DNA of 64,000 nt from Ornithodoros turicata (Eukaryota > Arthropoda > Arachnida > Ixodida > Argasidae): contig NC_088204.1 of the NCBI RefSeq assembly GCF_037126465.1, positions 69,253,807 through 69,317,806 of the forward strand, written 5' to 3'. Made by a program: the position numbers and the translations under genes. Each line of letters opens with the position of its first letter. Positions within the stretch are counted from its first letter, which is position 1. Under the pieces are notes generated by a model, which searched no databases, was not told the DNA's origin, and was given only the letters and a program-made list of their open reading frames with translations. This document shows, in pieces, positions 1-64,000 of this stretch.

Positions 1-290
1 AGCTAGTCGTCCTATCAATTGGAGTCGTTGCCGGTAATCGTTGCGGACGGACTTGAATCGGGCTTTGCTCAGATGCAGAAAAATGCACATGTGTAAGATA
101 ATCAACGTCTGTATTCCTAACGCTGCGTTTTCGGCCGCCGCAGGTGAAGATAACTGCATGATATTGGAGGCTGTGAAATATCATATACAGCTCACTCGGG
201 GATTACTCGGAGGACCATTCGGTGTCCACATGAAAAAGAACTGGCCGAACATGTGCTCGTACGTCTTGTCTCGTCGCTAGTTGGTTGGTA
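1..290 (+). pseudogene. decayed paralogue of lipocalin exon 1 plus start of intron 1
   Basis: This stretch aligns by eye with 6748-7015, which is the exon 1 and first part of intron 1 of the lipocalin gene downstream. The signal-peptide part is recognisable (KLVVLSIGVVAG), but the frame then reaches a stop near base 51. Continuing as in the intact copy needs a shift of frame. A possible donor, GTAAGA, lies at 93-98, which would make this exon about 17 bases longer than its counterpart. The intronic parts also match, for example the blocks around 150-210 and 6875-6930. Tick lipocalins occur as tandem families, so this is most likely the remnant of a neighbouring gene cut by the window edge. 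The open frame over 41-280 crosses exon and intron and is probably chance. Confidence 0.6.
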
Positions 291-365
291 TACTCTTAAA
301 AATGAACTTCACCGCATAGCAGGCTCCTAGCCAAAAATAATCTCGAATCATATCGTTATCTTACC
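291..365. mobile_element. left-end fragment of a CACTCTTA-type foldback MITE
   Basis: The sequence starts TACTCTTAAAAATGAACTTC after a TA and follows the terminus of the full foldback element at 1070-1317 for about 75 bases before diverging. Only one end remains. Confidence 0.7.
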
Positions 366-667
366 CGGTTTCATAATTTAGTATCATAATTTTCTGAAGT
401 TAAACCTATTTTTAAAAATTTAATGACACTTTCTCACCGGACACCCTGTATACACATATATATATATATATATCTTTAATTTTTATGTGATACTGTTTGC
501 AAACCTAACGTAACGACCGGAATAAAAGTCGATTTCCCCACCAGAAATGCCCCGAAAATATCAAACGTTATGTTATACCCCTGTCACATGGACACCTTCG
601 ATCCGCACTGAGCCAATGCTCATCGAGGCCAATGCTGATCCGGCGCTGCTGCACGGACACGTTCGAG
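366..667. other. no gene seen; short (TA)n tract
   Basis: AT-rich sequence with a (TA)n run at about 453-474. The words just before it (ACACCCTGTATA) resemble a Tc1/mariner-type terminus. Nothing coding was seen. Confidence 0.5.
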
Positions 668-669
668 TA

Positions 670-845
670 TACTCTTACAAATGAACTTCACCGCATAGCA
701 CGCTCCTAGCCAACCATCATCTCGAATGATATCGTTATCTGCCTTGATTTGTTGAAAACGGGAGGCGTACGTGTTTTCTGTGACAATTATGAGCAGCATA
801 AGTGCCACAGAAAAGGCGTACGCCTCCCGTTTTCAACAAATCAGT
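670..845. mobile_element. truncated foldback MITE (CACTCTTA family)
   Basis: After a TA at 668-669 this copies the left arm and hairpin centre of the element at 1070-1317, including the self-complementary GGGAGGCGTACG / CGTACGCCTCCC arms at 760-830. It stops at about 845, inside the right arm. Confidence 0.75.
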
Positions 846-1067
846 GCATTCCGAAAAAAAAAACTGGCTACCCCAGTACACTTAATACGGAAAGTTCAAT
901 CCGATGATGAGATGATGAAAACGCAAAAGGATGATGTCCAGAGACGAACAGAGATGATAATGGAGTTCAACATGTAGGTCAAAAGTTCAAGAGCTGCGCC
1001 CAAGTTAGAGTAAAGTGGCGGAATCACCGGGGGCACACACAGGACACATCACACATTCACCGTGTCA
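846..1067 (-). other. 3' untranslated region of the minus-strand LINE
   Basis: If the MITE at 1070-1317 and one TA are removed, the LINE reading frame at 1320 and above runs straight into a TGA formed by these bases. The segment is therefore best read as the LINE 3' UTR, ending near a homopolymer run at about 857-866. This is an inference from the reconstructed junction. Confidence 0.5.
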
Positions 1068-1069
1068 TA

Positions 1070-1317
1070 CACTCTTAGGAATGAACTTCACCGCATAGCA
1101 CGCTCCTAGCCAACCATCATCTCGAATGATACCGTTAGCTGCACTGATTTGTTGAAAACGGGAGGCGTACGCCTTTTTGTGACAATTATGAACAGCATAA
1201 GTGTCACAAAAAAGGCGTACGCCTCCCGTTTTCAGCAAATCAGGGCAGATAACGATATCATTCGATAATATGGTTCGCTAGGAGCGTGCTATGCGGTGAA
1301 GTTCATTTCTAAGGGTG
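1070..1317. mobile_element. complete 248-bp foldback MITE with TA target duplication
   Basis: The ends are CACTCTTAGGAATGAACTTC and its near-exact reverse complement, and TA flanks both sides (1068-1069 and 1318-1319). Almost the whole element folds on itself around a short loop near 1190-1200. It has no coding capacity. The TA duplication suggests mobilisation by a Tc1/mariner-type transposase. It sits in the penultimate codon of the LINE ORF. Confidence 0.85.
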
Positions 1318-1319
1318 TA

Positions 1320-2742
1320 GGATGTCCATAAGCCCGGTTGCATGCAAAAAGTCTTCAAGTGCCCTTAGCGCCTTGTCGGACGAAGGAGGACCTAATAGTT
1401 TCGTGATGTCGAAGGCTCGGGAGTCCAAACGAGAGAGGCTTGTCTCTAATGCATTTCGAGCATCGACGTACTTCTGACACCCGAGAAGGATGTGTTCTAC
1501 ATCCTCTACAACGCCACACTCACTACAGTTCGGAGAGTCTCGCTTTCCGATTTTGAAGAGGAGACGTGCGCTGTACGGTACATTGAGCCGTAGCCTATGT
1601 AGGACAGTTGTCGTTTGTCGCGTAAAGGAAGGTGGTACTCGAAAGCGTAACCCTGGGTCGACCTTGTACAGAAGCGAATCCCGAGCCGATCCTGTTAACC
1701 AGGAGGTTATTGCACATTCGTTGTTTGAACTCGTTCACCATTCGCCCCGCGTCACCCTTGGTGAAATAAATGGGCAACACCTGGGCGCGCCTTAGTTGAA
1801 GAGCCCGGCGTGCAGCAGCGTCCACAGCCTCGTTACCTGCAATGCCACAGTAGCTAGGGATCAACTGCATTTGGATGTCATGACCTTTTAAAACTGCTGC
1901 ATGGTGTGCGTGTAAGACATCTTGTGCTGCTGTCGCCAGAGATCCCGTAGTAAACATGGTAGCTAGGGTCTGAAACGCACATTTTGAGTCGCTATAGATG
2001 GTCCAGCGAGCATCTGAAGATTGTGTGTTGATGAAACTTATTGCCAAGAGGACTCCATAAAGTTCAGCGGCCGTTGCAGAGGTGACGTGAGACAGCCGCA
2101 CCGCTCTCTCAATATTCGCCTCCGGGATAACAAATACACACGAGGAACCGGATGATGTCGTAGAGGCATCCGTGAAAATCTGCATCCTGCCTGCGGAGCT
2201 GTTTAGTAGCTCAAGACTGAACTGACGAAGAACATGCGTTGGTATAACCTTCTTTCCCGGGAGTCCAGGCACACTAGTTCTTACGTCAGGAGTCTGCAGG
2301 ACCCATGTTGGGATATCTGGTAATGCATGTGGCTTGTGTTTCGGAATAAGACCACGTTGTGTCTGGATAGCTTGGGTAAAAGAAGAGTGGTGACGACTCA
2401 TAATGGCTCGAAGCTGGGGATGGCGATACTGACGCGTTGCCAACCGCACGTAGTGGCGGAACGTTTCTTGCATCCTGAGAGCTGATACAGGTGGTTCCCG
2501 TGCTTCTGCCATGGCTAAAGCGTTTGACGTTGCTCGAGGAAGGCCAAGACAGAGCTTCACGCCCTTTGCTAGGATAGACTCTAACACCTTCTCTGTGGTA
2601 ACAGGGAGGTTGTGTAGCAAGGGGATGTGATGCACAACCATCTGACTTATAAGAGATCGGTGAACGCTGAGCATTGCCCGAGGAGATGTGCCCCACCGGT
2701 AACCGCATAAGTAACGAAGAACATTAAGACGAGTCTCAGCTC
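1320..2742 (-). pseudogene. I-group LINE, 3' half of ORF2: RT thumb, RNase H and terminal zinc knuckle
   Basis: This is the downstream part of a non-LTR retrotransposon reverse transcriptase ORF on the minus strand. From 2742 downward come the RT thumb region, then an RNase H domain with the acidic motif FTDAS, the AAELYGVLLA helix, SDSKCAFQTL and GNEAVDAAAR. A frameshift near 1610 moves to another frame, which carries a CCHC-like knuckle (CSECGVVEDVEHILLGC) close to the end. RNase H downstream of the RT is typical of the I/R1/LOA group of LINEs. The upstream half lies at 3441-4886. The two were separated by a later LINE insertion. Confidence 0.85.
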
Positions 2743-2753
2743 TTGCTTTTAGA

Positions 2754-3429
2754 GCTAGTTCTCCAGTGGGTTTCAGCCCACTGTGGTGTCGTGGGGAACG
2801 AGCAGGCCGACAGCGCCGCAGAAGCAGCACTGTCGTATCGGAAACGGACCCGTATTGTTCTGCTGAGAGGAGACCGCTGTTCCATTCTGCGACGCCTAGT
2901 GACACCCCTGGCTTCCCGCCAACGGACAACCGACATTCTTCCCCCCTCTATGTTGAACAGAGTTGATCCTACGCTCGCTTTCCGCATGCCACGAAACACC
3001 TCTCGTCAAGATGCTGCATTAATCCACCGAATGCGCCTCGATGTGGCCTTTACAGCTCAGTGGCGTTACCGCTTGAGGCAAGTTGACTCTCCCACCTGCT
3101 GCCACTGTGGTGCTCTTGAGGATCTGGAGCACATTCTTCTTCATTGCCCTCACTACGAACCTTCCCGAACCACACTCTCCGAGTCTCTTCGTCAGCTGGA
3201 CTCTCGCCCTTTCTCCCTATCGAAATTGCTTGGTCCCTGGCCCAATCCAGCCCAGCAACGCTCTGCGCTCAAAGCTCTTCTGACATTTCTGGACACCATC
3301 GGACTTCGATCGTTATTGTGAAGGGGCTCGTTATTTTATTCCCCCCATTCCATCCAGCAATGGGGTAGAGTATCGCCTGTGGCGATGAAACTCCCCACTC
3401 TCCAAGGTCGAAAATAAAGTTGTTGTTGT
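2754..3429 (+). pseudogene. 5'-truncated LINE inserted inside the minus-strand LINE
   Basis: The plus-strand frame to the stop at 3319-3321 encodes only the end of RNase H (VSAHCGVVGNEQADSAAEAA) and the terminal zinc knuckle (CCHCGALEDLEHILLHCPHY), so the copy is severely 5'-truncated. The 3' end has an AATAAA and a short (TTG)n tail. The insertion is flanked by the 11-bp duplication TTGCTTTTAGA at 2743-2753 and 3430-3440. It is a related but different family from its host LINE, judged by the divergent knuckle region. Confidence 0.9.
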
Positions 3430-3440
3430 TTGCTTTTAGA

Positions 3441-4886
3441 CAGCGCACCTCCGCTACCCATGACAAACTCCGGTCGAGAGTAACGCCGAGAAAGCGGTGA
3501 CGTGGTACACGACGTACCTGATGATGACCAATTTGTAGCTGAAATCTTTTAAGATGGCGACGCGTAAAAGGCAGCATTACAGTATTTTCTGAAGACAGGT
3601 CCATGCCTCTCTCCAGCAGGAAGTGCACTACGCGATCAAGTGAAGTCTGAAGGCGACGCTGTAAAGCAGGCCACTGCTTTCCCGATGACCATATGCAGAT
3701 GTCATCTGCGTAGAGACTAACAAATACCCCTTTGGGCAAGAGACGAGGCAGGGCAGCCATGACAGCATTGAAAAGTAAAGGACTGAGTACGCTCCCCTGT
3801 GGTACCCCTGCTGACAATGTATGCAAACTCGTGTCGCCTTTTGCTGTTCTCACGAAAACAGACCGACCATTAAGAAAAGCAGCAATCCAGCGAAGAGCCC
3901 GGCCAGTGACGTTGAAACTGTATAGGTAGTAAAGGACACGGTTGTAGCTCGTCGTATCATATGCTCTCTTTATGTCGAAGAAAACAGCTGCTGTAAGCTC
4001 ACCCCGAAATCTAGCTTCTTCAATGTGAGTGACCAAGTTTATGATGCAGTCTATCGAGGTCCGAGCCTTTCTGAAACCTGCCATTTCGGGAGGTAGCAGA
4101 CGCCGGAACTCTAAGAACCACTCTATTCGGCGTAGGATAATCCTTTCCATGATCTTACACACGCAGCTTGTAAGACTGATGGGCCGAAATGACGTCAACT
4201 CTCTAGGTGATTTTCCAGGCTTCAGGACTGGCACAACTTGCGACGTCTTCCATGACGGAGGGACAAAGCCGCGTCTCCAAGAGTCGTTGATCAAATTCAA
4301 AAGTAAAGTGCGCGACGTCGGTCCCAAGGAGGCTATAGCTTTGTATGCGACCCCATCGGGCCCTGGAGCTGACCGCTTCGTGGACAGGTGGATGGCAGCC
4401 TCCAATTCCTGTATCGTGATGTCACTGTCCATATAGGGGTCTTCAGCTGGCTGTGTAAAAACAACCGCCCTATACGCGGCTTGTGCCGAGTCCCTGTGGG
4501 ATGTTGTGCATGACGCATCTGAGGGCCTAATAAAAAGCCTACAAAAGTCTTCCCCAACAGATTTTTCGGTCGTGCCCTGATGAACGGCTAGTGCTCCAAA
4601 CGGCTAAACTTGTTCAACCGAGGAGCTTAGGCCCTTGATGATCCGCCAGACATGTCCCGTAGGTATGTATGGAGATAATGTAGAACAGAGTGCTCTCCAT
4701 CTCTGCTTGGCTAGACGTTGAAGATGAGTGCGAATTAGTGATCGTAGCCTGCAAAGCTCGCGATAATCCTCAATGCAACCCGATCTTCGCAGTCTTCTTT
4801 CCGCCCGACGACGTATTGTCCGCAACCTTTCGAACTCGGCGTCTACGCTGCGATATTTGATCGGGCACGATATCTTTTTTGTTGCA
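3441..4886 (-). pseudogene. I-group LINE, linker and reverse transcriptase domain of ORF2
   Basis: This is the upstream half of the LINE whose 3' half is at 1320-2742. An Arg-rich linker (about 4605-4870) is followed, after an in-frame TAG at 4602-4604, by a complete RT fold: SAPGPDGVAYKAI, FRPISLTSC, DIKRAYDTTSY, AGVPQGSVLSPLLF and the catalytic SLYADDICIW box, then HRFLGVTLD. The frame continues across the nested insertion into the thumb at 2742. The endonuclease domain that should precede the linker is missing. This copy cannot be active because of the stop, the frameshift and the insertions. Confidence 0.88.
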
Positions 4887-4889
4887 GCA

Positions 4890-5101
4890 GCAATACCGAA
4901 AAACTTTAATAGACTATTGTAGACGACTTTTTCAATGCCTTTCGAGAATATAGGGAGGACGGATATAGGACGGTGGTTCGACAATTCATTTTGATTGCCT
5001 TCCTTATGTACAATCGAGATTTTTACCTTTTTGAGTTGCGCGGGCAAGGTTCCCGTAACGAGGGACACGTTATATAATAACACGAGGACAGGGCTAATCA
5101 A
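4890..5101 (-). pseudogene. CR1/Jockey-group LINE RT fragment
   Basis: About 68 residues on the minus strand read as the first RT blocks (SPVLVLLYNVSLVTGTLP, then NHRPISVLPIFSKGIEKVV). They resemble the LINE at 42.7 kb (DILAPVLTHIYNLSLSTG, FRPISILPVFSKVLEK) rather than the adjacent I-group LINE. The frame happens to be open into the I-group linker, giving a chimeric ORF that is a junction artefact of two insertions. Confidence 0.75.
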
Positions 5102-5861
5102 ACGTCAAATACGCTAATCAAGTCAATTATATACTTGACCGTCTCCATTTTTTTCTTTTAAAATCAATCAATCATATACTTGACCGGTCTAATTTCAACA
5201 CCGTTAATATCACAACGTTTGGAATTACTTAACGTCAAGAAGTTAACGAGCGTTGGTGAAATCGGGCCTTAAACATTACCACTTCTCATGGGCGTACCGA
5301 GAGGGGGCAATGGGGCCCGTGCCACCCCCCACTCCCCGGAGATTCAAAGTCACTTCTGAAAATTGTGCACATAGTCGCCCTGATTTTTCTCAGATGTCAT
5401 AGTAATAAGAACCTCAGAACACACCCACAGTCCATAGCGTCCGTCTCTAGGAAAGGAGGTGAGGGGTTGCACACTTTGCCCCGCGGAAGCACTTTGTCCC
5501 CCCCACCCTCAGCCCCCCCCCCCCCAAAAAAAAAATCCTGAACGTCCATGCCTGTTCTCATGATATTCGTATACATACCAAATTTAAGCGCTTAAACCAT
5601 TATCCGTGTATCAGACCATATATTGGTTCAATATGGCAGTTCGGAATTGCTATATTAGGAGAACACAATGCATTACATGCATTTACTTTGGCTGATACGC
5701 CTCATACACACACTATGAAAACACAGCTGTACATGTTACGCCATTGCTTAAGATTTACACAAAAATTCGAACAGTTAGGGTATCGTTCGATTACCAGTGT
5801 AGACCAACAAGGCGCACACCCGCTAAGTGAATGTTAGACCCTTTCAGAGGTAATGTGATTG
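5102..5861. other. no gene seen; C/A homopolymer run
   Basis: Non-coding. A short near-repeat of the words ATATACTTGACCG occurs at about 5129 and 5173. A poly-C then poly-A run lies at about 5511-5535. No domain or structured RNA was recognised. Confidence 0.4.
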
Positions 5862-5985
5862 CACCACAACTCACACCCTTTTAAGTGCAAAATTTTGAAG
5901 GTGTTGTGAAATACACCCTGAGAGGTATGTGTATTTCATTACACCGACAAACTTTAACAATCAAAGGGGTGTGAGTTATGGTATA
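5862..5985. repeat. imperfect foldback repeat with CACACCCTTT arms
   Basis: The arms CACCACAACTCACACCCTTT and, reversed, ACCATAACTCACACCCCTTT face each other across about 80 bases. It looks like a small MITE. Its exact ends and target duplication are not clear. Confidence 0.5.
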
Positions 5986-6738
5986 TCCACCTTATACTCA
6001 AAAGGTTGTAACAGAATTTAGTGTGTACAGTTTCCTTATAAATTGAACCTGAAGTCTGTAAGGTACGATTTACGCAAACAAGCAGTCTGAGAGATACCTT
6101 TTGCAGCACGAGCTACGGATCCCAAGGCATCATTTACCGGACTTTGTCATCGTTGTGGATTTCAAACCCAAACGTCGTTAATTGAAAGAAAAGTGAGTTG
6201 AGAAATAATCTGTTATTTAGAATTCTTTAATTTATTATAGCTATTATTATTATCATTACTATTATCAGAGTTCCTGTTTCACATTTGCATTTATTCTGTT
6301 TTATCTTGTTATCTACTGAAGTTTCCTGCCGTTCGGTGCGCGTTGTCATTCTTCTGGGCCCAGGAGATTGTGGCCTCAGACTTCCTGCCTTCCGCGCAAT
6401 TCCTGCAATTCCTGGCTTCCTGCCTTCCGTGCTTCCTTGCCTCAGCGCAATTCGCGTTTCCATGAAATCTTCCCATTTTACGAACACCGGAAACTATTGG
6501 CGCATGCGACCGGATGCGACTAAGGTAAAATTTTCAATTTTGAATTAAATTGCTTATTATTATTCCTCTTTGAACGACCAGCTTGTGGTGCGTTCTTACT
6601 AAGTATCTCAACTTCATTATGCCCTTCCAGTGAACCACCGCAATCCTTCCTGCTAGGTTTGGCACGTGGTCCTTCTAAGCGCAGTACAAATTGCGCCGTT
6701 CGCCGGCATGGATAGCACCGCCCTTCTCAAGAATAGCA
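5986..6738. other. upstream region of the lipocalin gene
   Basis: No ORF was recognised. A short TTA-rich microsatellite lies at about 6232-6262. The promoter of the downstream gene should lie here, but no convincing TATA box or initiator could be fixed. Confidence 0.35.
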
Positions 6739-9700
6739 ATGTACTTCAAGCTAGTCGTTCTAGCAATTTGCGTCGTCGCCTGTTATGCGGAAGGATCTAG
6801 CGGGAATCTGGACTTTTGGGAGGTAACAAACTTCTATGTTCGTAACGCGACAGTTTCGCACGCCAACACAAGGTAACTGCATTATATTAGAAACTGTGAA
6901 GGATACGATACGGCTCACTCGAGGATCGCTTGGTAAACCACCCGAAACCCATAGGAAAAAGTATAGTTGCCTGAACAGAATATGTGCTCGTATGTATTGA
7001 CTCGTTGTTGCTTCGTAGAGTGGGAAGTCTAGGGAGAGCAAAGTCTAAGCGTTATAGATCATCCTGCTAAGAGCTTAGCAAAGGTATCCTTATTTCGCTT
7101 CTATGCAATCACGTTATGTCTATGAAATAACGTATTAACTTAAATATAGGCCCAACTTTCCCCACTCACCAAAGAAGAAGAACAAGAAAAAACACCCCGA
7201 AAGACCGCCAGTATCGCAAGAACTGGCGGCAGACGTCACCATCCTGGGTTTCATTATGTACTGTCTTACTCAATCTAGCTTGACCTGTGTTGCTTCTTTT
7301 TATCAGCGTTGTCAATAACATTTATTAGGGTAATAAGCTTGACTTTCTCGGGTAGTAAAACTTTTCGGGTAGTAAAGCATTCCATGGCCTGCCGTTCTAT
7401 ACCGTACCAGGGAATCTGCACTCTAAATCAGGTAACGCATATGTAACGGTTAAGTACCGCTTGGCCAAGAGGTACATTTTTTAAAAAATGTACCTCTGAA
7501 AATTAAGAGGTACATGCGCTCTCACATGCGGTACATGTAACGGATAGCGCGCAGCGATTTAGGCCTACCCGTCGGGGTGGTTCCCCTCCTCCACGATATA
7601 TTAACAGCCCCAGGAAGCTACGCTGCACGATAAATATAACAAAGAAATACCTTTATTCGAAAATTATATCCATTTCAGGATTGGTGCTTGTCCATCGCGA
7701 GCGTGCATTGTCATGATGCACAAACGCCGAACACACGGGGCACAACGTATATGGATGAACGATGACCACTGCGTCTCTCCTTCACCACTGCAGCTGCTCT
7801 GTGGTCACGCTTCTTTATCTCTTCCACACCTTTGGATAGCTGTTCTTCCCCAACTTCCGTTTCTTCCGCAGAACGTAACACCAACCCCAGTAGGCGATTG
7901 ACTCACCCATTTACGACATCGCTTGACGTAACCTAGGAGAAAATACAATGTAAAAAAAAATCCAACAACCGAAATACCTTGCCTGAAAAATATGCCTCTT
8001 GCTTGTGTAATCCAGGTGTAAAATGCACTCTATGCTCCTCTAATTCACGCATCAACGTTCGTGCATGAAGCACAAAGTTCGTGTCTCCGTCCCTCAGTCG
8101 TTGTGTCCAGCCTGCCGGTGATCCAGGACCACTGGGAATCAGAGCGAAGATGAACGAAAATGCGTCGTGAAGGCGAATAATTACTTCAGAGATATAATAC
8201 GCACCTTAAGTGACTTCAATCTTGAACGCGTCGAACGAATTTCTTCGAAGACCGAGCAGACTCGTCCTCGCTCCCCGACGTTTCAAAACAAACTGATTTG
8301 CAGCGGTCGCAAGAAACGAATTCTTCCCAAACATGCGATCCCTCACGGTCATGGGTTCTAGTTATTGCACTTCTTTGACAGAATGATAGTGCTCATCCAT
8401 TACGGCACTGCTGCATAAGGGAATTTATAGACTGGTATTCGGAATCACACGAAATATTTTTGCAGCGCATGGATATCGTGAGAAGGCGTTCGTACTCATG
8501 CGCCGGAAACACGCGGTACACATGAGGTACAGCTGCTATAGACCGCGCTTAAAAGGTACCTAGCCGGTACGGATGGGTCTCGGAGCCCTTGTACCGTTTG
8601 AATTTCGCAGTGGTCGCGGACTGTACCTGCTGGTTGAGGACTGCACCTCATGTGTACCGCCGCGGACCCAATGGACGCTCGCGATGGACAAGCATCAATC
8701 CTGAAATGGATATAATTTTCGAATAAAGGTATTTGTTTGTTATATTTATCGTGCAGCGTAGCTTCCTGGGGCTGTTAATATATCGTGGAGGAGGGGAACC
8801 ACCCCGACGGGTAGGCCTTAATCGCTGCGCGCTATCCGTTACATGTACCGCATGTGAGGGCGCATGTACCTCTTAATTTTAAGAGGTACATTTTAAAAAA
8901 AAATGTACCTCTTGTCCAAGCGGTACTTAACCGTTACATATGCGTTACCTGATTTAGAGTGTGGTGCTGTCTATATAACATCCATTTTCGCGATACGCCA
9001 ATAAATGTTGTAATGAATATTTGTGTCCTCCATGTCTTACAAAGAGAATATGTTTGCAGTGCGCTATTCCACTCCGTTGAACGAAAGTTATGTACCAAGG
9101 GTGGTTCCACAATGCGTCCGCTCTCTCTCTTTCCAGACGTATCAACAGTCTGATGTCTTCTTCTTACTGAGAAGCACATACCAAGTGCCGGGTAGAACTT
9201 GCTGGTACTCAAGAGTTATCGAGAGACATCCTGGAAACTACAGCCTTCTACAACTCATGGGAAGTTACAACAAAACGCAAGACAAGTAGTAAGTAAGGTT
9301 CTTTTATTCGCTTGACGTTTCGTAGTACGCTTCAACTCACCTGTCCGAATTGCAGTACCAAGCGCACAGTGTATGTAACTACTAGAGCAGAAAGCAAGGA
9401 AGAAAGCGCGCCGAAGAATATTATGGGAGTTTCGTTCTTTGGATACGAGGATCCACGTAAGTACACGTGTGAGGGCAGAAATCACTAGGAGGAAAAGTAA
9501 TATTCAAGGGCGACGCGCAGGTCATAAGTCAATAATATACATAGATGAACTGTTCAGTATGTATGTAGTATACTGGCATACGCATTTTATGCAATAATAC
9601 GCGGAACCACTCATCATTGTTATTTCAAGAGGAGGTAGCATTACTACCAGTTGCGTATATTTCGCGAAGTACTGAAGAGTAGTGTATAATGCTCTTTGCG

Positions 9701-11296
9701 TGGCTTTTTTTCGTCGAACCACCTTGTTGATCTGATACCAGTAGTTAAAGAAGCTTGTATGTCTTTTGTGTGTTGAGTTGATACAGTAAACGTCGTTCCC
9801 TTAGAATTTACTGAACCTTATTTCTTCCAATATGTAGGCATTGAATACAAGCTCTTATTTAATGATGGACAGGGTTGTGCACTTCTCCAAGTAACGCAGG
9901 ATACTCGAGAAGATGTCCCGGTTAACCAAAACCTGAATCGAGGTAAGTATCGCGGAAGAATACTAATATTCAGGCGGGTGTGCACCATCGAGACCCACCT
10001 CAGGGTCCAAAGCAGAATGTGCAACGACTTTAGCAATAGCATGTTTCAGGGTTGAGGAGTAGGTGACTTACCGATATATTTTACAAGCACATTGAACTTG
10101 GGAACGTCACTTTTTAGAAAGAAACTCTCTGGTACTTTCGTTCTTCATTAAGGAATGAAAAACATTCATCTGGGCACCCGCGGCACTGTCTTCTTCAGAA
10201 ACGACAGTTCACTGGAGTTAGGATTGCAGCGTTATCTCTGTACGTAGCTAACTAATGCTCCGATGTCGCTTTTATGGGGACAGCTGTTAGGGGTTCAATT
10301 TCGTGAGGATCCTGTCTTGTACGTCGCATCGCCGAAAACCCAGTGAGATTAAGCGAAGAAACATAAAAAGAGATAACAGATATTACGAGACATTTTACAG
10401 CGACAGCTGTTATATCGTTTCTCGTTGATCACTTCCAACCTCGATGACTCCGACGGGATGGTAAACGGTGCCGCCGCCATCCTAAAGCACACTGACTTTG
10501 ACGAAGAGGGTCTACCGATGCGCGTGTGGCTTCACTTCGAAAAGACGCCACGGGCACATATACAGCTCGTCGCTGTCGCTCGATGGAAGATGAAAGTGAC
10601 TGAATCGGTTAGCCAGCTGTAGGACTCGAACCCACATCTTCTGGATTACCGGTCCAGGGCTCTACCAATTCAGCTAAGCTAACACGCCTTCTCAGCGACT
10701 TCCAGGTTGCGCTTATTTGATGCCGCTGTGACTTGCATAATATCTGCCAGTTCTTGCCTTGTTTTTTTATTTCAGCGTAGCATTTTATGTAATGTTCAGT
10801 CGCTCGTAACGTCACATAACCTAAATTCCGTGCCGCCCCCCCACCCTAATGTTTTCGCAGTTCACAACGTTACTGTAAGTTTCAGGAGGCAACAGCACAT
10901 CAACTGGTGCGTAATCAGGCACAGTTGACGCTTTTTAAGATTTAACAACCCAGCGTGAGAGAGATGGGTAGTGGTGCCTTTATTACAGATTGGAACGGTT
11001 AGTGAAATGTTATGGTCAAAGCAAAAAGCACAGCGTGGCGGAATGATCGAGTGTTGAACACATGCTGAGAGTTTCTGCATATGGCAAAACACACGTGAGA
11101 CGGAGTTGTTTAAAAAAATGCCTTGATGTGTTATTTCTTCTTAGCGTGTGAGCTGTGGGCCACGCAGACCGCAGCGCCCAACATTAACGACAAGTCATCT
11201 TGTAGAAAGGAGTTTTCGACAAAATGTACTCCAGACCCCACAAAGGAGGATACGCCGTACAAAAGCACCTGCACGGATCCATCTTCTTCAAAGTAA
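6739..11296 (+). CDS. tick salivary lipocalin (histamine-binding-protein family), five exons
   Basis: Exons: 6739-6822, 9137-9288, 9356-9456, 9838-9942 and 11145-11296 (stop TAA 11294-11296). Every intron is GT-AG: donors GTAACA, GTAAGT, GTAAGT and GTAAGT; acceptors TTTCCAG, TTGCAG, ATGTAG and CTTCTTAG. The phases agree, giving 197 residues, a usual length for tick lipocalins. A signal peptide spans about residues 1-18 (MYFKLVVLAICVVACYAE). The first strand region NLDFWE is followed by SDVFFLLRSTYQ. Six cysteines in the mature part (50, 126, 149, 167, 175, 190) include the family's CELW motif at 149-152. Sequons lie at N62 and N73. Family members are secreted in saliva and bind histamine, serotonin or other small ligands. 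The ligand here is unknown. An upstream in-frame ATG at 6691 would spoil the signal peptide. Expression is not shown. Confidence 0.88.
7419..8961. mobile_element. non-autonomous element with about 285-bp terminal inverted repeats
   Basis: It lies in lipocalin intron 1. The left arm, from CACTCTAAATCAGGTAACGC to about 7705, is mirrored by about 8670-8961 with few differences. Arm landmarks include GCGGTACATGTAACGGATAG and GTCGGGGTGGTTCCCCTCCT. TG flanks both ends (7417-7418 and 8962-8963). The 960-bp middle has no recognised transposase. The termini begin CACTCT like the TA-targeting MITEs in this window. Confidence 0.8.
10425..10570 (+). pseudogene. PIF1-type helicase fragment
   Basis: The frame around 10427-10560 reads SNLDDSDGMVNGAAAILKH followed by GLPMRVWLHFE. 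This matches the C-terminal region of PIF1-like helicases, where a vNGa/G motif is followed by a strand with W/V-x-F. Such genes are common as Helitron-derived or multi-copy PIF1 ORFs in tick genomes. Only about 45 residues remain, in lipocalin intron 4, directly upstream of a SINE. Confidence 0.6.
10612..10683 (-). mobile_element. tRNA-derived SINE head (tRNA-Thr(GGT)-like)
   Basis: On the minus strand 72 bases fold as a cloverleaf: acceptor GTTAGCT/AGCTGGC, D arm with GGTA loop, anticodon stem CTGGA/TCCAG, T arm GTGGG/CCTAC with a TTCGAGT loop. The anticodon loop is CCGGTAA, so position 33 is C rather than U. The body after it (TGACTTTCATCTTCCAT) matches the SINEs at 52.3-53.2 kb. A dispersed SINE is more likely than a working tRNA gene. 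Confidence 0.75.
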
Positions 11297-11380
11297 TATT
11301 ATGATTTGCTCGTCGAGGATAGATGTCATTTAAAGGCTCCGATGGACGACCCAGCGCCCGTTGCTGGGTTTCACGTTGAA

Positions 11381-11386
11381 AATAAA
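11381..11386 (+). terminator. polyadenylation signal of the lipocalin gene
   Basis: Overlapping AATAAA words (AATAAATAAATAAA) start 85 bases after the lipocalin stop codon. Confidence 0.6.
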
Positions 11387-11718
11387 TAAATAAATCTTTG
11401 AGACAAAGCGTAGTACCTGACCGTGATTTCTTCACGCAAATCAGCGAAGAGAAGGACCTTGTGGCAAAAATTACGCAACAGTTGTGAACGGTAAGGCATT
11501 TGTTCTTTTGTTTCGATGTATTCACGCATGCTTTGAGAAGCCCATCACGAACGAAATTGCCATGAGCTCAAAACTGTTATATTACCGCCGAATTGTTTGT
11601 TACGATCTCAGATAATGCTATTGTACTAAGAAATGATATTCTTAACGATGTCCTATGGGGGGGGGGGGCAGAACAGCTGATGTACGTTGTAGTGTGCTCA
11701 ACAGCGAATGTAAATCAT
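11387..11718. other. no gene seen; G homopolymer
   Basis: Intergenic sequence between the lipocalin 3' end and the Penelope array. It contains a run of about 12 G at 11657-11668. Confidence 0.4.
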
Positions 11719-12227
11719 CTCTTAGGCATGCCGGAAGGGAGTTGCCTTAGGACAGAAGCCGCCGATATTTCGAACAGAGACTGTTCTTCTTCTGGGCACC
11801 GTCCTCATCATTGGCATGGTATTTAAAGGGTTAGGTGTGACGTGTTTAAAGGTTCATGCGAATTGTGTGTCAACAGCCCGGAGGGAAGAAAGGGTCCGTA
11901 CGGGTTTTTACGGCCGGAGTGAATGGCCGCTTTGTTAGAGTGTGCAGGGGATTATGTGAACGAAGTCATCTAGGTTCCTGACCGGTTACAGAAAAATGGG
12001 GGTTCACGAACACGTGGACGAAATGGGACAATAGGCAAGAATTGACAAGCATAGTGAAAGATAAGGAGGTTAGTGGTTACGTGGGGAAAATTCCAGAACA
12101 AGCAAAGTTTTTATTTTTATTTTTAATTTTTTTAATACAAGCTTGTGGCATGCAATAAAGAAAGCAGAAGGCAGTGGCCATGCAGAACATAACTGATGAT
12201 AATGGAGATAGAAGGGAAACGCATATT

Positions 12228-15207
12228 TTATTTGTGAAGTGTTTCCAGAGTGCCTTGTGATTTGTTGATACCGGACGGGTGAAGAGCGTTGAACCTGTAT
12301 ATGAGATACGACTCCCTATCACGTCTGTCACGTGTGGATCTAAACCCGGTTTCTAAAATATATAGTTTAATGTTGTCAAAATTGTGACCAGGAACGTTAA
12401 AATGTTCGGCGACTGCTTTGGGGAGTTTGTTGGACGTGTCGGTTCTGTGTCCGGTAAGGCGGTTGTTCATTTGTTGGCCGGTTTCACCAATGTATTGCAT
12501 AGAGCAGTCGCCGCATTCAATGCAGTATATGACATTGGAGCTTGTGCATGTGAATGCGTGGTAACGGCGTGGGTGTAATTGCTCGCAGTGCTTTTGATGG
12601 AGTTAGCGTGTTGAACGTGCTTGCATGTTTTGCAGCGCGGGAGGTTGCAGGGTCGTGTTCCCGTGTACGGGGCGCTCGTTTCGCTGATTTTGGCATTGAC
12701 CAAGGAGTCTGCTAAGTTTTTTGCGCGTCGGTATGTAACCTGTATGGGATGGGTGAATATATTGTTAAGTCGGTCACTGCTTTGGAGGTGGGGCTCGTGC
12801 TTCTGTAGAATGGCTTTGATGTTTGGAAGTGCGTTGGAATATCTTGTGATGAAGCTTATTTGGCACGCGTCAGGATTTTTTCGGTTTTCCAGAACCTGGT
12901 TTCGATCGAGTGTGAGTGCCTTGCGACGGAATTCGGTTAGGAGGGAGTCTGGATAGTCCCTTTGGGCAAGTGTACTGCAGAGTTCGTCAAGCTTCTGTGG
13001 GAACCTCTGTTCACCACCACCGGAACCCCCCAAACTCGCTCGCATCAACCGCGCATGGGAAAAGCCACAAAAACGGGTTCACTCCCAACCAACCTTGTTT
13101 ATTGTCAGACGTTCCAGACCGCATTGCATCAGAACAGGTTCTGTCCGCCCTGGCTGCGTGGCAGCCACTGCCCTACTTCCCTGTTGCGCCCGCGCTTTTA
13201 TCTCCAGCAAAACAACTAGTGCCCCCAAGGGGCTACATCCCTATTGCTACCAGCGCCCCCACACTTCTCAGCGTAATCTTTGTCGTTTGAACAAATTCTG
13301 CGTAGTCTTACACTCTGCCCATTAGGAATTCCAACCTTACAGTGACGCGGGTGGTGACTCTTGAAGTGAAGGTATTGTTGTTTGTCAGTTGGCTTTTTGT
13401 ATAGTGTTGTGGTGAGGTTGCCGTTGTCCAGTGATATTGTGGTGTCGAGGAAGTTAATGAAGTGAGTTGACTGTTGTGATGTGAACTTTATGTTGCTATG
13501 CGCGGTGTTCAGTAGATCTACGAACTTTTGAAATTCATGTTCACCGTGTTCCCATATTATCAGTATATCATCGATGTATCGAAGGTACACAGTGGGTTTT
13601 AATGAGAGGGCGCTGAGAACTTTGTTTTCTAAGAACCCCATGAAGATATTTGCGTATGTGGGTGCAACAGGTGTGCCCATACTTTTACCGTGTACTTGTA
13701 GGTAGTATTCGCCATTGAACTCGAAGTAGTTCCGTTTAAGGACTAAGTCCATTAGAGCGAGTATGGTTTCCGTGTTTTTTCTGGTGTTTGTTGTAGAAAG
13801 GGTATTGCAGAGGGCTGTGATTCCGTCGTTGTGTGGGATGTTAGTATACAGTGATGTCACATCCAGCGTGGCTAGTATTGTGTCCCTACCAAATGTACGA
13901 GTGTTGTTTATATCTCTGATTATTCTGAGGAGGTGGGGTGTGTCTTGTACATGCGATGGCAGTGTTGTCGGAATATGGTTTAAAAAGTGGTCCAGGAATT
14001 TCGAGAGTCTTTCTGTTGGTGTGTTGTTGTTAGATACAATTGGCCTGCCGGGGATGTCAGCCGTATAGAGCTCGTTGGCGTGTACCTTGTGGATTTTGGG
14101 CAGTAAGTAGAAACGACCTGCGCCTGTGTTTGATGGGGTGAGATATCTGAGGTCATCACGTGTGATGAGCTTTCGTTCGTGGAGGTTCTGTATGGTATGG
14201 GTTATTAGCGCCGTGTACTCCTTTGTAGGGTCATGGTTCAGTTTGAGGTAGTGTTGCGTATTGTTGAGTTGCCTATGAGCTTCAGAAATATATTTATCTG
14301 TGGGCCAGATGACGATACTCCCACCCTTATCTGCGGGTTTGATAATGATATCATCTCTGTCAGCTAGCGCTTTGATGATGTCACGCTGTGTTTTAGTCAG
14401 GTTGTGACCACGCGAGCTTTGGGAAATACCGCGAAGGATGTCGTTGCTTACTTGTTTAATGTGCAGGTCTAAAGCGGGTTCTCGGCCGTGATTTGGTGTC
14501 CAGGTTGATGGTAGTCGGAGGTCGTTGTTGTTTTCTTGTGTTGTATCAGCGAAGAATTCTCTAAGGCGTAGCCGTCTCGCAAAGTCTGATATGTCTTTGT
14601 GGATTTCGTATTCGTTAACAGAATTCAGTGTAGGGCAGAATGTTAACCCCCTAGAGAGGACTTGTAGTTCGTCGCTGGTTAGTGAGCGTGATATATCTAT
14701 TACGGTGCTTGCGTCAGCGTTTTCTCGGGGTGGCTCAGCGATGTTGCGGGGAGTTGTGGTTGTGCTGCTGGAAATGATTTGTTCGGCTGCTGCGTGTGTT
14801 GTGTTAGTGGGTCCGGTATCCGTGTCGTTGTTGGAATTAGGTTTTCCGAGTTTTGAGTGTTCCTTGTTAGCTAGCTCGCGGTTGAGTTGTTGAATGTGTA
14901 GTTCGAGAGTGTTTGCCTCCGCGTCGGTGAGACTGATATTGTTCATATGGGCCTGGATCGTAGCGAGTTGCGCGTGGCACTGTTTCTTTAATATTTCTAG
15001 AAACGTACGGGCTGTGTTGATAAGGGCTCATGCCCACTCTAGCTCTAGTTCAGGTGTCAGTTTTCCTAATGGAGGGACTGTTTTAGGGGTGAGGCCTTTA
15101 GGTACTGTGTTGTGAGCCAGGTGGTGGGTGTAGATCCGTAGATGATGTAGGTATCGGCTACGTTTCTCCATGAGTTTTCGCATTCGTAGAAAGTTCGTTG
15201 ACTGCAT
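12228..15207 (-). pseudogene. Penelope RT plus GIY-YIG endonuclease ORF, copy 1, broken
   Basis: The likely start is the ATG at 15207-15205, only 21 bases after the SGNH stop. Motifs in order: LSRGLTFCP, IIKPADKGGSIVIW, LLPKIHK, TLDVTSLYTNIPH, GTPVAPTYANIFMG and the catalytic YIDDILIIWEHG. After the RT come a Cys-rich linker (CNLPRCKTCKHV) and the GIY-YIG nuclease (YIGETGQQMNNRL). This order defines EN+ Penelope-like elements, which prime reverse transcription at a nicked target. Lesions: an in-frame TGA at 15030-15028, a 268-bp solo LTR at 12996-13263, and a one-base loss near 12560 relative to copy 2, so the nuclease lies in another frame. Confidence 0.9.
12996..13263. mobile_element. solo LTR (268 bp) inside the Penelope RT gene
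   Basis: The insert starts TGTGGGAACC and ends CCCCCACA, so it has TG...CA ends in short inverted repeats. It is flanked by the 4-bp duplication CTTC (12992-12995 and 13264-13267). The empty site is present in Penelope copy 2 near 24716. The size, ends and 4-base duplication suit a solo LTR of a Ty3/gypsy-type or similar element. A MITE is the alternative. Confidence 0.75.
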
Positions 15208-15228
15208 GGTAGGCTGGTGATTAGATAG

Positions 15229-16131
15229 TCAACGGTGTTTTCTGCGTGATGTGCGCGTGCGTCGTGTCTGTGGGGTCGGTGGCTGTGGGGTCAGTGGCTG
15301 TGGAGACTCCCTGTGTTCCTCGATGTCATCTGTCTGTGTTTGCGTGCTCGTGGTCTTCCGTGTCACAGTTTGCGTGAACTTTGTGTGTGTGCGGGTTGTG
15401 TTTGGAGTGTTGTCGTTTGCCGTGTGTGTATGCGTGGGTGCAGTGGTCGTTGTGGTCCCCTTTGATGCCATCGTGTGTTCTGGCGTGTTTGCAGTGCTGG
15501 CACTTAAAGTGTAAGATGGTTGAGGATGTTGTGTTTGAGCGTTTGTCAGTGCAGGACGGCATCTATGGACCATTAGGTGTTTGATGTTGTGTGCCATAGC
15601 TCCTACGCCTGCGTGGTTTGGGTGGATGCCGTCCCGAGCGAGATGTGCTTCAGCGTGGTATTCGAAAGCTGCGTGTGTGATAACCATAACGTTGGTGTGT
15701 GCCTGACGCATGTGGATGAGGTGGTTGTTGACAGCGTGCGCCTTCCTGTTGAACTCGTGTAGCCATGTGTCCTGGTGTATGTATGATCGGTGTTTGTTCT
15801 GTCTTCGGGGAAGCATCGTTGTCAGTACTATTTCAGCGTCTGGTCTGTTGTTTGTGATGAAGGAAACTAGTGCTTCGAATTCCTGGACGACATGTTGTGC
15901 TGTCGACCGTGCGATGTCGTTGGTCCCTACGTGGAGTATGAAGTGCGTGATGTTCGGTGGGGCGGCGGTTACATGTGTCATGATGTCTCGTATTCTTGCA
16001 CCGCTTGAGAAGTGTATGTGAGGTCCGTGCTCTCCGTGCGGGATGTGTTCGTGTATGTACTTGTAACAGCTATCCCCTAGGAGTGCGACATGTGAGAAAG
16101 AGAGGACGGGTTGCTTACCTCCTGAGGCCAT
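15229..16131 (-). CDS. SGNH/GDSL-type hydrolase ORF of the Penelope-like element
   Basis: The 300-residue product has the SGNH family blocks: ALLGDSCYKYI (nucleophile Ser), SSGARIRDI (Gly block), HVGTNDIARS (Asn block) and DGIHPNHAG (catalytic Asp and His). The last 90 residues are a Thr/His/Gln-rich low-complexity tail ending in a basic stretch (RRTRTSRRKHR), possibly nucleic-acid binding. It lies 21 bases upstream of the RT ORF on the same strand and inside the element limits set by the head-to-tail repeat. GDSL/SGNH esterases are known in CR1-type LINE ORF1 and, as I recall, in rotifer Terminon elements related to Penelope. The substrate is unknown. The ORF is intact. Confidence 0.85.
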   Translation of the reverse strand: MASGGKQPVLSFSHVALLGDSCYKYIHEHIPHGEHGPHIHFSSGARIRDIMTHVTAAPPNITHFILHVGTNDIARSTAQHVVQEFEALVSFITNNRPDAEIVLTTMLPRRQNKHRSYIHQDTWLHEFNRKAHAVNNHLIHMRQAHTNVMVITHAAFEYHAEAHLARDGIHPNHAGVGAMAHNIKHLMVHRCRPALTNAQTQHPQPSYTLSASTANTPEHTMASKGTTTTTAPTHTHTANDNTPNTTRTHTKFTQTVTRKTTSTQTQTDDIEEHRESPQPLTPQPPTPQTRRTRTSRRKHR

Positions 16132-16774
16132 CGGATCGTCAGTAGCGAACGTAGATGGGTAGAAATCCAGCGAACCGGTAGAGATGTAGGAAGGGAGTTG
16201 CCTTAGGACAGAAGCCGCCGATATTTCGAACAGAGACTGTTCTTCTTCTGGGCACCGTCCTCATCATTGGCATGGTATTTAAAGGGTTAGGTGTGACGTG
16301 TTTAAAGGTTCATGCGAATTGTGTGTCAACAGCCCGGAGGGAAGAAAGGGTCCGTACGATTTTTTACGGCCGGAGTGAATGGCCGCTTTGTTAGAGTGTG
16401 CAGGGGATTATGTGAACGAAGTCATCTAGGCTCCTGACCGGTTACAGAAAAATGGGGGTTCACGAACACGTGGACGAAATGGGACAATAGGCAAGAATTG
16501 GCAAGCATAGCGAAAGATAAGGAGGTTAGTGGTTACGTGGGGAAAATTCCAGAACAAGCAAAGTTTTTATTTTTTTTTTAAATACAAAGTTGTGGCATGC
16601 AATAAAGAAAGCAGAAGGCAGTGGCCATGCAGAACACAACTGATGATAATGGAGATAGAAGGGAAACGCATATTTTATTTGTGAAGTGTTTCCAGGGTGC
16701 CTTGTGATTTGTTGATACCGGACGGGTGAAGAGCGTTGAACCTGTATATGAGATACGACTCCCTACACTCTTAA

Positions 16775-19700
16775 GGCGGTGCATCATAGCCGGCACTTCG
16801 TCGTCTACAGTCGAGGGATGGCGCAGCGAGTGAAATGGTTTGCGCAGTCACCGCTTCATAACATTTTGGCGCTTGCTTGGAAATGCAGTACCGCTGATGT
16901 AACGTCTTCTTTTTGTGTTATTTTTGTTTTCTCTTGGCGCGCGACGGGTCAAGCGAAATTTTGTGCAAACATATGACCGCTCGTGCTCACCCATGCCAAG
17001 TCCAACACTGTAAACACGCATATTGCGCTCAGCCAGACGGAACAATTAGTGGCGCGGCTTTTGAATGCGCACAGGCTGTCCAGCTGTCTCCTCAACTTCT
17101 TCGTTGATCTGTTGCTGTTCGGTGCTGTGCTGTTGTCGGGCGAAGGGTTAGTCACCAGTCGTTTCGCGTGATTTCTGCAATGTTTGCGCATATAATAAAC
17201 GAAATCTCTCGTAACACAAAAAACCTAAGTTGGAGAGGACGCGGTCGAAACAAGTTTGTGTCGACATGTTATAGCCTACCGACAGTACTCGGAAATTGCG
17301 AAACGAAACCGCAACCTGTTTTCTTTATTTCCTGTCACCCGGGGCTTACAAATTTCAGACCACGTTGTGGTGGTGCAAAACGCTTCATTTACTTGCACAG
17401 TCAACGGAAATGAAATAAAACTGCAAAGAGGCTGCATAGTATTTCCCATATCATTAGACATCAGTGGAGGAGGAGGAGAAAGGCAAAAGAGAAGAAGAAA
17501 AGGGAAGAAAAGCAGGGTAGAGGAGAAAAATGTGTGTGCGTGGACCATACAGCTGCTTGGAATGTAAAGTGCGAATGGAGGTTTCTAGTTTGGTCGAGTA
17601 TATAATTCGGGTCTGTTGTGCTCATCCTGGTCTTCACTAACCACGGCCCCAGACTTCGCCCATGTACAGATCAGCACACCGTGAACTGGGTCTTTGATGT
17701 CCCATTCGTCTGGAGACGACCTTCAGCTCGTGGATCTCGGAGTGGGAGCATTTCATAACAAATTGTCATTGTGAGTGTCACCTTGCCTATCCGCGCAGGA
17801 ACTTTCCAGAAATCCACTCTAGCTTTCTTTCTCGTCCTCGTCGAGGCTGCCGACATCACATGAGCTTGTCTCGATTAGCAAAAGGCACACGGTACACTGA
17901 TTACAATTCCTCTGGCTTAGCGTACTTCCTTCTGTAATCGGGAGCCCTAAATCGCATGCTTCGAGGATAGCGAGGGTTAACAGGCTCTGGCAGGAGGTAG
18001 TCGTTATAAATTCGGCAAGGTACACCACCCTTTTCTCGTTCCGAAAGGCGTCGTCCAGTACCTACAACGAAGAGGCAGTACTGCCGGTTGGTTATACGTG
18101 GAGTTGACCGTGGATCTGGTACCAGTAGACATGCGCGCACTTCCACAGACCGCACTTCCTCAGTCCCGGTACGTCACTCTGTCCTCGCTCTGACGCTTGC
18201 TACCGTCCGCCAGTTGGTCCTGATATTTCGCGAATGTTCCGGTCACCATACACGGCATGCTTATTGCGGCACATAACTGATCATCGGGTCAATATGCCGT
18301 TCCACTACAGAGGACTCCCCAAACAGTTTGGGGAGTCCTACAAACTACAGCGGTGTTCACGTCCATATGATCTTGTCCGATGCTTGGTGGAACCTCAGTG
18401 TCAAGCACACCCTTTAGTGTGCACATTTTGCACTGCAGTGTTAGTTCACGGCGCAGTCCTTTTCTGCGTTCAGAAACGACTTCCATGTCTGAATCGGTGA
18501 TAGATTCCGAGCGCCTTGAAGCTAGTGGTCCGCATGTGAGCATCCAGGTGTTGTAATCTTTACTTCATCGTGCGAGCAACCACACATGTATAACTTTCTG
18601 AGGTACAACTAAGGTATTACTGGCATCATATGCTCACGTTCATCAGTGTCCGCCCTGACACCCTCATTGTGTAACGGTGCGAGGAAGACGGCACTGTGGG
18701 TTTGCCGTGCCGCCAGTTTTTGACACTTCTGCCATCCCAGTGCTCGCACATGACGTCGTAACGCTGATATTCATTTCCCAACCTGAGGGAGCCAACATTT
18801 CTATCCATTTATTCGACCTGGGTCCCAAATGCTCCGATTCCATTTCAGCTTCCATTCTGATTCAACTTCGATCCTGAATAACTTTTCTCAGCCGAAGCAT
18901 ATATGCACACTTGCCCATCAAATTGTCCGCTGTACCTTATTGTACACTAAACGACATGGACATGTCTGAAATCTGCCCCAACCAGCTCCATCCGCCGCCC
19001 GAAATTTCAAATGCTTAGAGTCTAGGGGACCACACTTGATCCGCGCTCCCAACCACGTCATCGGACGAGGGGACACCCAGTGCGGCTCAAATAACTATTG
19101 TAAAGTTGTCCCATGAAACAATAGACCCCCCTTCCTGATGACATCCTACTGGATGAGTGCTAAAAGCGCTGCCAGGTTTCCGGCATCCACTGTAAAATAA
19201 AAGATTTCACTGTATAACCTATCCAGCGCCACTATTTTTTTTTACAAGCATGATCGTTCCACATTTCTGTGGCTGCGACTGGGAATTCCAAGACAAATAA
19301 GTTTCATCCACTGTTCCCCGAGAAAATGAGCGTCGTTGAACAAACAATAAACAAAATTTTGGGGCTGGGCTACGCTGCCCGTGCTCGTGCTCCCGCGTAA
19401 TGGTCAACGTCGGCCTCCTCGTCTTCCGGCCACGTGCAGCGGTATATCATTTCCAGCGGTCAGATTGTTGTTGCTTGTGACCACACACTCGATGATAGAT
19501 GGCAGCACTGCGCTTCCCATTCTGAAGGGACGTACTCCACGGATGACCATACCTGACAAAAACTCGTGTGCCGAGTCAACGGCTTAACATAGACGAAATC
19601 TTTTTATTGGTATTCGTTCTTGATATGTTTGTCTAGTGCGTGATCGAGCCAGATTTTCAATTTTGGGCGGTTCTGTTTTGTAAGCGAGCGGAAGCTCGAA

Positions 19701-19902
19701 ATATAGCTTTTCCCAAACCTTTCGACGATGATATAAAAATTTCTCAGTCTAAAACCCAAAATCTGCTTCGATCATGCACTAGATCTAAGCCTCCTCTTCC
19801 ATTTAAAAGCAGTTGCACGGAGATCAACCAAATTTTCGCGGCGCTACGAGAGTTGAAAAATGTATGGGGGTTCCCATAGAGCGTCGGTGCTGACGCACCG
19901 CC
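16775..19902. mobile_element. TTAA-targeting (piggyBac-like) non-autonomous element, 3.1 kb
   Basis: It is flanked by TTAA at 16771-16774 and 19903-19906 and has short inverted ends GGCGGTGC...GCACCGCC. Removing it with one TTAA restores the terminus CACTCTTAACTC of the outer element, which is directly readable at 20309. No long ORF or DDD transposase was seen. A perfect 13-bp-arm hairpin lies at 18309-18335. The TTAA duplication is typical of piggyBac, although the ends do not start with the usual CCY. Confidence 0.75.
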
Positions 19903-20095
19903 TTAACTCAGTACCCTATAGTAAAGGGTAAAAAATCGCAATATTTTACCCTCTATTTCAGAAGCTACCAGGTACCCTCTGAGCAGTACCTTTTATAAAA
20001 GTTACAAGGAAACCCACTAATTAGAGGTTACGGCCTTCAATCCAGCACCTGCCCGTAAAGGTTACGCCAACGCGCGGCTTTTTATACAGGATGTT

Positions 20096-20298
20096 CATTT
20101 TTATTCGCAACAGAGTAGCCCTTATTTGGCAGGTGGGTTATGTGAATTTTTGCTAATTAATCGATCCGTAGTTACAAACACATGTGTCAGGAAGTGTCGG
20201 AAATGTTTGTAACTACGGATGGGCTAATTTGCGAAAATTAACATAACCCACCTGTCAAATGAGCGCTGGTGTGATGCGAATAAAAACAAACACCCTGT
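20096..20298. repeat. foldback module ACAGGATGTTC...ACACCCTGT (two copies)
   Basis: A near-palindrome of about 200 bp with arms containing TTTTTATTCGCA, CAGGTGGGTTATGT and GATCCGTAGTTACAAACA. The same module is present at 20494-20706 in the inner element, so it was inserted before the family spread. Confidence 0.75.
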
Positions 20299-20308
20299 GC
20301 GTGGGATA

Positions 20309-22373
20309 CACTCTTAACTCCGTACCCTTTAGTAAAGGGAAAAAAATCGCAATATTTTACCCTCTATTTCAGAAGCTACCAGGTACCCTCTGAGTGACTT
20401 TTATAAAAGTTACAAGGAAACCCACAAATTAGAGGTTACGGCCTTCAATCCAGCACCTGCCCGTAAAGGTTACGCCAACGTGCGGCTTTTTATACAGGAT
20501 GTTCATTTTTATTCGCAACAGAGTAACGCTCATTTGGCAGGTGGGTTATGTGAATCTTTGCGAATTAGTCGATCCGTAGTTACAAACACATGCGTCAGGA
20601 AATGCCGGAAATGTTTGTAACTACGGATGGGTTAATTTGCGAAAATTAACATAACCCACCTGTCAAATGAGCGCTGGTGTGATGCGAATAAAAACAAACA
20701 CCCTGTGCGTGGGATATGGACAGACATTTACAGAACACACCAAGGTACCAAAATGAACCAGCAGAAAAGGAGATCTTGAACATATGTATATTACAAAAAC
20801 AGAAGTCTGTCGAGAGGTGACACATTGTCCACAAGTGCGATTCTGGTGTGAGGAGAAACCATGGTCGCTTTACCATGTATGTGGAAAAAAGAACTATCTT
20901 CTAAGTGAGAAGCAATGCATAAAAGTGCGAGGAAGCTAGCGAGTCAAAACAACTGACCTATGTTTGCTAAGCTGAACAGACCCAACGAAATGGAGAACTG
21001 CAGCAGAAAAAAATTTATTCCACATTCGTGTTGCAGAGGCGAGCGCAAATGGCAATACAGTATTACATAAAACGCACACAACCTTGAGGAATATGAGTGT
21101 ACAGTAACGCAGGAGACACTACATTACTGCGTTATCAGCGTTGGAGGCGCTCTGGGACGAGTTTGTGAGGTACTGCATTGCTCTGGTGACGGTATGTGAA
21201 CCTGCATGTGGGATCCTGGGAACAAAAGTTTGGGCAATGAGAGTAGCATTTACGGAACCATTCAAATCCGTACAAAGCACAAGGTACAAAGCAGCATAAA
21301 TGCGGGAAGCCGTTCACTCCGCGATTGAGTCTTAGAATATCGTAAGAATACAACAAGTAGGAAGCAGCGAATTATATATCTCGATGCATATATCCGCAGC
21401 TCGCAAAATGCACGCCGGTGTATTGACTTGGCGACCAAGTAAGAGCAGAAAAGTAGCAAGCGTAAGTGGCGTTCATATGCAGGACCGCAAAACGCTTGCC
21501 ATAATCACAACAAACCTGCGCTAAGAGCTCTTGCTATCAAAATAACGCACGTACCTAGCACAAAATGTACACTTACCCAGTGTATGAAGTGTGTGAATTA
21601 GGGCTGCGGTGGTGACGTTCGTTTTCGGTTATATATTCTTTGCAATCTTCGCACTCACTACACTTTCCCCTGAGAACACCGAAAATATACTGTTTGCTAG
21701 CGACATCTAGCTTTTCCGTTGTTCCTGACGATACTATGATAAACGGGAGGAAAACCACTGATTAAAAGAGATTACACTTGTTAACGGACGGACGACGAGC
21801 GTTAAGCGTTTCAAGGAAACCGCTCTCAGTGTGGATAGACCTAGACCAGGCTCGGCTACGCAGCGAAATCGAAAATCTTGTTGGTTGCGGCATTGACAAT
21901 TGTTTTCCACCCTTTAGAAAGAAACATACTATCAGTATTTCAGACTGCAAACTTATAATCTCTGTTCATACAGCATTGATAACATGTAGTTGACGTATAG
22001 GTGACGCTGAAACAGATAAAAAATAACAGCGTATATTCGCAACTGTCGTCTCGAATGGGAGGCTGAAACGCGGCATTATGCTGAAAAACAAAAGGAAGAC
22101 AAACGATTAGAAACTAACAAAGAGATTATCGTTGGAGATTTCGCTTAGAAGTTACAGTGTCGGAGTAGAGGGTACATTTATAAGTTACAACAAGCTGTTT
22201 TTGTTTTTTCCGAGATGTAACTTCTATTCGTGTTGTAAAGACATGACCTTGGTCGCTTTTAACCTCTAAATATACGTTACAGTGGTGTAACCTATAAGAA
22301 ATCTCGAAATCTACGTCTATACAGAAGTTACATGTTTCTAAAAGTTACAATAAAAGGTACGGGTTTAAGAGTG
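20309..22373. mobile_element. inner TA-targeting element, complete, nested in its own family
   Basis: It is 2065 bp from CACTCTTAACTCCGTACCC to GGGTTTAAGAGTG with TA at 20307-20308 and 22374-22375. Its left 405 bases match 19907-20308 and its right 1.66 kb matches 22376-24035. The order left-left-right-right shows that it jumped into another copy of itself at GGGATATGGAC. Confidence 0.88.
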
Positions 22374-24037
22374 TATGGACGGACATTTACAGAACACACC
22401 AAGGTACCAAAATGAACCAGCAGAAAAGGAGATCTTGAACATATGTATAGTACAAAAACAGAAGTCTGTCGAGAGGTGACACATTGTGCACAAGTGCGGT
22501 TCTGATGTGAGGAGAAACCATGGTCGCTTTACCATGTATGTGGAAAAAAGAACTATCTTCTAAGTGAGAAGCAATGCATAAAAGTGCGAGGAAGCCAGCG
22601 AGTCAAAACAACTGACCTATGTTTGCTAAGCTGAACAGACCCAACGAAATGGAAAATTGCAGCAGAAAAAAAATTATTCCACATTCGTGTTGCAGAGGCG
22701 AGCGCAAATGGCAATACAGTATTACATAAAACGCACACAACCTTGAGGAATATGAGTGTACAGTAACGCAGGAGACACTACATTACTGCGTTATCAGCGT
22801 TGGAGGCGCTCTGGGACGAGTTTGTGAGGTACTGCATTGCGCTGGTGACGGTATGTGAACCTGCATGTGGAATCCTGGGAACAAAAGTTTGGGCAATGAG
22901 AATAACATTTACGGAACCATTCAAATCCGTACAAAGCACAAGGTACAAAGCAGCATAAATGCGGGAAGGCGTTCACTCCGCGATTGAGTCTTAGAATATC
23001 GTAAGAATACAACAAGTAGGAAGGTGCGAATTATATATCTCGATGCATATATCCGCAGCTCGCAAAATGCACGCCGGTGTATTGACTTGGCGACCAAGTA
23101 AGAGCTGAAAAGTAGCAAGCGTAAGTGGCGTTCATATGCAGGACCGCAAAACGCTTGCCATAATCACAACAAACATGCGCTAAGAGGTCTTGCTATCAAA
23201 ATACCTACCTAAAATACGTACCTAGCACAAAATGTACACTTACCCAGTGTATGAAGTGTGTGAATTAGGGCTGCGGTGGTGACGTTCGTTTTCGGTTATA
23301 TATTCTTTGCAATCTTCGCACTCACTACACTTTCCCCTGAGAACACCGAAAATATCCTTGTTTGCTAGCGACATCTAGCTTTTCCGTTGTTCCTGACGAT
23401 ACTATGATAAACGCGAGGAAAACCACTGATTAAAACGGATTACACTTGTTAACGGACGGACGACGAGCGTTAAGCGTTTCAAGGAAACCGCTCTCAGTGT
23501 GGATAGACCTAGACCAGGCTCGGCTATACGCAGCGAAATCGGAAATCTTAGTGGTTGCGGCATTGACAATGGTTTTCCACCCTTTAGAAAGAAACATACT
23601 ATCAGTATTCCAGACCGCGAACTTATAATCTGTGTTCATACAGCATTGATAACGCTGTATAGATGGCGCTGAAACAGATAAAAAATAACAGCGTAGATTC
23701 GCAACTGTCGTCTCGAATGGGAGGCTGAAACGCGGCATTATGCTGAAAAACAGAAGGAAAACAAACGATAAGAAACTAACAAAGAAATTATCGTTGGAGA
23801 TTTCGCTTAGAAGTTGCAGTGTCGGAGTAGAGGGTACATTTATAAGTTACAACAAGCTGTTTTTGTTTTTTCCGAGATGTAACTTCTATTCGTGTTGTAA
23901 AGACATGACTTTGGTCGCTTTTAACCTCTAAATATACGTTACAGTGGTGTAACCTATAAGAAATCTCGAAATCTACGTCTATATAGAAGTTACATGTTTC
24001 TAAAAGTTACAATAAAAGGTACGGGTTTAAGAGTGTA

Positions 24038-25172
24038 TCACGTCTGTCACGTGTGGATCTAAACCCGGTTTCTAAAATATATTGTTTAGTGTTGTCAAAA
24101 TTGTGACCAGGAACGTTAAAATGTTCGGCGACTGCTTTGGGGAGTTTGTTGGACGTGTCGGTTCCGTGTCCGGTAAGGCGGTTGTTCATTTGTTGGCCGG
24201 TTTCACCAATGTATTGCATAGAGCAGTCGCCGCATTCAATGCAGTATATGACATTGGAGCTTGTGCATGTGAATGCGTGGTTAACGGCGTGGGTGTAATT
24301 GCTCGCAGTGCTTTTGATGGAGTTAGCCTGTTGAACGTGCTTGCATGTTTTGCAGCGCGGGAGGTTGCAGGGTCGTGTTCCCGTGTACGGGGCGCTCGTT
24401 TTCTCTGATTTTGGCATTGACCAAGGAGTCTGCTAGGTTTTTTGCGCGTCGGTATGTAACCTGTATGGGATGGGTGAATATATTGCTAAGTCGGTCACTG
24501 CTTTGGAGGAGGGGCTCTTGATTCTGTAGAATGGCTTTGATGTTTGGAAGTGCGTTGGAATATCTTGTGATGAAGCTTATTTGGCACGCGTCAGGATTTT
24601 TTCGGTTTTCCAGAACCTGGTTTCGATCGAGTGTGAGTGCCTTGCGACGGAATTCGGTTAGGAGGGAGTCTGGATAGTCCCTTTGGGCAAGTGTACTGCA
24701 GAGTTCGTCAAGCTTCTCAGCGTAATCTGTGTCGTTTGAACAAATTCTGCGTAGTCTTACACTCTGCCCATTAGGAATTCCAACCTTACAGTGACGCGGG
24801 TGGTGACTCTTGAAGTGAAGGTATTGTTGTTTGTCAGTTGGCTTTTTGTATAGCGTTGTGGTGAGGTTGCCGTTGTCCAGTGATATTGTGGTGTCCAGGA
24901 AGTTAATGAAGTGAGTTGACTGTTGTGATGTGAACTTTATGTTGCTATGCGCGGTGTTCAGTAGATCTACGAACTTTTGAAATTCATGTTCACCGTGTTC
25001 CCATATTATCAGTATATCATCGATGTATCGAAGGTACACACTGGGTTTTAATGAGAGGGCGCTGAGAAGTTTGTTTTCTAAGAACCCCATGAAGATATTT
25101 GCGTATGTGGGTGCAACAGGTGTGCCCATACTTGTACCGTGCACTTGTAGGTAGTATTCGCCATTGAACTCG
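24038..25172 (-). pseudogene. Penelope RT C-terminal half and GIY-YIG domain, copy 2
   Basis: It contains GTPVAPTYANIFMG, YIDDILIIWEHG, the Cys-rich linker and the nuclease (VIYCIECGDC, YIGETGQQMNNRL). There is a frameshift near 24395 relative to copy 1, and the end of the nuclease is cut by the TA-element insertion at 24035. In this copy the RT to linker region is uninterrupted, which fixes the empty site for the solo LTR in copy 1. Confidence 0.88.
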
Positions 25173-25219
25173 GAGCATGCCTCGAAGCATGCCTCGAAGC
25201 ATGCCTCTTAGGCATGCCG
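25173..25219. repeat. filler triplet repeat and target duplication at the Penelope 5' junction
   Basis: Between the truncated Penelope RT and the flanking DNA lie three near copies of GCATGCCTCGAA, followed by CTCTTAGGCATGCCG (25205-25219), the same 15 bases as at 11719-11733. The filler contains the target word GCATGCC, so it looks templated from the target site during integration. Confidence 0.7.
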
Positions 25220-25344
25220 TTTGTTATGGCAATTCGGCTTTGTCAGCAAAAAGCTTTAGAATTTTGGATGAAAACTGTCATCATTGAAACAGGCGTAAGC
25301 ATGACTGTGGGTGCAGTGCATATGTAGGTGGAGTGGGGTGCTCA

Positions 25345-25615
25345 TAGCTAGTATTCTGGCACCTTATGGTGCAGTCCCAGTAAAAAATATCAAGTGGCAC
25401 TATTTCAAAGTGCTTTATTGGACAGGTGCCACTTCGAATGTGGGACCAGTGGAAAGTGGAACCAGTTTCACGAAGGGTCCACTTGAAGAGGAACCAGTTG
25501 AATTGATCCTGTGGTCACCTCTGCTAGGTCGTCTTGGACCGGGCCACATAGCAGCTGGACCACTGAATGCATGACACAAAATAATGCGTAGAAATCCGCA
25601 TATTGTTCAAGTGAA
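25345..25615. repeat. dispersed repeat R, copy A (target of the PolB palindrome)
   Basis: It is rich in GTGGGACCA / GTGGAACCA words and closely related to 47445-47705. The palindrome interrupts it at CAAGTGAA, and its continuation is found at 46309-46345. No coding potential was recognised. Confidence 0.7.
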
Positions 25616-26683
25616 TAGTATAGAGCCGTTACGCACAACAGCCACTTTTTTCTAATCCAGTTGTAGGAATTTCTAATCCACCACCCATTTCTAATCCAGT
25701 TCAAGCCAGGTCTAATCCAGGCTCCACAACTTCATGGTGATCCATCCAATTTCTATGTGATTGGCTACCCTTCATTGCCACATCTGTTCACTCGCTCACA
25801 AACACCAAAATTATCTATTCTATTCAATTCTAAGTCTGCTCATAGGCTTCCAAATCGCTCTTTTTTCTAATCCAGTTCTAGGAATTCCTAATCCACCACC
25901 CATTTCTAATCCAGGTCAAGCCACTTCTAAGCCCTCTAGTTGGTTGGTCACAGCTCCACCCCTTCATGGTGATCCATTCAATTTCTGCATGATTGGCTAC
26001 CATTCATTGCCACAACATCTGCTCACTCGCTCGTAGACACCAAAATGATCTATTCTATTCAATTCTAAGTCGGCTCATAGGTTTCCAAATCGCTCACCTG
26101 TCTATTGGTCCAGGGGTGGTCACTTTCATTCATTTCTAAAACCTAGTGATTGGCTCAGGATCCTATTGGCTGCCTCCCATACATGTTCGATAGACTCATT
26201 CGTCATTCCTACTCACAGGTTACTCGGTCACACGCTTTCAACTGCATATTGCGTCATAATTCCAGCTGCATAATAGACAACCACTCATTGATCAATCCCA
26301 TTCATTTCTAGCCCAGCTCACAGTTCCCCCAAATTGTTTATTGATCCGGGAGGCCTTCTTTTTTAGCCTGAGCGACTCTTGGCAGTGGTTGGGACACAAA
26401 AACATGGTAAATAGTTTTCAATGTTTATTGAGTACATCATGGCAGTCTCGGAGATATTGCAGTTCTCCCTGGGGACACATCCATGCACGCCGTACATCTC
26501 TGCTCGCGTCCATGGCATTTTTCGCATAAGAACCATGTGGATCACCCAGGCACTCGTCCTTCTCTGTCCATGACCCAGAGGCAAACCGCAGGAGAGAACA
26601 GTATGTAACAGAAGCATTAATTCCCTTCCTGCACATCTTCTGAAGAGATGAAAGAACATTATGAGCTTCACTATTTACATCAT

Positions 26684-29600
26684 CTATTTGAACTTACCAT
26701 ATTCACAGCTTCCGTAAGGGTAGGATTCGATGTCATTGCAGAGGTATCGCTTGTCGTCATATGCCATCAGACTTCTTTTGACGTTTTTGATGGTGTACAT
26801 GCACTGTTTCTTTCCAATGATCGATACTTGCTCGTTCGATACGCTCGTGTGATCGATCAAGGTATCGTAGTATGTCTCATGGAGGAGGTGCTTGCGTACA
26901 ATATTTTTCTTTACCCCTTTAGCTCTTGCAATTTGCTTTTCTCCAGCTAGTTTGATGGAGTACATTTTAGCTTTCAAGCATATTACTTCTTCGATAGGTA
27001 CACTACCAGTTTCGCTTTTGAATGCCCCAAGTCTTCCACGATTCTTTTCACTGTACAGTCGATGATCCCGATCAAAGGAAGACAGATCTAAGTGGTCGTC
27101 GGCGATCGCTCCTAACTGATCTTCGTAGTCCTTGCAGAATAGGCCGAGGCTCAAAGAATCCGTGTCAAAGTAGCAGGTAATCACCGGACAAGTGAGCTTG
27201 CTCAGCAAGGTTTCATAGTAGAATGAGTACATGGTTAATTTACTGAGTTCTAAAATCGTAAACCCAATCTGGAGCGGGAAATCGCACCGCACTTTTCGTT
27301 TGCGCATTTCGTACATGACACAATCCGGGGACAAAATTTCCATCCGCACGCATTCTGCCCGACTCCCGAGGCGACTCGCCGTCTCCTCATCGAAGGCTAC
27401 TCGAATGTCCCGCATGTTAAATTTATTTAAAAGCGTTCTTCCGCATACCGCATTATTTGAGAGTTTATAGAAATTTTTTTCGGATGTCGTGCCCGAGGCA
27501 ACGCGTCTGGCAACATTGTCCTCGATGTAGGGACGCAGGAATGGTGCCTGGTGAAATTTTAGAATTCGGTGAATTTTCGTCACCCTCATGCCCAATCTAC
27601 AATCGAGTGCGAGCAACGCGTAATGAACGACGTACTCGAACTTGTCCTTGCACGTGAGCAACAGCTTTTTGCTGTTAGCAGGCTGATACATTAATTCTTC
27701 GAGAAGCCCTCGCTGGAATGACGAGAGCCATTCCTTTGGGACAACTGCCTTCTCAGGAGCCAGGGGGAAGTACCTTGTTAGAGCGTGGATAGACTTTGGA
27801 TACTCCAAGTCACATACCCCACCTCCGAATCCGTGGGGTGACGCATAAAATCCACGGAGCTAAAATCCTCGACCCATTCGAAATCACCGACAGGGAGGTG
27901 CTTTATCATACTAAATCCGTAAAGATTGTTGCAATCTATGTATGATATGTACACGTCCTCTACATCAGGATCATAACCACTACATGGGGGTTATTGGCAC
28001 GTAAATGACGCCTGCTCGCCTGACAGAGCACACCTGTAACGCCCGATTCGAGGGTTCTGTACATTTCCTCATCGATAATCAATTCCAATTTTGCATTCGT
28101 ATAATTTAATGCGCATTGCCACGAATAGGACGCGAGAGAAGTGCAATGAAGCAATTCCAATCCGCTTGCGCTGTAGCACAGGCGTCGGAAGTGCTGGATT
28201 ATGTCTGCATGTAATAGGGCATCCGTTTTCAGGTACAATGTGTTATAATCCCGTAAACTCGAGCACCCAAAATGTTCAAATACATGCACGGCATACTAGT
28301 AGTCCTCGGCGCTTACATCTTCCCCAGTTAGATCATTTCGAAAAGCGGATTTTTCTGGGAGTCTCAACTCGTCGTACACTGCAAAAGAACTAAGATAACT
28401 GTAAGGGAATACACCTTTACGAAGCAAAATTTTGTAGTCTTCTCCAAATACCTGCTTCAAGCATTGGAATGCCTCTGCACCCCCCATGGATTTGACGGTT
28501 TCCACAAGCTCCCCAAGTGACGAATTTAGGCACTGCATGGTATCTCTGAAGAGGAAGGTACCAATTTCGAACGAACGAATTTTTTCCATGGAGCTGGTCA
28601 CAATGAAGGGAGGTCGCTTCCACCCGAGAACGTGAAATTCCCGTAACAGTCCAGCCAGATCATAAGACAAATTGTGGACCATGATCGGCAATTTTTCTCT
28701 GGTAGTGCACGCAACGTTACAGGGGTTGCACGGTGTCGCGATATAATTTGTCTCACCCGCAGTACAATGCTTCGAATGATCATGATGCCGGACACGAGGT
28801 AGGTCTTTTGCGAATTCCCGTTTACAGTATGCACAGTGGGTGGCAGCTCTGTGCTTGGCCTGTTGTTCATCGCTCAACACCATTGTAGCGGGGCAGGCGT
28901 TCAAAGCAATCATTTCATGACGCATTTCCATGAGCGCCTTCACACGCTGCTTTGCCGCATCTTCCCCATGGTGTGTTCTAATGCGCATCACCTTTGAGTC
29001 ATGGGTACGCAGGAGCACAGCACAGAAGCTAGAGTTAATGTGACGTTGCATGCCAACACCACTGGGTGCGAGTACACTCTCAGTGTCCAATGCAACGACG
29101 TAGTTGTACTGCTGCATGTACTGTATTTTAGTAAACTCTACAAAATTTTTTCCCGGCTCGCAAAATTCCAACAGGATTTCGTTCACGTCCGTGCAACGGC
29201 GTCGATGTTTCGCCATGCTCTCTTCCTTCACGAAAGAGCGTGTGCAGCGTTCGCATATGAAATGGTTACTTCTTGTTGTCAACAAGCGTCCGAGGGACTT
29301 AATTAAAAAAAAATGGTCATCTACTTCCAACAAGTGAATTTTCTTTTCCCATTCTAGTTTTGGGGGTCGCGACACATGTACTCCCTGATCGACGTACGCG
29401 TACACGGCAATCTTGTTTTGGTTTTCGAATTGGTCAAGATCAGAGAAGGATACAGGGAAGTGACTAGGCCACCAGTACTCTGTTGCATAATTTTCATATT
29501 TTTTCCATCGGTTCCTTTCCTGCGGGTGCAAGAGGGCGAGGGTATTGTATTTAAAGCACTCGCCCTCCTTACGCTCTGGTAAAGGAACATTCGTTAGGAC

Positions 29601-30266
29601 ATTCCTACGACTAGCCAAATTAGTGGGAAGTACCCCATTGCACCCGAATTTTTTAGTTTTCACAGAGGAAATACACATTTGAACTTTTTGGACGTCAGTG
29701 GATACAAACCCACTACCCTCGCGCTGGTAATTTTCAATGCGCCCGGGAGTCCTGAATCATGTCCATCAAAGTATTTGCGATAGCTCCGTCGCTGTGGACT
29801 TCGCGAGCAAGCGCCATAAAATGAGCTATGTGTGCGGTTATATCCCCTCGATTTTCTTTCATCATTAGAACGTCATAACAAATGCAAAATCTAAAGGGTA
29901 TTCTTTGCGCTCGCAAAATAGCAATTATATTGTGGAGGTGGTTCATTAAATATTGTCGCAAGTCCTCTACTCCCTGATCGTGAACAGATGCCAATAGCAC
30001 ACACGCTTTGACGATACCTCGAAATGCACTATCAGTTTGAAAGAAAGGCAGAAAGGAAATGTCCACATAGGGATGTGATCGCTCGACGTGAGCATGCAAT
30101 GTTCCAGGTGAAATGTCTGGAGAATATGGTGAATTCTCTTCCAATGGCTCATCATCCCTGATATCATGAGGACCAAAAAAGCAGAACAAGCATCTAGGCA
30201 CTGAAAAAAAAAAGAAGAAACACTAAGAAAACGTGCACCACAGAGCGTGGATGAAAAATACTTACT
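26684..30266 (-). pseudogene. family B DNA polymerase, left-arm copy, broken
   Basis: A protein-primed-type PolB (DNA_pol_B_2) of Polinton type. Domains in order: N-terminal C2H2-like finger (CLFCFFG... HVERSH), second finger (CERCTRSF), 3'-5' exonuclease motifs (ALDTES, HNLSYDLAG, YLKTDALLHAD), polymerase A (DCNNLYG), B (KLSNNAVCG) and C (DTDS). The start codon is assembled by splicing: A at 30266, TG at 30200-30199, with a 65-base intron between. A second intron near the 3' end is suggested by GTAAGT at about 26695. Lesions: a 2-base loss near 29741, a nonsense codon at 28296, a one-base loss near 27990 and a 10-base loss near 27815. The enzyme would replicate the element. This copy cannot make it. 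Confidence 0.9.
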
Positions 30267-30333
30267 TTTGAAGCGAGCTCCGCACACTCCCGAAGCGATG
30301 CGAAGACTGCTGCCTCTTTACACATCCTCCCCA

Positions 30334-30342
30334 CTTATATAG
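30334..30342 (-). promoter_or_regulatory. TATA box of left-arm PolB
   Basis: CTATATAAG on the minus strand, about 70 bases upstream of the first splice donor and preserved identically in the right arm. Confidence 0.65.
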
Positions 30343-32760
30343 CGGCGACCTCGGTGCATGCCCCAACATGCACGGGTGCGAGGAGTCGTCATAGCCTAAA
30401 AATAACTCGCTCTGCATGTTCAAGGTCGCAGCTTGCCCTTGGCTTCACGTAATGCTCCGTCCGCCTACACCATTGTTGTACCTGAGCGCAAAATTCGCGC
30501 TCTCATCACATGTCATTCCGACATGCAAGTCGCTTCCATGAGCATGCACACAACCATACCTTTTTGTTCACAGTGGCTATGGAATTTCAATAATATTACT
30601 TAAATGAAACAAATTACAGTGAAATGCAGATTCATCTCGGACAGGAATTTCTACCCTCAGCGTTAAACCCTCAGATACCAGCATTTCTGCTCGAATAGCA
30701 AAATAGCTATGATTTCAAAAATTAAAGCTAACAAACTACCATCAACTGACAAAACACCCATTTCTCCTATCAGATAATTATTGCATAATGCTACATACAG
30801 TCGCATTGTCCCCGCGTAAAGAAACCACAGGGCAAGGGTACACAAATTCACTTAAGCGATGAGGGAATAGGCTTAAGACCTCAGGAATAATCGCAGAGTC
30901 ACCACACATCGCTACGCGGCTAGCGCAAGATAACAACAAGATACTAGCGGCGGGTAAAATCGTAACACTGCTAAACAAGTCCCAACATGCCATGATGACG
31001 TCACAAACCAAGAAAAAAGCACACACGCGCGCGCACACAGCAGCTCAGGAATGCACAAGGAGATGTGCTTTATTGGAATTTTTACTCCTGGCTCAGACAC
31101 CAACATTTCTGCTCAAATACCCATAACTGCAAGATTAAGTACTGCTTACTTCATGGAGCACCCAACAAAATCTAACAAACAAACAAACAAAAACAAACAA
31201 ACCCACTTTCCGTGATAGAACACTATTCAGCTTTACCAAGTGATTTTCTTCAGCTTTAGCAGTGAAAGAAGAAAAGAGCCATGAAAAATTACACGTACTT
31301 CTGCTTAAATAGCTATAACTGAAAAAAAAACGAAGCACATGGTAATAAACGGAGAAAAAGGCACCCATTTCTGCTATCAGATAATTATTGCATAATGCTA
31401 CATCCACAGTCGCGTTGTCTCTGTGTAAAGAAAGCAGAAAAAGGGAATTGGGAAAATCACTTCTACTCGCGCAGCATAATACGATATACGCTATTTTTTG
31501 TACGGGCGAAAATTGCAATAAGAAGCCACTGCTATGCAAGTGCAACAACCCTTATTTTTAAACCAACCATTTTATGCAGTACCACATAAATTTATCACTC
31601 GAGTCACACGAAAAGGCATACACAATGTACTTACTGGTTAAGTGGGGTCGCAGTTGCACACACAACACAGACACAACGAGCGACAGTGAAAAATAAGAAA
31701 TTACACGCACTTCTGCTCCAATAGCAAAGTGTCAAGCATGACAAAACCCATTTTCTATCACCAGAAAATTATTAAACAGAATAATACAATATTCGCAAAA
31801 ATTAAGCTTGTGTGACAAACACACAACCTGAGGAACACACCCATTCACATCTGCTTTCTGAATTTGTTATACAGGCGTGAGCGATTCGATAAGAATATAA
31901 AGCACGCTGCTTGGAGAAAGCATATATCATGTGTAGCTCAGTCTACTCTATTGAAAATGCGATAAACCTTATTTTTCCAACAAAAAAAAATCACACTCGG
32001 CATAATATACGGCAATATAGGCAATATCACTGAAGTCAAACACATTGAACTTACTTGTCAAGTGGGGTCCCAGCTGCACAAACGCGCACGCACACTCACA
32101 CATTTTTAGTGCCTCACAACGAGCAAAAACCCGAGGTCTATTCACAGCCACATAAATTCATATTATTCCTCACGTCAATAGTTATCCAACCATCGTCAAA
32201 ACGGGGAACACGCATATGCCAATGCGAAACAATAGGCCTTCCCGCCGGATGTAATACGATATCGCCAGTCGACCGTCCCAAAGCAAAAAAGAAACACAGC
32301 ATCTCAGGAATGCATGCCGCCTATACATCCAAGAACAGCGTGCAGCAATTATAACACAGAATGAGATTCATTTATTTGTACTTTTGTTTGCTTGCATATA
32401 AATATTTCACAAGAAATATTACAGAGTGTAAAAGGAGAACAGTATTCGCTACACCCTGTAGCTCTTATCATTTTTAAACAAACCAGTTTTCATAACCACA
32501 CTACCATTCACTAAATAGGTGAATGATTCAAATAAGATAAAATATAATTCCATCATCATTGATTGCAAACTTCACGCAAGAATAAGCAACTGCTGCGCGT
32601 CGTATTTTTCTACAGCAAATCTCGCCGTCTTAAACACCAACAGCAACGAAGAGTAGGCAATTTTGTATTTATTTTTGTCGTTTCCAGCAGCTCATTACTT
32701 TGTGCGAGCCATCAAAAATTAAAAATTTCTGATCTGCTGCTGTTAAAGTGATAAAACAGT
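30343..32760. other. left-arm non-coding region of the palindrome
   Basis: No gene seen. Modules repeat inside it: ATAATTATTGCATAATGCTA occurs near 30776 and 31381, and GCAGAAATG-type words occur every few hundred bases. The module with ACAAGATACTAGCGGCGGGT at about 30933 recurs near 56970, next to the virion-gene block. Confidence 0.65.
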
Positions 32761-32866
32761 GCCCTCGAAACGCGCCCCCACGTGAGCCGCATCTGGCCCG
32801 TTCACGCAGTTACGACACGCTTCACGCAATGACGTGCCCTCCGTTATCGTTTCCCCGTGCGGGCAC
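32761..32866. other. asymmetric central spacer of the palindrome
   Basis: A GC-richer 106-bp spacer separates the two arms and contains the near-repeats GTTCACGCAGTTACG and CTTCACGCAATGACG. It does not belong to the inverted repeat and could be the original joining sequence or an origin-like site. Confidence 0.6.
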
Positions 32867-34759
32867 ACTGTTTTATCACTTTAACAGCAGCAGATCAGAA
32901 ATTTTTAATTTTTGATGGCTCGCACAAAGTAATGAGCTGCTGGAAACGACAAAAATAAATACAAAATTGCCTACTCTTCGTTGCTGTTGGTGTTTAACAC
33001 GGCGAGATTTGCTGTAGAAAAATACGACGCGCAGCAGTTGCTTATTCTTGCGTGAAGTTTGCAATCAATGATGATGGAATTATATTTTATCTTATTTGAA
33101 TCATTCCCCTATTTAGTGAATGGTAGTGTGGTTATGAAAACTGGTTTGTTTAAAAATGATAAGAGCTACAGGGTGTAGCGAATGCTGTTCTCCTTTTGCA
33201 CTCTGTAATATTTCTTGTGAAATATTTATATGCAAGCAAACAAAAGTACAAATAAATGAATCTCATTCTGTGTTATAATTGCTGCACGCTGTTCTTGGAT
33301 GTATAGGCGGCATGCATTCCTGAGATGCTGTGTTTCTTTTTTGCTTTGGGACGGTCGACTGGCGATATCGTATTACATCCGGCGGGAAGGCCTATTGTTT
33401 CGCATTGGCATATGCGTGTTCCCCGTTTTGACGATGGTTGGATAATTATTGACGTGAGGAATAATATGAATTTATGTGGCTGTGAATAGACCTCGGGTTT
33501 TTGCTCGTTGTGAGGCACTAAAAATGTGTGAGTGTGCGTGCGCGTTTGTGCAGCTGGGACCCCACTTGACAAGTCAGTTCAATGTGTTTGACTTCAGTGA
33601 TATTGCCTATATTGCCGTATATTATGCCGACTGCGATTTTTTTTGTTTGAAAAATAAGGTTTATCGCATTTTCAATAGAGTAGACTGAGCTACACATGAT
33701 ATATGCTTTCTCCAAGCAGCGTGCTTTATATTCTTATCGAATCGCTCACACCTGTATAACAAATTCAGAAAGCAGATGTGAATGGGTGTGTTCCTCAGGT
33801 TGTGTGTTTGTCACACAGGCTTAATTTTTGCGAATATTGTATTATTCTGTTTAATAATTTTCTGGTGGTAGAAGATGTGTTTTGTCATGCTTGACACTTT
33901 GCTATTCGAGCAGAAGTGCGTGTAATTTCTTATTTTTCACTGTTGCTCGTTGTGTCTGTGTTGTGTGTGCGACTGCGACCCCACTTAACCAGTAAGTACA
34001 TTGTGTATGCCTTTTCGTGTGACTCGAGTGATAAATTTATGTGGTACTGCATAAAATGGTTGGTTTAAAAATAAGGGTTGTTGTACTTGCTTAGCAGTGG
34101 CTCGTTATTGCAATTTTAGCCCGTAAAAAAAATTAGCGTATATCGTATTATGCTGCGCGAGTAGAAGTGGTTTTCCCAATTCCCTTTTTCTGCTTTCTCT
34201 ACACAGAGACAACGTGACTGTAGATGTAGCATTATGCAATAATTATCTGATAGCAGAAATGGGTGCCTTTTTCTCCGTTTATTAGCATGTGCTTCGTTTT
34301 TTTTTTCAGTTATAGCTATTTAAGCAGAAGTACGTGTAATTTTTCATGGCTCTTTTCTTCTTTCACTGCTAAAGCAGAAGAAAATCACTTGGTAAAGCTG
34401 AATAGTGTTCTATCACGGAAAGTGGGTTTGTTTGTTTTTGTTTGTTTGTTTGTTTGTTAGATTTTGTTGGGTGCTCGATGAAGTAAGCAGTGCTTAATCT
34501 TGCAGTTATGGGTATTTGAGCAGAAATGTTGGTGTCTGAGCCAGGAGTAAAAATTCCAATAAAGCACCTCTCCTTGTGCATTCCTGAGCTGCTGTGTGCG
34601 CGCGCGTGTGTGCTTTTTTCTTGGTTTGTGACGTCATCATGGCATGTTGGGACTTGTTTAGCAGTGTTACGATTTTACCCGCCGCTAGTATCTTGTTGTT
34701 ATCTTGTGCTAGCCGCGTAGCGATGTGTGGTGACTCTGCGATTATTCCTGTGGTCTTAA

Positions 34760-35765
34760 AGGGGCCGTAAACAGGCCACCAAACATTTCAGAAATAATGA
34801 TACCCTATGAAAGACCGCAGATCATAATACCCAAATATACATTTTGTCTGGCCCGTGCCAGCTCGGTGACCCATATAACTGCTTTCAAAGATGAGTAACC
34901 AGCGAGCCTCTCTCCACCACGCATACGTCACATGGCTACGTAGCGTTTTGCCGTCCAATCGGGGGGCCGAGCTGCGCACATGACGTTTCAAATTACCAGC
35001 CAATAAACATACTTCATTATCAGCTGTGAGTCAGAGCGCTCAGTTTGTTTGTGTGGAACTACATTTTGCGCTCCGTGGTTCCGAAATTCAACGTCATGGC
35101 ATATTCAACATATCCGGCTGTCGCAAACGTCAACAGTTGGGCTGCTGTCACATGACGCCATTCGAACCCGGGTTCCTCCCAGTCACGAGATGACATGGCC
35201 AACACACTAACCACTGTTCCACGCGAGCTGGTGACGCGATGCCGCGTGGCTCAAGCCGAAGTACGGCAGGCCAGGTGACGGAACCATTCGAAGATGACGA
35301 AGATGTCCCATCGCGCACCTACTATGGCGGGCTACACCTACCTAAGATTCCGGAACTGTAGTCCCGGATATTCATTCGCGCTCGTGGTGTGCTGCCTGCT
35401 ACTGCCCAGAAAACGTAGTGCGCGTATGATACATAAATTAAACGCATTTCTTTTTCACTTAGAGGATGTAACTGTTTAGATTTTGAACAGAAGAGGATTC
35501 ACGTTCATCTAGTCCAATTCCGCATTTGAAATAAAATCATACGTGGAACACTCGACCGTAATTGGTGAGCAAAGCGCTACGTCAAAACGACGTAAAGTTA
35601 GAGCGTGGGGCGGAGCTACAATGCGAAAGAGTGCAGTGAATATTTCATTCGTATGCAAGCGCCTTTCGCTTTTGAGCGTTAGTAATTGCAAGGAGTTTTC
35701 ACTGCCTAAGTTTCAATAATATAACACAAAGAAATGGGCCACTTGTGTACCTGTTTACGGCCCCT
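34760..35765. mobile_element. TTAA-targeting MITE, 1006 bp
   Basis: The ends AGGGGCCGTAAACAGG and the exact reverse complement are flanked by TTAA (34756-34759 and 35766-35769). The left arm of the palindrome preserves the empty site GGTCTTAAGCC near 30866-30876, so insertion happened after the palindrome formed. The TTAA duplication suggests piggyBac-type mobilisation. No transposase is present. Confidence 0.9.
35155..35230 (-). mobile_element. tRNA-like SINE promoter segment inside the MITE
   Basis: On the minus strand an A-box-like word (GAACAGTGGTTAGTGTGTTG) is followed about 35 bases later by a B box (GGGTTCGAAT). The full cloverleaf is weak, so this is called a tRNA-derived repeat rather than a gene. 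Confidence 0.5.
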
Positions 35766-36292
35766 TTAAGCCTTTTCCCTCATCGCTTAAGTGAATTTGT
35801 GTATCCTTGTCCTGTGGTTTCTTTATGCGGGGACAATGCGACTGTATGTAGCATTATGCAATAATTATCTGATAGGAGAAATGGGTGTTTTGTCAGTTGA
35901 TGGTAGTTTGTTAGCTTTAATTTTTGAAGTCATAGCTATTTTGCTATTCGGGCAGAAATGCTGGTATCTGAGGGTTTAACGCTGAGGGTAGAAATTCCTG
36001 TCCGAGATGAATCTGCATTTCACTGTAATTTGTTTCATTTAATTAATATTATTGAAATTCCATAGCCACTGTGAACAAAAAGGGATGGTTGTGTGCATGC
36101 TCATGGAAGCGACTTGCATATTCGGAATGACATGTGATGAGAGCGCGAACTTTGCGCTGAGGTGCAGCAATGGTGTAGGCGGACGGAGCATTACGTGAAG
36201 CCACGGGCAAGCTGCGACCTTGAACATGCAGAGCGAGTTATTTTTAGGCTATGACGACTCCTCGCACCAGGGGCATGCAGCGAGGTCGCCGC

Positions 36293-36300
36293 TATATAAG
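36293..36300 (+). promoter_or_regulatory. TATA box of right-arm PolB
   Basis: TATATAAG, with the mirror copy at 30334-30342. The first exon ends at 36368 and the intron is 36369-36431. Confidence 0.65.
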
Positions 36301-36367
36301 TGGGGAGGATGTGTAAAGAGGCAGCAGTCTTCGCATCGCTTCGGGAGTGTGCGGAGCTCGCTTCAAA

Positions 36368-37800
36368 AGTAAGTATTTTTCATCCACGCTCTGTGGTGCA
36401 CGTTTTCTTAGTGTTTCTTATTTTTTTTCAGTGCCTAGATGCTTGTTCTGCTTTTTTGATCCTCATGATATCAGGGATGATGAGCCATTGGAAGAGAATT
36501 CACCATGTTCTCCAGACATTTCACCTGGCACATTGCATGCTCACGTCGAGCGATCACATCCCTATGTGGACATTTCCTTCCTGCCTTTCTTTCAAACTGA
36601 TAGTGCATTTCGAGGTATCGTCAAAGCGTTTGTGCTATTGGCATCTGTTCACGATCAGGGAGTAGGGGACTGAAGGGGAATATTTAATGAACCACCTCCA
36701 CAATATAATTGCTATTTTGCGTGCACAAAGAATACCCTTTAGATTTTGCATTTGTTCTGACGTTCTAATGATGAAAGAAAATCGAGGGGATATAACCGCA
36801 CACATAGCTCATTTTATGGCGCTTGCTCGCGAAGTCCACAGCGACAGAGCTATCGCAAATACTTTGATGGACGTGATTCAGGAGTCCACCGGGCGCATTG
36901 AAAATTACCAGCGCGAGGGTTGTGGGTTTGTATCCACTGACGTCCAAAAAGTTCAAATGTGTATTTCCTCTGTGAAAACTAAAAAATTCGGGCGCATTGG
37001 CGTACTTCCAACTAATTTGGATAGTCGTAGGAATGTCCTAACGAATGTCCCTTTACTAGAGCGTAAGGAGGGCGAGTGCTTTAAATACAATACCCTCGCC
37101 CTCTTGCACCCGCAGGAAAGGAACCGATGGAAAAAATATGAAAATTATGCAACAGAGTACTGGTGGCCTAGTCACTTCCCTGTATCCTTCTCTGATCTTG
37201 ACAAATTCGAAAACCAAAACAAGATTTCCGTGTACGTGTACGCGTACGTCGATCAGGGAGTACATGTGTCGCGACCCCAAAACTAGAATGGGAAAAGAAA
37301 ATTCACTTGTTGGAAGTAGATGACCACTTTTTTGGAATTAAGTCCCTTGAACGCTTGTTGACAACAAGAACTAACCATTTCATATGCGAACGCTGCACAC
37401 GCTCTTTCGTGAAGGAAGAGCGCATGGCGAAACATCGACGCCTTTGCACGGACGTGAACGAAATCCTGTTGGAATTTTGCGAGCCGGGAAAAAATTTTGT
37501 AGAGTTTACTAAAATACAGTACATGCAGCAGTACAACTATGTGGTTGCGTTGGACACTGAGAGTGTACTCGCACCCAGTGGTGTTGGCATGCAGCGTCAC
37601 GTCACCTCTAGCTTCTGTGCCGTGCTCGTGCGCACTCACGACTCGAAGGTGATGCGCATCAGGATGCACCACAGTGAAGACTCCGCGAGGCAGTGCGTGA
37701 AAGCTTTAATAGAAATGCGGGACGAAATGATCGCCTTGAATGCCTGCCCCGCCCAAATCGTGCTGAATGATGAGCAATGAGCATGGCACAGAGCTGCCAC
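36368..37800 (+). pseudogene. family B DNA polymerase, right-arm copy A, 5' part only
   Basis: The start codon is again split by the first intron (A at 36368, TG at 36432-36433). The copy contains the N-terminal C2H2-like finger, the CERCTRSF finger and the first exonuclease motif ALDTES. There are frameshifts near 36670 and 37280 that are absent from the left arm. The homology stops at about 37800, where the CCTCA minisatellite begins. The exonuclease segment is present again from 39022 in copy B, so this is the 5' piece of a recombinant. Confidence 0.85.
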
Positions 37801-37802
37801 CA

Positions 37803-38110
37803 GAGGTGGGCAAATGCCCTCACGATCTTTGCCCTCACCTCATTTTTCGTCACAGATGTTTTTCCTCACCTCACCTCATTCTTGGGGAGACTTAGTTCCT
37901 CACCTGACCTCACCTCAACCTCCTTTTAAATTTATTTTCCTCACCTCACCTCACCTCAACCTTCTTTCTGATGTATTTTCCTCATCTCACCTCAACCTTC
38001 ATTGTAAAGTATCTTCCTCACCTCACCTCACCTCAATTTTCTTTCTAAAATATATTCATTTACTTGTTATAATTTTTGCCTCGTCGAGCTCACCTTAACC
38101 AGTTTCTGTA
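37803..38110 (+). repeat. degenerate CCTCACCTCA minisatellite
   Basis: Clusters of CACCTCACCTCA separated by T-rich spacers (ACCTTCTTTCTGATGTATTT type) recur with a period of about 60 bases. There is no equivalent in the left arm. Confidence 0.7.
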
Positions 38111-38228
38111 AAACGTTTTCACTTCACAATTGCTCTTTCAATTAGGAGTGGCGTTGCTCCTAGCCACAGTTGCTTGGCGGCGCTAACACGGCATCAAAAA
38201 AGTATTAGGAGCGGGTAGGTGTATACGT

Positions 38229-39010
38229 TAGTAGTATAGAAATGTGTCTTATAGCCAAGAGTTTTCTCTAATCCAATTCCAATCCAATTCTAATCCACTT
38301 TTAATCCAATTCTAAGCCATAATCCAGTTCTAAGCCAACACAATCCAATTCTAATCCAACACAAGCCAAATCCAAAGCCATCTGATTGGCCGCCATTAGC
38401 TCCGCCCACTTTACGTTGATTGGCCCATGCTAAGCCTACTGATCTTTGATTGGCTGACCGTAGCTCCGCTCCTTTATGCTAATTAGTTGGCTTGGCTCCG
38501 CCCAGTTCACACTGAATGGCCCGTGCTAAGCCTACTGATCATTGATTGGTTGACTGTAGCTCCGCTGCTTTATGCTAATTACTTGGCTCCGCCCACTTCA
38601 CGGTGATTGGTGCCTGTGTATCGCTGAGCACAGCTCCGCCTCTTTATGCTAATTACCGGCTCCGCTGATTGGTCCATTCTAAGCCTACTGATCACTCTCC
38701 ACATTTTCCAGACTTTCTAAGCCCTCAGATTGGCCGTCCCCAATTTAAGCCTACCTATTGGCCCGTTCTAAGCCCACTGATTGGCCCGCTGAACATAGCC
38801 TTCATTAGCGCCCGCAAGATGGCAGCGGCCCCGCTGCGGCTTTATCTCAGATGCTCAAACTTACCATGTGGCGTGCAACTTTCCGCCCACTTCATGCTGA
38901 TTGGTCCACTCTAAGCCTACTGATTCAGACGTCTAAGCCAAAGCCTACTGATCACCCTTCCAGACTTTCCTAACGCTCTGATTGGCCGTCCCCAATGTAA
39001 GCTACCGATT
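38229..39010 (+). promoter_or_regulatory. second TIR-like end with a CCAAT / GC-box / ATGCTAAT array
   Basis: It opens with TAGTATAGAAATGTG, close to the palindrome terminus TAGTATAGAGCC, then TTCTAATCCA words as in the outer ends. From about 38390 a loose tandem unit of around 100 bases repeats ATTGGC, GCTCCGCCCA and TTTATGCTAATTA (three times). It looks like a subterminal end that also carries promoter-type sites. Function is inferred only from motif density. Confidence 0.55.
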
Positions 39011-40769
39011 AGCCCTCATGCATGCAGCAGTACATGCAGCAGTACAACTACGTCGTTGCATTGGACACTGAGAGTGTACTCGCACCCAGTGGTGTTGGCA
39101 TGCAACGTCACATTACCTCTAGCTTCTGTGCTGTGCTCGTGCGTACCTATGACTCAAAGGTGATGCGCATTAGAACACACCATGGAGAAGATGCGGCAAA
39201 GCAGTGTGTGAAGGCGCTCATGGAAATGCGTGATGAAATGATTGCTTTGAACGCCTGCCCCGCTGCAATGGTGTTGAGCGATGAACAACAGGCCAAGCAC
39301 AGAGCTGCCACCCACTGTGCATACTGTAAATGGGAATTCGCAAAGGACCTACCTCGTGTCCGGCATCATGATCATTCGAAGCATTGTACTGTATTCGAAG
39401 CATTGTATTGTAGTGTACTGCGGGTGAGACAAATTACATCGCGACACTGTGCAACCCCTGTAACGTCGCGTGCACTACCAGAGAAAAATTGCCGATCATG
39501 GTCCACAATTTGTCTTATGATCTGGCTGGACTGTTACGGGAATTTCACGTTCTCGGGTGTAAGCGACCTCCCTTCATTGTGGCCAGCTCCATGGAAAAAA
39601 TTCGTTCGTTCGAAATTGGTACCTTCCTCTTCAGAGATACCATGCAGTGCCTAAATTCGTCACTTGGGGAGCTTGTGGAAACCGTCAAATCCATGGGGGG
39701 TGCAGAGGCGTTCCAATGCTTGAAGCAGGTATTTGGAGATGACTACAAAATTTTGCTTCGTAAAGGTGTGTTCCCTTACAGTTACCTTAGTTCTTTTGCA
39801 GTGTACGACGAGTTGAGACTCCCAGAAAAATCTGCTTTTCAAAATGATCTAACTGGGGAAGATGTAAGCGACGAGGACTACCAGTACGCTGTGCATGTAT
39901 TTGAACATTTTGGGTGCTCCAGTTTACGGGATTATAACACATTGTACCTGAAAACGGATGCCCTATTACATGCAGACATAATCCAGCACTTCCGACGCCT
40001 GTGCTACAGCGCAAGCGGATTGGAATTGCTTCATTGCGTTTCTCTCGCATCCTATTCGTGGCAATGTGCATTAAATTATACGAATGCAAAATTGGAATTG
40101 ATTATCGATGAGGAAATGTACAGAACCCTCGAATCGGGCGTTAGAGGTGTGCTCTGTCAGGCGAGCAGGCGTCATTTACGTGCGAATAACCCTTTGTGTA
40201 GTGGTTATGATCCTGATATAGAGGACGTGTACATATCATACATAGATTGCAACAATCTTTACGGATTTAGTATGATAAAGCACCTCCCTGTTAGTGATTT
40301 CGAATGGGTCGAGGATTTTAGCTCCGTGGATTTTATGCGTCACCTCACGGATTCGGAGGTGGGGTATGTGTCCGTATGTGGCTTGGAGTATCCAAAATCT
40401 ATCCACGCTCTAACAAGGTACTTCCCCCTGGCTCCCGAGAAGGCAGTCGTCCCAAAGGAATGGCTCTCGCCGTTCCAGCGAGGGCTTCTCGAAGAATTAA
40501 TGTATCAGCCTGCTAACAGCAAAAAGCTGTTGCTCACGTGCAAGGACAAGGTCGAGTACGTCGTTCATTACGCGTTGCTCGCACTCTATTGTAGATTGGG
40601 CATGAGGGTGACGAAAATTCACCGAATTCTAAAATTTCACCAGGCACCATTCCTGCGTCCCTACATCGAGGACAATGTTGCCAGACGCGTTGCCTCGGGC
40701 ACGACATTCGAAAAAAATTTCTATAAACTCTCAAATAATGCGGTATTCGGAAGAATGCTTTTAAAGAAT

Positions 40770-43700
40770 CGCTTCTAAAGAAACGCTTTTAAAATCACTG
40801 TTTGTACATCCACACTGATTGATGTCTTCATTACTAACAAGAACGAATCTGATATAGTTGCTGGTGCCCTCTCATGCGACATTGGTGACCATCTTCCGAT
40901 TTATGCATTTGTTGCGCCCGCGTACAGACGCAGGGAGATGCCTGTTTACTACACTTCACAATTAATTACTGCCGAATCGCTTGGGAAATTTCGAAATGAT
41001 ATCCAGAGCGTCGACTGGTCTTTCGTCACCACGAAGCAATGTGTGAACGAAGCCTATGACGAATTCCTCTGCCTGTTTAAACGTATTTATGATGCTAACT
41101 TTCCAGTTAGGGCTAAAAAAATAAACCGCCGCGTACGCAAACCCTGGGTGACCCGAGCATTACTGAAACTTATTGCAGAAGAAAATAAACTCTATCATGA
41201 GTTTCTTAGTTCTAGGGACAGCAATGTCTTTAAAACTTTTAAGAGCTTTCGTAATCGCGTCGCAGCATGCGTCAAACGTACAAAGGCGATCTATTTCAGG
41301 GACTTATTTCCAAATGCACATGACTCAGCAGCTACATGGAAAGCAATAAGAAACATCACAAAAATAGATCGTCGTGAGGTTACTCACGTAAGCGTTGGTG
41401 GCGTAACCTTAACTGGTGAGAGCCTATGCACAGAATTCAATCAACACTTTGTAAATGTTTCCAGGCAATATTCCGCCCCATCTCTTTCTGGCACAAACTA
41501 TTACAGAACTACCCCGAGGAATATGGACTCCGTCTTCCTTGAGCCAACGACTGAAAGTGAGGTCTTTACACTATTCATGAATAGTAAAAACAGTAAGGCA
41601 TCTGATTACGAATCCTTCCAAATTGGTCCTGTTAAATTTCCCTAGTAGCACAAAACGTCGCAGAAACGTCTTTATTTGGTCAAATTAGGATAGAAGACGA
41701 TCAGGACGTCAACGCGACGTCTAGATGCCGTAATTTATAGTATGTTTATAAGACGCGCCGATTTAACGTTTATAATACGTCTTCGGCATCTCTGTTGAAG
41801 GGATATCCTAAAGGAAGACCTCCCGTAAACGTCTTCCGTTCACGTTTGCAAGAAGTACCGAGTTTCCGTTTATAATACGTCTTCGACATCTCTGTTGAAG
41901 AGGTATCATTAAGGAAGACATCCTGTAAATATCTTCCGTTCATGTTTGCTAGACGTGCCAACTTTCCATCTATAATACGTCTTCGCCAACTGTGTTCAAG
42001 ACGTATCTTAGACGAGGACGATTTGTGTACACTGAATAAGTTTACTTTCGGTGGACCTACTGACTGCCTCAAACCAAAATCAGTAGGAAACACAGGCGTT
42101 GAGTTGACAGTGAGTTAATACTCCCAGAAATTTCCCACTTCAGTGTTGTTTCTGTGCATAACTGAAATAAACTTAGACACCTCACCCTCTATTTTGACTC
42201 AAAGGCGAGCACGGCTATCGAGTTTACGGGAGTTTCTAAGACAAGCAATGTATAGTATCTGTTTTCCCTTTGCAAGGGACTAGACCACCTCTACGCTCTG
42301 GTTCCCCCACGTGTAACGCCGTGGAGGAAGCCTGCTGTTCTTACGGTAGGAGCACCTTTGCTAACGTGGTCCACCTTTGTGAACCGCATCTTCGATTTTC
42401 GCTGAAACGACACGTGGCAGTGTTGCTTGCAGTTCTGCTTGGAGAAACAGAAAATGGAACGTGTGGTGACGGTAGCTGAAGTTGAAAAATAAAAAAAAAG
42501 AGGCAGATCTCCGGAAAACTGTACCCGGTGGGTATCAACAGGGATCAATTTTCTCACATTCAAATTAGTGTTCTAAACATTTTTTGAACGTCTTCAAGAC
42601 GGCCACAAACACGTCTTCAAGACTCGGGGAAGCATCAACTTATCCGCGGGTAGAAAACGTTATGTAGATCAGATTGAAGACGTCTCCTAGATGAAAATAT
42701 GGTTGTGACTAGACCTTTCCTGGACGTTTATAAAACGTTTTGTGCTACTAGGGTTGTTATTGACATCCTTGCTCCTGTGCTAACCCACATATACAACCTC
42801 TCCCTCTCAACTGGTATCTACCCGCAAAAAATGAAAATATCCAAAGTCATCATTTTACGTAAATCGGGTAAACAACATGATGAGCTTGGGAACTTTAGGC
42901 CAATATCAATACTGCCTGTTTTCTCCAAAGTGCTAGAAAAATAATTCATTCTCGAATAACGAAGTTCTTCTCCATACATAATGTCATTTCAGATTCACAG
43001 TTCGGTTTTCGTAAGAAATACTCAACCGAGGCTGCGCTTTTATATAAAAAAGAATTAATCATTCAAAATCTTGAAAATAAGTTCTATACATTAGGTATCT
43101 ACATTGATTTTACAAAGGCCTTTGACCTTCTAGACCATGGCATACTGTTAGAAAAACTCGAACATTGCGGCGTACGTGGGGTGGCACTGTCTCTTCTGAG
43201 GTCCTACCTGGAAAACAGATACCAATATGTGTATAATAATAACTGTCACTCTGACATGTTACAGCTAATCGCGGGTGTACCCCAGGGTAGTAGCTTAGGG
43301 CCGCTTTTATTTAGCACGTATGTGAATGACATTACCACAGTCACTGAACTTGGGCAATTTTTCATCTACGCCGATGACACTACCTTATTTTTCTCGGGGA
43401 ATGTAATTGACGACCTTATTAGGAAGGCGAACAGAGCCCTGGCAGATATCGGCACTTGGTGCGCAAAAAATCGTTTAATCATAAATGCGGCTAAAACAAA
43501 GGCGATACTTTACAGGCGGAGAAATAAGCCAGAACACCACTCGCTTAACATTTCCCTGGGAGATGAGGCTATTGAAATAGTCAAAACTGTAAAGATACTG
43601 GGAGTGTTTTTCTCCGAACACCTCTCCTGGGATGCCCATGTAAGCTATCTAAAGGGAAAGATAAGCAAAGCGATAGGAATCTTGAGTAGGCACAGATACT

Positions 43701-44495
43701 TATTACCCAAGTCTGTTAAGTTATTGATATTTAATTCCCTAATCATGTCTCACTTCAACTATTGTCATCTCGTATGGGGCACGACAACACAACAAAACCT
43801 AACTACTCTTCTCCTACAGCAAAAACGTGCAATACGGCATATTGCTTGTGTACCAGCTCTTTCGCATACTGCTGACATCTTCCGTAGCCTCCATATCATT
43901 AAAATAGACCATTACTATGATTATCATCTTTTCAAAGCCTACCTCACTGCAGTTAGACATGATAACCAGTTAATCTTATCACTGTTCAAACTAAAACAAA
44001 ATCTTACCCAAAAAACTCGACAGGCCCAGCTTTGGCAAGTGCCTCGATCGCGTACAACCTATGGTGACCAAACTGTATCGTATCATATCTCGTCGCTTCT
44101 TAACAAATATACTCTGCATGGGCTAGACATACACAGCTTCTCATTGAAAGATCTGCGATCTATGTTTGTCACCTGACTTCACCTGCTTAGAGTCTATGGT
44201 TTCCATTTGTACTTTGACTCACTTGTTGTTCATGTTGTATATTCTTGGGTTTCTTCTTTTTTTTTTCAATTAATATTTTTTGCTCAAAGTTACATTGCAC
44301 GAATCATATTGTGTATTGTCGTCACGTGTGTATTGCTTGTATGTAGTACTTTACTGCCGTTATGCCGAGTATCCTCTTGGGGGTGTGCCCTCGTCAAGCA
44401 GCAGTCTTGCTGCTTTTAGGCCATCCCTTGTACATAGCCAGTGTAAGTTACATTCCCATCTCTTGAATAAATTCAATTCAATTCAATTCAATAAA
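40770..44495 (+). pseudogene. CR1/Jockey-group LINE, 5'-truncated, inserted in PolB
   Basis: The ORF starts within the endonuclease C-terminus (STLIDVFITN, SCDIGDHLPIY), passes a basic linker, then a MITE (41640-42753), then RT blocks NFRPISILPVFSK, YIDFTKAFDLLDH, AGVPQGSSLGPLLF and the catalytic YADDTTLFFS, and ends at 44174-44176 without RNase H. A stop or shift near 42945 breaks the RT. The 3' tail is an (ATTCA)n run at about 44468-44492. The left arm keeps the empty site CTTTTAAATAAATTTAAC near 27420. Confidence 0.85.
41640..42753. mobile_element. 1.1-kb MITE with CCCTAGTAGCAC ends
   Basis: The ends CCCTAGTAGCACAAAACG and reverse complement are flanked by TT. Removing the element and one TT restores the LINE reading frame through KFVID, so the boundaries are exact. 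Inside, a unit with TTTATAATACGTCTTCG recurs about every 100 bases, and ACGTC words are frequent. I cannot assign the superfamily. Confidence 0.8.
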
Positions 44496-45491
44496 TAAAT
44501 TTAACATGCGGGACATTCGAGTAGCCTTCGATGAGGAGACGGCGAGTCGCCTCGGGAGTTGGGCAGAATGCGTGCGGATGGAAATTTTGTCCCCGGATTG
44601 TGTCATGTATGAAATGCACAAAAGAAAAGTGCGATGCGATTTCCTGCTCCAGATTGGGTTTACGATTTTAGAACTCAGTAAATTAACCATGTACTCCTTC
44701 TACTATGAAACCTTGCTGAGCAAGCTCACTTGTCCGGTGATTACCTGCTACTTTGACATGGATTCTTTGATCCTCGGCCTATTCTGCAAGGACTACGAAG
44801 ATCAGTTACGAGCGATCGCCGACGACCACTTAGATCTGTCTTACTTTGATCGGGATCATCCACTGTACAGTGAAAAGAATCGTGGAAGACTTGGGGCATT
44901 CAAAAGCGAAACTGGTAGTGTACCTATCGAAGAAGTAATATGCTTGAAAGCTAAAATGTACTCCATCAAACTAGCTGGAGAAAAGCAAATTGCAAGAGCT
45001 AAAGGGGTAAAGAAAAATATCGTACGCAAGCAAATCCTCCATAAGACATACTACAATACCTTGTTCAATCACACGAGCGTATCGAACGAGCAAGTATCGA
45101 TCGTTGGAAAGAAACAGTGCATGTACACCATCAAAAACGTCAAAAGAAGTCTGATGGCATATGACGAGAAGCGATACCTCTGCAATGACATCGAATCCTA
45201 CCCTTACGGAAGCTGTGAATATAGTAAGTTCAAATGGATTATATAAATAGTGAAGCTCATAATGTTCTTTCATTTCTTCAGAAGATGTGCAGGAAGGGAA
45301 TCAACGCTTCTGTCACATACTGTTCTCTCCTGCGGTTTGCCTCTGGGTCATGGACAGAGAAGGACGAGTGCCTGGGTGATCCACATGGTTCTTATGCGAA
45401 AAATGCCATGGATGCGAGCGGAGATGTACGCCGTGCATGGATGTATCCCCAGGGAGAACGACAATATCTCCGAGACTGCCATGATGTACTC

Positions 45492-45497
45492 AATAAA
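45492..45497 (+). terminator. polyadenylation signal after right-arm PolB
   Basis: AATAAA about 200 bases beyond the PolB 3' intron, mirrored in the left arm near 26425. Confidence 0.5.
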
Positions 45498-46305
45498 CAT
45501 TGAAAACTATTTACCATGCTTTTGTGTCCCAACCACTGCCAAGAGTCGCTCAGGCTAAAAAAGAAGGCCTCCCGGATCAATAAACAATTTGGGGGAACTG
45601 TGAGCTGGCCTAGAAATGAATGGGATTGATCAATGAGTGGTTGTCTATTATGCAGCTGGAATTATGATGCAATATGCAGTTGAAAGCGTGTGACCGAGTA
45701 ACCTGTGAGTAGGAATGACCAATGAGTCTATCGAACATGTATGGGAGGCAGCCAATAGGATCCTGAGCCAATCACTAGGTTTTAGAAATGAATGAAAGTG
45801 ACCACCCCTGGACCAATAGACAGGTGAGCGATTTGGAAACCTATGAGCCGACTTAGAATTGAATAGAATAGATCATTTTGGTGTCTACGAGCGAGTGAGC
45901 AGATGTTGTGGCAATGAATGGTAGCCAATCATGCAGAAATTGAATGGATCACCATGAAGGGGTGGAGCTGTGACCAACCAACTAGAGGGCTTAGAAGTGG
46001 CTTGACCTGGATTAGAAATGGGTGGTGGGTTAGAAATTCCTAGAACTGGATTAGAAAAAAGAGCGATTTGGAAGCCTATGAGCCGACTTAGAATTGAATA
46101 GAATAGATAATTTTGGTGTTTATGAGCGAGTGAACAGATGTGGCAATGAAGGGTAGCCAATCACATAGAAATTGGATGGATCACCATGAAGTTGTGGAGC
46201 CTGGATTAGACCTGGCTTGAACTGGATTAGAAATGGGTGGTGGATTAGAAATTCCTACAACTGGATTAGAAAAAAGTGTCTGTTGTGCGTAACGGCTCTA
46301 TACTA

Positions 46306-47444
46306 CCCAAGTGAAGGTTGTTTATTCTGCTAAAAGCGTACACCGAGCACATCTCCGTGATCACTAACTGTGTCTAGAGACTATAGGCATATGCCTGTGT
46401 TGACAGTGCGCTGCACTCACGGACCACAGGGCGCATGGAGTTTTGTTGACCGCCTCACATCTTGTACCTTCTCAGAGAAGATGTCACCTCTGTTCTCCAT
46501 GCAGGCCGCGACATGTACTCCCTTCCTCTTCACCACACGTTTGGAATCTTTAAACACTTCTTATCCTGTTTCTCTTCAAGTTCTTCCTAAGTTTCTAAAA
46601 TGAAACATCTACTTCATAGTGATCAAGGCATCACGGTCAGCCCTCATATCTGCTGACACCAGAACAAGCACTATTACGGTAATGTCATGAAAAAAATGTT
46701 TTTGAGCTGTGTCTAACATGTGTCTCAAAGCGCAGTGTGCTCTGGTGCTGCACGCCAGGATCCCTGGTGCCTTCTGATGCTCTAGTGTTCCACATTATGC
46801 TGTCGCGTGCATTCGATCCCACAAGGTACTTGGTTCCTCAACCCACTCACGAGGCTGAAACATGTTTGGCTTGGGTGCTAATTAGATTTAGACATCAAAA
46901 GTTGTCTACTGCAAAGGAATCCCGGCTGTTACCAGGGGGGCGGATATGTTTATTGAGAATAAAGAAAGGCAACGTTAGCCAAACATAGAGGCGGCTTGCT
47001 ATTCCGAAAAAAAGGGAAAGAAAAGGGGCAAGCGAAAAAGAAAGGGAAGGAGAAATTAAAAAACAATAAGGGGAATCAAAAAAGAAAAGGAAGGAAAAAA
47101 AAGAAAAACGGGGGAATCGAAAAAAGGAAGGAAAAAAGAAAAACGGGGAAAACAAAAAAACAAAAAAGAAAAAGGAAAGAAAGAAAGAAAATAAACACTA
47201 GGACAACGTTACATGCAGTTCACGGGTCCTGAGACTCGGAGAAAATCGAGGAGAGCGGCAGGCTGTTAATTGTTGACAATACAGTATACTGAACACCGCC
47301 AGAAATAGAAATAGACAAAAGCGTGTAATAAAACTGCGTATATTATGGCTACCATTGATGGTACATATTTAGGAGAAGCATGCGTACCATAATATAAAAG
47401 TGCAAAATGGTGCACTGTTATTTCATCTGCAGATGTCAATACAA
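46306..47444. other. no gene seen; polypurine tract
   Basis: The end of repeat R copy A (46309-46345), then unrecognised sequence. At about 47005-47195 nearly every plus-strand base is A or G. The Lys-rich frame over it is a composition artefact. Confidence 0.5.
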
Positions 47445-47705
47445 CATAGCTAAAATATGAAGTGGTACCATTTCAGGGTGGTTTATTGGACAGGTCCCAC
47501 TTTGAATGTGGGACCAGTGGAAAGTGGAACCACTTTCATGAAGGGTCCACCTGAAGTGGAACTTGTGATCCCTTCTTCTAAGTGGTCTCGAACCCGGCCA
47601 CTTTGTAGCTGGGACCACTGAATGCATGACCGAAAATAATGCGTAGAAATGCACATCTTGTTCAAGTAAATATTGCTTACTGTACCAAAAGCATACACTA
47701 AGTAG
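47445..47705. repeat. dispersed repeat R, copy B (uninterrupted)
   Basis: Matches copy A at 25345-25615 and continues past the CAAGTAAAT site where copy A was interrupted, giving an approximate empty site for the palindrome. Confidence 0.7.
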
Positions 47706-49584
47706 AAAAAATAATCAATTCATCTCTACGTACGTACTACTTAGCAGCGTTGGGGGTAACTGGTTACTGTAACAAGCTACCTTTTGCGGTAACTTTTGAC
47801 TTCACTCGCTGCTTTTGAGCTCCAGTAACCTCTTGAGAAACTGGTTCATTGTAACTTTGTCAGACTAACTCGGAAAAAGTAATTATAACTTAGAAAAACA
47901 TACTTGATGGACCCTTCAGCTAACTTTTCCACCCTCTCTTCTTGCAGTCGATATTCAATGACTAATCGCAGTCCACATGAAGCCGGACGAGACGCACACA
48001 CAAATACACCACACCAACGACCAGCCGTCACATCTGCGCCCAAATGCAGCTTGTATATTATCGTGCTTCCGATCATGCACAGTTTGGAAAGCAAGATAAC
48101 ACACGTATAGAGAACTTCAGAAACGCATATTCAAAGATGCTTACGTTTGTGCACGGTTTTAATCTTGAAAAGCAGGACGGAACGCAAACCTAGCAACTTC
48201 GACAAGGCTGGATGAATGAAGTCGAAATCAGCCTCTAATGTTGATGGCACTCGAAGAGCGTAAAGCTTTAAACTTGAGTGAAGATTGCGAAGACGTGTCG
48301 ATTTCAATACTGTAGAGGGAGTTATTTGCGAAGACAATTGTTATTAAGGAAAAATAACTTGAGCTCGCGGTTATTTGTGATAATTGTAAATTGTGGTTTA
48401 TGGTAACAATGCATACTGCACATTCTCTGTAGTCTGTGTCTGGTTTCTGTAAACCATGCCAGACCACTACCAGTAAACAGTATATATCCCAGGTACATCC
48501 TGGCGATATCGCAAATTGGATGTTAGGATATCCATGAGAGCTTCACAGAGAGCCCGTTTACGTAGAAAGTACATCCATGCGACTGCCAGATTCCTACTGT
48601 TTTCACATCCCAGAACCCTCGCATAGACATCTATTTTGGATATTTGGATGTTCAGGGGATATTTTAAAATTTATGCTATTTTTGCGTTGAATCAATTTGA
48701 AATTGATAGTAGATTGAAGTTGATTGATTGATTTCTGTAGCAAATAAATGCTGCACACAGTTATTAAACAAAAAGGCTTCTACTTTTGGCAGCACACCCC
48801 GCTTGTGGAGGGGTGCACAGCGACCTTTAGGCCATAATCCAAGACCAATGCAGACCACAGGTTAATAAATGTGCTCTCGCCTTTCACCATATCAGACGCA
48901 GGCTCCCTTTTTGGCCCCTCCACCGCGTACGCGGATTTCAAGAAACACCAGAGCCAGCATATACTGAAATACAAAGTGTTGGAGTACGTTCGTAAAGTGT
49001 AGCGTGGCGTATCACATTTGCAACGGTGACAACGTCTTTACAGTTAATTTGTGAGTCTGCAAACCATATGTCAGCTTATACCTGCGAACGTTCCTGCCAC
49101 CCCATCCTAGCAGCTATCGTGTTTTTAACTCAAGCTACCGCCTATAGTGTGATTACTTGGTAAATAACGTAGTAAACCCCAAAAGTTTCCCCGTTTGCTT
49201 ACGTCATGCCACTAACGGTCACGCGTCGTAGGTGTCTCCAAAAAATAACGCGCGATTGCTCTCTTCTTTTTACATCTACCAGATGTCCCAGGGATATACA
49301 AAGTAAGACACTTTTCGAAGTCACATTGTGGACGTACAGGTAACATCGCATAGGCGTGGCGGATATGTGCGACGTGTGCGGCCTTTGTGGGACGTACCTA
49401 GGATATTTCTGGTTTACTGGGCTGTAACGGTCACATTAGAACACTACGTCAGTCTGGTGCACACATCAGGCATAGGCACCAGGATCGTTCAAGTGCACCA
49501 GTGGATACGTCATAAAAGCAGCACAAGAGACGAAAACACGGGAGAACTTCACAGGACAACTGCTTACTTACAACTAAAGACGTT
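47706..49584. other. no gene seen; repeat debris
   Basis: It includes a GTAACTGGTTACTGTAAC-type fragment near 47756 and a run of GGATATCC / GGATGTTAGG words at 48490-48660 similar in style to 55455-55625. No domain was recognised. Confidence 0.4.
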
Positions 49585-49811
49585 CACTAATGCACAAGGT
49601 TTCTAAAAAGGAAGGAAAGTTTATTGGAATGTGCTACGTCATACGTTTTATGATGTACCGCTACCAACTACCCCACACCGCAAGTGTAGTGCAACTGGTT
49701 CACTAATGCACAAGGTTTCTAAAAAGGAAGGAAAGTTTATTGGAATGTGCTACGTCATACGTTTTATGATGTACCGCTACTAACTACCCCACACCGCAAG
49801 TGTAGTGCAAC
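49585..49811. repeat. recent tandem duplication, 116-bp period
   Basis: Two almost identical units (49585-49700 and 49701-49811) beginning CACTAATGCACAAGG and ending AGTGCAAC. They differ at about one base in the shared part. Confidence 0.85.
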
Positions 49812-51394
49812 AGTAGGCCACTGTGATGTGCACATCAAAGGCAACTTATCAGTCTAGCGCGCACATCAGGAGAACCGGACAGCACTAGAATCACCCTGGT
49901 GTCGCACCAGACAATTTTGGTGCGCACGTCACAAGCAGAACAGGTGTATAGTGTTAACAACACCTTGCTGGGAACGCATGATCTCAATGAATTCTTCCCA
50001 GAATTTCAATGATGTTCAACAAGTAATACGACCAATTCATTCAATGCGTATAAGCCGAGTATTTCTCATTCAGGTAATTGGGAGTTTTGCAGGGAAGCTG
50101 CATTTAAACATCGTGTACGCCATGTTGTGTGGCAAAGACCTCACTCAGGAAATAAGAAACCAGTTCAAGGAATTAGTCTAATGGGTGTCATTGAGAAAAG
50201 CTGATTTCCACTTGATTTGATGAAGACCAACAAGCATTTCAAATCGGTTTAATGAGATCGGACATGGTTTGTGGCCACCAATACAAGAAATAGGAAGCCA
50301 TTTGAAGGGATTGGCATAATGGGAACCAATGACATGATCATTCCCAACTGAAGTAGTAAGATGTGAGATGCTACGCATTTTCCGCATTGCAGGACTTGGT
50401 TCCTCGTCCGCAAGCAAAATAGTTCGCATGATTTCAGATGTTTGTGAATAGTCTCTCAAAGGTACAGGTGCCGTGGCAACTTAGTACTGTCCCTCCTAAC
50501 TTGAAGCTAACACAAACGCGGATCAAACAAAACATGAGGCAACACAGTCTTTTACAGTTATAATGCGTACAAACGAATTGAGCAATGACGGGAGACAGCC
50601 TTTAAAATCAGTCACACTTCACAAAGAGCCTGCTTTGTTGTCCAACTGCCATCATGCAACGGAACGCCAGGCAACTACTAGACACTTTGCATCAGTGACA
50701 GCGATATTACAACGTCGCAGAATCGCCAGAGGTCTGCATAGCTCATAGCTCAGCGAACATGCATGGCAGCAGAAACCCGAATGCCACGGCGGTAGGTGCT
50801 TCAGTTGCTTGCCGCCATTGGCCGCAGACGACAGGCAGAAGACGATTACATCGGGAAGCAATCGGACACTGAGTTAAACTCGCATGTTACACCTGCGAGC
50901 GCCAGGGTAGCAAAACATTTCACACAGAAAGAGCAGTGTTATTGTGGTACCACTTCACGAAGAAATGCCGGTGTACGAAGATAAGCGAAGTGCCTCAACA
51001 TTGGAACATTCGAACGACGCGGGCACGACCTTGCTGCCAACTCTGCTTTGTGCGACCGGCACGCACCACACTCCTGGCGGCGGGTATTGCGCAGCACCAG
51101 TGATGTGACCACTGAGGTCTGAGAGCTGCATATAGTTGGAGGAGGCATAATAAGCAGAAGGCAAAGCCGAGAAGAAGGAGGATTGCGGAAGAGACTCTTC
51201 CACCGCACTTCCTTCATAGAACGCACCAATATCGCCCCCCAAAAAATTCTACCATGTTAGTTTTTCGGCAGAAAAAACCGTTTTCAGCGAAAAAAGAAAA
51301 GAAGAAATAAGGAAAGGGAGGGGGATTCGGAAATTTCATATTTCCTCTAACCTCTTCAATGTTTGCTGTGATAATATGTTACTAATGATAGGGT
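49812..51394. other. no gene seen
   Basis: Unrecognised, with scattered short frames only. An A/G-rich tract lies near 51275-51330. Confidence 0.35.
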
Positions 51395-51580
51395 TATTGC
51401 TTGTGATTGGAAGACGGGGGGGGTGTACGCCTTTTTGCGGCAATTTTCATATATCCAAATTGCCACAAAAAGGCGTACGCCCCCCTCGCTCTTCGAGTCA
51501 CAAGCGATATTCCTTTCATTCGTGGCAATGGTTGGTGAACAGTGTGCTATGCGGTGAAGTGCACCGCATAGCTCGCTGTG
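51395..51580. repeat. diverged foldback MITE of the CACTCTTA family
   Basis: The arms GTGTACGCCTTTTTG and reverse complement (51423-51480) and the word GTGCTATGCGGTGAAGT near 51542 match the 1070-1317 family. The outer ends have decayed. Confidence 0.6.
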
Positions 51581-51630
51581 CGCCGACCATTACCACTGTT
51601 GAGAGCTCTAAAGAACGAGAACCTGTTCGG

Positions 51631-52316
51631 TTAGTGGCGAGAGCCCAACTGATGCTTTAATGCTGATGCGCCGTGGAGTTGGTCAAAAATAGCACGGCGG
51701 ATCGTTTGCGGGAGAAAAGGGCGGGGTGTGCCGGTAGACACGTCACACCAGACGGTTGACGAAGCTCCAGGCAGCGCGACGTTCCTGAGGTCAAGACGTG
51801 TTGGCGAGGAGCGGTAAGAGGCCACCTCGGGATCGTGAAGATGCAGATCGGCGATGCGTCGAGTGACAAGGTAGAGGTGGTAGCGGCGGCGATGTCTACG
51901 CGACTGAGAGCGTCGGCAACGGAGTTTTGTAGACCGGAGAGATGGCGTATATCGTTCGAGAACTCCGACACAAAGGCAAGGTGGCGTTGCTCTCGTGTAG
52001 TTGGCACCGGACGAACGGAAGGCATAGATGAGGGGTTTATGATTCGTGAAGATGGTAAAGGCACGGCCGTCGACAAAGTGCCGGAAGTGTTTGACGCTGA
52101 GGTATATGGCGAGCAATTCGCGTCCAAACGTACTGTAGCGTGTTTCCGCAGGGCGCAATTTGAGTGAAAAGAAACCGATGGGAGTCCAATCATCCGAGTC
52201 ATCAGACATCTTCTGCTGGGGCACGGCGCCCACGGCAGTAGCCGAAGCGTCTACCAGCATGCAAGTTGGGGCATCTAGGCGAGGATGGGCAAGGAGGGTG
52301 GCGTTTGCCAAAGCCT
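51631..52316 (-). pseudogene. Ty3/gypsy pol fragment: RNase H and start of integrase
   Basis: The minus strand has the connection/RNase H region of a Ty3/gypsy polyprotein: EALANATLLAHPRLDAP, MLVDASATAVGAV, WTPIGFFSLKLRPAETRYS, FGRELLAIYLSVKHFRHFV and FTNHKPLIYAF, then, after a frameshift, IRHLSGLQNSVADALSR and IRRAIFDQLHG at the edge of the integrase zinc region. A few codons of its upstream part (CERAFDRIK) are at 53249-53285, beyond the SINE cluster. Both outer ends are truncated and no LTR was found. Confidence 0.85.
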
Positions 52317-52806
52317 CCTTGATTCTGAAAGAACTGATGTTCTGAGGCTGGAACAACATAGAAGGGACAAATACATACAAAGCCTCAATATGCCTAAGAA
52401 ATTAACGGTGAACATCTTCTGGATTGCCGGTCCAGGGCTCTACCAATTGAGCTAAGCTAACACGCCTTCTCAGCGACTTCCAGGATGCGTCATCTGAAGG
52501 GACAAACCAGCCACTCTCTCACACTCATCCTCCTTTCACTCTTACATTTTTGCTCACTCACACACACATTCATACGACGGGATCGACGCAGGCGGCAACT
52601 GTTGAACATGAAAGAACTGATGTTCTGGGGCTGGAACAACATTGAAGGGACAAATACATACAAAGCCTCAATTTGCCTAAGAAATTAACGATGAAAGATG
52701 AAAGTCACTGAAAAGGTTAGCCAGCTGTACGATTCGAACCCACATCTTCTGGATTGCCGATGATTGCCCTTCAGATGACGCACCCTGGAAGTCACTGAGA
52801 AGGCGT

Positions 52807-52878
52807 GTTAGCTTAGCTCAATTGGTAGAGCCCTGGACCGGCAATCCAGAAGATGTGGGTTCGAGTCCTACAGCTGGC
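52807..52878 (+). tRNA. tRNA-Ala(GGC)-like cloverleaf, SINE head
   Basis: A complete 72-base cloverleaf: 7-bp acceptor (two G-T pairs), GCTC/GAGC D stem, CTGGA/TCCAG anticodon stem, GTGGG/CCTAC T stem. The anticodon loop CCGGCAA gives GGC but has C at position 33. It is embedded in a SINE array, so it is most likely not a working tRNA. Confidence 0.6.
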
Positions 52879-53136
52879 TAACCTTTTCAGTGACTTTCAT
52901 CTTTCATCGTTAATTTCTTAGGCAAATTGAGGCTTTGTATGTAGTTGTTCCTTCTATGTTGTTCCAGCCTCAGAACATCAGTTCTTTCATGTTCAACAGT
53001 TGCCGCCTGTGTCGATCCCGTCGTATGAATGTGTGTATGAGTGAGCAAAAATGTAAGAGTGAAATGTTGATGAGTGAGAGAGAGTGGCTGGCTTGTCCCT
53101 TCAGATGACGCACCCTAGAAGTCGCTGAGAAGGCGT

Positions 53137-53208
53137 GTTAGCTTAGCTCAATTGGTAGAGCCCTGGACCGGCAATTCAGAAGATGTGGGTTCGAGTCCTA
53201 CAGCTGGC
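53137..53208 (+). tRNA. second tRNA-Ala-like SINE head
   Basis: The same fold and position as 52807-52878 in the next unit, with one anticodon-stem mismatch (TTCAG). Confidence 0.55.
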
Positions 53209-53285
53209 TAACCCTTTCAGTGACTTTCATCTTTCATCCTTGATTCTGTCGAATGCACGTTCGCACGTCAATGCACCCCACCTAT

Positions 53286-55454
53286 AGCGTTTATTAACTT
53301 TAACATGGTGCCCATATTTTCCCACTTGGAGTGAATATCGACCGGTTCCTGGCGACATTCGGACAATATACCCGTGGCTTACCCATTGTTGGAAGAGTTC
53401 AGGGTGGACGTTGGATGATAAATATATGGGATGGGACCTGGATTCCCGCTGTCGGGCCAATCTTGGTCAGGGTACTGTGTTGCCAGGGCTCCTAATTAAA
53501 TCCACAGCTTTTTGGAAAACACTACCACCTTGTTCGCTACTAGACTCAGAGTGGTCTAAGTTCTACTCGTGTAGCGTTCGCCTGGCACAACGGCCTTCCA
53601 CCATTGCCGCCTATCCAGAGAAGTCAATGTTAAAACATGCGTTGCATGCGAGTGTTTGTTGCAGCTTGTTTATTCAAGAATGAAAACCGACGAGGGGTGC
53701 CGCTTGTGGGCTTTCTTCAAACCCTTCTGGAACGACTGTCGTCACAGCAAGCGGGTCTAAGCCTTGAAGGTTACAGCGTAGCCGGTGGAGGCTTGCAGGT
53801 GCTTAAATATTGTGTGTCCTCTTTGTTGGTGTCTGGCTTGCAAAGTGTCGAGTAGGCGACTTCACAGGGAGACACGGATCTAACCTTGGGTGCTACGTTC
53901 TTCGCAGCCCACATTTCACATTCTTGGAAGAAAAGAGACGGAAATGTTTAATTAGTGATTCGTCACTTTAAGAGAGGTTAAGAGAGGTCCAGCAATTCTC
54001 ATTGCATGTTGAAAAACATGTTCCTGGTCGATATCAATCATAAACTAATGAGGCATCTGGTTTAATCCATGCGTCCAAATGTTTTCTGTAATACCCCTTC
54101 GCGCCTACACTGGCATATTGAGTCGTAGGCCTGTTCGACCATTTTTGTGTCGTGAAAAAGTGGAAGTATACCTACCTTTACAGAAATTTCATTTGTGAAG
54201 AAAGTGACTTCAAGATGCACGTACAGTGTATGTATACAGTGTACGTAGTGCCTGAATGCTTCGCTAGTGGTCGTCGATCCTCGTCTTTCATTCCAACCAT
54301 AAACTAGGAAAGCTCTCTGAAAATGAAGCCGCAACGGCACAGTAGCATAGCTGCAACGTTATGTACGGTGATGATGATGGATAGAAGAAAAAAAAAAGGG
54401 GGGGGGACAAGTCACGACTAAATCAGACTGCCTGCCCCAGTACACCTACGTAGAACAAAAATATTTGTTGTTTGGTAGTTTGTGTTGTTTTAACGTCAAG
54501 TGAGCCGCTTGTCAACGTGGCATGATGTTGATCCAGCGTGCGTTGGGTTGGGACCAGATGTACAATATGTCTAAACCCTCCTATCCACCTCCACGGCACA
54601 TTGTCATCGACACCGATAAAGTAATATCGCCAGTGCCTTGGTGTTTTGAGCATTTAAATCATGGTGTCGAACCGAACCGAAAAACGTACCCGAACCGTTA
54701 TTTTTGCCTGAGCCGAACCCGAACCCTAAGCGAAATGCTCATGACACTGTTGAACCCGAACCGGAGCAGAGCCGGAAAAAGCAATAGCAGTAACTGGCTC
54801 GCAACGAAACGGTTCGGACATAAAAGTGAGCGTATGAGTTCAAGTGTCTCTCAATCCCCGAACGAGGACACACTGGTCTCCATAAAAGGGATTTCGCAAA
54901 ATCTTCACCTAGCAGTCAAATGAGGACGCAAAGCAAGTGTGCTTTTAGCGTCTTTGTACGTTGAAGCGCAGTTGTCCTTGTGAGGATCGCGGACAGAGCC
55001 CTACGCACTCGCTGCGGTGTCTGCTCTTCCGTCAAACGCGGGGTTTCCAAGCAGATCACGTGGCCGTCCTCTACTAGCAACTCCTCTATTTGCTCAAAGG
55101 TAAGTGGCCTACCATCGTCCACCGAATGGCGCAGGAATGGCGTAGATCAGTTGTGTAGCTCTACAGGACGAATATGTGATTAAGCAAGCGCCCAACATTT
55201 CCCTTTAAACGTGAGCAGCCATAATAAACAAGTCAGAAACATGAGAAGTGAGTGGAGAAGGAGCATACTCAGAACGGTGCCTGTATGATATTGGTGGTGG
55301 TTTCAAAAATAACTATAGTCCCGCTTATTTGTAGTGCAGTTGCGTTGCGACACATTGCTTTCGTGTTGTGGATTAACTGGTGCACTGCTGTGAGCTCGGA
55401 CAGAGCAAGGCTGGCAGGTTTATTCTCGACATGCTTACCCAGACGGAAATAAAA
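53286..55454. other. no gene recognised; CCGAACC-rich stretch
   Basis: Short frames only. At 54665-54775 the words CCGAACCC and GAACCG recur as a degenerate simple repeat. An A then G homopolymer run lies at about 54379-54401. Confidence 0.4.
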
Positions 55455-55625
55455 AGCCCACGGTTGCCCACAGGATATCCGAAGCCGGACATGCGGATGT
55501 CCGTGGGATATCAGCTATTTTCCGCCTGACGTCCTACGGACGTCCGAGTGGCCACCTCTCGGACATTCCGAAATACGTCCGATCAAGGACGAGCCACGGA
55601 CGTGGCTACTCCGAGGGTTTTTATT
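55455..55625. repeat. cluster of palindromic GGATATCC / GGACGTCC words
   Basis: Many six- to eight-base palindromes (GGATATCC, CGGACGTCCG, CCACGGACGTGG) occur in 170 bases, reminiscent of the ACGTC-rich MITE at 41640-42753. Confidence 0.5.
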
Positions 55626-56555
55626 GATTTTTATTACTAATTATATCCGTTCGTGCAACTAGAGCACGTGTTCACTATGAAACCACTTGCCACTCTGGAT
55701 ACAAATGTAAGAATAACTAGGTTTATTCTTAAAACCTTCCAGTAGATGGAAGCAAAATAACCTCACACATCAACAGCAAATGTAAGGCAAGGTAGCAAAA
55801 TATTGCAAAGAACGTATATAAGATGTAAATTAGAAAAGAAAAAATACATATATTTGCGTACAGGGTGAACCTAGGGCACCGGCGAGATCATCGATAAGCT
55901 CACCATTATAAAAAAGAGTCCTCTGATTTGCCCTGAAGGCATCGGTAAAACTGTAGCTTTAGGTCAATGCTAATAGTACATACACATGTATAAAAAACTA
56001 AACTGTAAGGGCATAAAACCCACTGATGTAACAAAAAGGCACATATATTGTGCCTTTTTATGGACCAAAATAACTGGACACAGTTGTCTAAAAGCTGCAG
56101 CCTGTGGCCACACAATTCCCCATTGTCACCTTGGAACAGAATAGAACACAGAAAGGACAACAAGAAAATTTGGAAAAGATGCATCTCTCAGACAACCGTA
56201 CTTGTATAGTACACGATGCTCTTGTTTGGCAAAGATTTTTTCAATAGGTATGAAAAAACAGCATGCCAAACAGATTGCTTGTTATTCAATTGGATCTGCA
56301 TGTTCACCGGTAAAATGAATGTAACAAACACAACCAATCGAGATGAATAGTTGTAAACACGACTAACTAAACTATAAGCAACGTGAAGCACTAAAACTTA
56401 CGAAATTTGTGTGAGGCTTGCTAAGGCGTACAGGACATATTCCAAAATTGGAAAATCTTTATAGAAGCTGTACATAATGTCGTAATGGCACATGACCTTT
56501 GTGCGCACAGCAGCACAGAAGGCTGAGTGTAAATTCGTTAACAGTAGTAAGTACT
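55626..56555. other. no gene seen
   Basis: AT-rich sequence. No domain, repeat or RNA was recognised. Confidence 0.35.
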
Positions 56556-56723
56556 GACCACGTTTATCCGGAAACGCACATCTGGCCTGGACGCCATTAA
56601 TTAGCAATTAGAGCTAATTGGGACCCCCCACATTAACCAGCACCCTCCAGGGAGCCATCACACTAATTGGGGAACGTCTATCTTGCGTCCAGACCAGTTG
56701 TGCGTTTCCGGATAATCGTGGTC
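56556..56723. mobile_element. 168-bp foldback MITE
   Basis: The arms GACCACGTTTATCCGGAAAC and the near-exact reverse complement ending GATAATCGTGGTC enclose about 90 bases. The target duplication is unclear. Confidence 0.75.
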
Positions 56724-57039
56724 ATAAAAAATAAAAAAATAGGCAGAAAATAAAATAAAAAGATAGAAATAGAGTGGAGAGAAACAATTTATTCGAAAAT
56801 CAACGATGCCGCGGCGAAGAAGCCGCTCCGCAACTCCCGAGTGACCAGCGTCCGCCATGTTGGTAGTTTGCACCCAGCAGTTGCAGAGATCGACGACAGG
56901 TGGCCACTTAGTTGCAAGGCATCACACCAGATGGCGCCACCATCATAGCTCTAAACGAGAAAGACAGAGAACAAGATACTAGCGGCGGGTAAAAATGACA
57001 GCACTGCTAAGCAAGTCTAGGCATGCGAGAGAAAAGGTC
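56724..57039. other. flank of the virion-gene element, shared module
   Basis: No gene seen. ACAAGATACTAGCGGCGGGT at about 56970 and following words match the palindrome arms near 30933 and 34685. The true left end of the virion-gene element may lie here, but no TIR could be fixed. Confidence 0.5.
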
Positions 57040-57690
57040 TAACCGCTACTGCTAAACAGAAAACAGTACACATCGGGGAAATAGGCTTACGGGGACGATC
57101 GCTTAGGCCTAACCACAACACTACGCAGCTAACACAAGGCGGGAACCACACATCGCTAAACATGCGAGAAAAGGCTTAACACGAGCGCGGTCACCGCTAA
57201 ACACGGCAAACATACGAGGAAAGAGGCTTACGGGGGCGATCGCTTAGGCCTAACCCCAACACTACGCAGCTAACACAAGGCGGGAACCACACATCGCTAC
57301 ACATGCGAGAAAAGGCTTAACACGAGCGCGGTCACCGCTAAACACGGCAAACATACGAGGAAAGAGGCTTACGGGGGCGATCGCTTAGGCCTAACCCCAA
57401 CACTACGCAGCTAACACAAGGCGGGAACCACACATCGCTACACATGCGAGAAAAGGCTTAACACGAGCGCGGTCACCGCTAAACACGGCAAACATACGAG
57501 GAAAGAGGCTTACGGGGGCGATCGCTTAGGCCTATCCTCAACACTACGCAGCTAACACAAGGCGGGAACCACACATCGCTAAACATGCGTCAACAGGCTT
57601 GGACACCGCAAAACAAGTCTAAACATGCGAGAAAAGGCTTAACACGAGCGCGGTCACCGCTAAACACGGCAAACATACGAGAAAAGGAGC
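57040..57690 (+). repeat. 141-bp tandem array, about 4.5 units
   Basis: The marker AAACATACGAGG recurs at 57208, 57349 and 57490. Each unit includes GGGGGCGATCGCTTAGGC, ACTACGCAGCTAACACAAGG and ACGAGCGCGGTCACCGCT. Central units are nearly identical. It sits just upstream of the promoter of the virion genes and shares words with the palindrome's non-coding arms. Confidence 0.88.
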
Positions 57691-58062
57691 GCGTCAAATC
57701 ACTCACCTTTTCCCCCGCGGCAACTTCCAGGCAGAAACTGAGCGAGCGCGGAGAACACACACGTACGTCTGCTCTCTACGAGATCCAGCAGAAAGTGAGC
57801 GAGCGCGCGGAGCGCACGTCCGTCTTCCGCGACGGTCCGAGAGAAACTGAGAGAGGCGACGCGCAGCGGCCGCTATGGATGCGCGCGCGCCCTCTGCTCC
57901 ACCCGTCCGCGCATGCGCGCGCGCGCGCTCCTAGCGCCCCCTGCGCCGGCCGCGGGTGTTTTCGGTTTCGGCTCTCTGCTGCGCGCGCGCTCCTAGCGGC
58001 GACGGGTGGCTTTTCAGTTTCGCTTTCATTCTCCGTTCTTTGCGCGCGCGCGCGTTTATCTC
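57691..58062 (+). other. CpG-rich leader upstream of the virion genes
   Basis: It is dominated by GCGCGC words and sharply richer in CpG than the rest of the window. Two near copies of a segment with GCGCTCCTAGCG occur at about 57930 and 57990. Confidence 0.6.
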
Positions 58063-58070
58063 TATAAAGG
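58063..58070 (+). promoter_or_regulatory. TATA box of the virion-gene block
   Basis: TATAAAGG lies about 30 bases upstream of an initiator-like TCATTCT (about 58094) and 52 bases upstream of the first ATG. Confidence 0.65.
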
Positions 58071-58121
58071 CAGCGCGCACCGCGCTCGCGTCATCATTCT
58101 GACCGATACGTGGAAAACGCC

Positions 58122-58397
58122 ATGTGTGGTTTATTCTCCTGCGTTTCTCGTCGTCGCAAGGAAAAGACAAAAAACGAAGAACTTCGCGAATTTATACGCG
58201 GCATCGTGGAGGAAGCCTTTCAAGTCCACCGTCTGGAATGGTTGCAAGCACGTCAAGAAATGTGTCAGGACAAGATGAAGACGCTCGACCGCATCTTAGC
58301 GGCGGACAGACTGGCGAAAAAGAAGTCCAACTTTAGCCTGGACAATCTGTATTGGGAACGCAGTTCCGATGTAGAGGACGACGACGAGGATGTGTAA
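58122..58397 (+). CDS. small charged protein, first gene of the virion block
   Basis: A 91-residue product beginning MCGLFSCVSRRRK and ending in an acidic run (DVEDDDEDV). The middle is predicted helical and charged (EELREFIRGIVEEAFQVHRL). I chose the ATG at 58122 because it is the first after the TATA box and the frame has none earlier. The MCGLFSC start could carry lipidated cysteines, but this is not shown. I do not recognise a family. The position suggests an early or structural accessory of the Polinton-like element. The stop codon overlaps an AATAAA (58397-58402), so its transcript probably ends there. Confidence 0.7.
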   Translation: MCGLFSCVSRRRKEKTKNEELREFIRGIVEEAFQVHRLEWLQARQEMCQDKMKTLDRILAADRLAKKKSNFSLDNLYWERSSDVEDDDEDV

Positions 58398-58468
58398 ATA
58401 AAAAGCGATGCATTTCTCTTCGAGTCTCAGTCTCTTCTTTCTCTTCGTGCAACGTGTACGCACGCAAC

Positions 58469-59104
58469 ATGTCTTCCCCCGAACCTTTTCGTTTCCGTCA
58501 TCCCTTTCGCTGTATCTTAAGCGGCCCCTCCATGTGCGGCAAATCTACGTTCGTTGCTAACGTGTTGAGGAACCTGAACGACGTGGTAGACAAGCCTCCG
58601 TCACAAATATTCTACGTGCAGAAATATGCTTCGCCGAGCATGCAGGACGAATTCGGGGACTCCGTAAAATTTACCAAGGAGCTACCGCGAGAGTGGGACA
58701 CGTCGCGCGCTACGCTGATCGTCGTCGACGATCACATGACCGATGCCGGTTCCTTGAAGGAGGTGACCGATCTTTTCATTCGGGGTTCTCACCACGCCAA
58801 CGCGTCGATCTTCTTACTCGTTCAAAACATCTTTTTCGACAGTAGCTATTTTAGAACAATATCCTACAACGCCAGTTACGTCGTCCTGTGGCGCACCGTG
58901 CGCAGCGTGCACCAGATGGAACATTTCGGCCAACAGCTATTTGGCAGAAAAAGATTGGAGTATTTTCTGGACGCATATAAACAAGCGATGTCGTCGCCCC
59001 ACGCATATTTACTCGTGGATCTTCACAACTATACGCACGAGGATCACAGGTTGCGTAGCAATATCTTTCCGGGAGAACGTCAATATATCTACGCTCCGAA
59101 ATGA
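58469..59104 (+). CDS. A32/FtsK-HerA-type genome-packaging ATPase
   Basis: A 211-residue P-loop ATPase. Walker A is GPSMCGKST (about residues 18-26). Walker B is TLIVVDDHM, followed by a sensor-like LLVQNIF. This is the packaging ATPase found in Polintons/Mavericks, adintoviruses and related viruses, which drives DNA into preformed capsids. The length is close to the family norm and the frame is intact. The ATG at 58469 gives a start typical of the family (PFRFRHPF before the P-loop). Upstream in-frame sequence from 58352 lies in the previous gene's end. The last bases overlap the next gene as ATGA. Confidence 0.9.
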   Translation: MSSPEPFRFRHPFRCILSGPSMCGKSTFVANVLRNLNDVVDKPPSQIFYVQKYASPSMQDEFGDSVKFTKELPREWDTSRATLIVVDDHMTDAGSLKEVTDLFIRGSHHANASIFLLVQNIFFDSSYFRTISYNASYVVLWRTVRSVHQMEHFGQQLFGRKRLEYFLDAYKQAMSSPHAYLLVDLHNYTHEDHRLRSNIFPGERQYIYAPK

Positions 59105-59445
59105 ATCTCCGCCCTCACCTCACTTTACTCAAAGTACTCTCCACTCTACCCCCTCCACGCCGCCGCGACGTCTTGAGACGTTCGTCCTCGTCCGACATGA
59201 AACACCTCTCCGAAATTTGCCTCAATGTATTGAACGGAAAGGTGGCTCTAGCTCCAGATACGTTCGCGCGTTTGAAGAAGCACAAACGCTTTTTACGACG
59301 GCTCGCCTACAAAAAGATTCACAAGAATCCGCAACGTTTGAAGCGCTATCTGTCTCAGCAGCGAGGACAGGGCGTTCTTTCGTCGGTGGTTCCTCTCCTC
59401 CTTTCCGCCGTGTTGAACCTTTTCGCCAATGGCCAAGAGAATTGA
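59101..59445 (+). CDS. small basic Polinton protein with hydrophobic C-terminus
   Basis: A 114-residue, Arg/Lys-rich product. The central region (HLSEICLNVLNGKVALAP, then LKKHKRFLRRLAYKK) follows a pattern seen in a small protein common to Polinton/adintovirus genomes, just upstream of other structural genes. The C-terminal LSSVVPLLLSAVLNLFA is a hydrophobic segment. A core or membrane-active role like adenovirus pX or pVI is a guess from composition and context. It overlaps the ATPase stop by four bases and the next ORF by 17. Confidence 0.75.
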   Translation: MNLRPHLTLLKVLSTLPPPRRRDVLRRSSSSDMKHLSEICLNVLNGKVALAPDTFARLKKHKRFLRRLAYKKIHKNPQRLKRYLSQQRGQGVLSSVVPLLLSAVLNLFANGQEN

Positions 59446-59902
59446 AGTGACCACCTCCATCGGAAACATTCTTTCCTCGAAGGAGAGTGACGACGTCAAA
59501 GTGAAACTCATACTGCAAGCACTGTATCGTATACTCAAGCAGTACGGATTTGACCCCTACGACAATAAAAACAAGGCGTCCGACGCTACAAATGACTTTG
59601 ACTATTCACTCCTCTCTCCAGAGGTGGACGAAGAGGAAGCGGAAAGGGTCGTCTCGGAATTAAAGAAGGTTCTTTCCTGGGATCGCGAGGGTTGTGTCTC
59701 CGTGTCGGGCAAGCCCATCAGACACTCCTCCGTTTACGAACTCGTCAATTATTTGTTGCAACGTAAGACGGGAAAGAAACCTTCCTGGTTCCCCAAAGTC
59801 TCGAAACTATTGCGTCTGATTTCTCTACCCAAATCTCGCGAGCCTCAACAGCAGCAGCAGCAGCAAGCCTCCATTGCGTGGACGACTTATGGAGGGATAT
59901 GA
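59429..59902 (+). CDS. conserved Polinton-type protein of unknown function
   Basis: 157 residues. It has an N-terminal helical part, an acidic middle (SPEVDEEEAERVV), then SWDREGCVSVSGKPIRHSSV and YELVNYLL, and a Gln run near the end. The second half resembles a short conserved domain (W-x-x-x-G-x-V/x-x-x-G-x-x-I-x-x-S-x-I-x-x-L) that I associate with small proteins of invertebrate Polintons. Its function is not known to me. It overlaps the integrase start by 14 bases. Confidence 0.65.
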   Translation: MAKRIEVTTSIGNILSSKESDDVKVKLILQALYRILKQYGFDPYDNKNKASDATNDFDYSLLSPEVDEEEAERVVSELKKVLSWDREGCVSVSGKPIRHSSVYELVNYLLQRKTGKKPSWFPKVSKLLRLISLPKSREPQQQQQQQASIAWTTYGGI

Positions 59903-60932
59903 GAAACCAGAGGGTGGTTTGGGGGGTGTGGAACGCTATAGAAAAGCGCATCACTTGAGCAAAAAGAAGGCTCTCGCCATTCTCAGAAAGCTGCATGCCT
60001 ACACGCTCCACCATCCGGTCAGAAGAAAGTTAAATAGGAGACGCATCATCGCGCTCAAGATCAACGACGTGTGGCAAATGGACCTCGCCGATTTTTCAAA
60101 ATACAAGAGATTCAACGGTGGCTACCGCTACATTCTCGTGGCAATCGATTCCCTCTCCCGCTTTCTGCGCACCCTCCCGCTAAAGACGAAGCGCCCCGCC
60201 GAAATGAAAAGGGCCATGATAAGACTTTTTCGGGGAGGTAACGTACCTACACGCATCTTTTGCGACAGAGGCGGGGAATTCTACAACAAGACCGTCAAGG
60301 AGTATCTCTCACGAAAGAAGGTACAGATGTATTCTACCTTCTCTCCAGTAATCAAAGCGTCGCAGGCAGAGCGCGTCATACGCACTTTACGCGACAGAAT
60401 ATTCCGTTATTTTAGAGTAACGGGAAAATACCACTTCGTTTCCGCGCTTCCCAAGATCGTGCGCGACTACAACACCACCGAACACAGGACTTTGGGCATC
60501 AGCCCGTCCGAAGTCACGCCTGAAAACGAATTGGAGCTGTTCAATAAGATAAATGGGAAGCCCGTCGTACCCTCCGTGAAAAAGAAGCTCAAACTGGGGG
60601 ATAAAGTGAGGGTCCTACTTCACAGAAAAGGTTTTCATAAGAGCTCGGAAGGGAGTTGGTCGCCTCAGATTTTCACCGTCTCCCGCCTGAGAGACACCTC
60701 TCGTCCCGTCGTACACCTGGAAGATTACCGGGGTAAGGAAGTGGACGGATCTTTCTACCCGGAGGAGGTACTCGTCGTAACCCGAGACGCCAATCAGCCT
60801 TGGCCAGTAACGAAAGTGCTGAGGAAGAAGCAGGTGAACGGTCAGAGCTTCTCCTTGGTTCGCTGGTTCGGTTACGACAATGAACACGACAGTTGGGTTC
60901 CGAGCAGCGACGTGGTCAAGATTGGGAAATGA
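59889..60932 (+). CDS. DDE integrase with chromodomain (Polinton type)
   Basis: 347 residues from the ATG at 59889. The catalytic triad is visible: WQMDLADF, IFCDRGGEFYNK and QAERVIRTLRDRIF, as in retroviral-type integrases. A linker with GDKVRVL precedes a C-terminal chromodomain-like segment (VTKVLRKKQVNGQ, VRWFGYDNEHDSWVPSSDV). Such integrases insert Polintons/adintoviruses into host DNA. The nematode relatives are annotated as transposon protein F54H12.3-like. The frame is intact with no missing key residue. A chromodomain could guide integration to marked chromatin, which is inference. Confidence 0.92.
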   Translation: MEGYEKPEGGLGGVERYRKAHHLSKKKALAILRKLHAYTLHHPVRRKLNRRRIIALKINDVWQMDLADFSKYKRFNGGYRYILVAIDSLSRFLRTLPLKTKRPAEMKRAMIRLFRGGNVPTRIFCDRGGEFYNKTVKEYLSRKKVQMYSTFSPVIKASQAERVIRTLRDRIFRYFRVTGKYHFVSALPKIVRDYNTTEHRTLGISPSEVTPENELELFNKINGKPVVPSVKKKLKLGDKVRVLLHRKGFHKSSEGSWSPQIFTVSRLRDTSRPVVHLEDYRGKEVDGSFYPEEVLVVTRDANQPWPVTKVLRKKQVNGQSFSLVRWFGYDNEHDSWVPSSDVVKIGK

Positions 60933-62203
60933 TGTCGGACATCTACATCCACCTGCTCTCGAACGCCAGCATGGATAAGTTTCCCTCGAATAAACTCAAC
61001 GCCTTCACGGTAGCTTTCGATAGTCCGCTTCAGCTCTCGAATCGGTATAAAGTCGGTCTGATGGATCTCAGCATAAGTAACGATTTTTTAAATATCGGGT
61101 ACGAAAGGCAAGATGCGAAAATCGAGGTTTCTTTCGAGGACACGGTGGAAGCCGGCAGAACTTTTCGTGTCACCTCGGATCTCGAGAGGGATTTGGGAAA
61201 AGCCCTTTCGGAATTCGACGTTTCTTTCGCGTACAATAAATCGCGATACGACTTCGTCTTACCCGTGGACGTGAAAGCCGTGGAATTGGACCCTCGGCTC
61301 GCGCAAGCGCTCGACGCCTCGCTAGCGTCCCGCGAAGCAGGTCGTGCGGTGAAACCCCCCAAATTGAGCGAACGCGAAGCCACCTCCATCTTATTGGAGC
61401 ACGCCGCAGCCCCGTCGCTTTCGGCGACGTCACTCTGAATTCGGAAACCACGTCCCTACGGAACACACTCAACAAGTATTTCCAGACGCACAAGCTGGAC
61501 GCCTCGCTAGAATTCGCGGATAACGTGTACTCTCTGAAAACGCCGAAAGGGTTGCACGTGCCGGAACCCTTTGTCAAGCTGCTACATCTCACACCCGTCG
61601 AGGGACACGAAGAAACGCTACGCGTCTCTCTCCCCGTAGCGCGTCAATTTTCTTTCACGATCAAGACGAATTCCTCGATCTTTGCAAGTACATCTGCCTC
61701 CCGGCTATTATGCGTCGCCGCAAGCACTTCTAAATGCGATTAATCAGCGCGTAGGCGAACGCGCGCGCTTCAGCTTCGACGGAACCGAACAGAAATGTAA
61801 AATTCGGCTTTCCGAGGGCACCTCCACCCTAAGACTTTCCGAGTACCTGGCCGTGCTTTTGGGCTTCGAATCGCGTACCGTGTTCACGGGGGATGAGGAT
61901 GCTACGAGCTCCGTCGAGGTACTCCTGGAACCCCCGTTTCACAACATAATCGTGTACACGGATATCGTGGAACCCACGTACGTGGGGAGCGGGAAAAAAC
62001 CGATATTAAAAATACTACCCTTTTATTACGAGAAAGACAAGCACGTCGTCACCTACACGTTAGATAACATCCAGTATTTTAACCTGTCTCAATTCGAAAT
62101 TCCTTCAGTGACGATCGTTCTCGCGGACGAAACGGGAAGACGTTTGCCGTTGCGGTCCAAAGGCAGAACCAATCTAACGTTGCATTTCAAATATGTACCG
62201 TAA
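60929..62203 (+). pseudogene. penton-like minor capsid protein, two frameshifts
   Basis: The gene starts MMSDIYIHLLSNASMDKFPS and overlaps the integrase stop. The pattern of an N-terminal strand (NAFTVAFDSPLQLSNRYKVG), LPPGYYASPQALLNAIN in the middle and YTDIVEPTYVGSGKKPILK with LADETGRRLPLRS near the end matches a structural protein of arthropod Polintons that I take to be the penton (single jelly roll). The frame shifts near 61415 and near 61680, so three pieces cover about 425 residues. Whether these are real lesions or assembly errors cannot be told here. Confidence 0.75.
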
Positions 62204-62525
62204 TTCCCCCAAAATAATTCCCGTGTACACGGGACCCCTTTTCCAACGAGGGGGCGGTGTGTTGAGCAACATATCCAAGTTTATCGTTCCCATCTGGCAG
62301 CAAATAAAACCGATCGCCAAGAGAACGTTGAAGCGCTTGGCGCGGAATTTGGCCGATGGCGAAGGAATATCGCGCGCAGTAAAAAAGACGGCCATAGCAA
62401 CGGGGAGAGACGTGCTGGATTCCATGGAGGGCTCTGGAAGCAACAACAATGGGAAGAAACGCCGCAAACGACAACAAAAGGCGCCGACACACGACGCACC
62501 TGCAGATATCTTTGGTACGCCGTGA
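62193..62525 (+). CDS. pX/pVI-like basic structural protein
   Basis: 110 residues. It begins with YTGPLFQRGGGVLSNISKFI, a pattern (short lead, QRG-G, amphipathic helix) shared by a small Polinton/adintovirus protein compared with adenovirus pVI or pX. A helical basic middle (IKPIAKRTLKRLARNL) and a basic tail (KKRRKRQQK) follow. A role in membrane lysis or DNA binding is inferred from composition. The frame is intact. It overlaps the penton stop and is followed by a 30-base gap to the capsid gene. Confidence 0.7.
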   Translation: MYRNSPKIIPVYTGPLFQRGGGVLSNISKFIVPIWQQIKPIAKRTLKRLARNLADGEGISRAVKKTAIATGRDVLDSMEGSGSNNNGKKRRKRQQKAPTHDAPADIFGTP

Positions 62526-62555
62526 AGGTCACACATCCGCTGCGCGCGCTCCGTC

Positions 62556-63843
62556 ATGACGTCAACGAAAGGAAAAATACAGACGCCGATCTGTCTAACG
62601 AGTGACGTGATGATATTCGAACCCCCTTCCATTCAATACGGCGTGGAAGATACTTCGTACCAACTTTTTTATCCGGTCAACGGAGTAAATAATTCCGTGA
62701 TCGAGTTTTGTATTCAGAAATTTGCAAAGGGCACACTTGGATCTCTACGGCAGTTTCGTGTCTTTGACCGTGCGCATTGTTCGCGACGACGGGGAAGAAA
62801 TGGACGAGAAAGATGTCGTTTTCCCATAAACCACCTGTTGAGCGGCATGTTTAAGACGGTCACCGTTTATGCGAACAACAAACTCGTCAGTTCCAACGAG
62901 TTGTACGCCTACAGGAGTATTTTGGACGTCGTGCTTCATTCCACGCCCGCGGCTCAAGAAACAGTGCACGCGGCTGGACTTTATGTCGAGGACGACGAAC
63001 ATTTAAAGGACGATTACGACGTCTCGTCTCGCGGTCCGAAACAACGTTACGAAGCGACGAAGGGTGGAAAATACTTTAACCTGGTCGGACAGATCAATAC
63101 CGACCTGTTTCAACAGCCGCGCCTGATGGTACCTGCCGTCGAAATTCGCGTCGTTTTCCTGTTAAACAACGACGAATTTAAACTCGTATCGGTCCCCAAA
63201 GACAAGAAAACGTACAATTACGAGGTGGACATTAAAGAAATGACGTTACACTTGAAAAAGGTGACGCTGGCACCTTCCCTGTTTTTCGAATACGAGCGGC
63301 GGCTTCAGACCACGCCGGCCATCTACGTGTTACGCGGATTGGAAACCAAGGTGCGGAGCTTGAGTGCCGGGAGCTTGGACGCTCACTTTGAAAACGTTTA
63401 CCCCGAAAGGGTACCTTCCAAATTATGCGTCGCCCTGCTCGCCACGTCCGACTTTCTCGGCGACATCCAATCGAACCCCTACAAATTCCGTCATTACGAC
63501 CTGTCTCATTCGATGCTCTCCGTGGACGGCCAGCAAGTGCGAGCCGAGTACGACTTTCAGAACGACCTCGTCAAAATTCCCTACTTTAACTTCTTGCAAG
63601 AACTGGGAGAGAAACATTTCAAGTATAGCTACGAGCGATTTAAAACGAACGGGTTCCTCTCTACTTTAACTTGGACGTGGACAAGTGTTCTTCTCCTTCG
63701 CATTTGAACGAGTGGCAAAAGGAAACGTTCGCCTGCAATTACGCTTCGCTAAAGCCCTTCCACACGCGGTCACCGTCCTCTTGATTTCCGAGTGTCCCAA
63801 GCTCATGTACGTCGACAAGGACCGTACGGTCACCTTCCCATAA
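62556..63843 (+). pseudogene. major capsid protein (double jelly roll, F54H12.2-like), frameshifted
   Basis: A long frame from MTSTKGKIQTPICLTSDV carries FPINHLLSGMFKTVTVYANN, SSNELYAYRSILDVVL, YFNLVGQINTDLFQQPRLMV, VEIRVVFLLNN and a C-terminal FKYSYERFKTNGFL. This is the hexon-like major capsid family of Polintons/adintoviruses, labelled F54H12.2-like in many genomes. The stretch 62730-62830 reads in a shifted frame between two opposite shifts. Further shifts near 63660 and 63770 separate the true C-terminus, which ends at TAA 63841-63843. A working copy would build the icosahedral shell. Confidence 0.82.
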
Positions 63844-63850
63844 AAAAAAG

Positions 63851-64000
63851 ATGTACGAGAGCGACATCTTGGAACTCGTGTCCCTGAACCCCCTCGCTTC
63901 CTCCATGCTGAGAGGCATTTGCGCTTCAGACGAAGCCTTCGTTTTACGCAAGCCCGGTTATTTAATCATCAATACGGAAGAGCGAAGAAGGCGCGGGCAG
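63851..64000 (+). CDS. adenain-like cysteine protease, N-terminus, cut by window end
   Basis: Fifty codons are open to the last base: MYESDILELVSLNPLAS, then GICASDEAF and PGYLIINTEERRRRGQ. The LIINT element before a basic stretch is where adenovirus-type maturation proteases have the strand leading to the catalytic His (usually in an HW pair). That His would lie just beyond the window. The position 7 bases after the capsid gene suits a Polinton/adintovirus protease that processes capsid precursors. The catalytic residues are not visible. Confidence 0.7.
   Translation, partial: MYESDILELVSLNPLASSMLRGICASDEAFVLRKPGYLIINTEERRRRGQ

Follow-up and report, generated by a model that had tools for sequence, protein, structure and literature searches.

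Inverted dimers of one end arise from linear replicons with protein-primed replication: the palindrome-hairpin derivatives of the yeast linear plasmid pGKL1 are dimers of the end carrying the DNA polymerase gene, and the symmetric recombinant (SYREC) DNA of adenovirus 12 is of this type as well. Among the transposons, members of the foldback (FB/Galileo) family have a 7-9-bp target duplication and a P/MULE transposase, and 8-bp target duplications occur in hAT, P, Merlin or MULE elements. To our knowledge, the replication of animal Polintons has been inferred and not observed. According to the available text of PMC8235507, part of the linear genome is self-complementary with one terminal repeat in the snapback subgenomes of AAV, and head-to-head dimers occur. 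Bidnaviruses are described in the accessible part of PMC4061559 as linear replicons thought to derive their PolB and terminal repeats from Polintons, and nine Polintons without capsid, protease and ATPase genes are given in the accessible part of PMC4028283. No description of a palindromic Polinton was found in the literature among the matches listed, as judged from titles and abstract openings.

The window, as the whole 64-kb stretch of Ornithodoros turicata DNA is called here, contains a palindromic element which spans 20,694 bp with its nested insertions and about 14.4 kb without them:

25614..46307, no strand: whole palindromic element, its ends set from the register of both tips and of a third end (T2), its arms from self-alignment
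25614..32761, minus strand: left arm, with tip, subterminal repeats, outward PolB and inner part
32762..32865, no strand: central spacer, 104 bp, 64% GC
32866..46307, plus strand: right arm, mirror of the left-arm content plus three nested insertions

A sequence-only reading had described a near-perfect inverted repeat of 20.7 kb at this place. The very large repeat is there, but "near-perfect" overstates an arm-to-arm identity of 97.5% (183 mismatches in 7181 aligned bases, with one diverged patch left out). The arm length of about 7.1 kb given in that reading was borne out: the left arm is 7148 bp by self-alignment, and the right arm, 13442 bp at present, comes to 7191 bp after removal of the three inserts. 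The spacer, given there as 106 bp, was measured as 104 bp. The inner part of the left arm (2.4 kb) carries no recognised gene; in the Pfam search none of 7 inner-arm ORFs scored above the cut-off, and Rfam gave no matches over 25000-47000. The spacer was also considered as the remnant of a virion gene, and this was rejected, its best match to Polinton ORFs having only E 0.17.

The two arms differ by later events in the right arm:

34760..35769, no strand: nested insertion 1, MITE-like, about 1.0 kb, with TTAA target duplication and inverted tips AGGGGCCGTAAACAGG
37540..37801, plus strand: diverged PolB patch, belonging to a nested block at 37540-39050
38230..39027, plus strand: T2, another (third) end from this element family, diverged in sequence, with AGTAGTATAGA followed by TTCTAATCCA-type repeats, truncated against the PolB of the arm
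40766..44495, plus strand: nested insertion 3, non-LTR retrotransposon fragment (RVT_1, E 1e-27)

All three insertions came after the formation of the palindrome. The patch shows about 17-20% divergence both from the left arm and from the copy at 39028-39312. Large palindromes are a recognised hazard for genome assembly, and a fold-back chimera or the joining of two haplotypes could produce such a structure; however, since the arms are separated by more than 180 substitutions and by three arm-specific insertions, an assembly artefact is very unlikely. The scar and the empty site described below are likewise consistent with an integrated unit.

The ends of the element and their surroundings were read as follows:

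25608..25613, no strand: left target-site duplication CAAGTG; the 8-letter identity CAAGTGAA extends to 25615
25645..26095, no strand: left subterminal repeats, two tandem units of about 215-235 bp with TTCTAATCCA motifs
45826..46276, no strand: right subterminal repeats, counterparts of the left pair
46308..46313, no strand: right target-site duplication CAAGTG; the 8-letter identity extends to 46315
47452..47698, plus strand: paralogous repeat without the element, used for the empty-site comparison by alignment of the joined flanks

The flanking direct repeat of 8 bp that had been noticed earlier does exist as eight identical letters (25608-25615 and 46308-46315), but with a duplication of this length the two ends become unequal by 2 bp, while with 6 bp (CAAGTG) both are in register. 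Since the 8-bp reading puts the tips out of register, the scar, as far as the letters go, reads better as a 6-bp target duplication within the 8-letter string, and a duplication in the style of hAT, P, Merlin or MULE elements was set aside. For pairs of positions drawn at random from the window, the frequency of a shared 6-mer is 0.0003 and that of a shared 8-mer 0.000025. Once joined, the flanks align across the site, gap-free, to the uninterrupted paralogous repeat; thus the flanking repeat is unlikely to be due to chance. Both tips are one substitution or less from the Maverick end motif (AGT)2//(ACT)2 and neither is exact, this motif being taken from vertebrate Mavericks. The T2 end inside the right arm, at 38230, has the exact (AGT)2 motif. 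Polinton-type ends and a scar thus stand at both sides of the element, a view which the paralogous empty site in the window supports. The 26-base tip was sought in viral contigs and not found there. The contrast with normal Polintons that had been drawn from the duplication length therefore probably fails, the scar being best read as an ordinary one of 6 bp beside Maverick-type ends.

Each arm contains one PolB gene, transcribed outward from the centre, as was seen by tblastn with the O. turicata proteins P0001 and P0082 and as had been claimed before:

26684..30200, minus strand: left PolB coding stretch (tblastn with P0001/P0082 and ORF pieces)
36431..45246, plus strand: right PolB (tblastn with P0001/P0082 and ORF pieces)

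Fold matches place the predicted product among the phi29-fold, protein-primed-type DNA polymerases, in the Polinton/adintovirus/bidnavirus group, and bidnavirus-like PolB takes ranks 8 and 9 among its viral fold matches. PDB sequence searches gave no matches, the polymerase was not found in phage records, and the protein search with P0082 matched only itself. The left copy carries two frameshifts, one deletion with frameshift and one stop codon (28296-28298), all absent from the right copy; the right copy carries two nested insertions, two frameshifts and a 29-bp duplication, all absent from the left one, and a further stop (37778) within the diverged patch. Since all lesions seen are arm-specific, both genes were probably intact when the mirror copy arose.

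The palindrome with two PolB genes might be the form in which a polymerase-only relative of Polintons normally transposes, using integrases in trans. With T2 the tip family has a second member, parts of the PolB of the element are shared at 86-89% identity with two O. turicata proteins, and the probable integrity of both copies at the start agrees with such a family, as does the excess of silent over replacement differences between the arms (2:1 per site). But three simulations (P 0.0545-0.1145) do not set this excess clearly apart from neutrality, so that purifying selection between the arms is suggestive only, T2 appears as a single end, and self-alignment revealed no second long palindrome within the 64-kb window. 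A real element family is accordingly regarded as unlikely. Scanning of genome contigs for related PolB gave 10 short loci; for 14 related loci, these and the viral ones together, the longest inverted match among the up to six listed per locus was about 110 bp.

A separate cluster of Polinton-like genes, with integrase and ATPase, lies 12-15 kb downstream of the palindrome:

30903..30981, plus strand: inner-arm stretch sharing motifs with the region upstream of the 57-kb cluster; mirror copy at 34651-34729
56970..64000, plus strand: separate Polinton-like gene cluster, continuing past the window end
58469..59104, plus strand: cluster ATPase
59889..60932, plus strand: cluster integrase, with a weak chromodomain match
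62526..63707, plus strand: cluster capsid candidate, a guess from size and place (mean pLDDT of the structure model 31)

The element was compared with 27 Polinton-type ORFs, 8 from this cluster and 19 from two viral contigs (L001 and L002) whose PolB is 34-35% identical to P0001. Pfam identifies an integrase and an ATPase in L001, while the content of L002 was assessed by visual inspection of its ORFs. The element was matched only by the two polymerases, all other matches having E 0.033 or worse, in agreement with the earlier statement that nothing but a polymerase is carried. Neither the integrases nor the packaging ATPases of L001 and of the cluster matched any part of the element with E 1 or better, and within the window the L001 integrase matched only 60072-60689. 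For capsid and protease no match better than E 0.03 was obtained among the 27 ORFs, PolB apart, a test weakened by the strong divergence of such genes; even between the capsid candidates in L001 and the one in the window there is no match.

The element resembles Polinton/Maverick elements (polintoviruses, animal adintoviruses) in that its PolB belongs to their fold group and Pfam family, its tips are near (AGT)2, its target duplication is best read as 6 bp and it has inverted terminal repeats; it differs from them in having no integrase or ATPase match and terminal repeats which make up nearly the whole element. With the reduced Polintons of PMC4028283 it shares the loss of virion genes from an element of the Polinton group; unlike them it is palindromic, a form unmentioned in the accessible part of that source, and has two PolB and no integrase match. 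Bidnaviruses are linear replicons with a PolB of presumed Polinton origin, but, as outlined in PMC4061559, they have their own parvovirus-type capsid and helicase genes, whereas among the pieces of the element that were scanned Pfam recognised no parvovirus-type capsid or superfamily 3 helicase.

A foldback-type transposon (P-superfamily Galileo or MULE/FB like) with a captured PolB would account for very long, full-length inverted repeats that contain subterminal tandem repeats. However, the scar and tips fit Mavericks, Pfam found no P/MULE transposase in those pieces of the element that were scanned, and a stretch of the inner arm recurs upstream of the Polinton-like cluster (E about 1e-9 in a comparison with the whole window), so we consider such an origin highly improbable. 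The shared stretch could also belong to a two-part Polinton system, in which two-PolB palindromes replicate and supply PolB, integrase and packaging come from virion/integrase segments like the 57-64 kb cluster, and both share an upstream control region (30903-30981, 56970-57017); we regard this as quite unlikely.

At both ends of the mirror structure stands an insertion scar like those of ordinary elements of its kind, which points to a replication product that had folded back and entered the chromosome in one piece. Such an origin, in which the genome captured a head-to-head dimer copied from linear DNA with protein priming, had been proposed in the sequence-only reading and is the best-supported mechanism. 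The element would then be a defective Polinton derivative, a dimer of the PolB-bearing end that was once free linear DNA, a reading to which we give about an even chance. The sequence itself shows the palindrome with its tips and scar, the identity of the polymerase, and the damage and insertions specific to each arm; the course of events up to integration is what we infer. A host Polinton would have had PolB at one end, reading toward the tip. During protein-primed strand-displacement replication, a strand retaining only the PolB tip would have folded back about 7 kb in, and a hairpin would have resulted when the polymerase copied the arm as far as the tip again. In the next round, primed at the sole tip, synthesis would have passed round the hairpin to yield a linear palindrome with the 104-bp loop at its centre and both ends formed by authentic Polinton tips. 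A complete Polinton would have provided, in trans, the integrase that joined both tips to the chromosome with a 6-bp duplication. The PolB copies then decayed independently, and three other insertions entered the right arm. The position of PolB at the parent's end is one that we infer, since no parent element with PolB and virion genes was found. The fold-back site is not marked, since the inverted repeat at the spacer edges is not beyond chance (354 of 1000 shuffles score equally high). The single such palindrome seen in the window, the absence of an exact (AGT)2 at either tip and the less likely reading of the scar as 8 bp count against this dimer, as does the fact that repair in place would give an identical scar and tips.

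Repair in place is a serious rival, though a less than probable one. An inserted Polinton with its 6-bp scar would later have suffered a double-strand break repaired by break-induced copying: one terminal inverted repeat would invade the other and copy the PolB arm inward, a 104-bp filler would make the join and the virion genes would be deleted. This accounts for tips, scar, loop and virion-gene loss without a free palindrome, and the right-arm block 37540-39050 (diverged PolB patch and foreign DNA) looks templated, so such repair may occur at the locus. It requires, however, copying of 7 kb in the inverse sense at one locus, and the arms bear no mark of the point at which an original, shorter terminal repeat would have stopped: the inner piece differs at 34/1888 and the outer one at 44/1814, with no sharp step in 200-base windows except at the patch.

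The snapback dimer has counterparts in other linear replicons. The AAV subgenomes of PMC8235507 are also self-complementary partial genomes with coding regions head-to-head in dimers; unlike the integrated element here, they are found in particles according to the available text, and parvovirus replication is not protein-primed. The pGKL1 derivatives and the adenovirus 12 SYREC DNA differ in being extrachromosomal, with no integration scar. If the snapback origin is true, the palindrome preserves, as a fossil, the kind of replication error to be expected when linear DNA is copied by protein priming, and the Polinton integrase accepts two copies of the same tip. If many mirror-image Polinton ends with 6-bp scars exist, Polintons would make defective and possibly interfering genomes, like other linear DNA viruses.

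Upstream of the PolB genes, the following were read by eye:

30201..30265, minus strand: candidate 65-bp intron of the left PolB, donor GTAAGT, acceptor TTTTCAG
30334..30341, minus strand: TATA-like box TATATAAG of the left PolB
36293..36300, plus strand: TATA-like box of the right PolB

Should the splice at the PolB start be misread, both arms would share a lesion, the lack of a start codon, which would count against the snapback dimer. The candidate splice, as read, would create a PolB start codon which matches the start of P0082.

Self-comparison of the window gave one outstanding inverted repeat (25614-46307), with one PolB gene in each arm, and the evidence for the palindrome comes from this one locus. 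In the global alignment of the left arm with the reversed right side, the match begins at the outer tips and continues inward as far as the spacer, which is 104 bp long (32762-32865) instead of the 106 bp of the sequence-only reading. That reading also gave about 7.1 kb for each arm; this holds for the left arm (7148 bp), while the right arm is 13442 bp as it stands and 7191 bp without three blocks missing from the left, which account for its greater length.

Right-arm blocks without left counterpart (global alignment)
34760-35769, first block
37540-39050, second block
40766-44495, third block

The mismatches were 44/1814 in the outer piece, 50/1701 in another, 34/1888 in the inner piece and 104/2026 in the piece 35766-37801, where 49 of them fell in the last 248 alignment columns, adjoining the second block. 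With this diverged patch excluded, the identity of the arms was 97.5% (183 mismatches in 7181). A direct repeat of about 90 bp in the inner arm (30741-30827 and 31345-31436) is mirrored in the right arm. The second block, bounded by an imperfect direct repeat of 285 bp, contains a PolB piece 17-20% diverged, CCTCACCTCA-rich DNA and T2, a truncated third end of the element's family; it looks like a templated insertion from elsewhere in the genome.

The string CAAGTGAA was found at 25608-25615 and again at 46308-46315, thus the eight letters reported earlier as a flanking direct repeat are present on both sides, but the duplication is better read as the 6-bp CAAGTG. In the 8-bp reading the left end begins TAGTATAGAG and the reversed right end is two bases longer, while the 6-bp reading brings the two ends, AATAGTATAGAG and GGTAGTATAGAG, into register, with each at most one substitution from (AGT)2, the motif of vertebrate Mavericks. 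T2 (at 38230) shows (AGT)2 exactly, and repeats of the TTCTAATCCA type come after it, as at the ends of the element. The passages on vertebrate Mavericks in PMC8097293 give (AGT)2//(ACT)2 as their commonest end motif and 6-bp duplications for intact copies. We therefore prefer a putative target duplication of 6 bp. GTAGTATAGA occurs in the window only at T2 and the right tip (0.05 expected).

The repeat at 47452-47698 resembles both flanks and lacks the element. Aligned with this repeat, the joined flanks run ungapped across the site and score 270 (243 left, 27 right). Taken alone, the right-flank part would be modest evidence, the maximum among 981 random 120-base pieces being 25.

The protein closest to the element's polymerase is from the soft tick Ornithodoros turicata (89% identity); with the similar result for the capsid candidate described below, this makes that species or a relative the probable source of the window. 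Damage to the left PolB comprises two frameshifts, a further lesion in which a deletion shifts the frame, and one stop codon. In the right PolB a stretch of 29 bp is duplicated, two insertions interrupt the gene and the frame is shifted twice; its remaining stops in the match rows lie at frameshifts, except one within the diverged patch. Neither coding stretch begins with an ATG, which we explain by a candidate splice. The arms differ by 34 silent changes on 738 sites and 63 replacements on 2745 sites, a silent share of 35% against 27-29% expected in neutral simulations (P 0.0595, 0.0545, 0.1145). Since no lesion common to both copies was found when left and right were compared, both genes were probably whole at the time of mirror copying; their divergence is compatible with decay.

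Other Polinton-type genes were searched for in the element with 19 ORFs of two related viral contigs and eight ORFs of a separate cluster.

56970-64000 (57-64 kb), Polinton-like gene cluster, extending past the window edge

PolB was the sole Polinton-type match of these 27 ORFs in the element, all others being at E 0.033 or worse; thus, despite its Polinton-like ends and scar, the element is no Polinton in the full sense. The absence of capsid and protease is not firm, both gene types diverging too fast for such matching. The integrase and ATPase of L001, one of the viral contigs, had their only matches in the whole window at 60.1-60.7 kb and 58.5-59.0 kb, respectively.

Since tips and scar are present on both sides, either a palindrome formed as free linear DNA and afterwards integrated, or a normal insert was converted into a palindrome at its site; both routes would fit the sequence. 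We weigh the integration of a free palindrome higher, because linear DNA replicons, among them yeast pGKL1 and adenovirus 12 (SYREC), are known to yield head-to-head part genomes as a by-product. For AAV, such genomes are described in PMC8235507. No fold-back repeat was detectable at the loop edges, which favours neither the free-palindrome nor the in-place origin. The point of interest is the combination of the palindrome with Polinton-type tips and a Polinton-type scar.

In the cluster, an integrase core was matched (PF00665, 1.2e-9; chromodomain sub-threshold), and the ATPase resembles that of L001 (E 1.8e-6; Pox_A32 sub-threshold). ORF 62526-63707 has three relatives without functional name, the closest protein being from Ornithodoros turicata (90% identity); its structure model failed, and only its length and position make it a candidate capsid gene. 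The inner arm and the region upstream of the cluster have 48 bp in common (87.5%, E about 1e-9 for the whole window), as well as the motif CACACATCGCTA (six places in the window, 0.22 expected), which hints at a common control region for element and cluster. Tandem repeats of 141 bp (57070-57600) precede the cluster, and a short element with inverted tips TGACCACGTTTATCCGGAAACGCA, recognized by eye, lies immediately to its left (56557-56725). AGTAGT at 56543 could be a cluster tip, but there are 12 copies of this hexamer in the window.

Reverse-transcriptase ORFs (RVT_1) lie within 11733-25207 amid long direct repeats, and ORF 24323-25207 looks like a Penelope-like element. A palindrome of 775 bp (52412-53186, 89% self-complementary) has two tRNA-Ala-like genes within it or at its edge (52807-52879, 53137-53209), and a relative that is tRNA-Thr-like lies at 10611; these are probably tRNA-derived SINEs.
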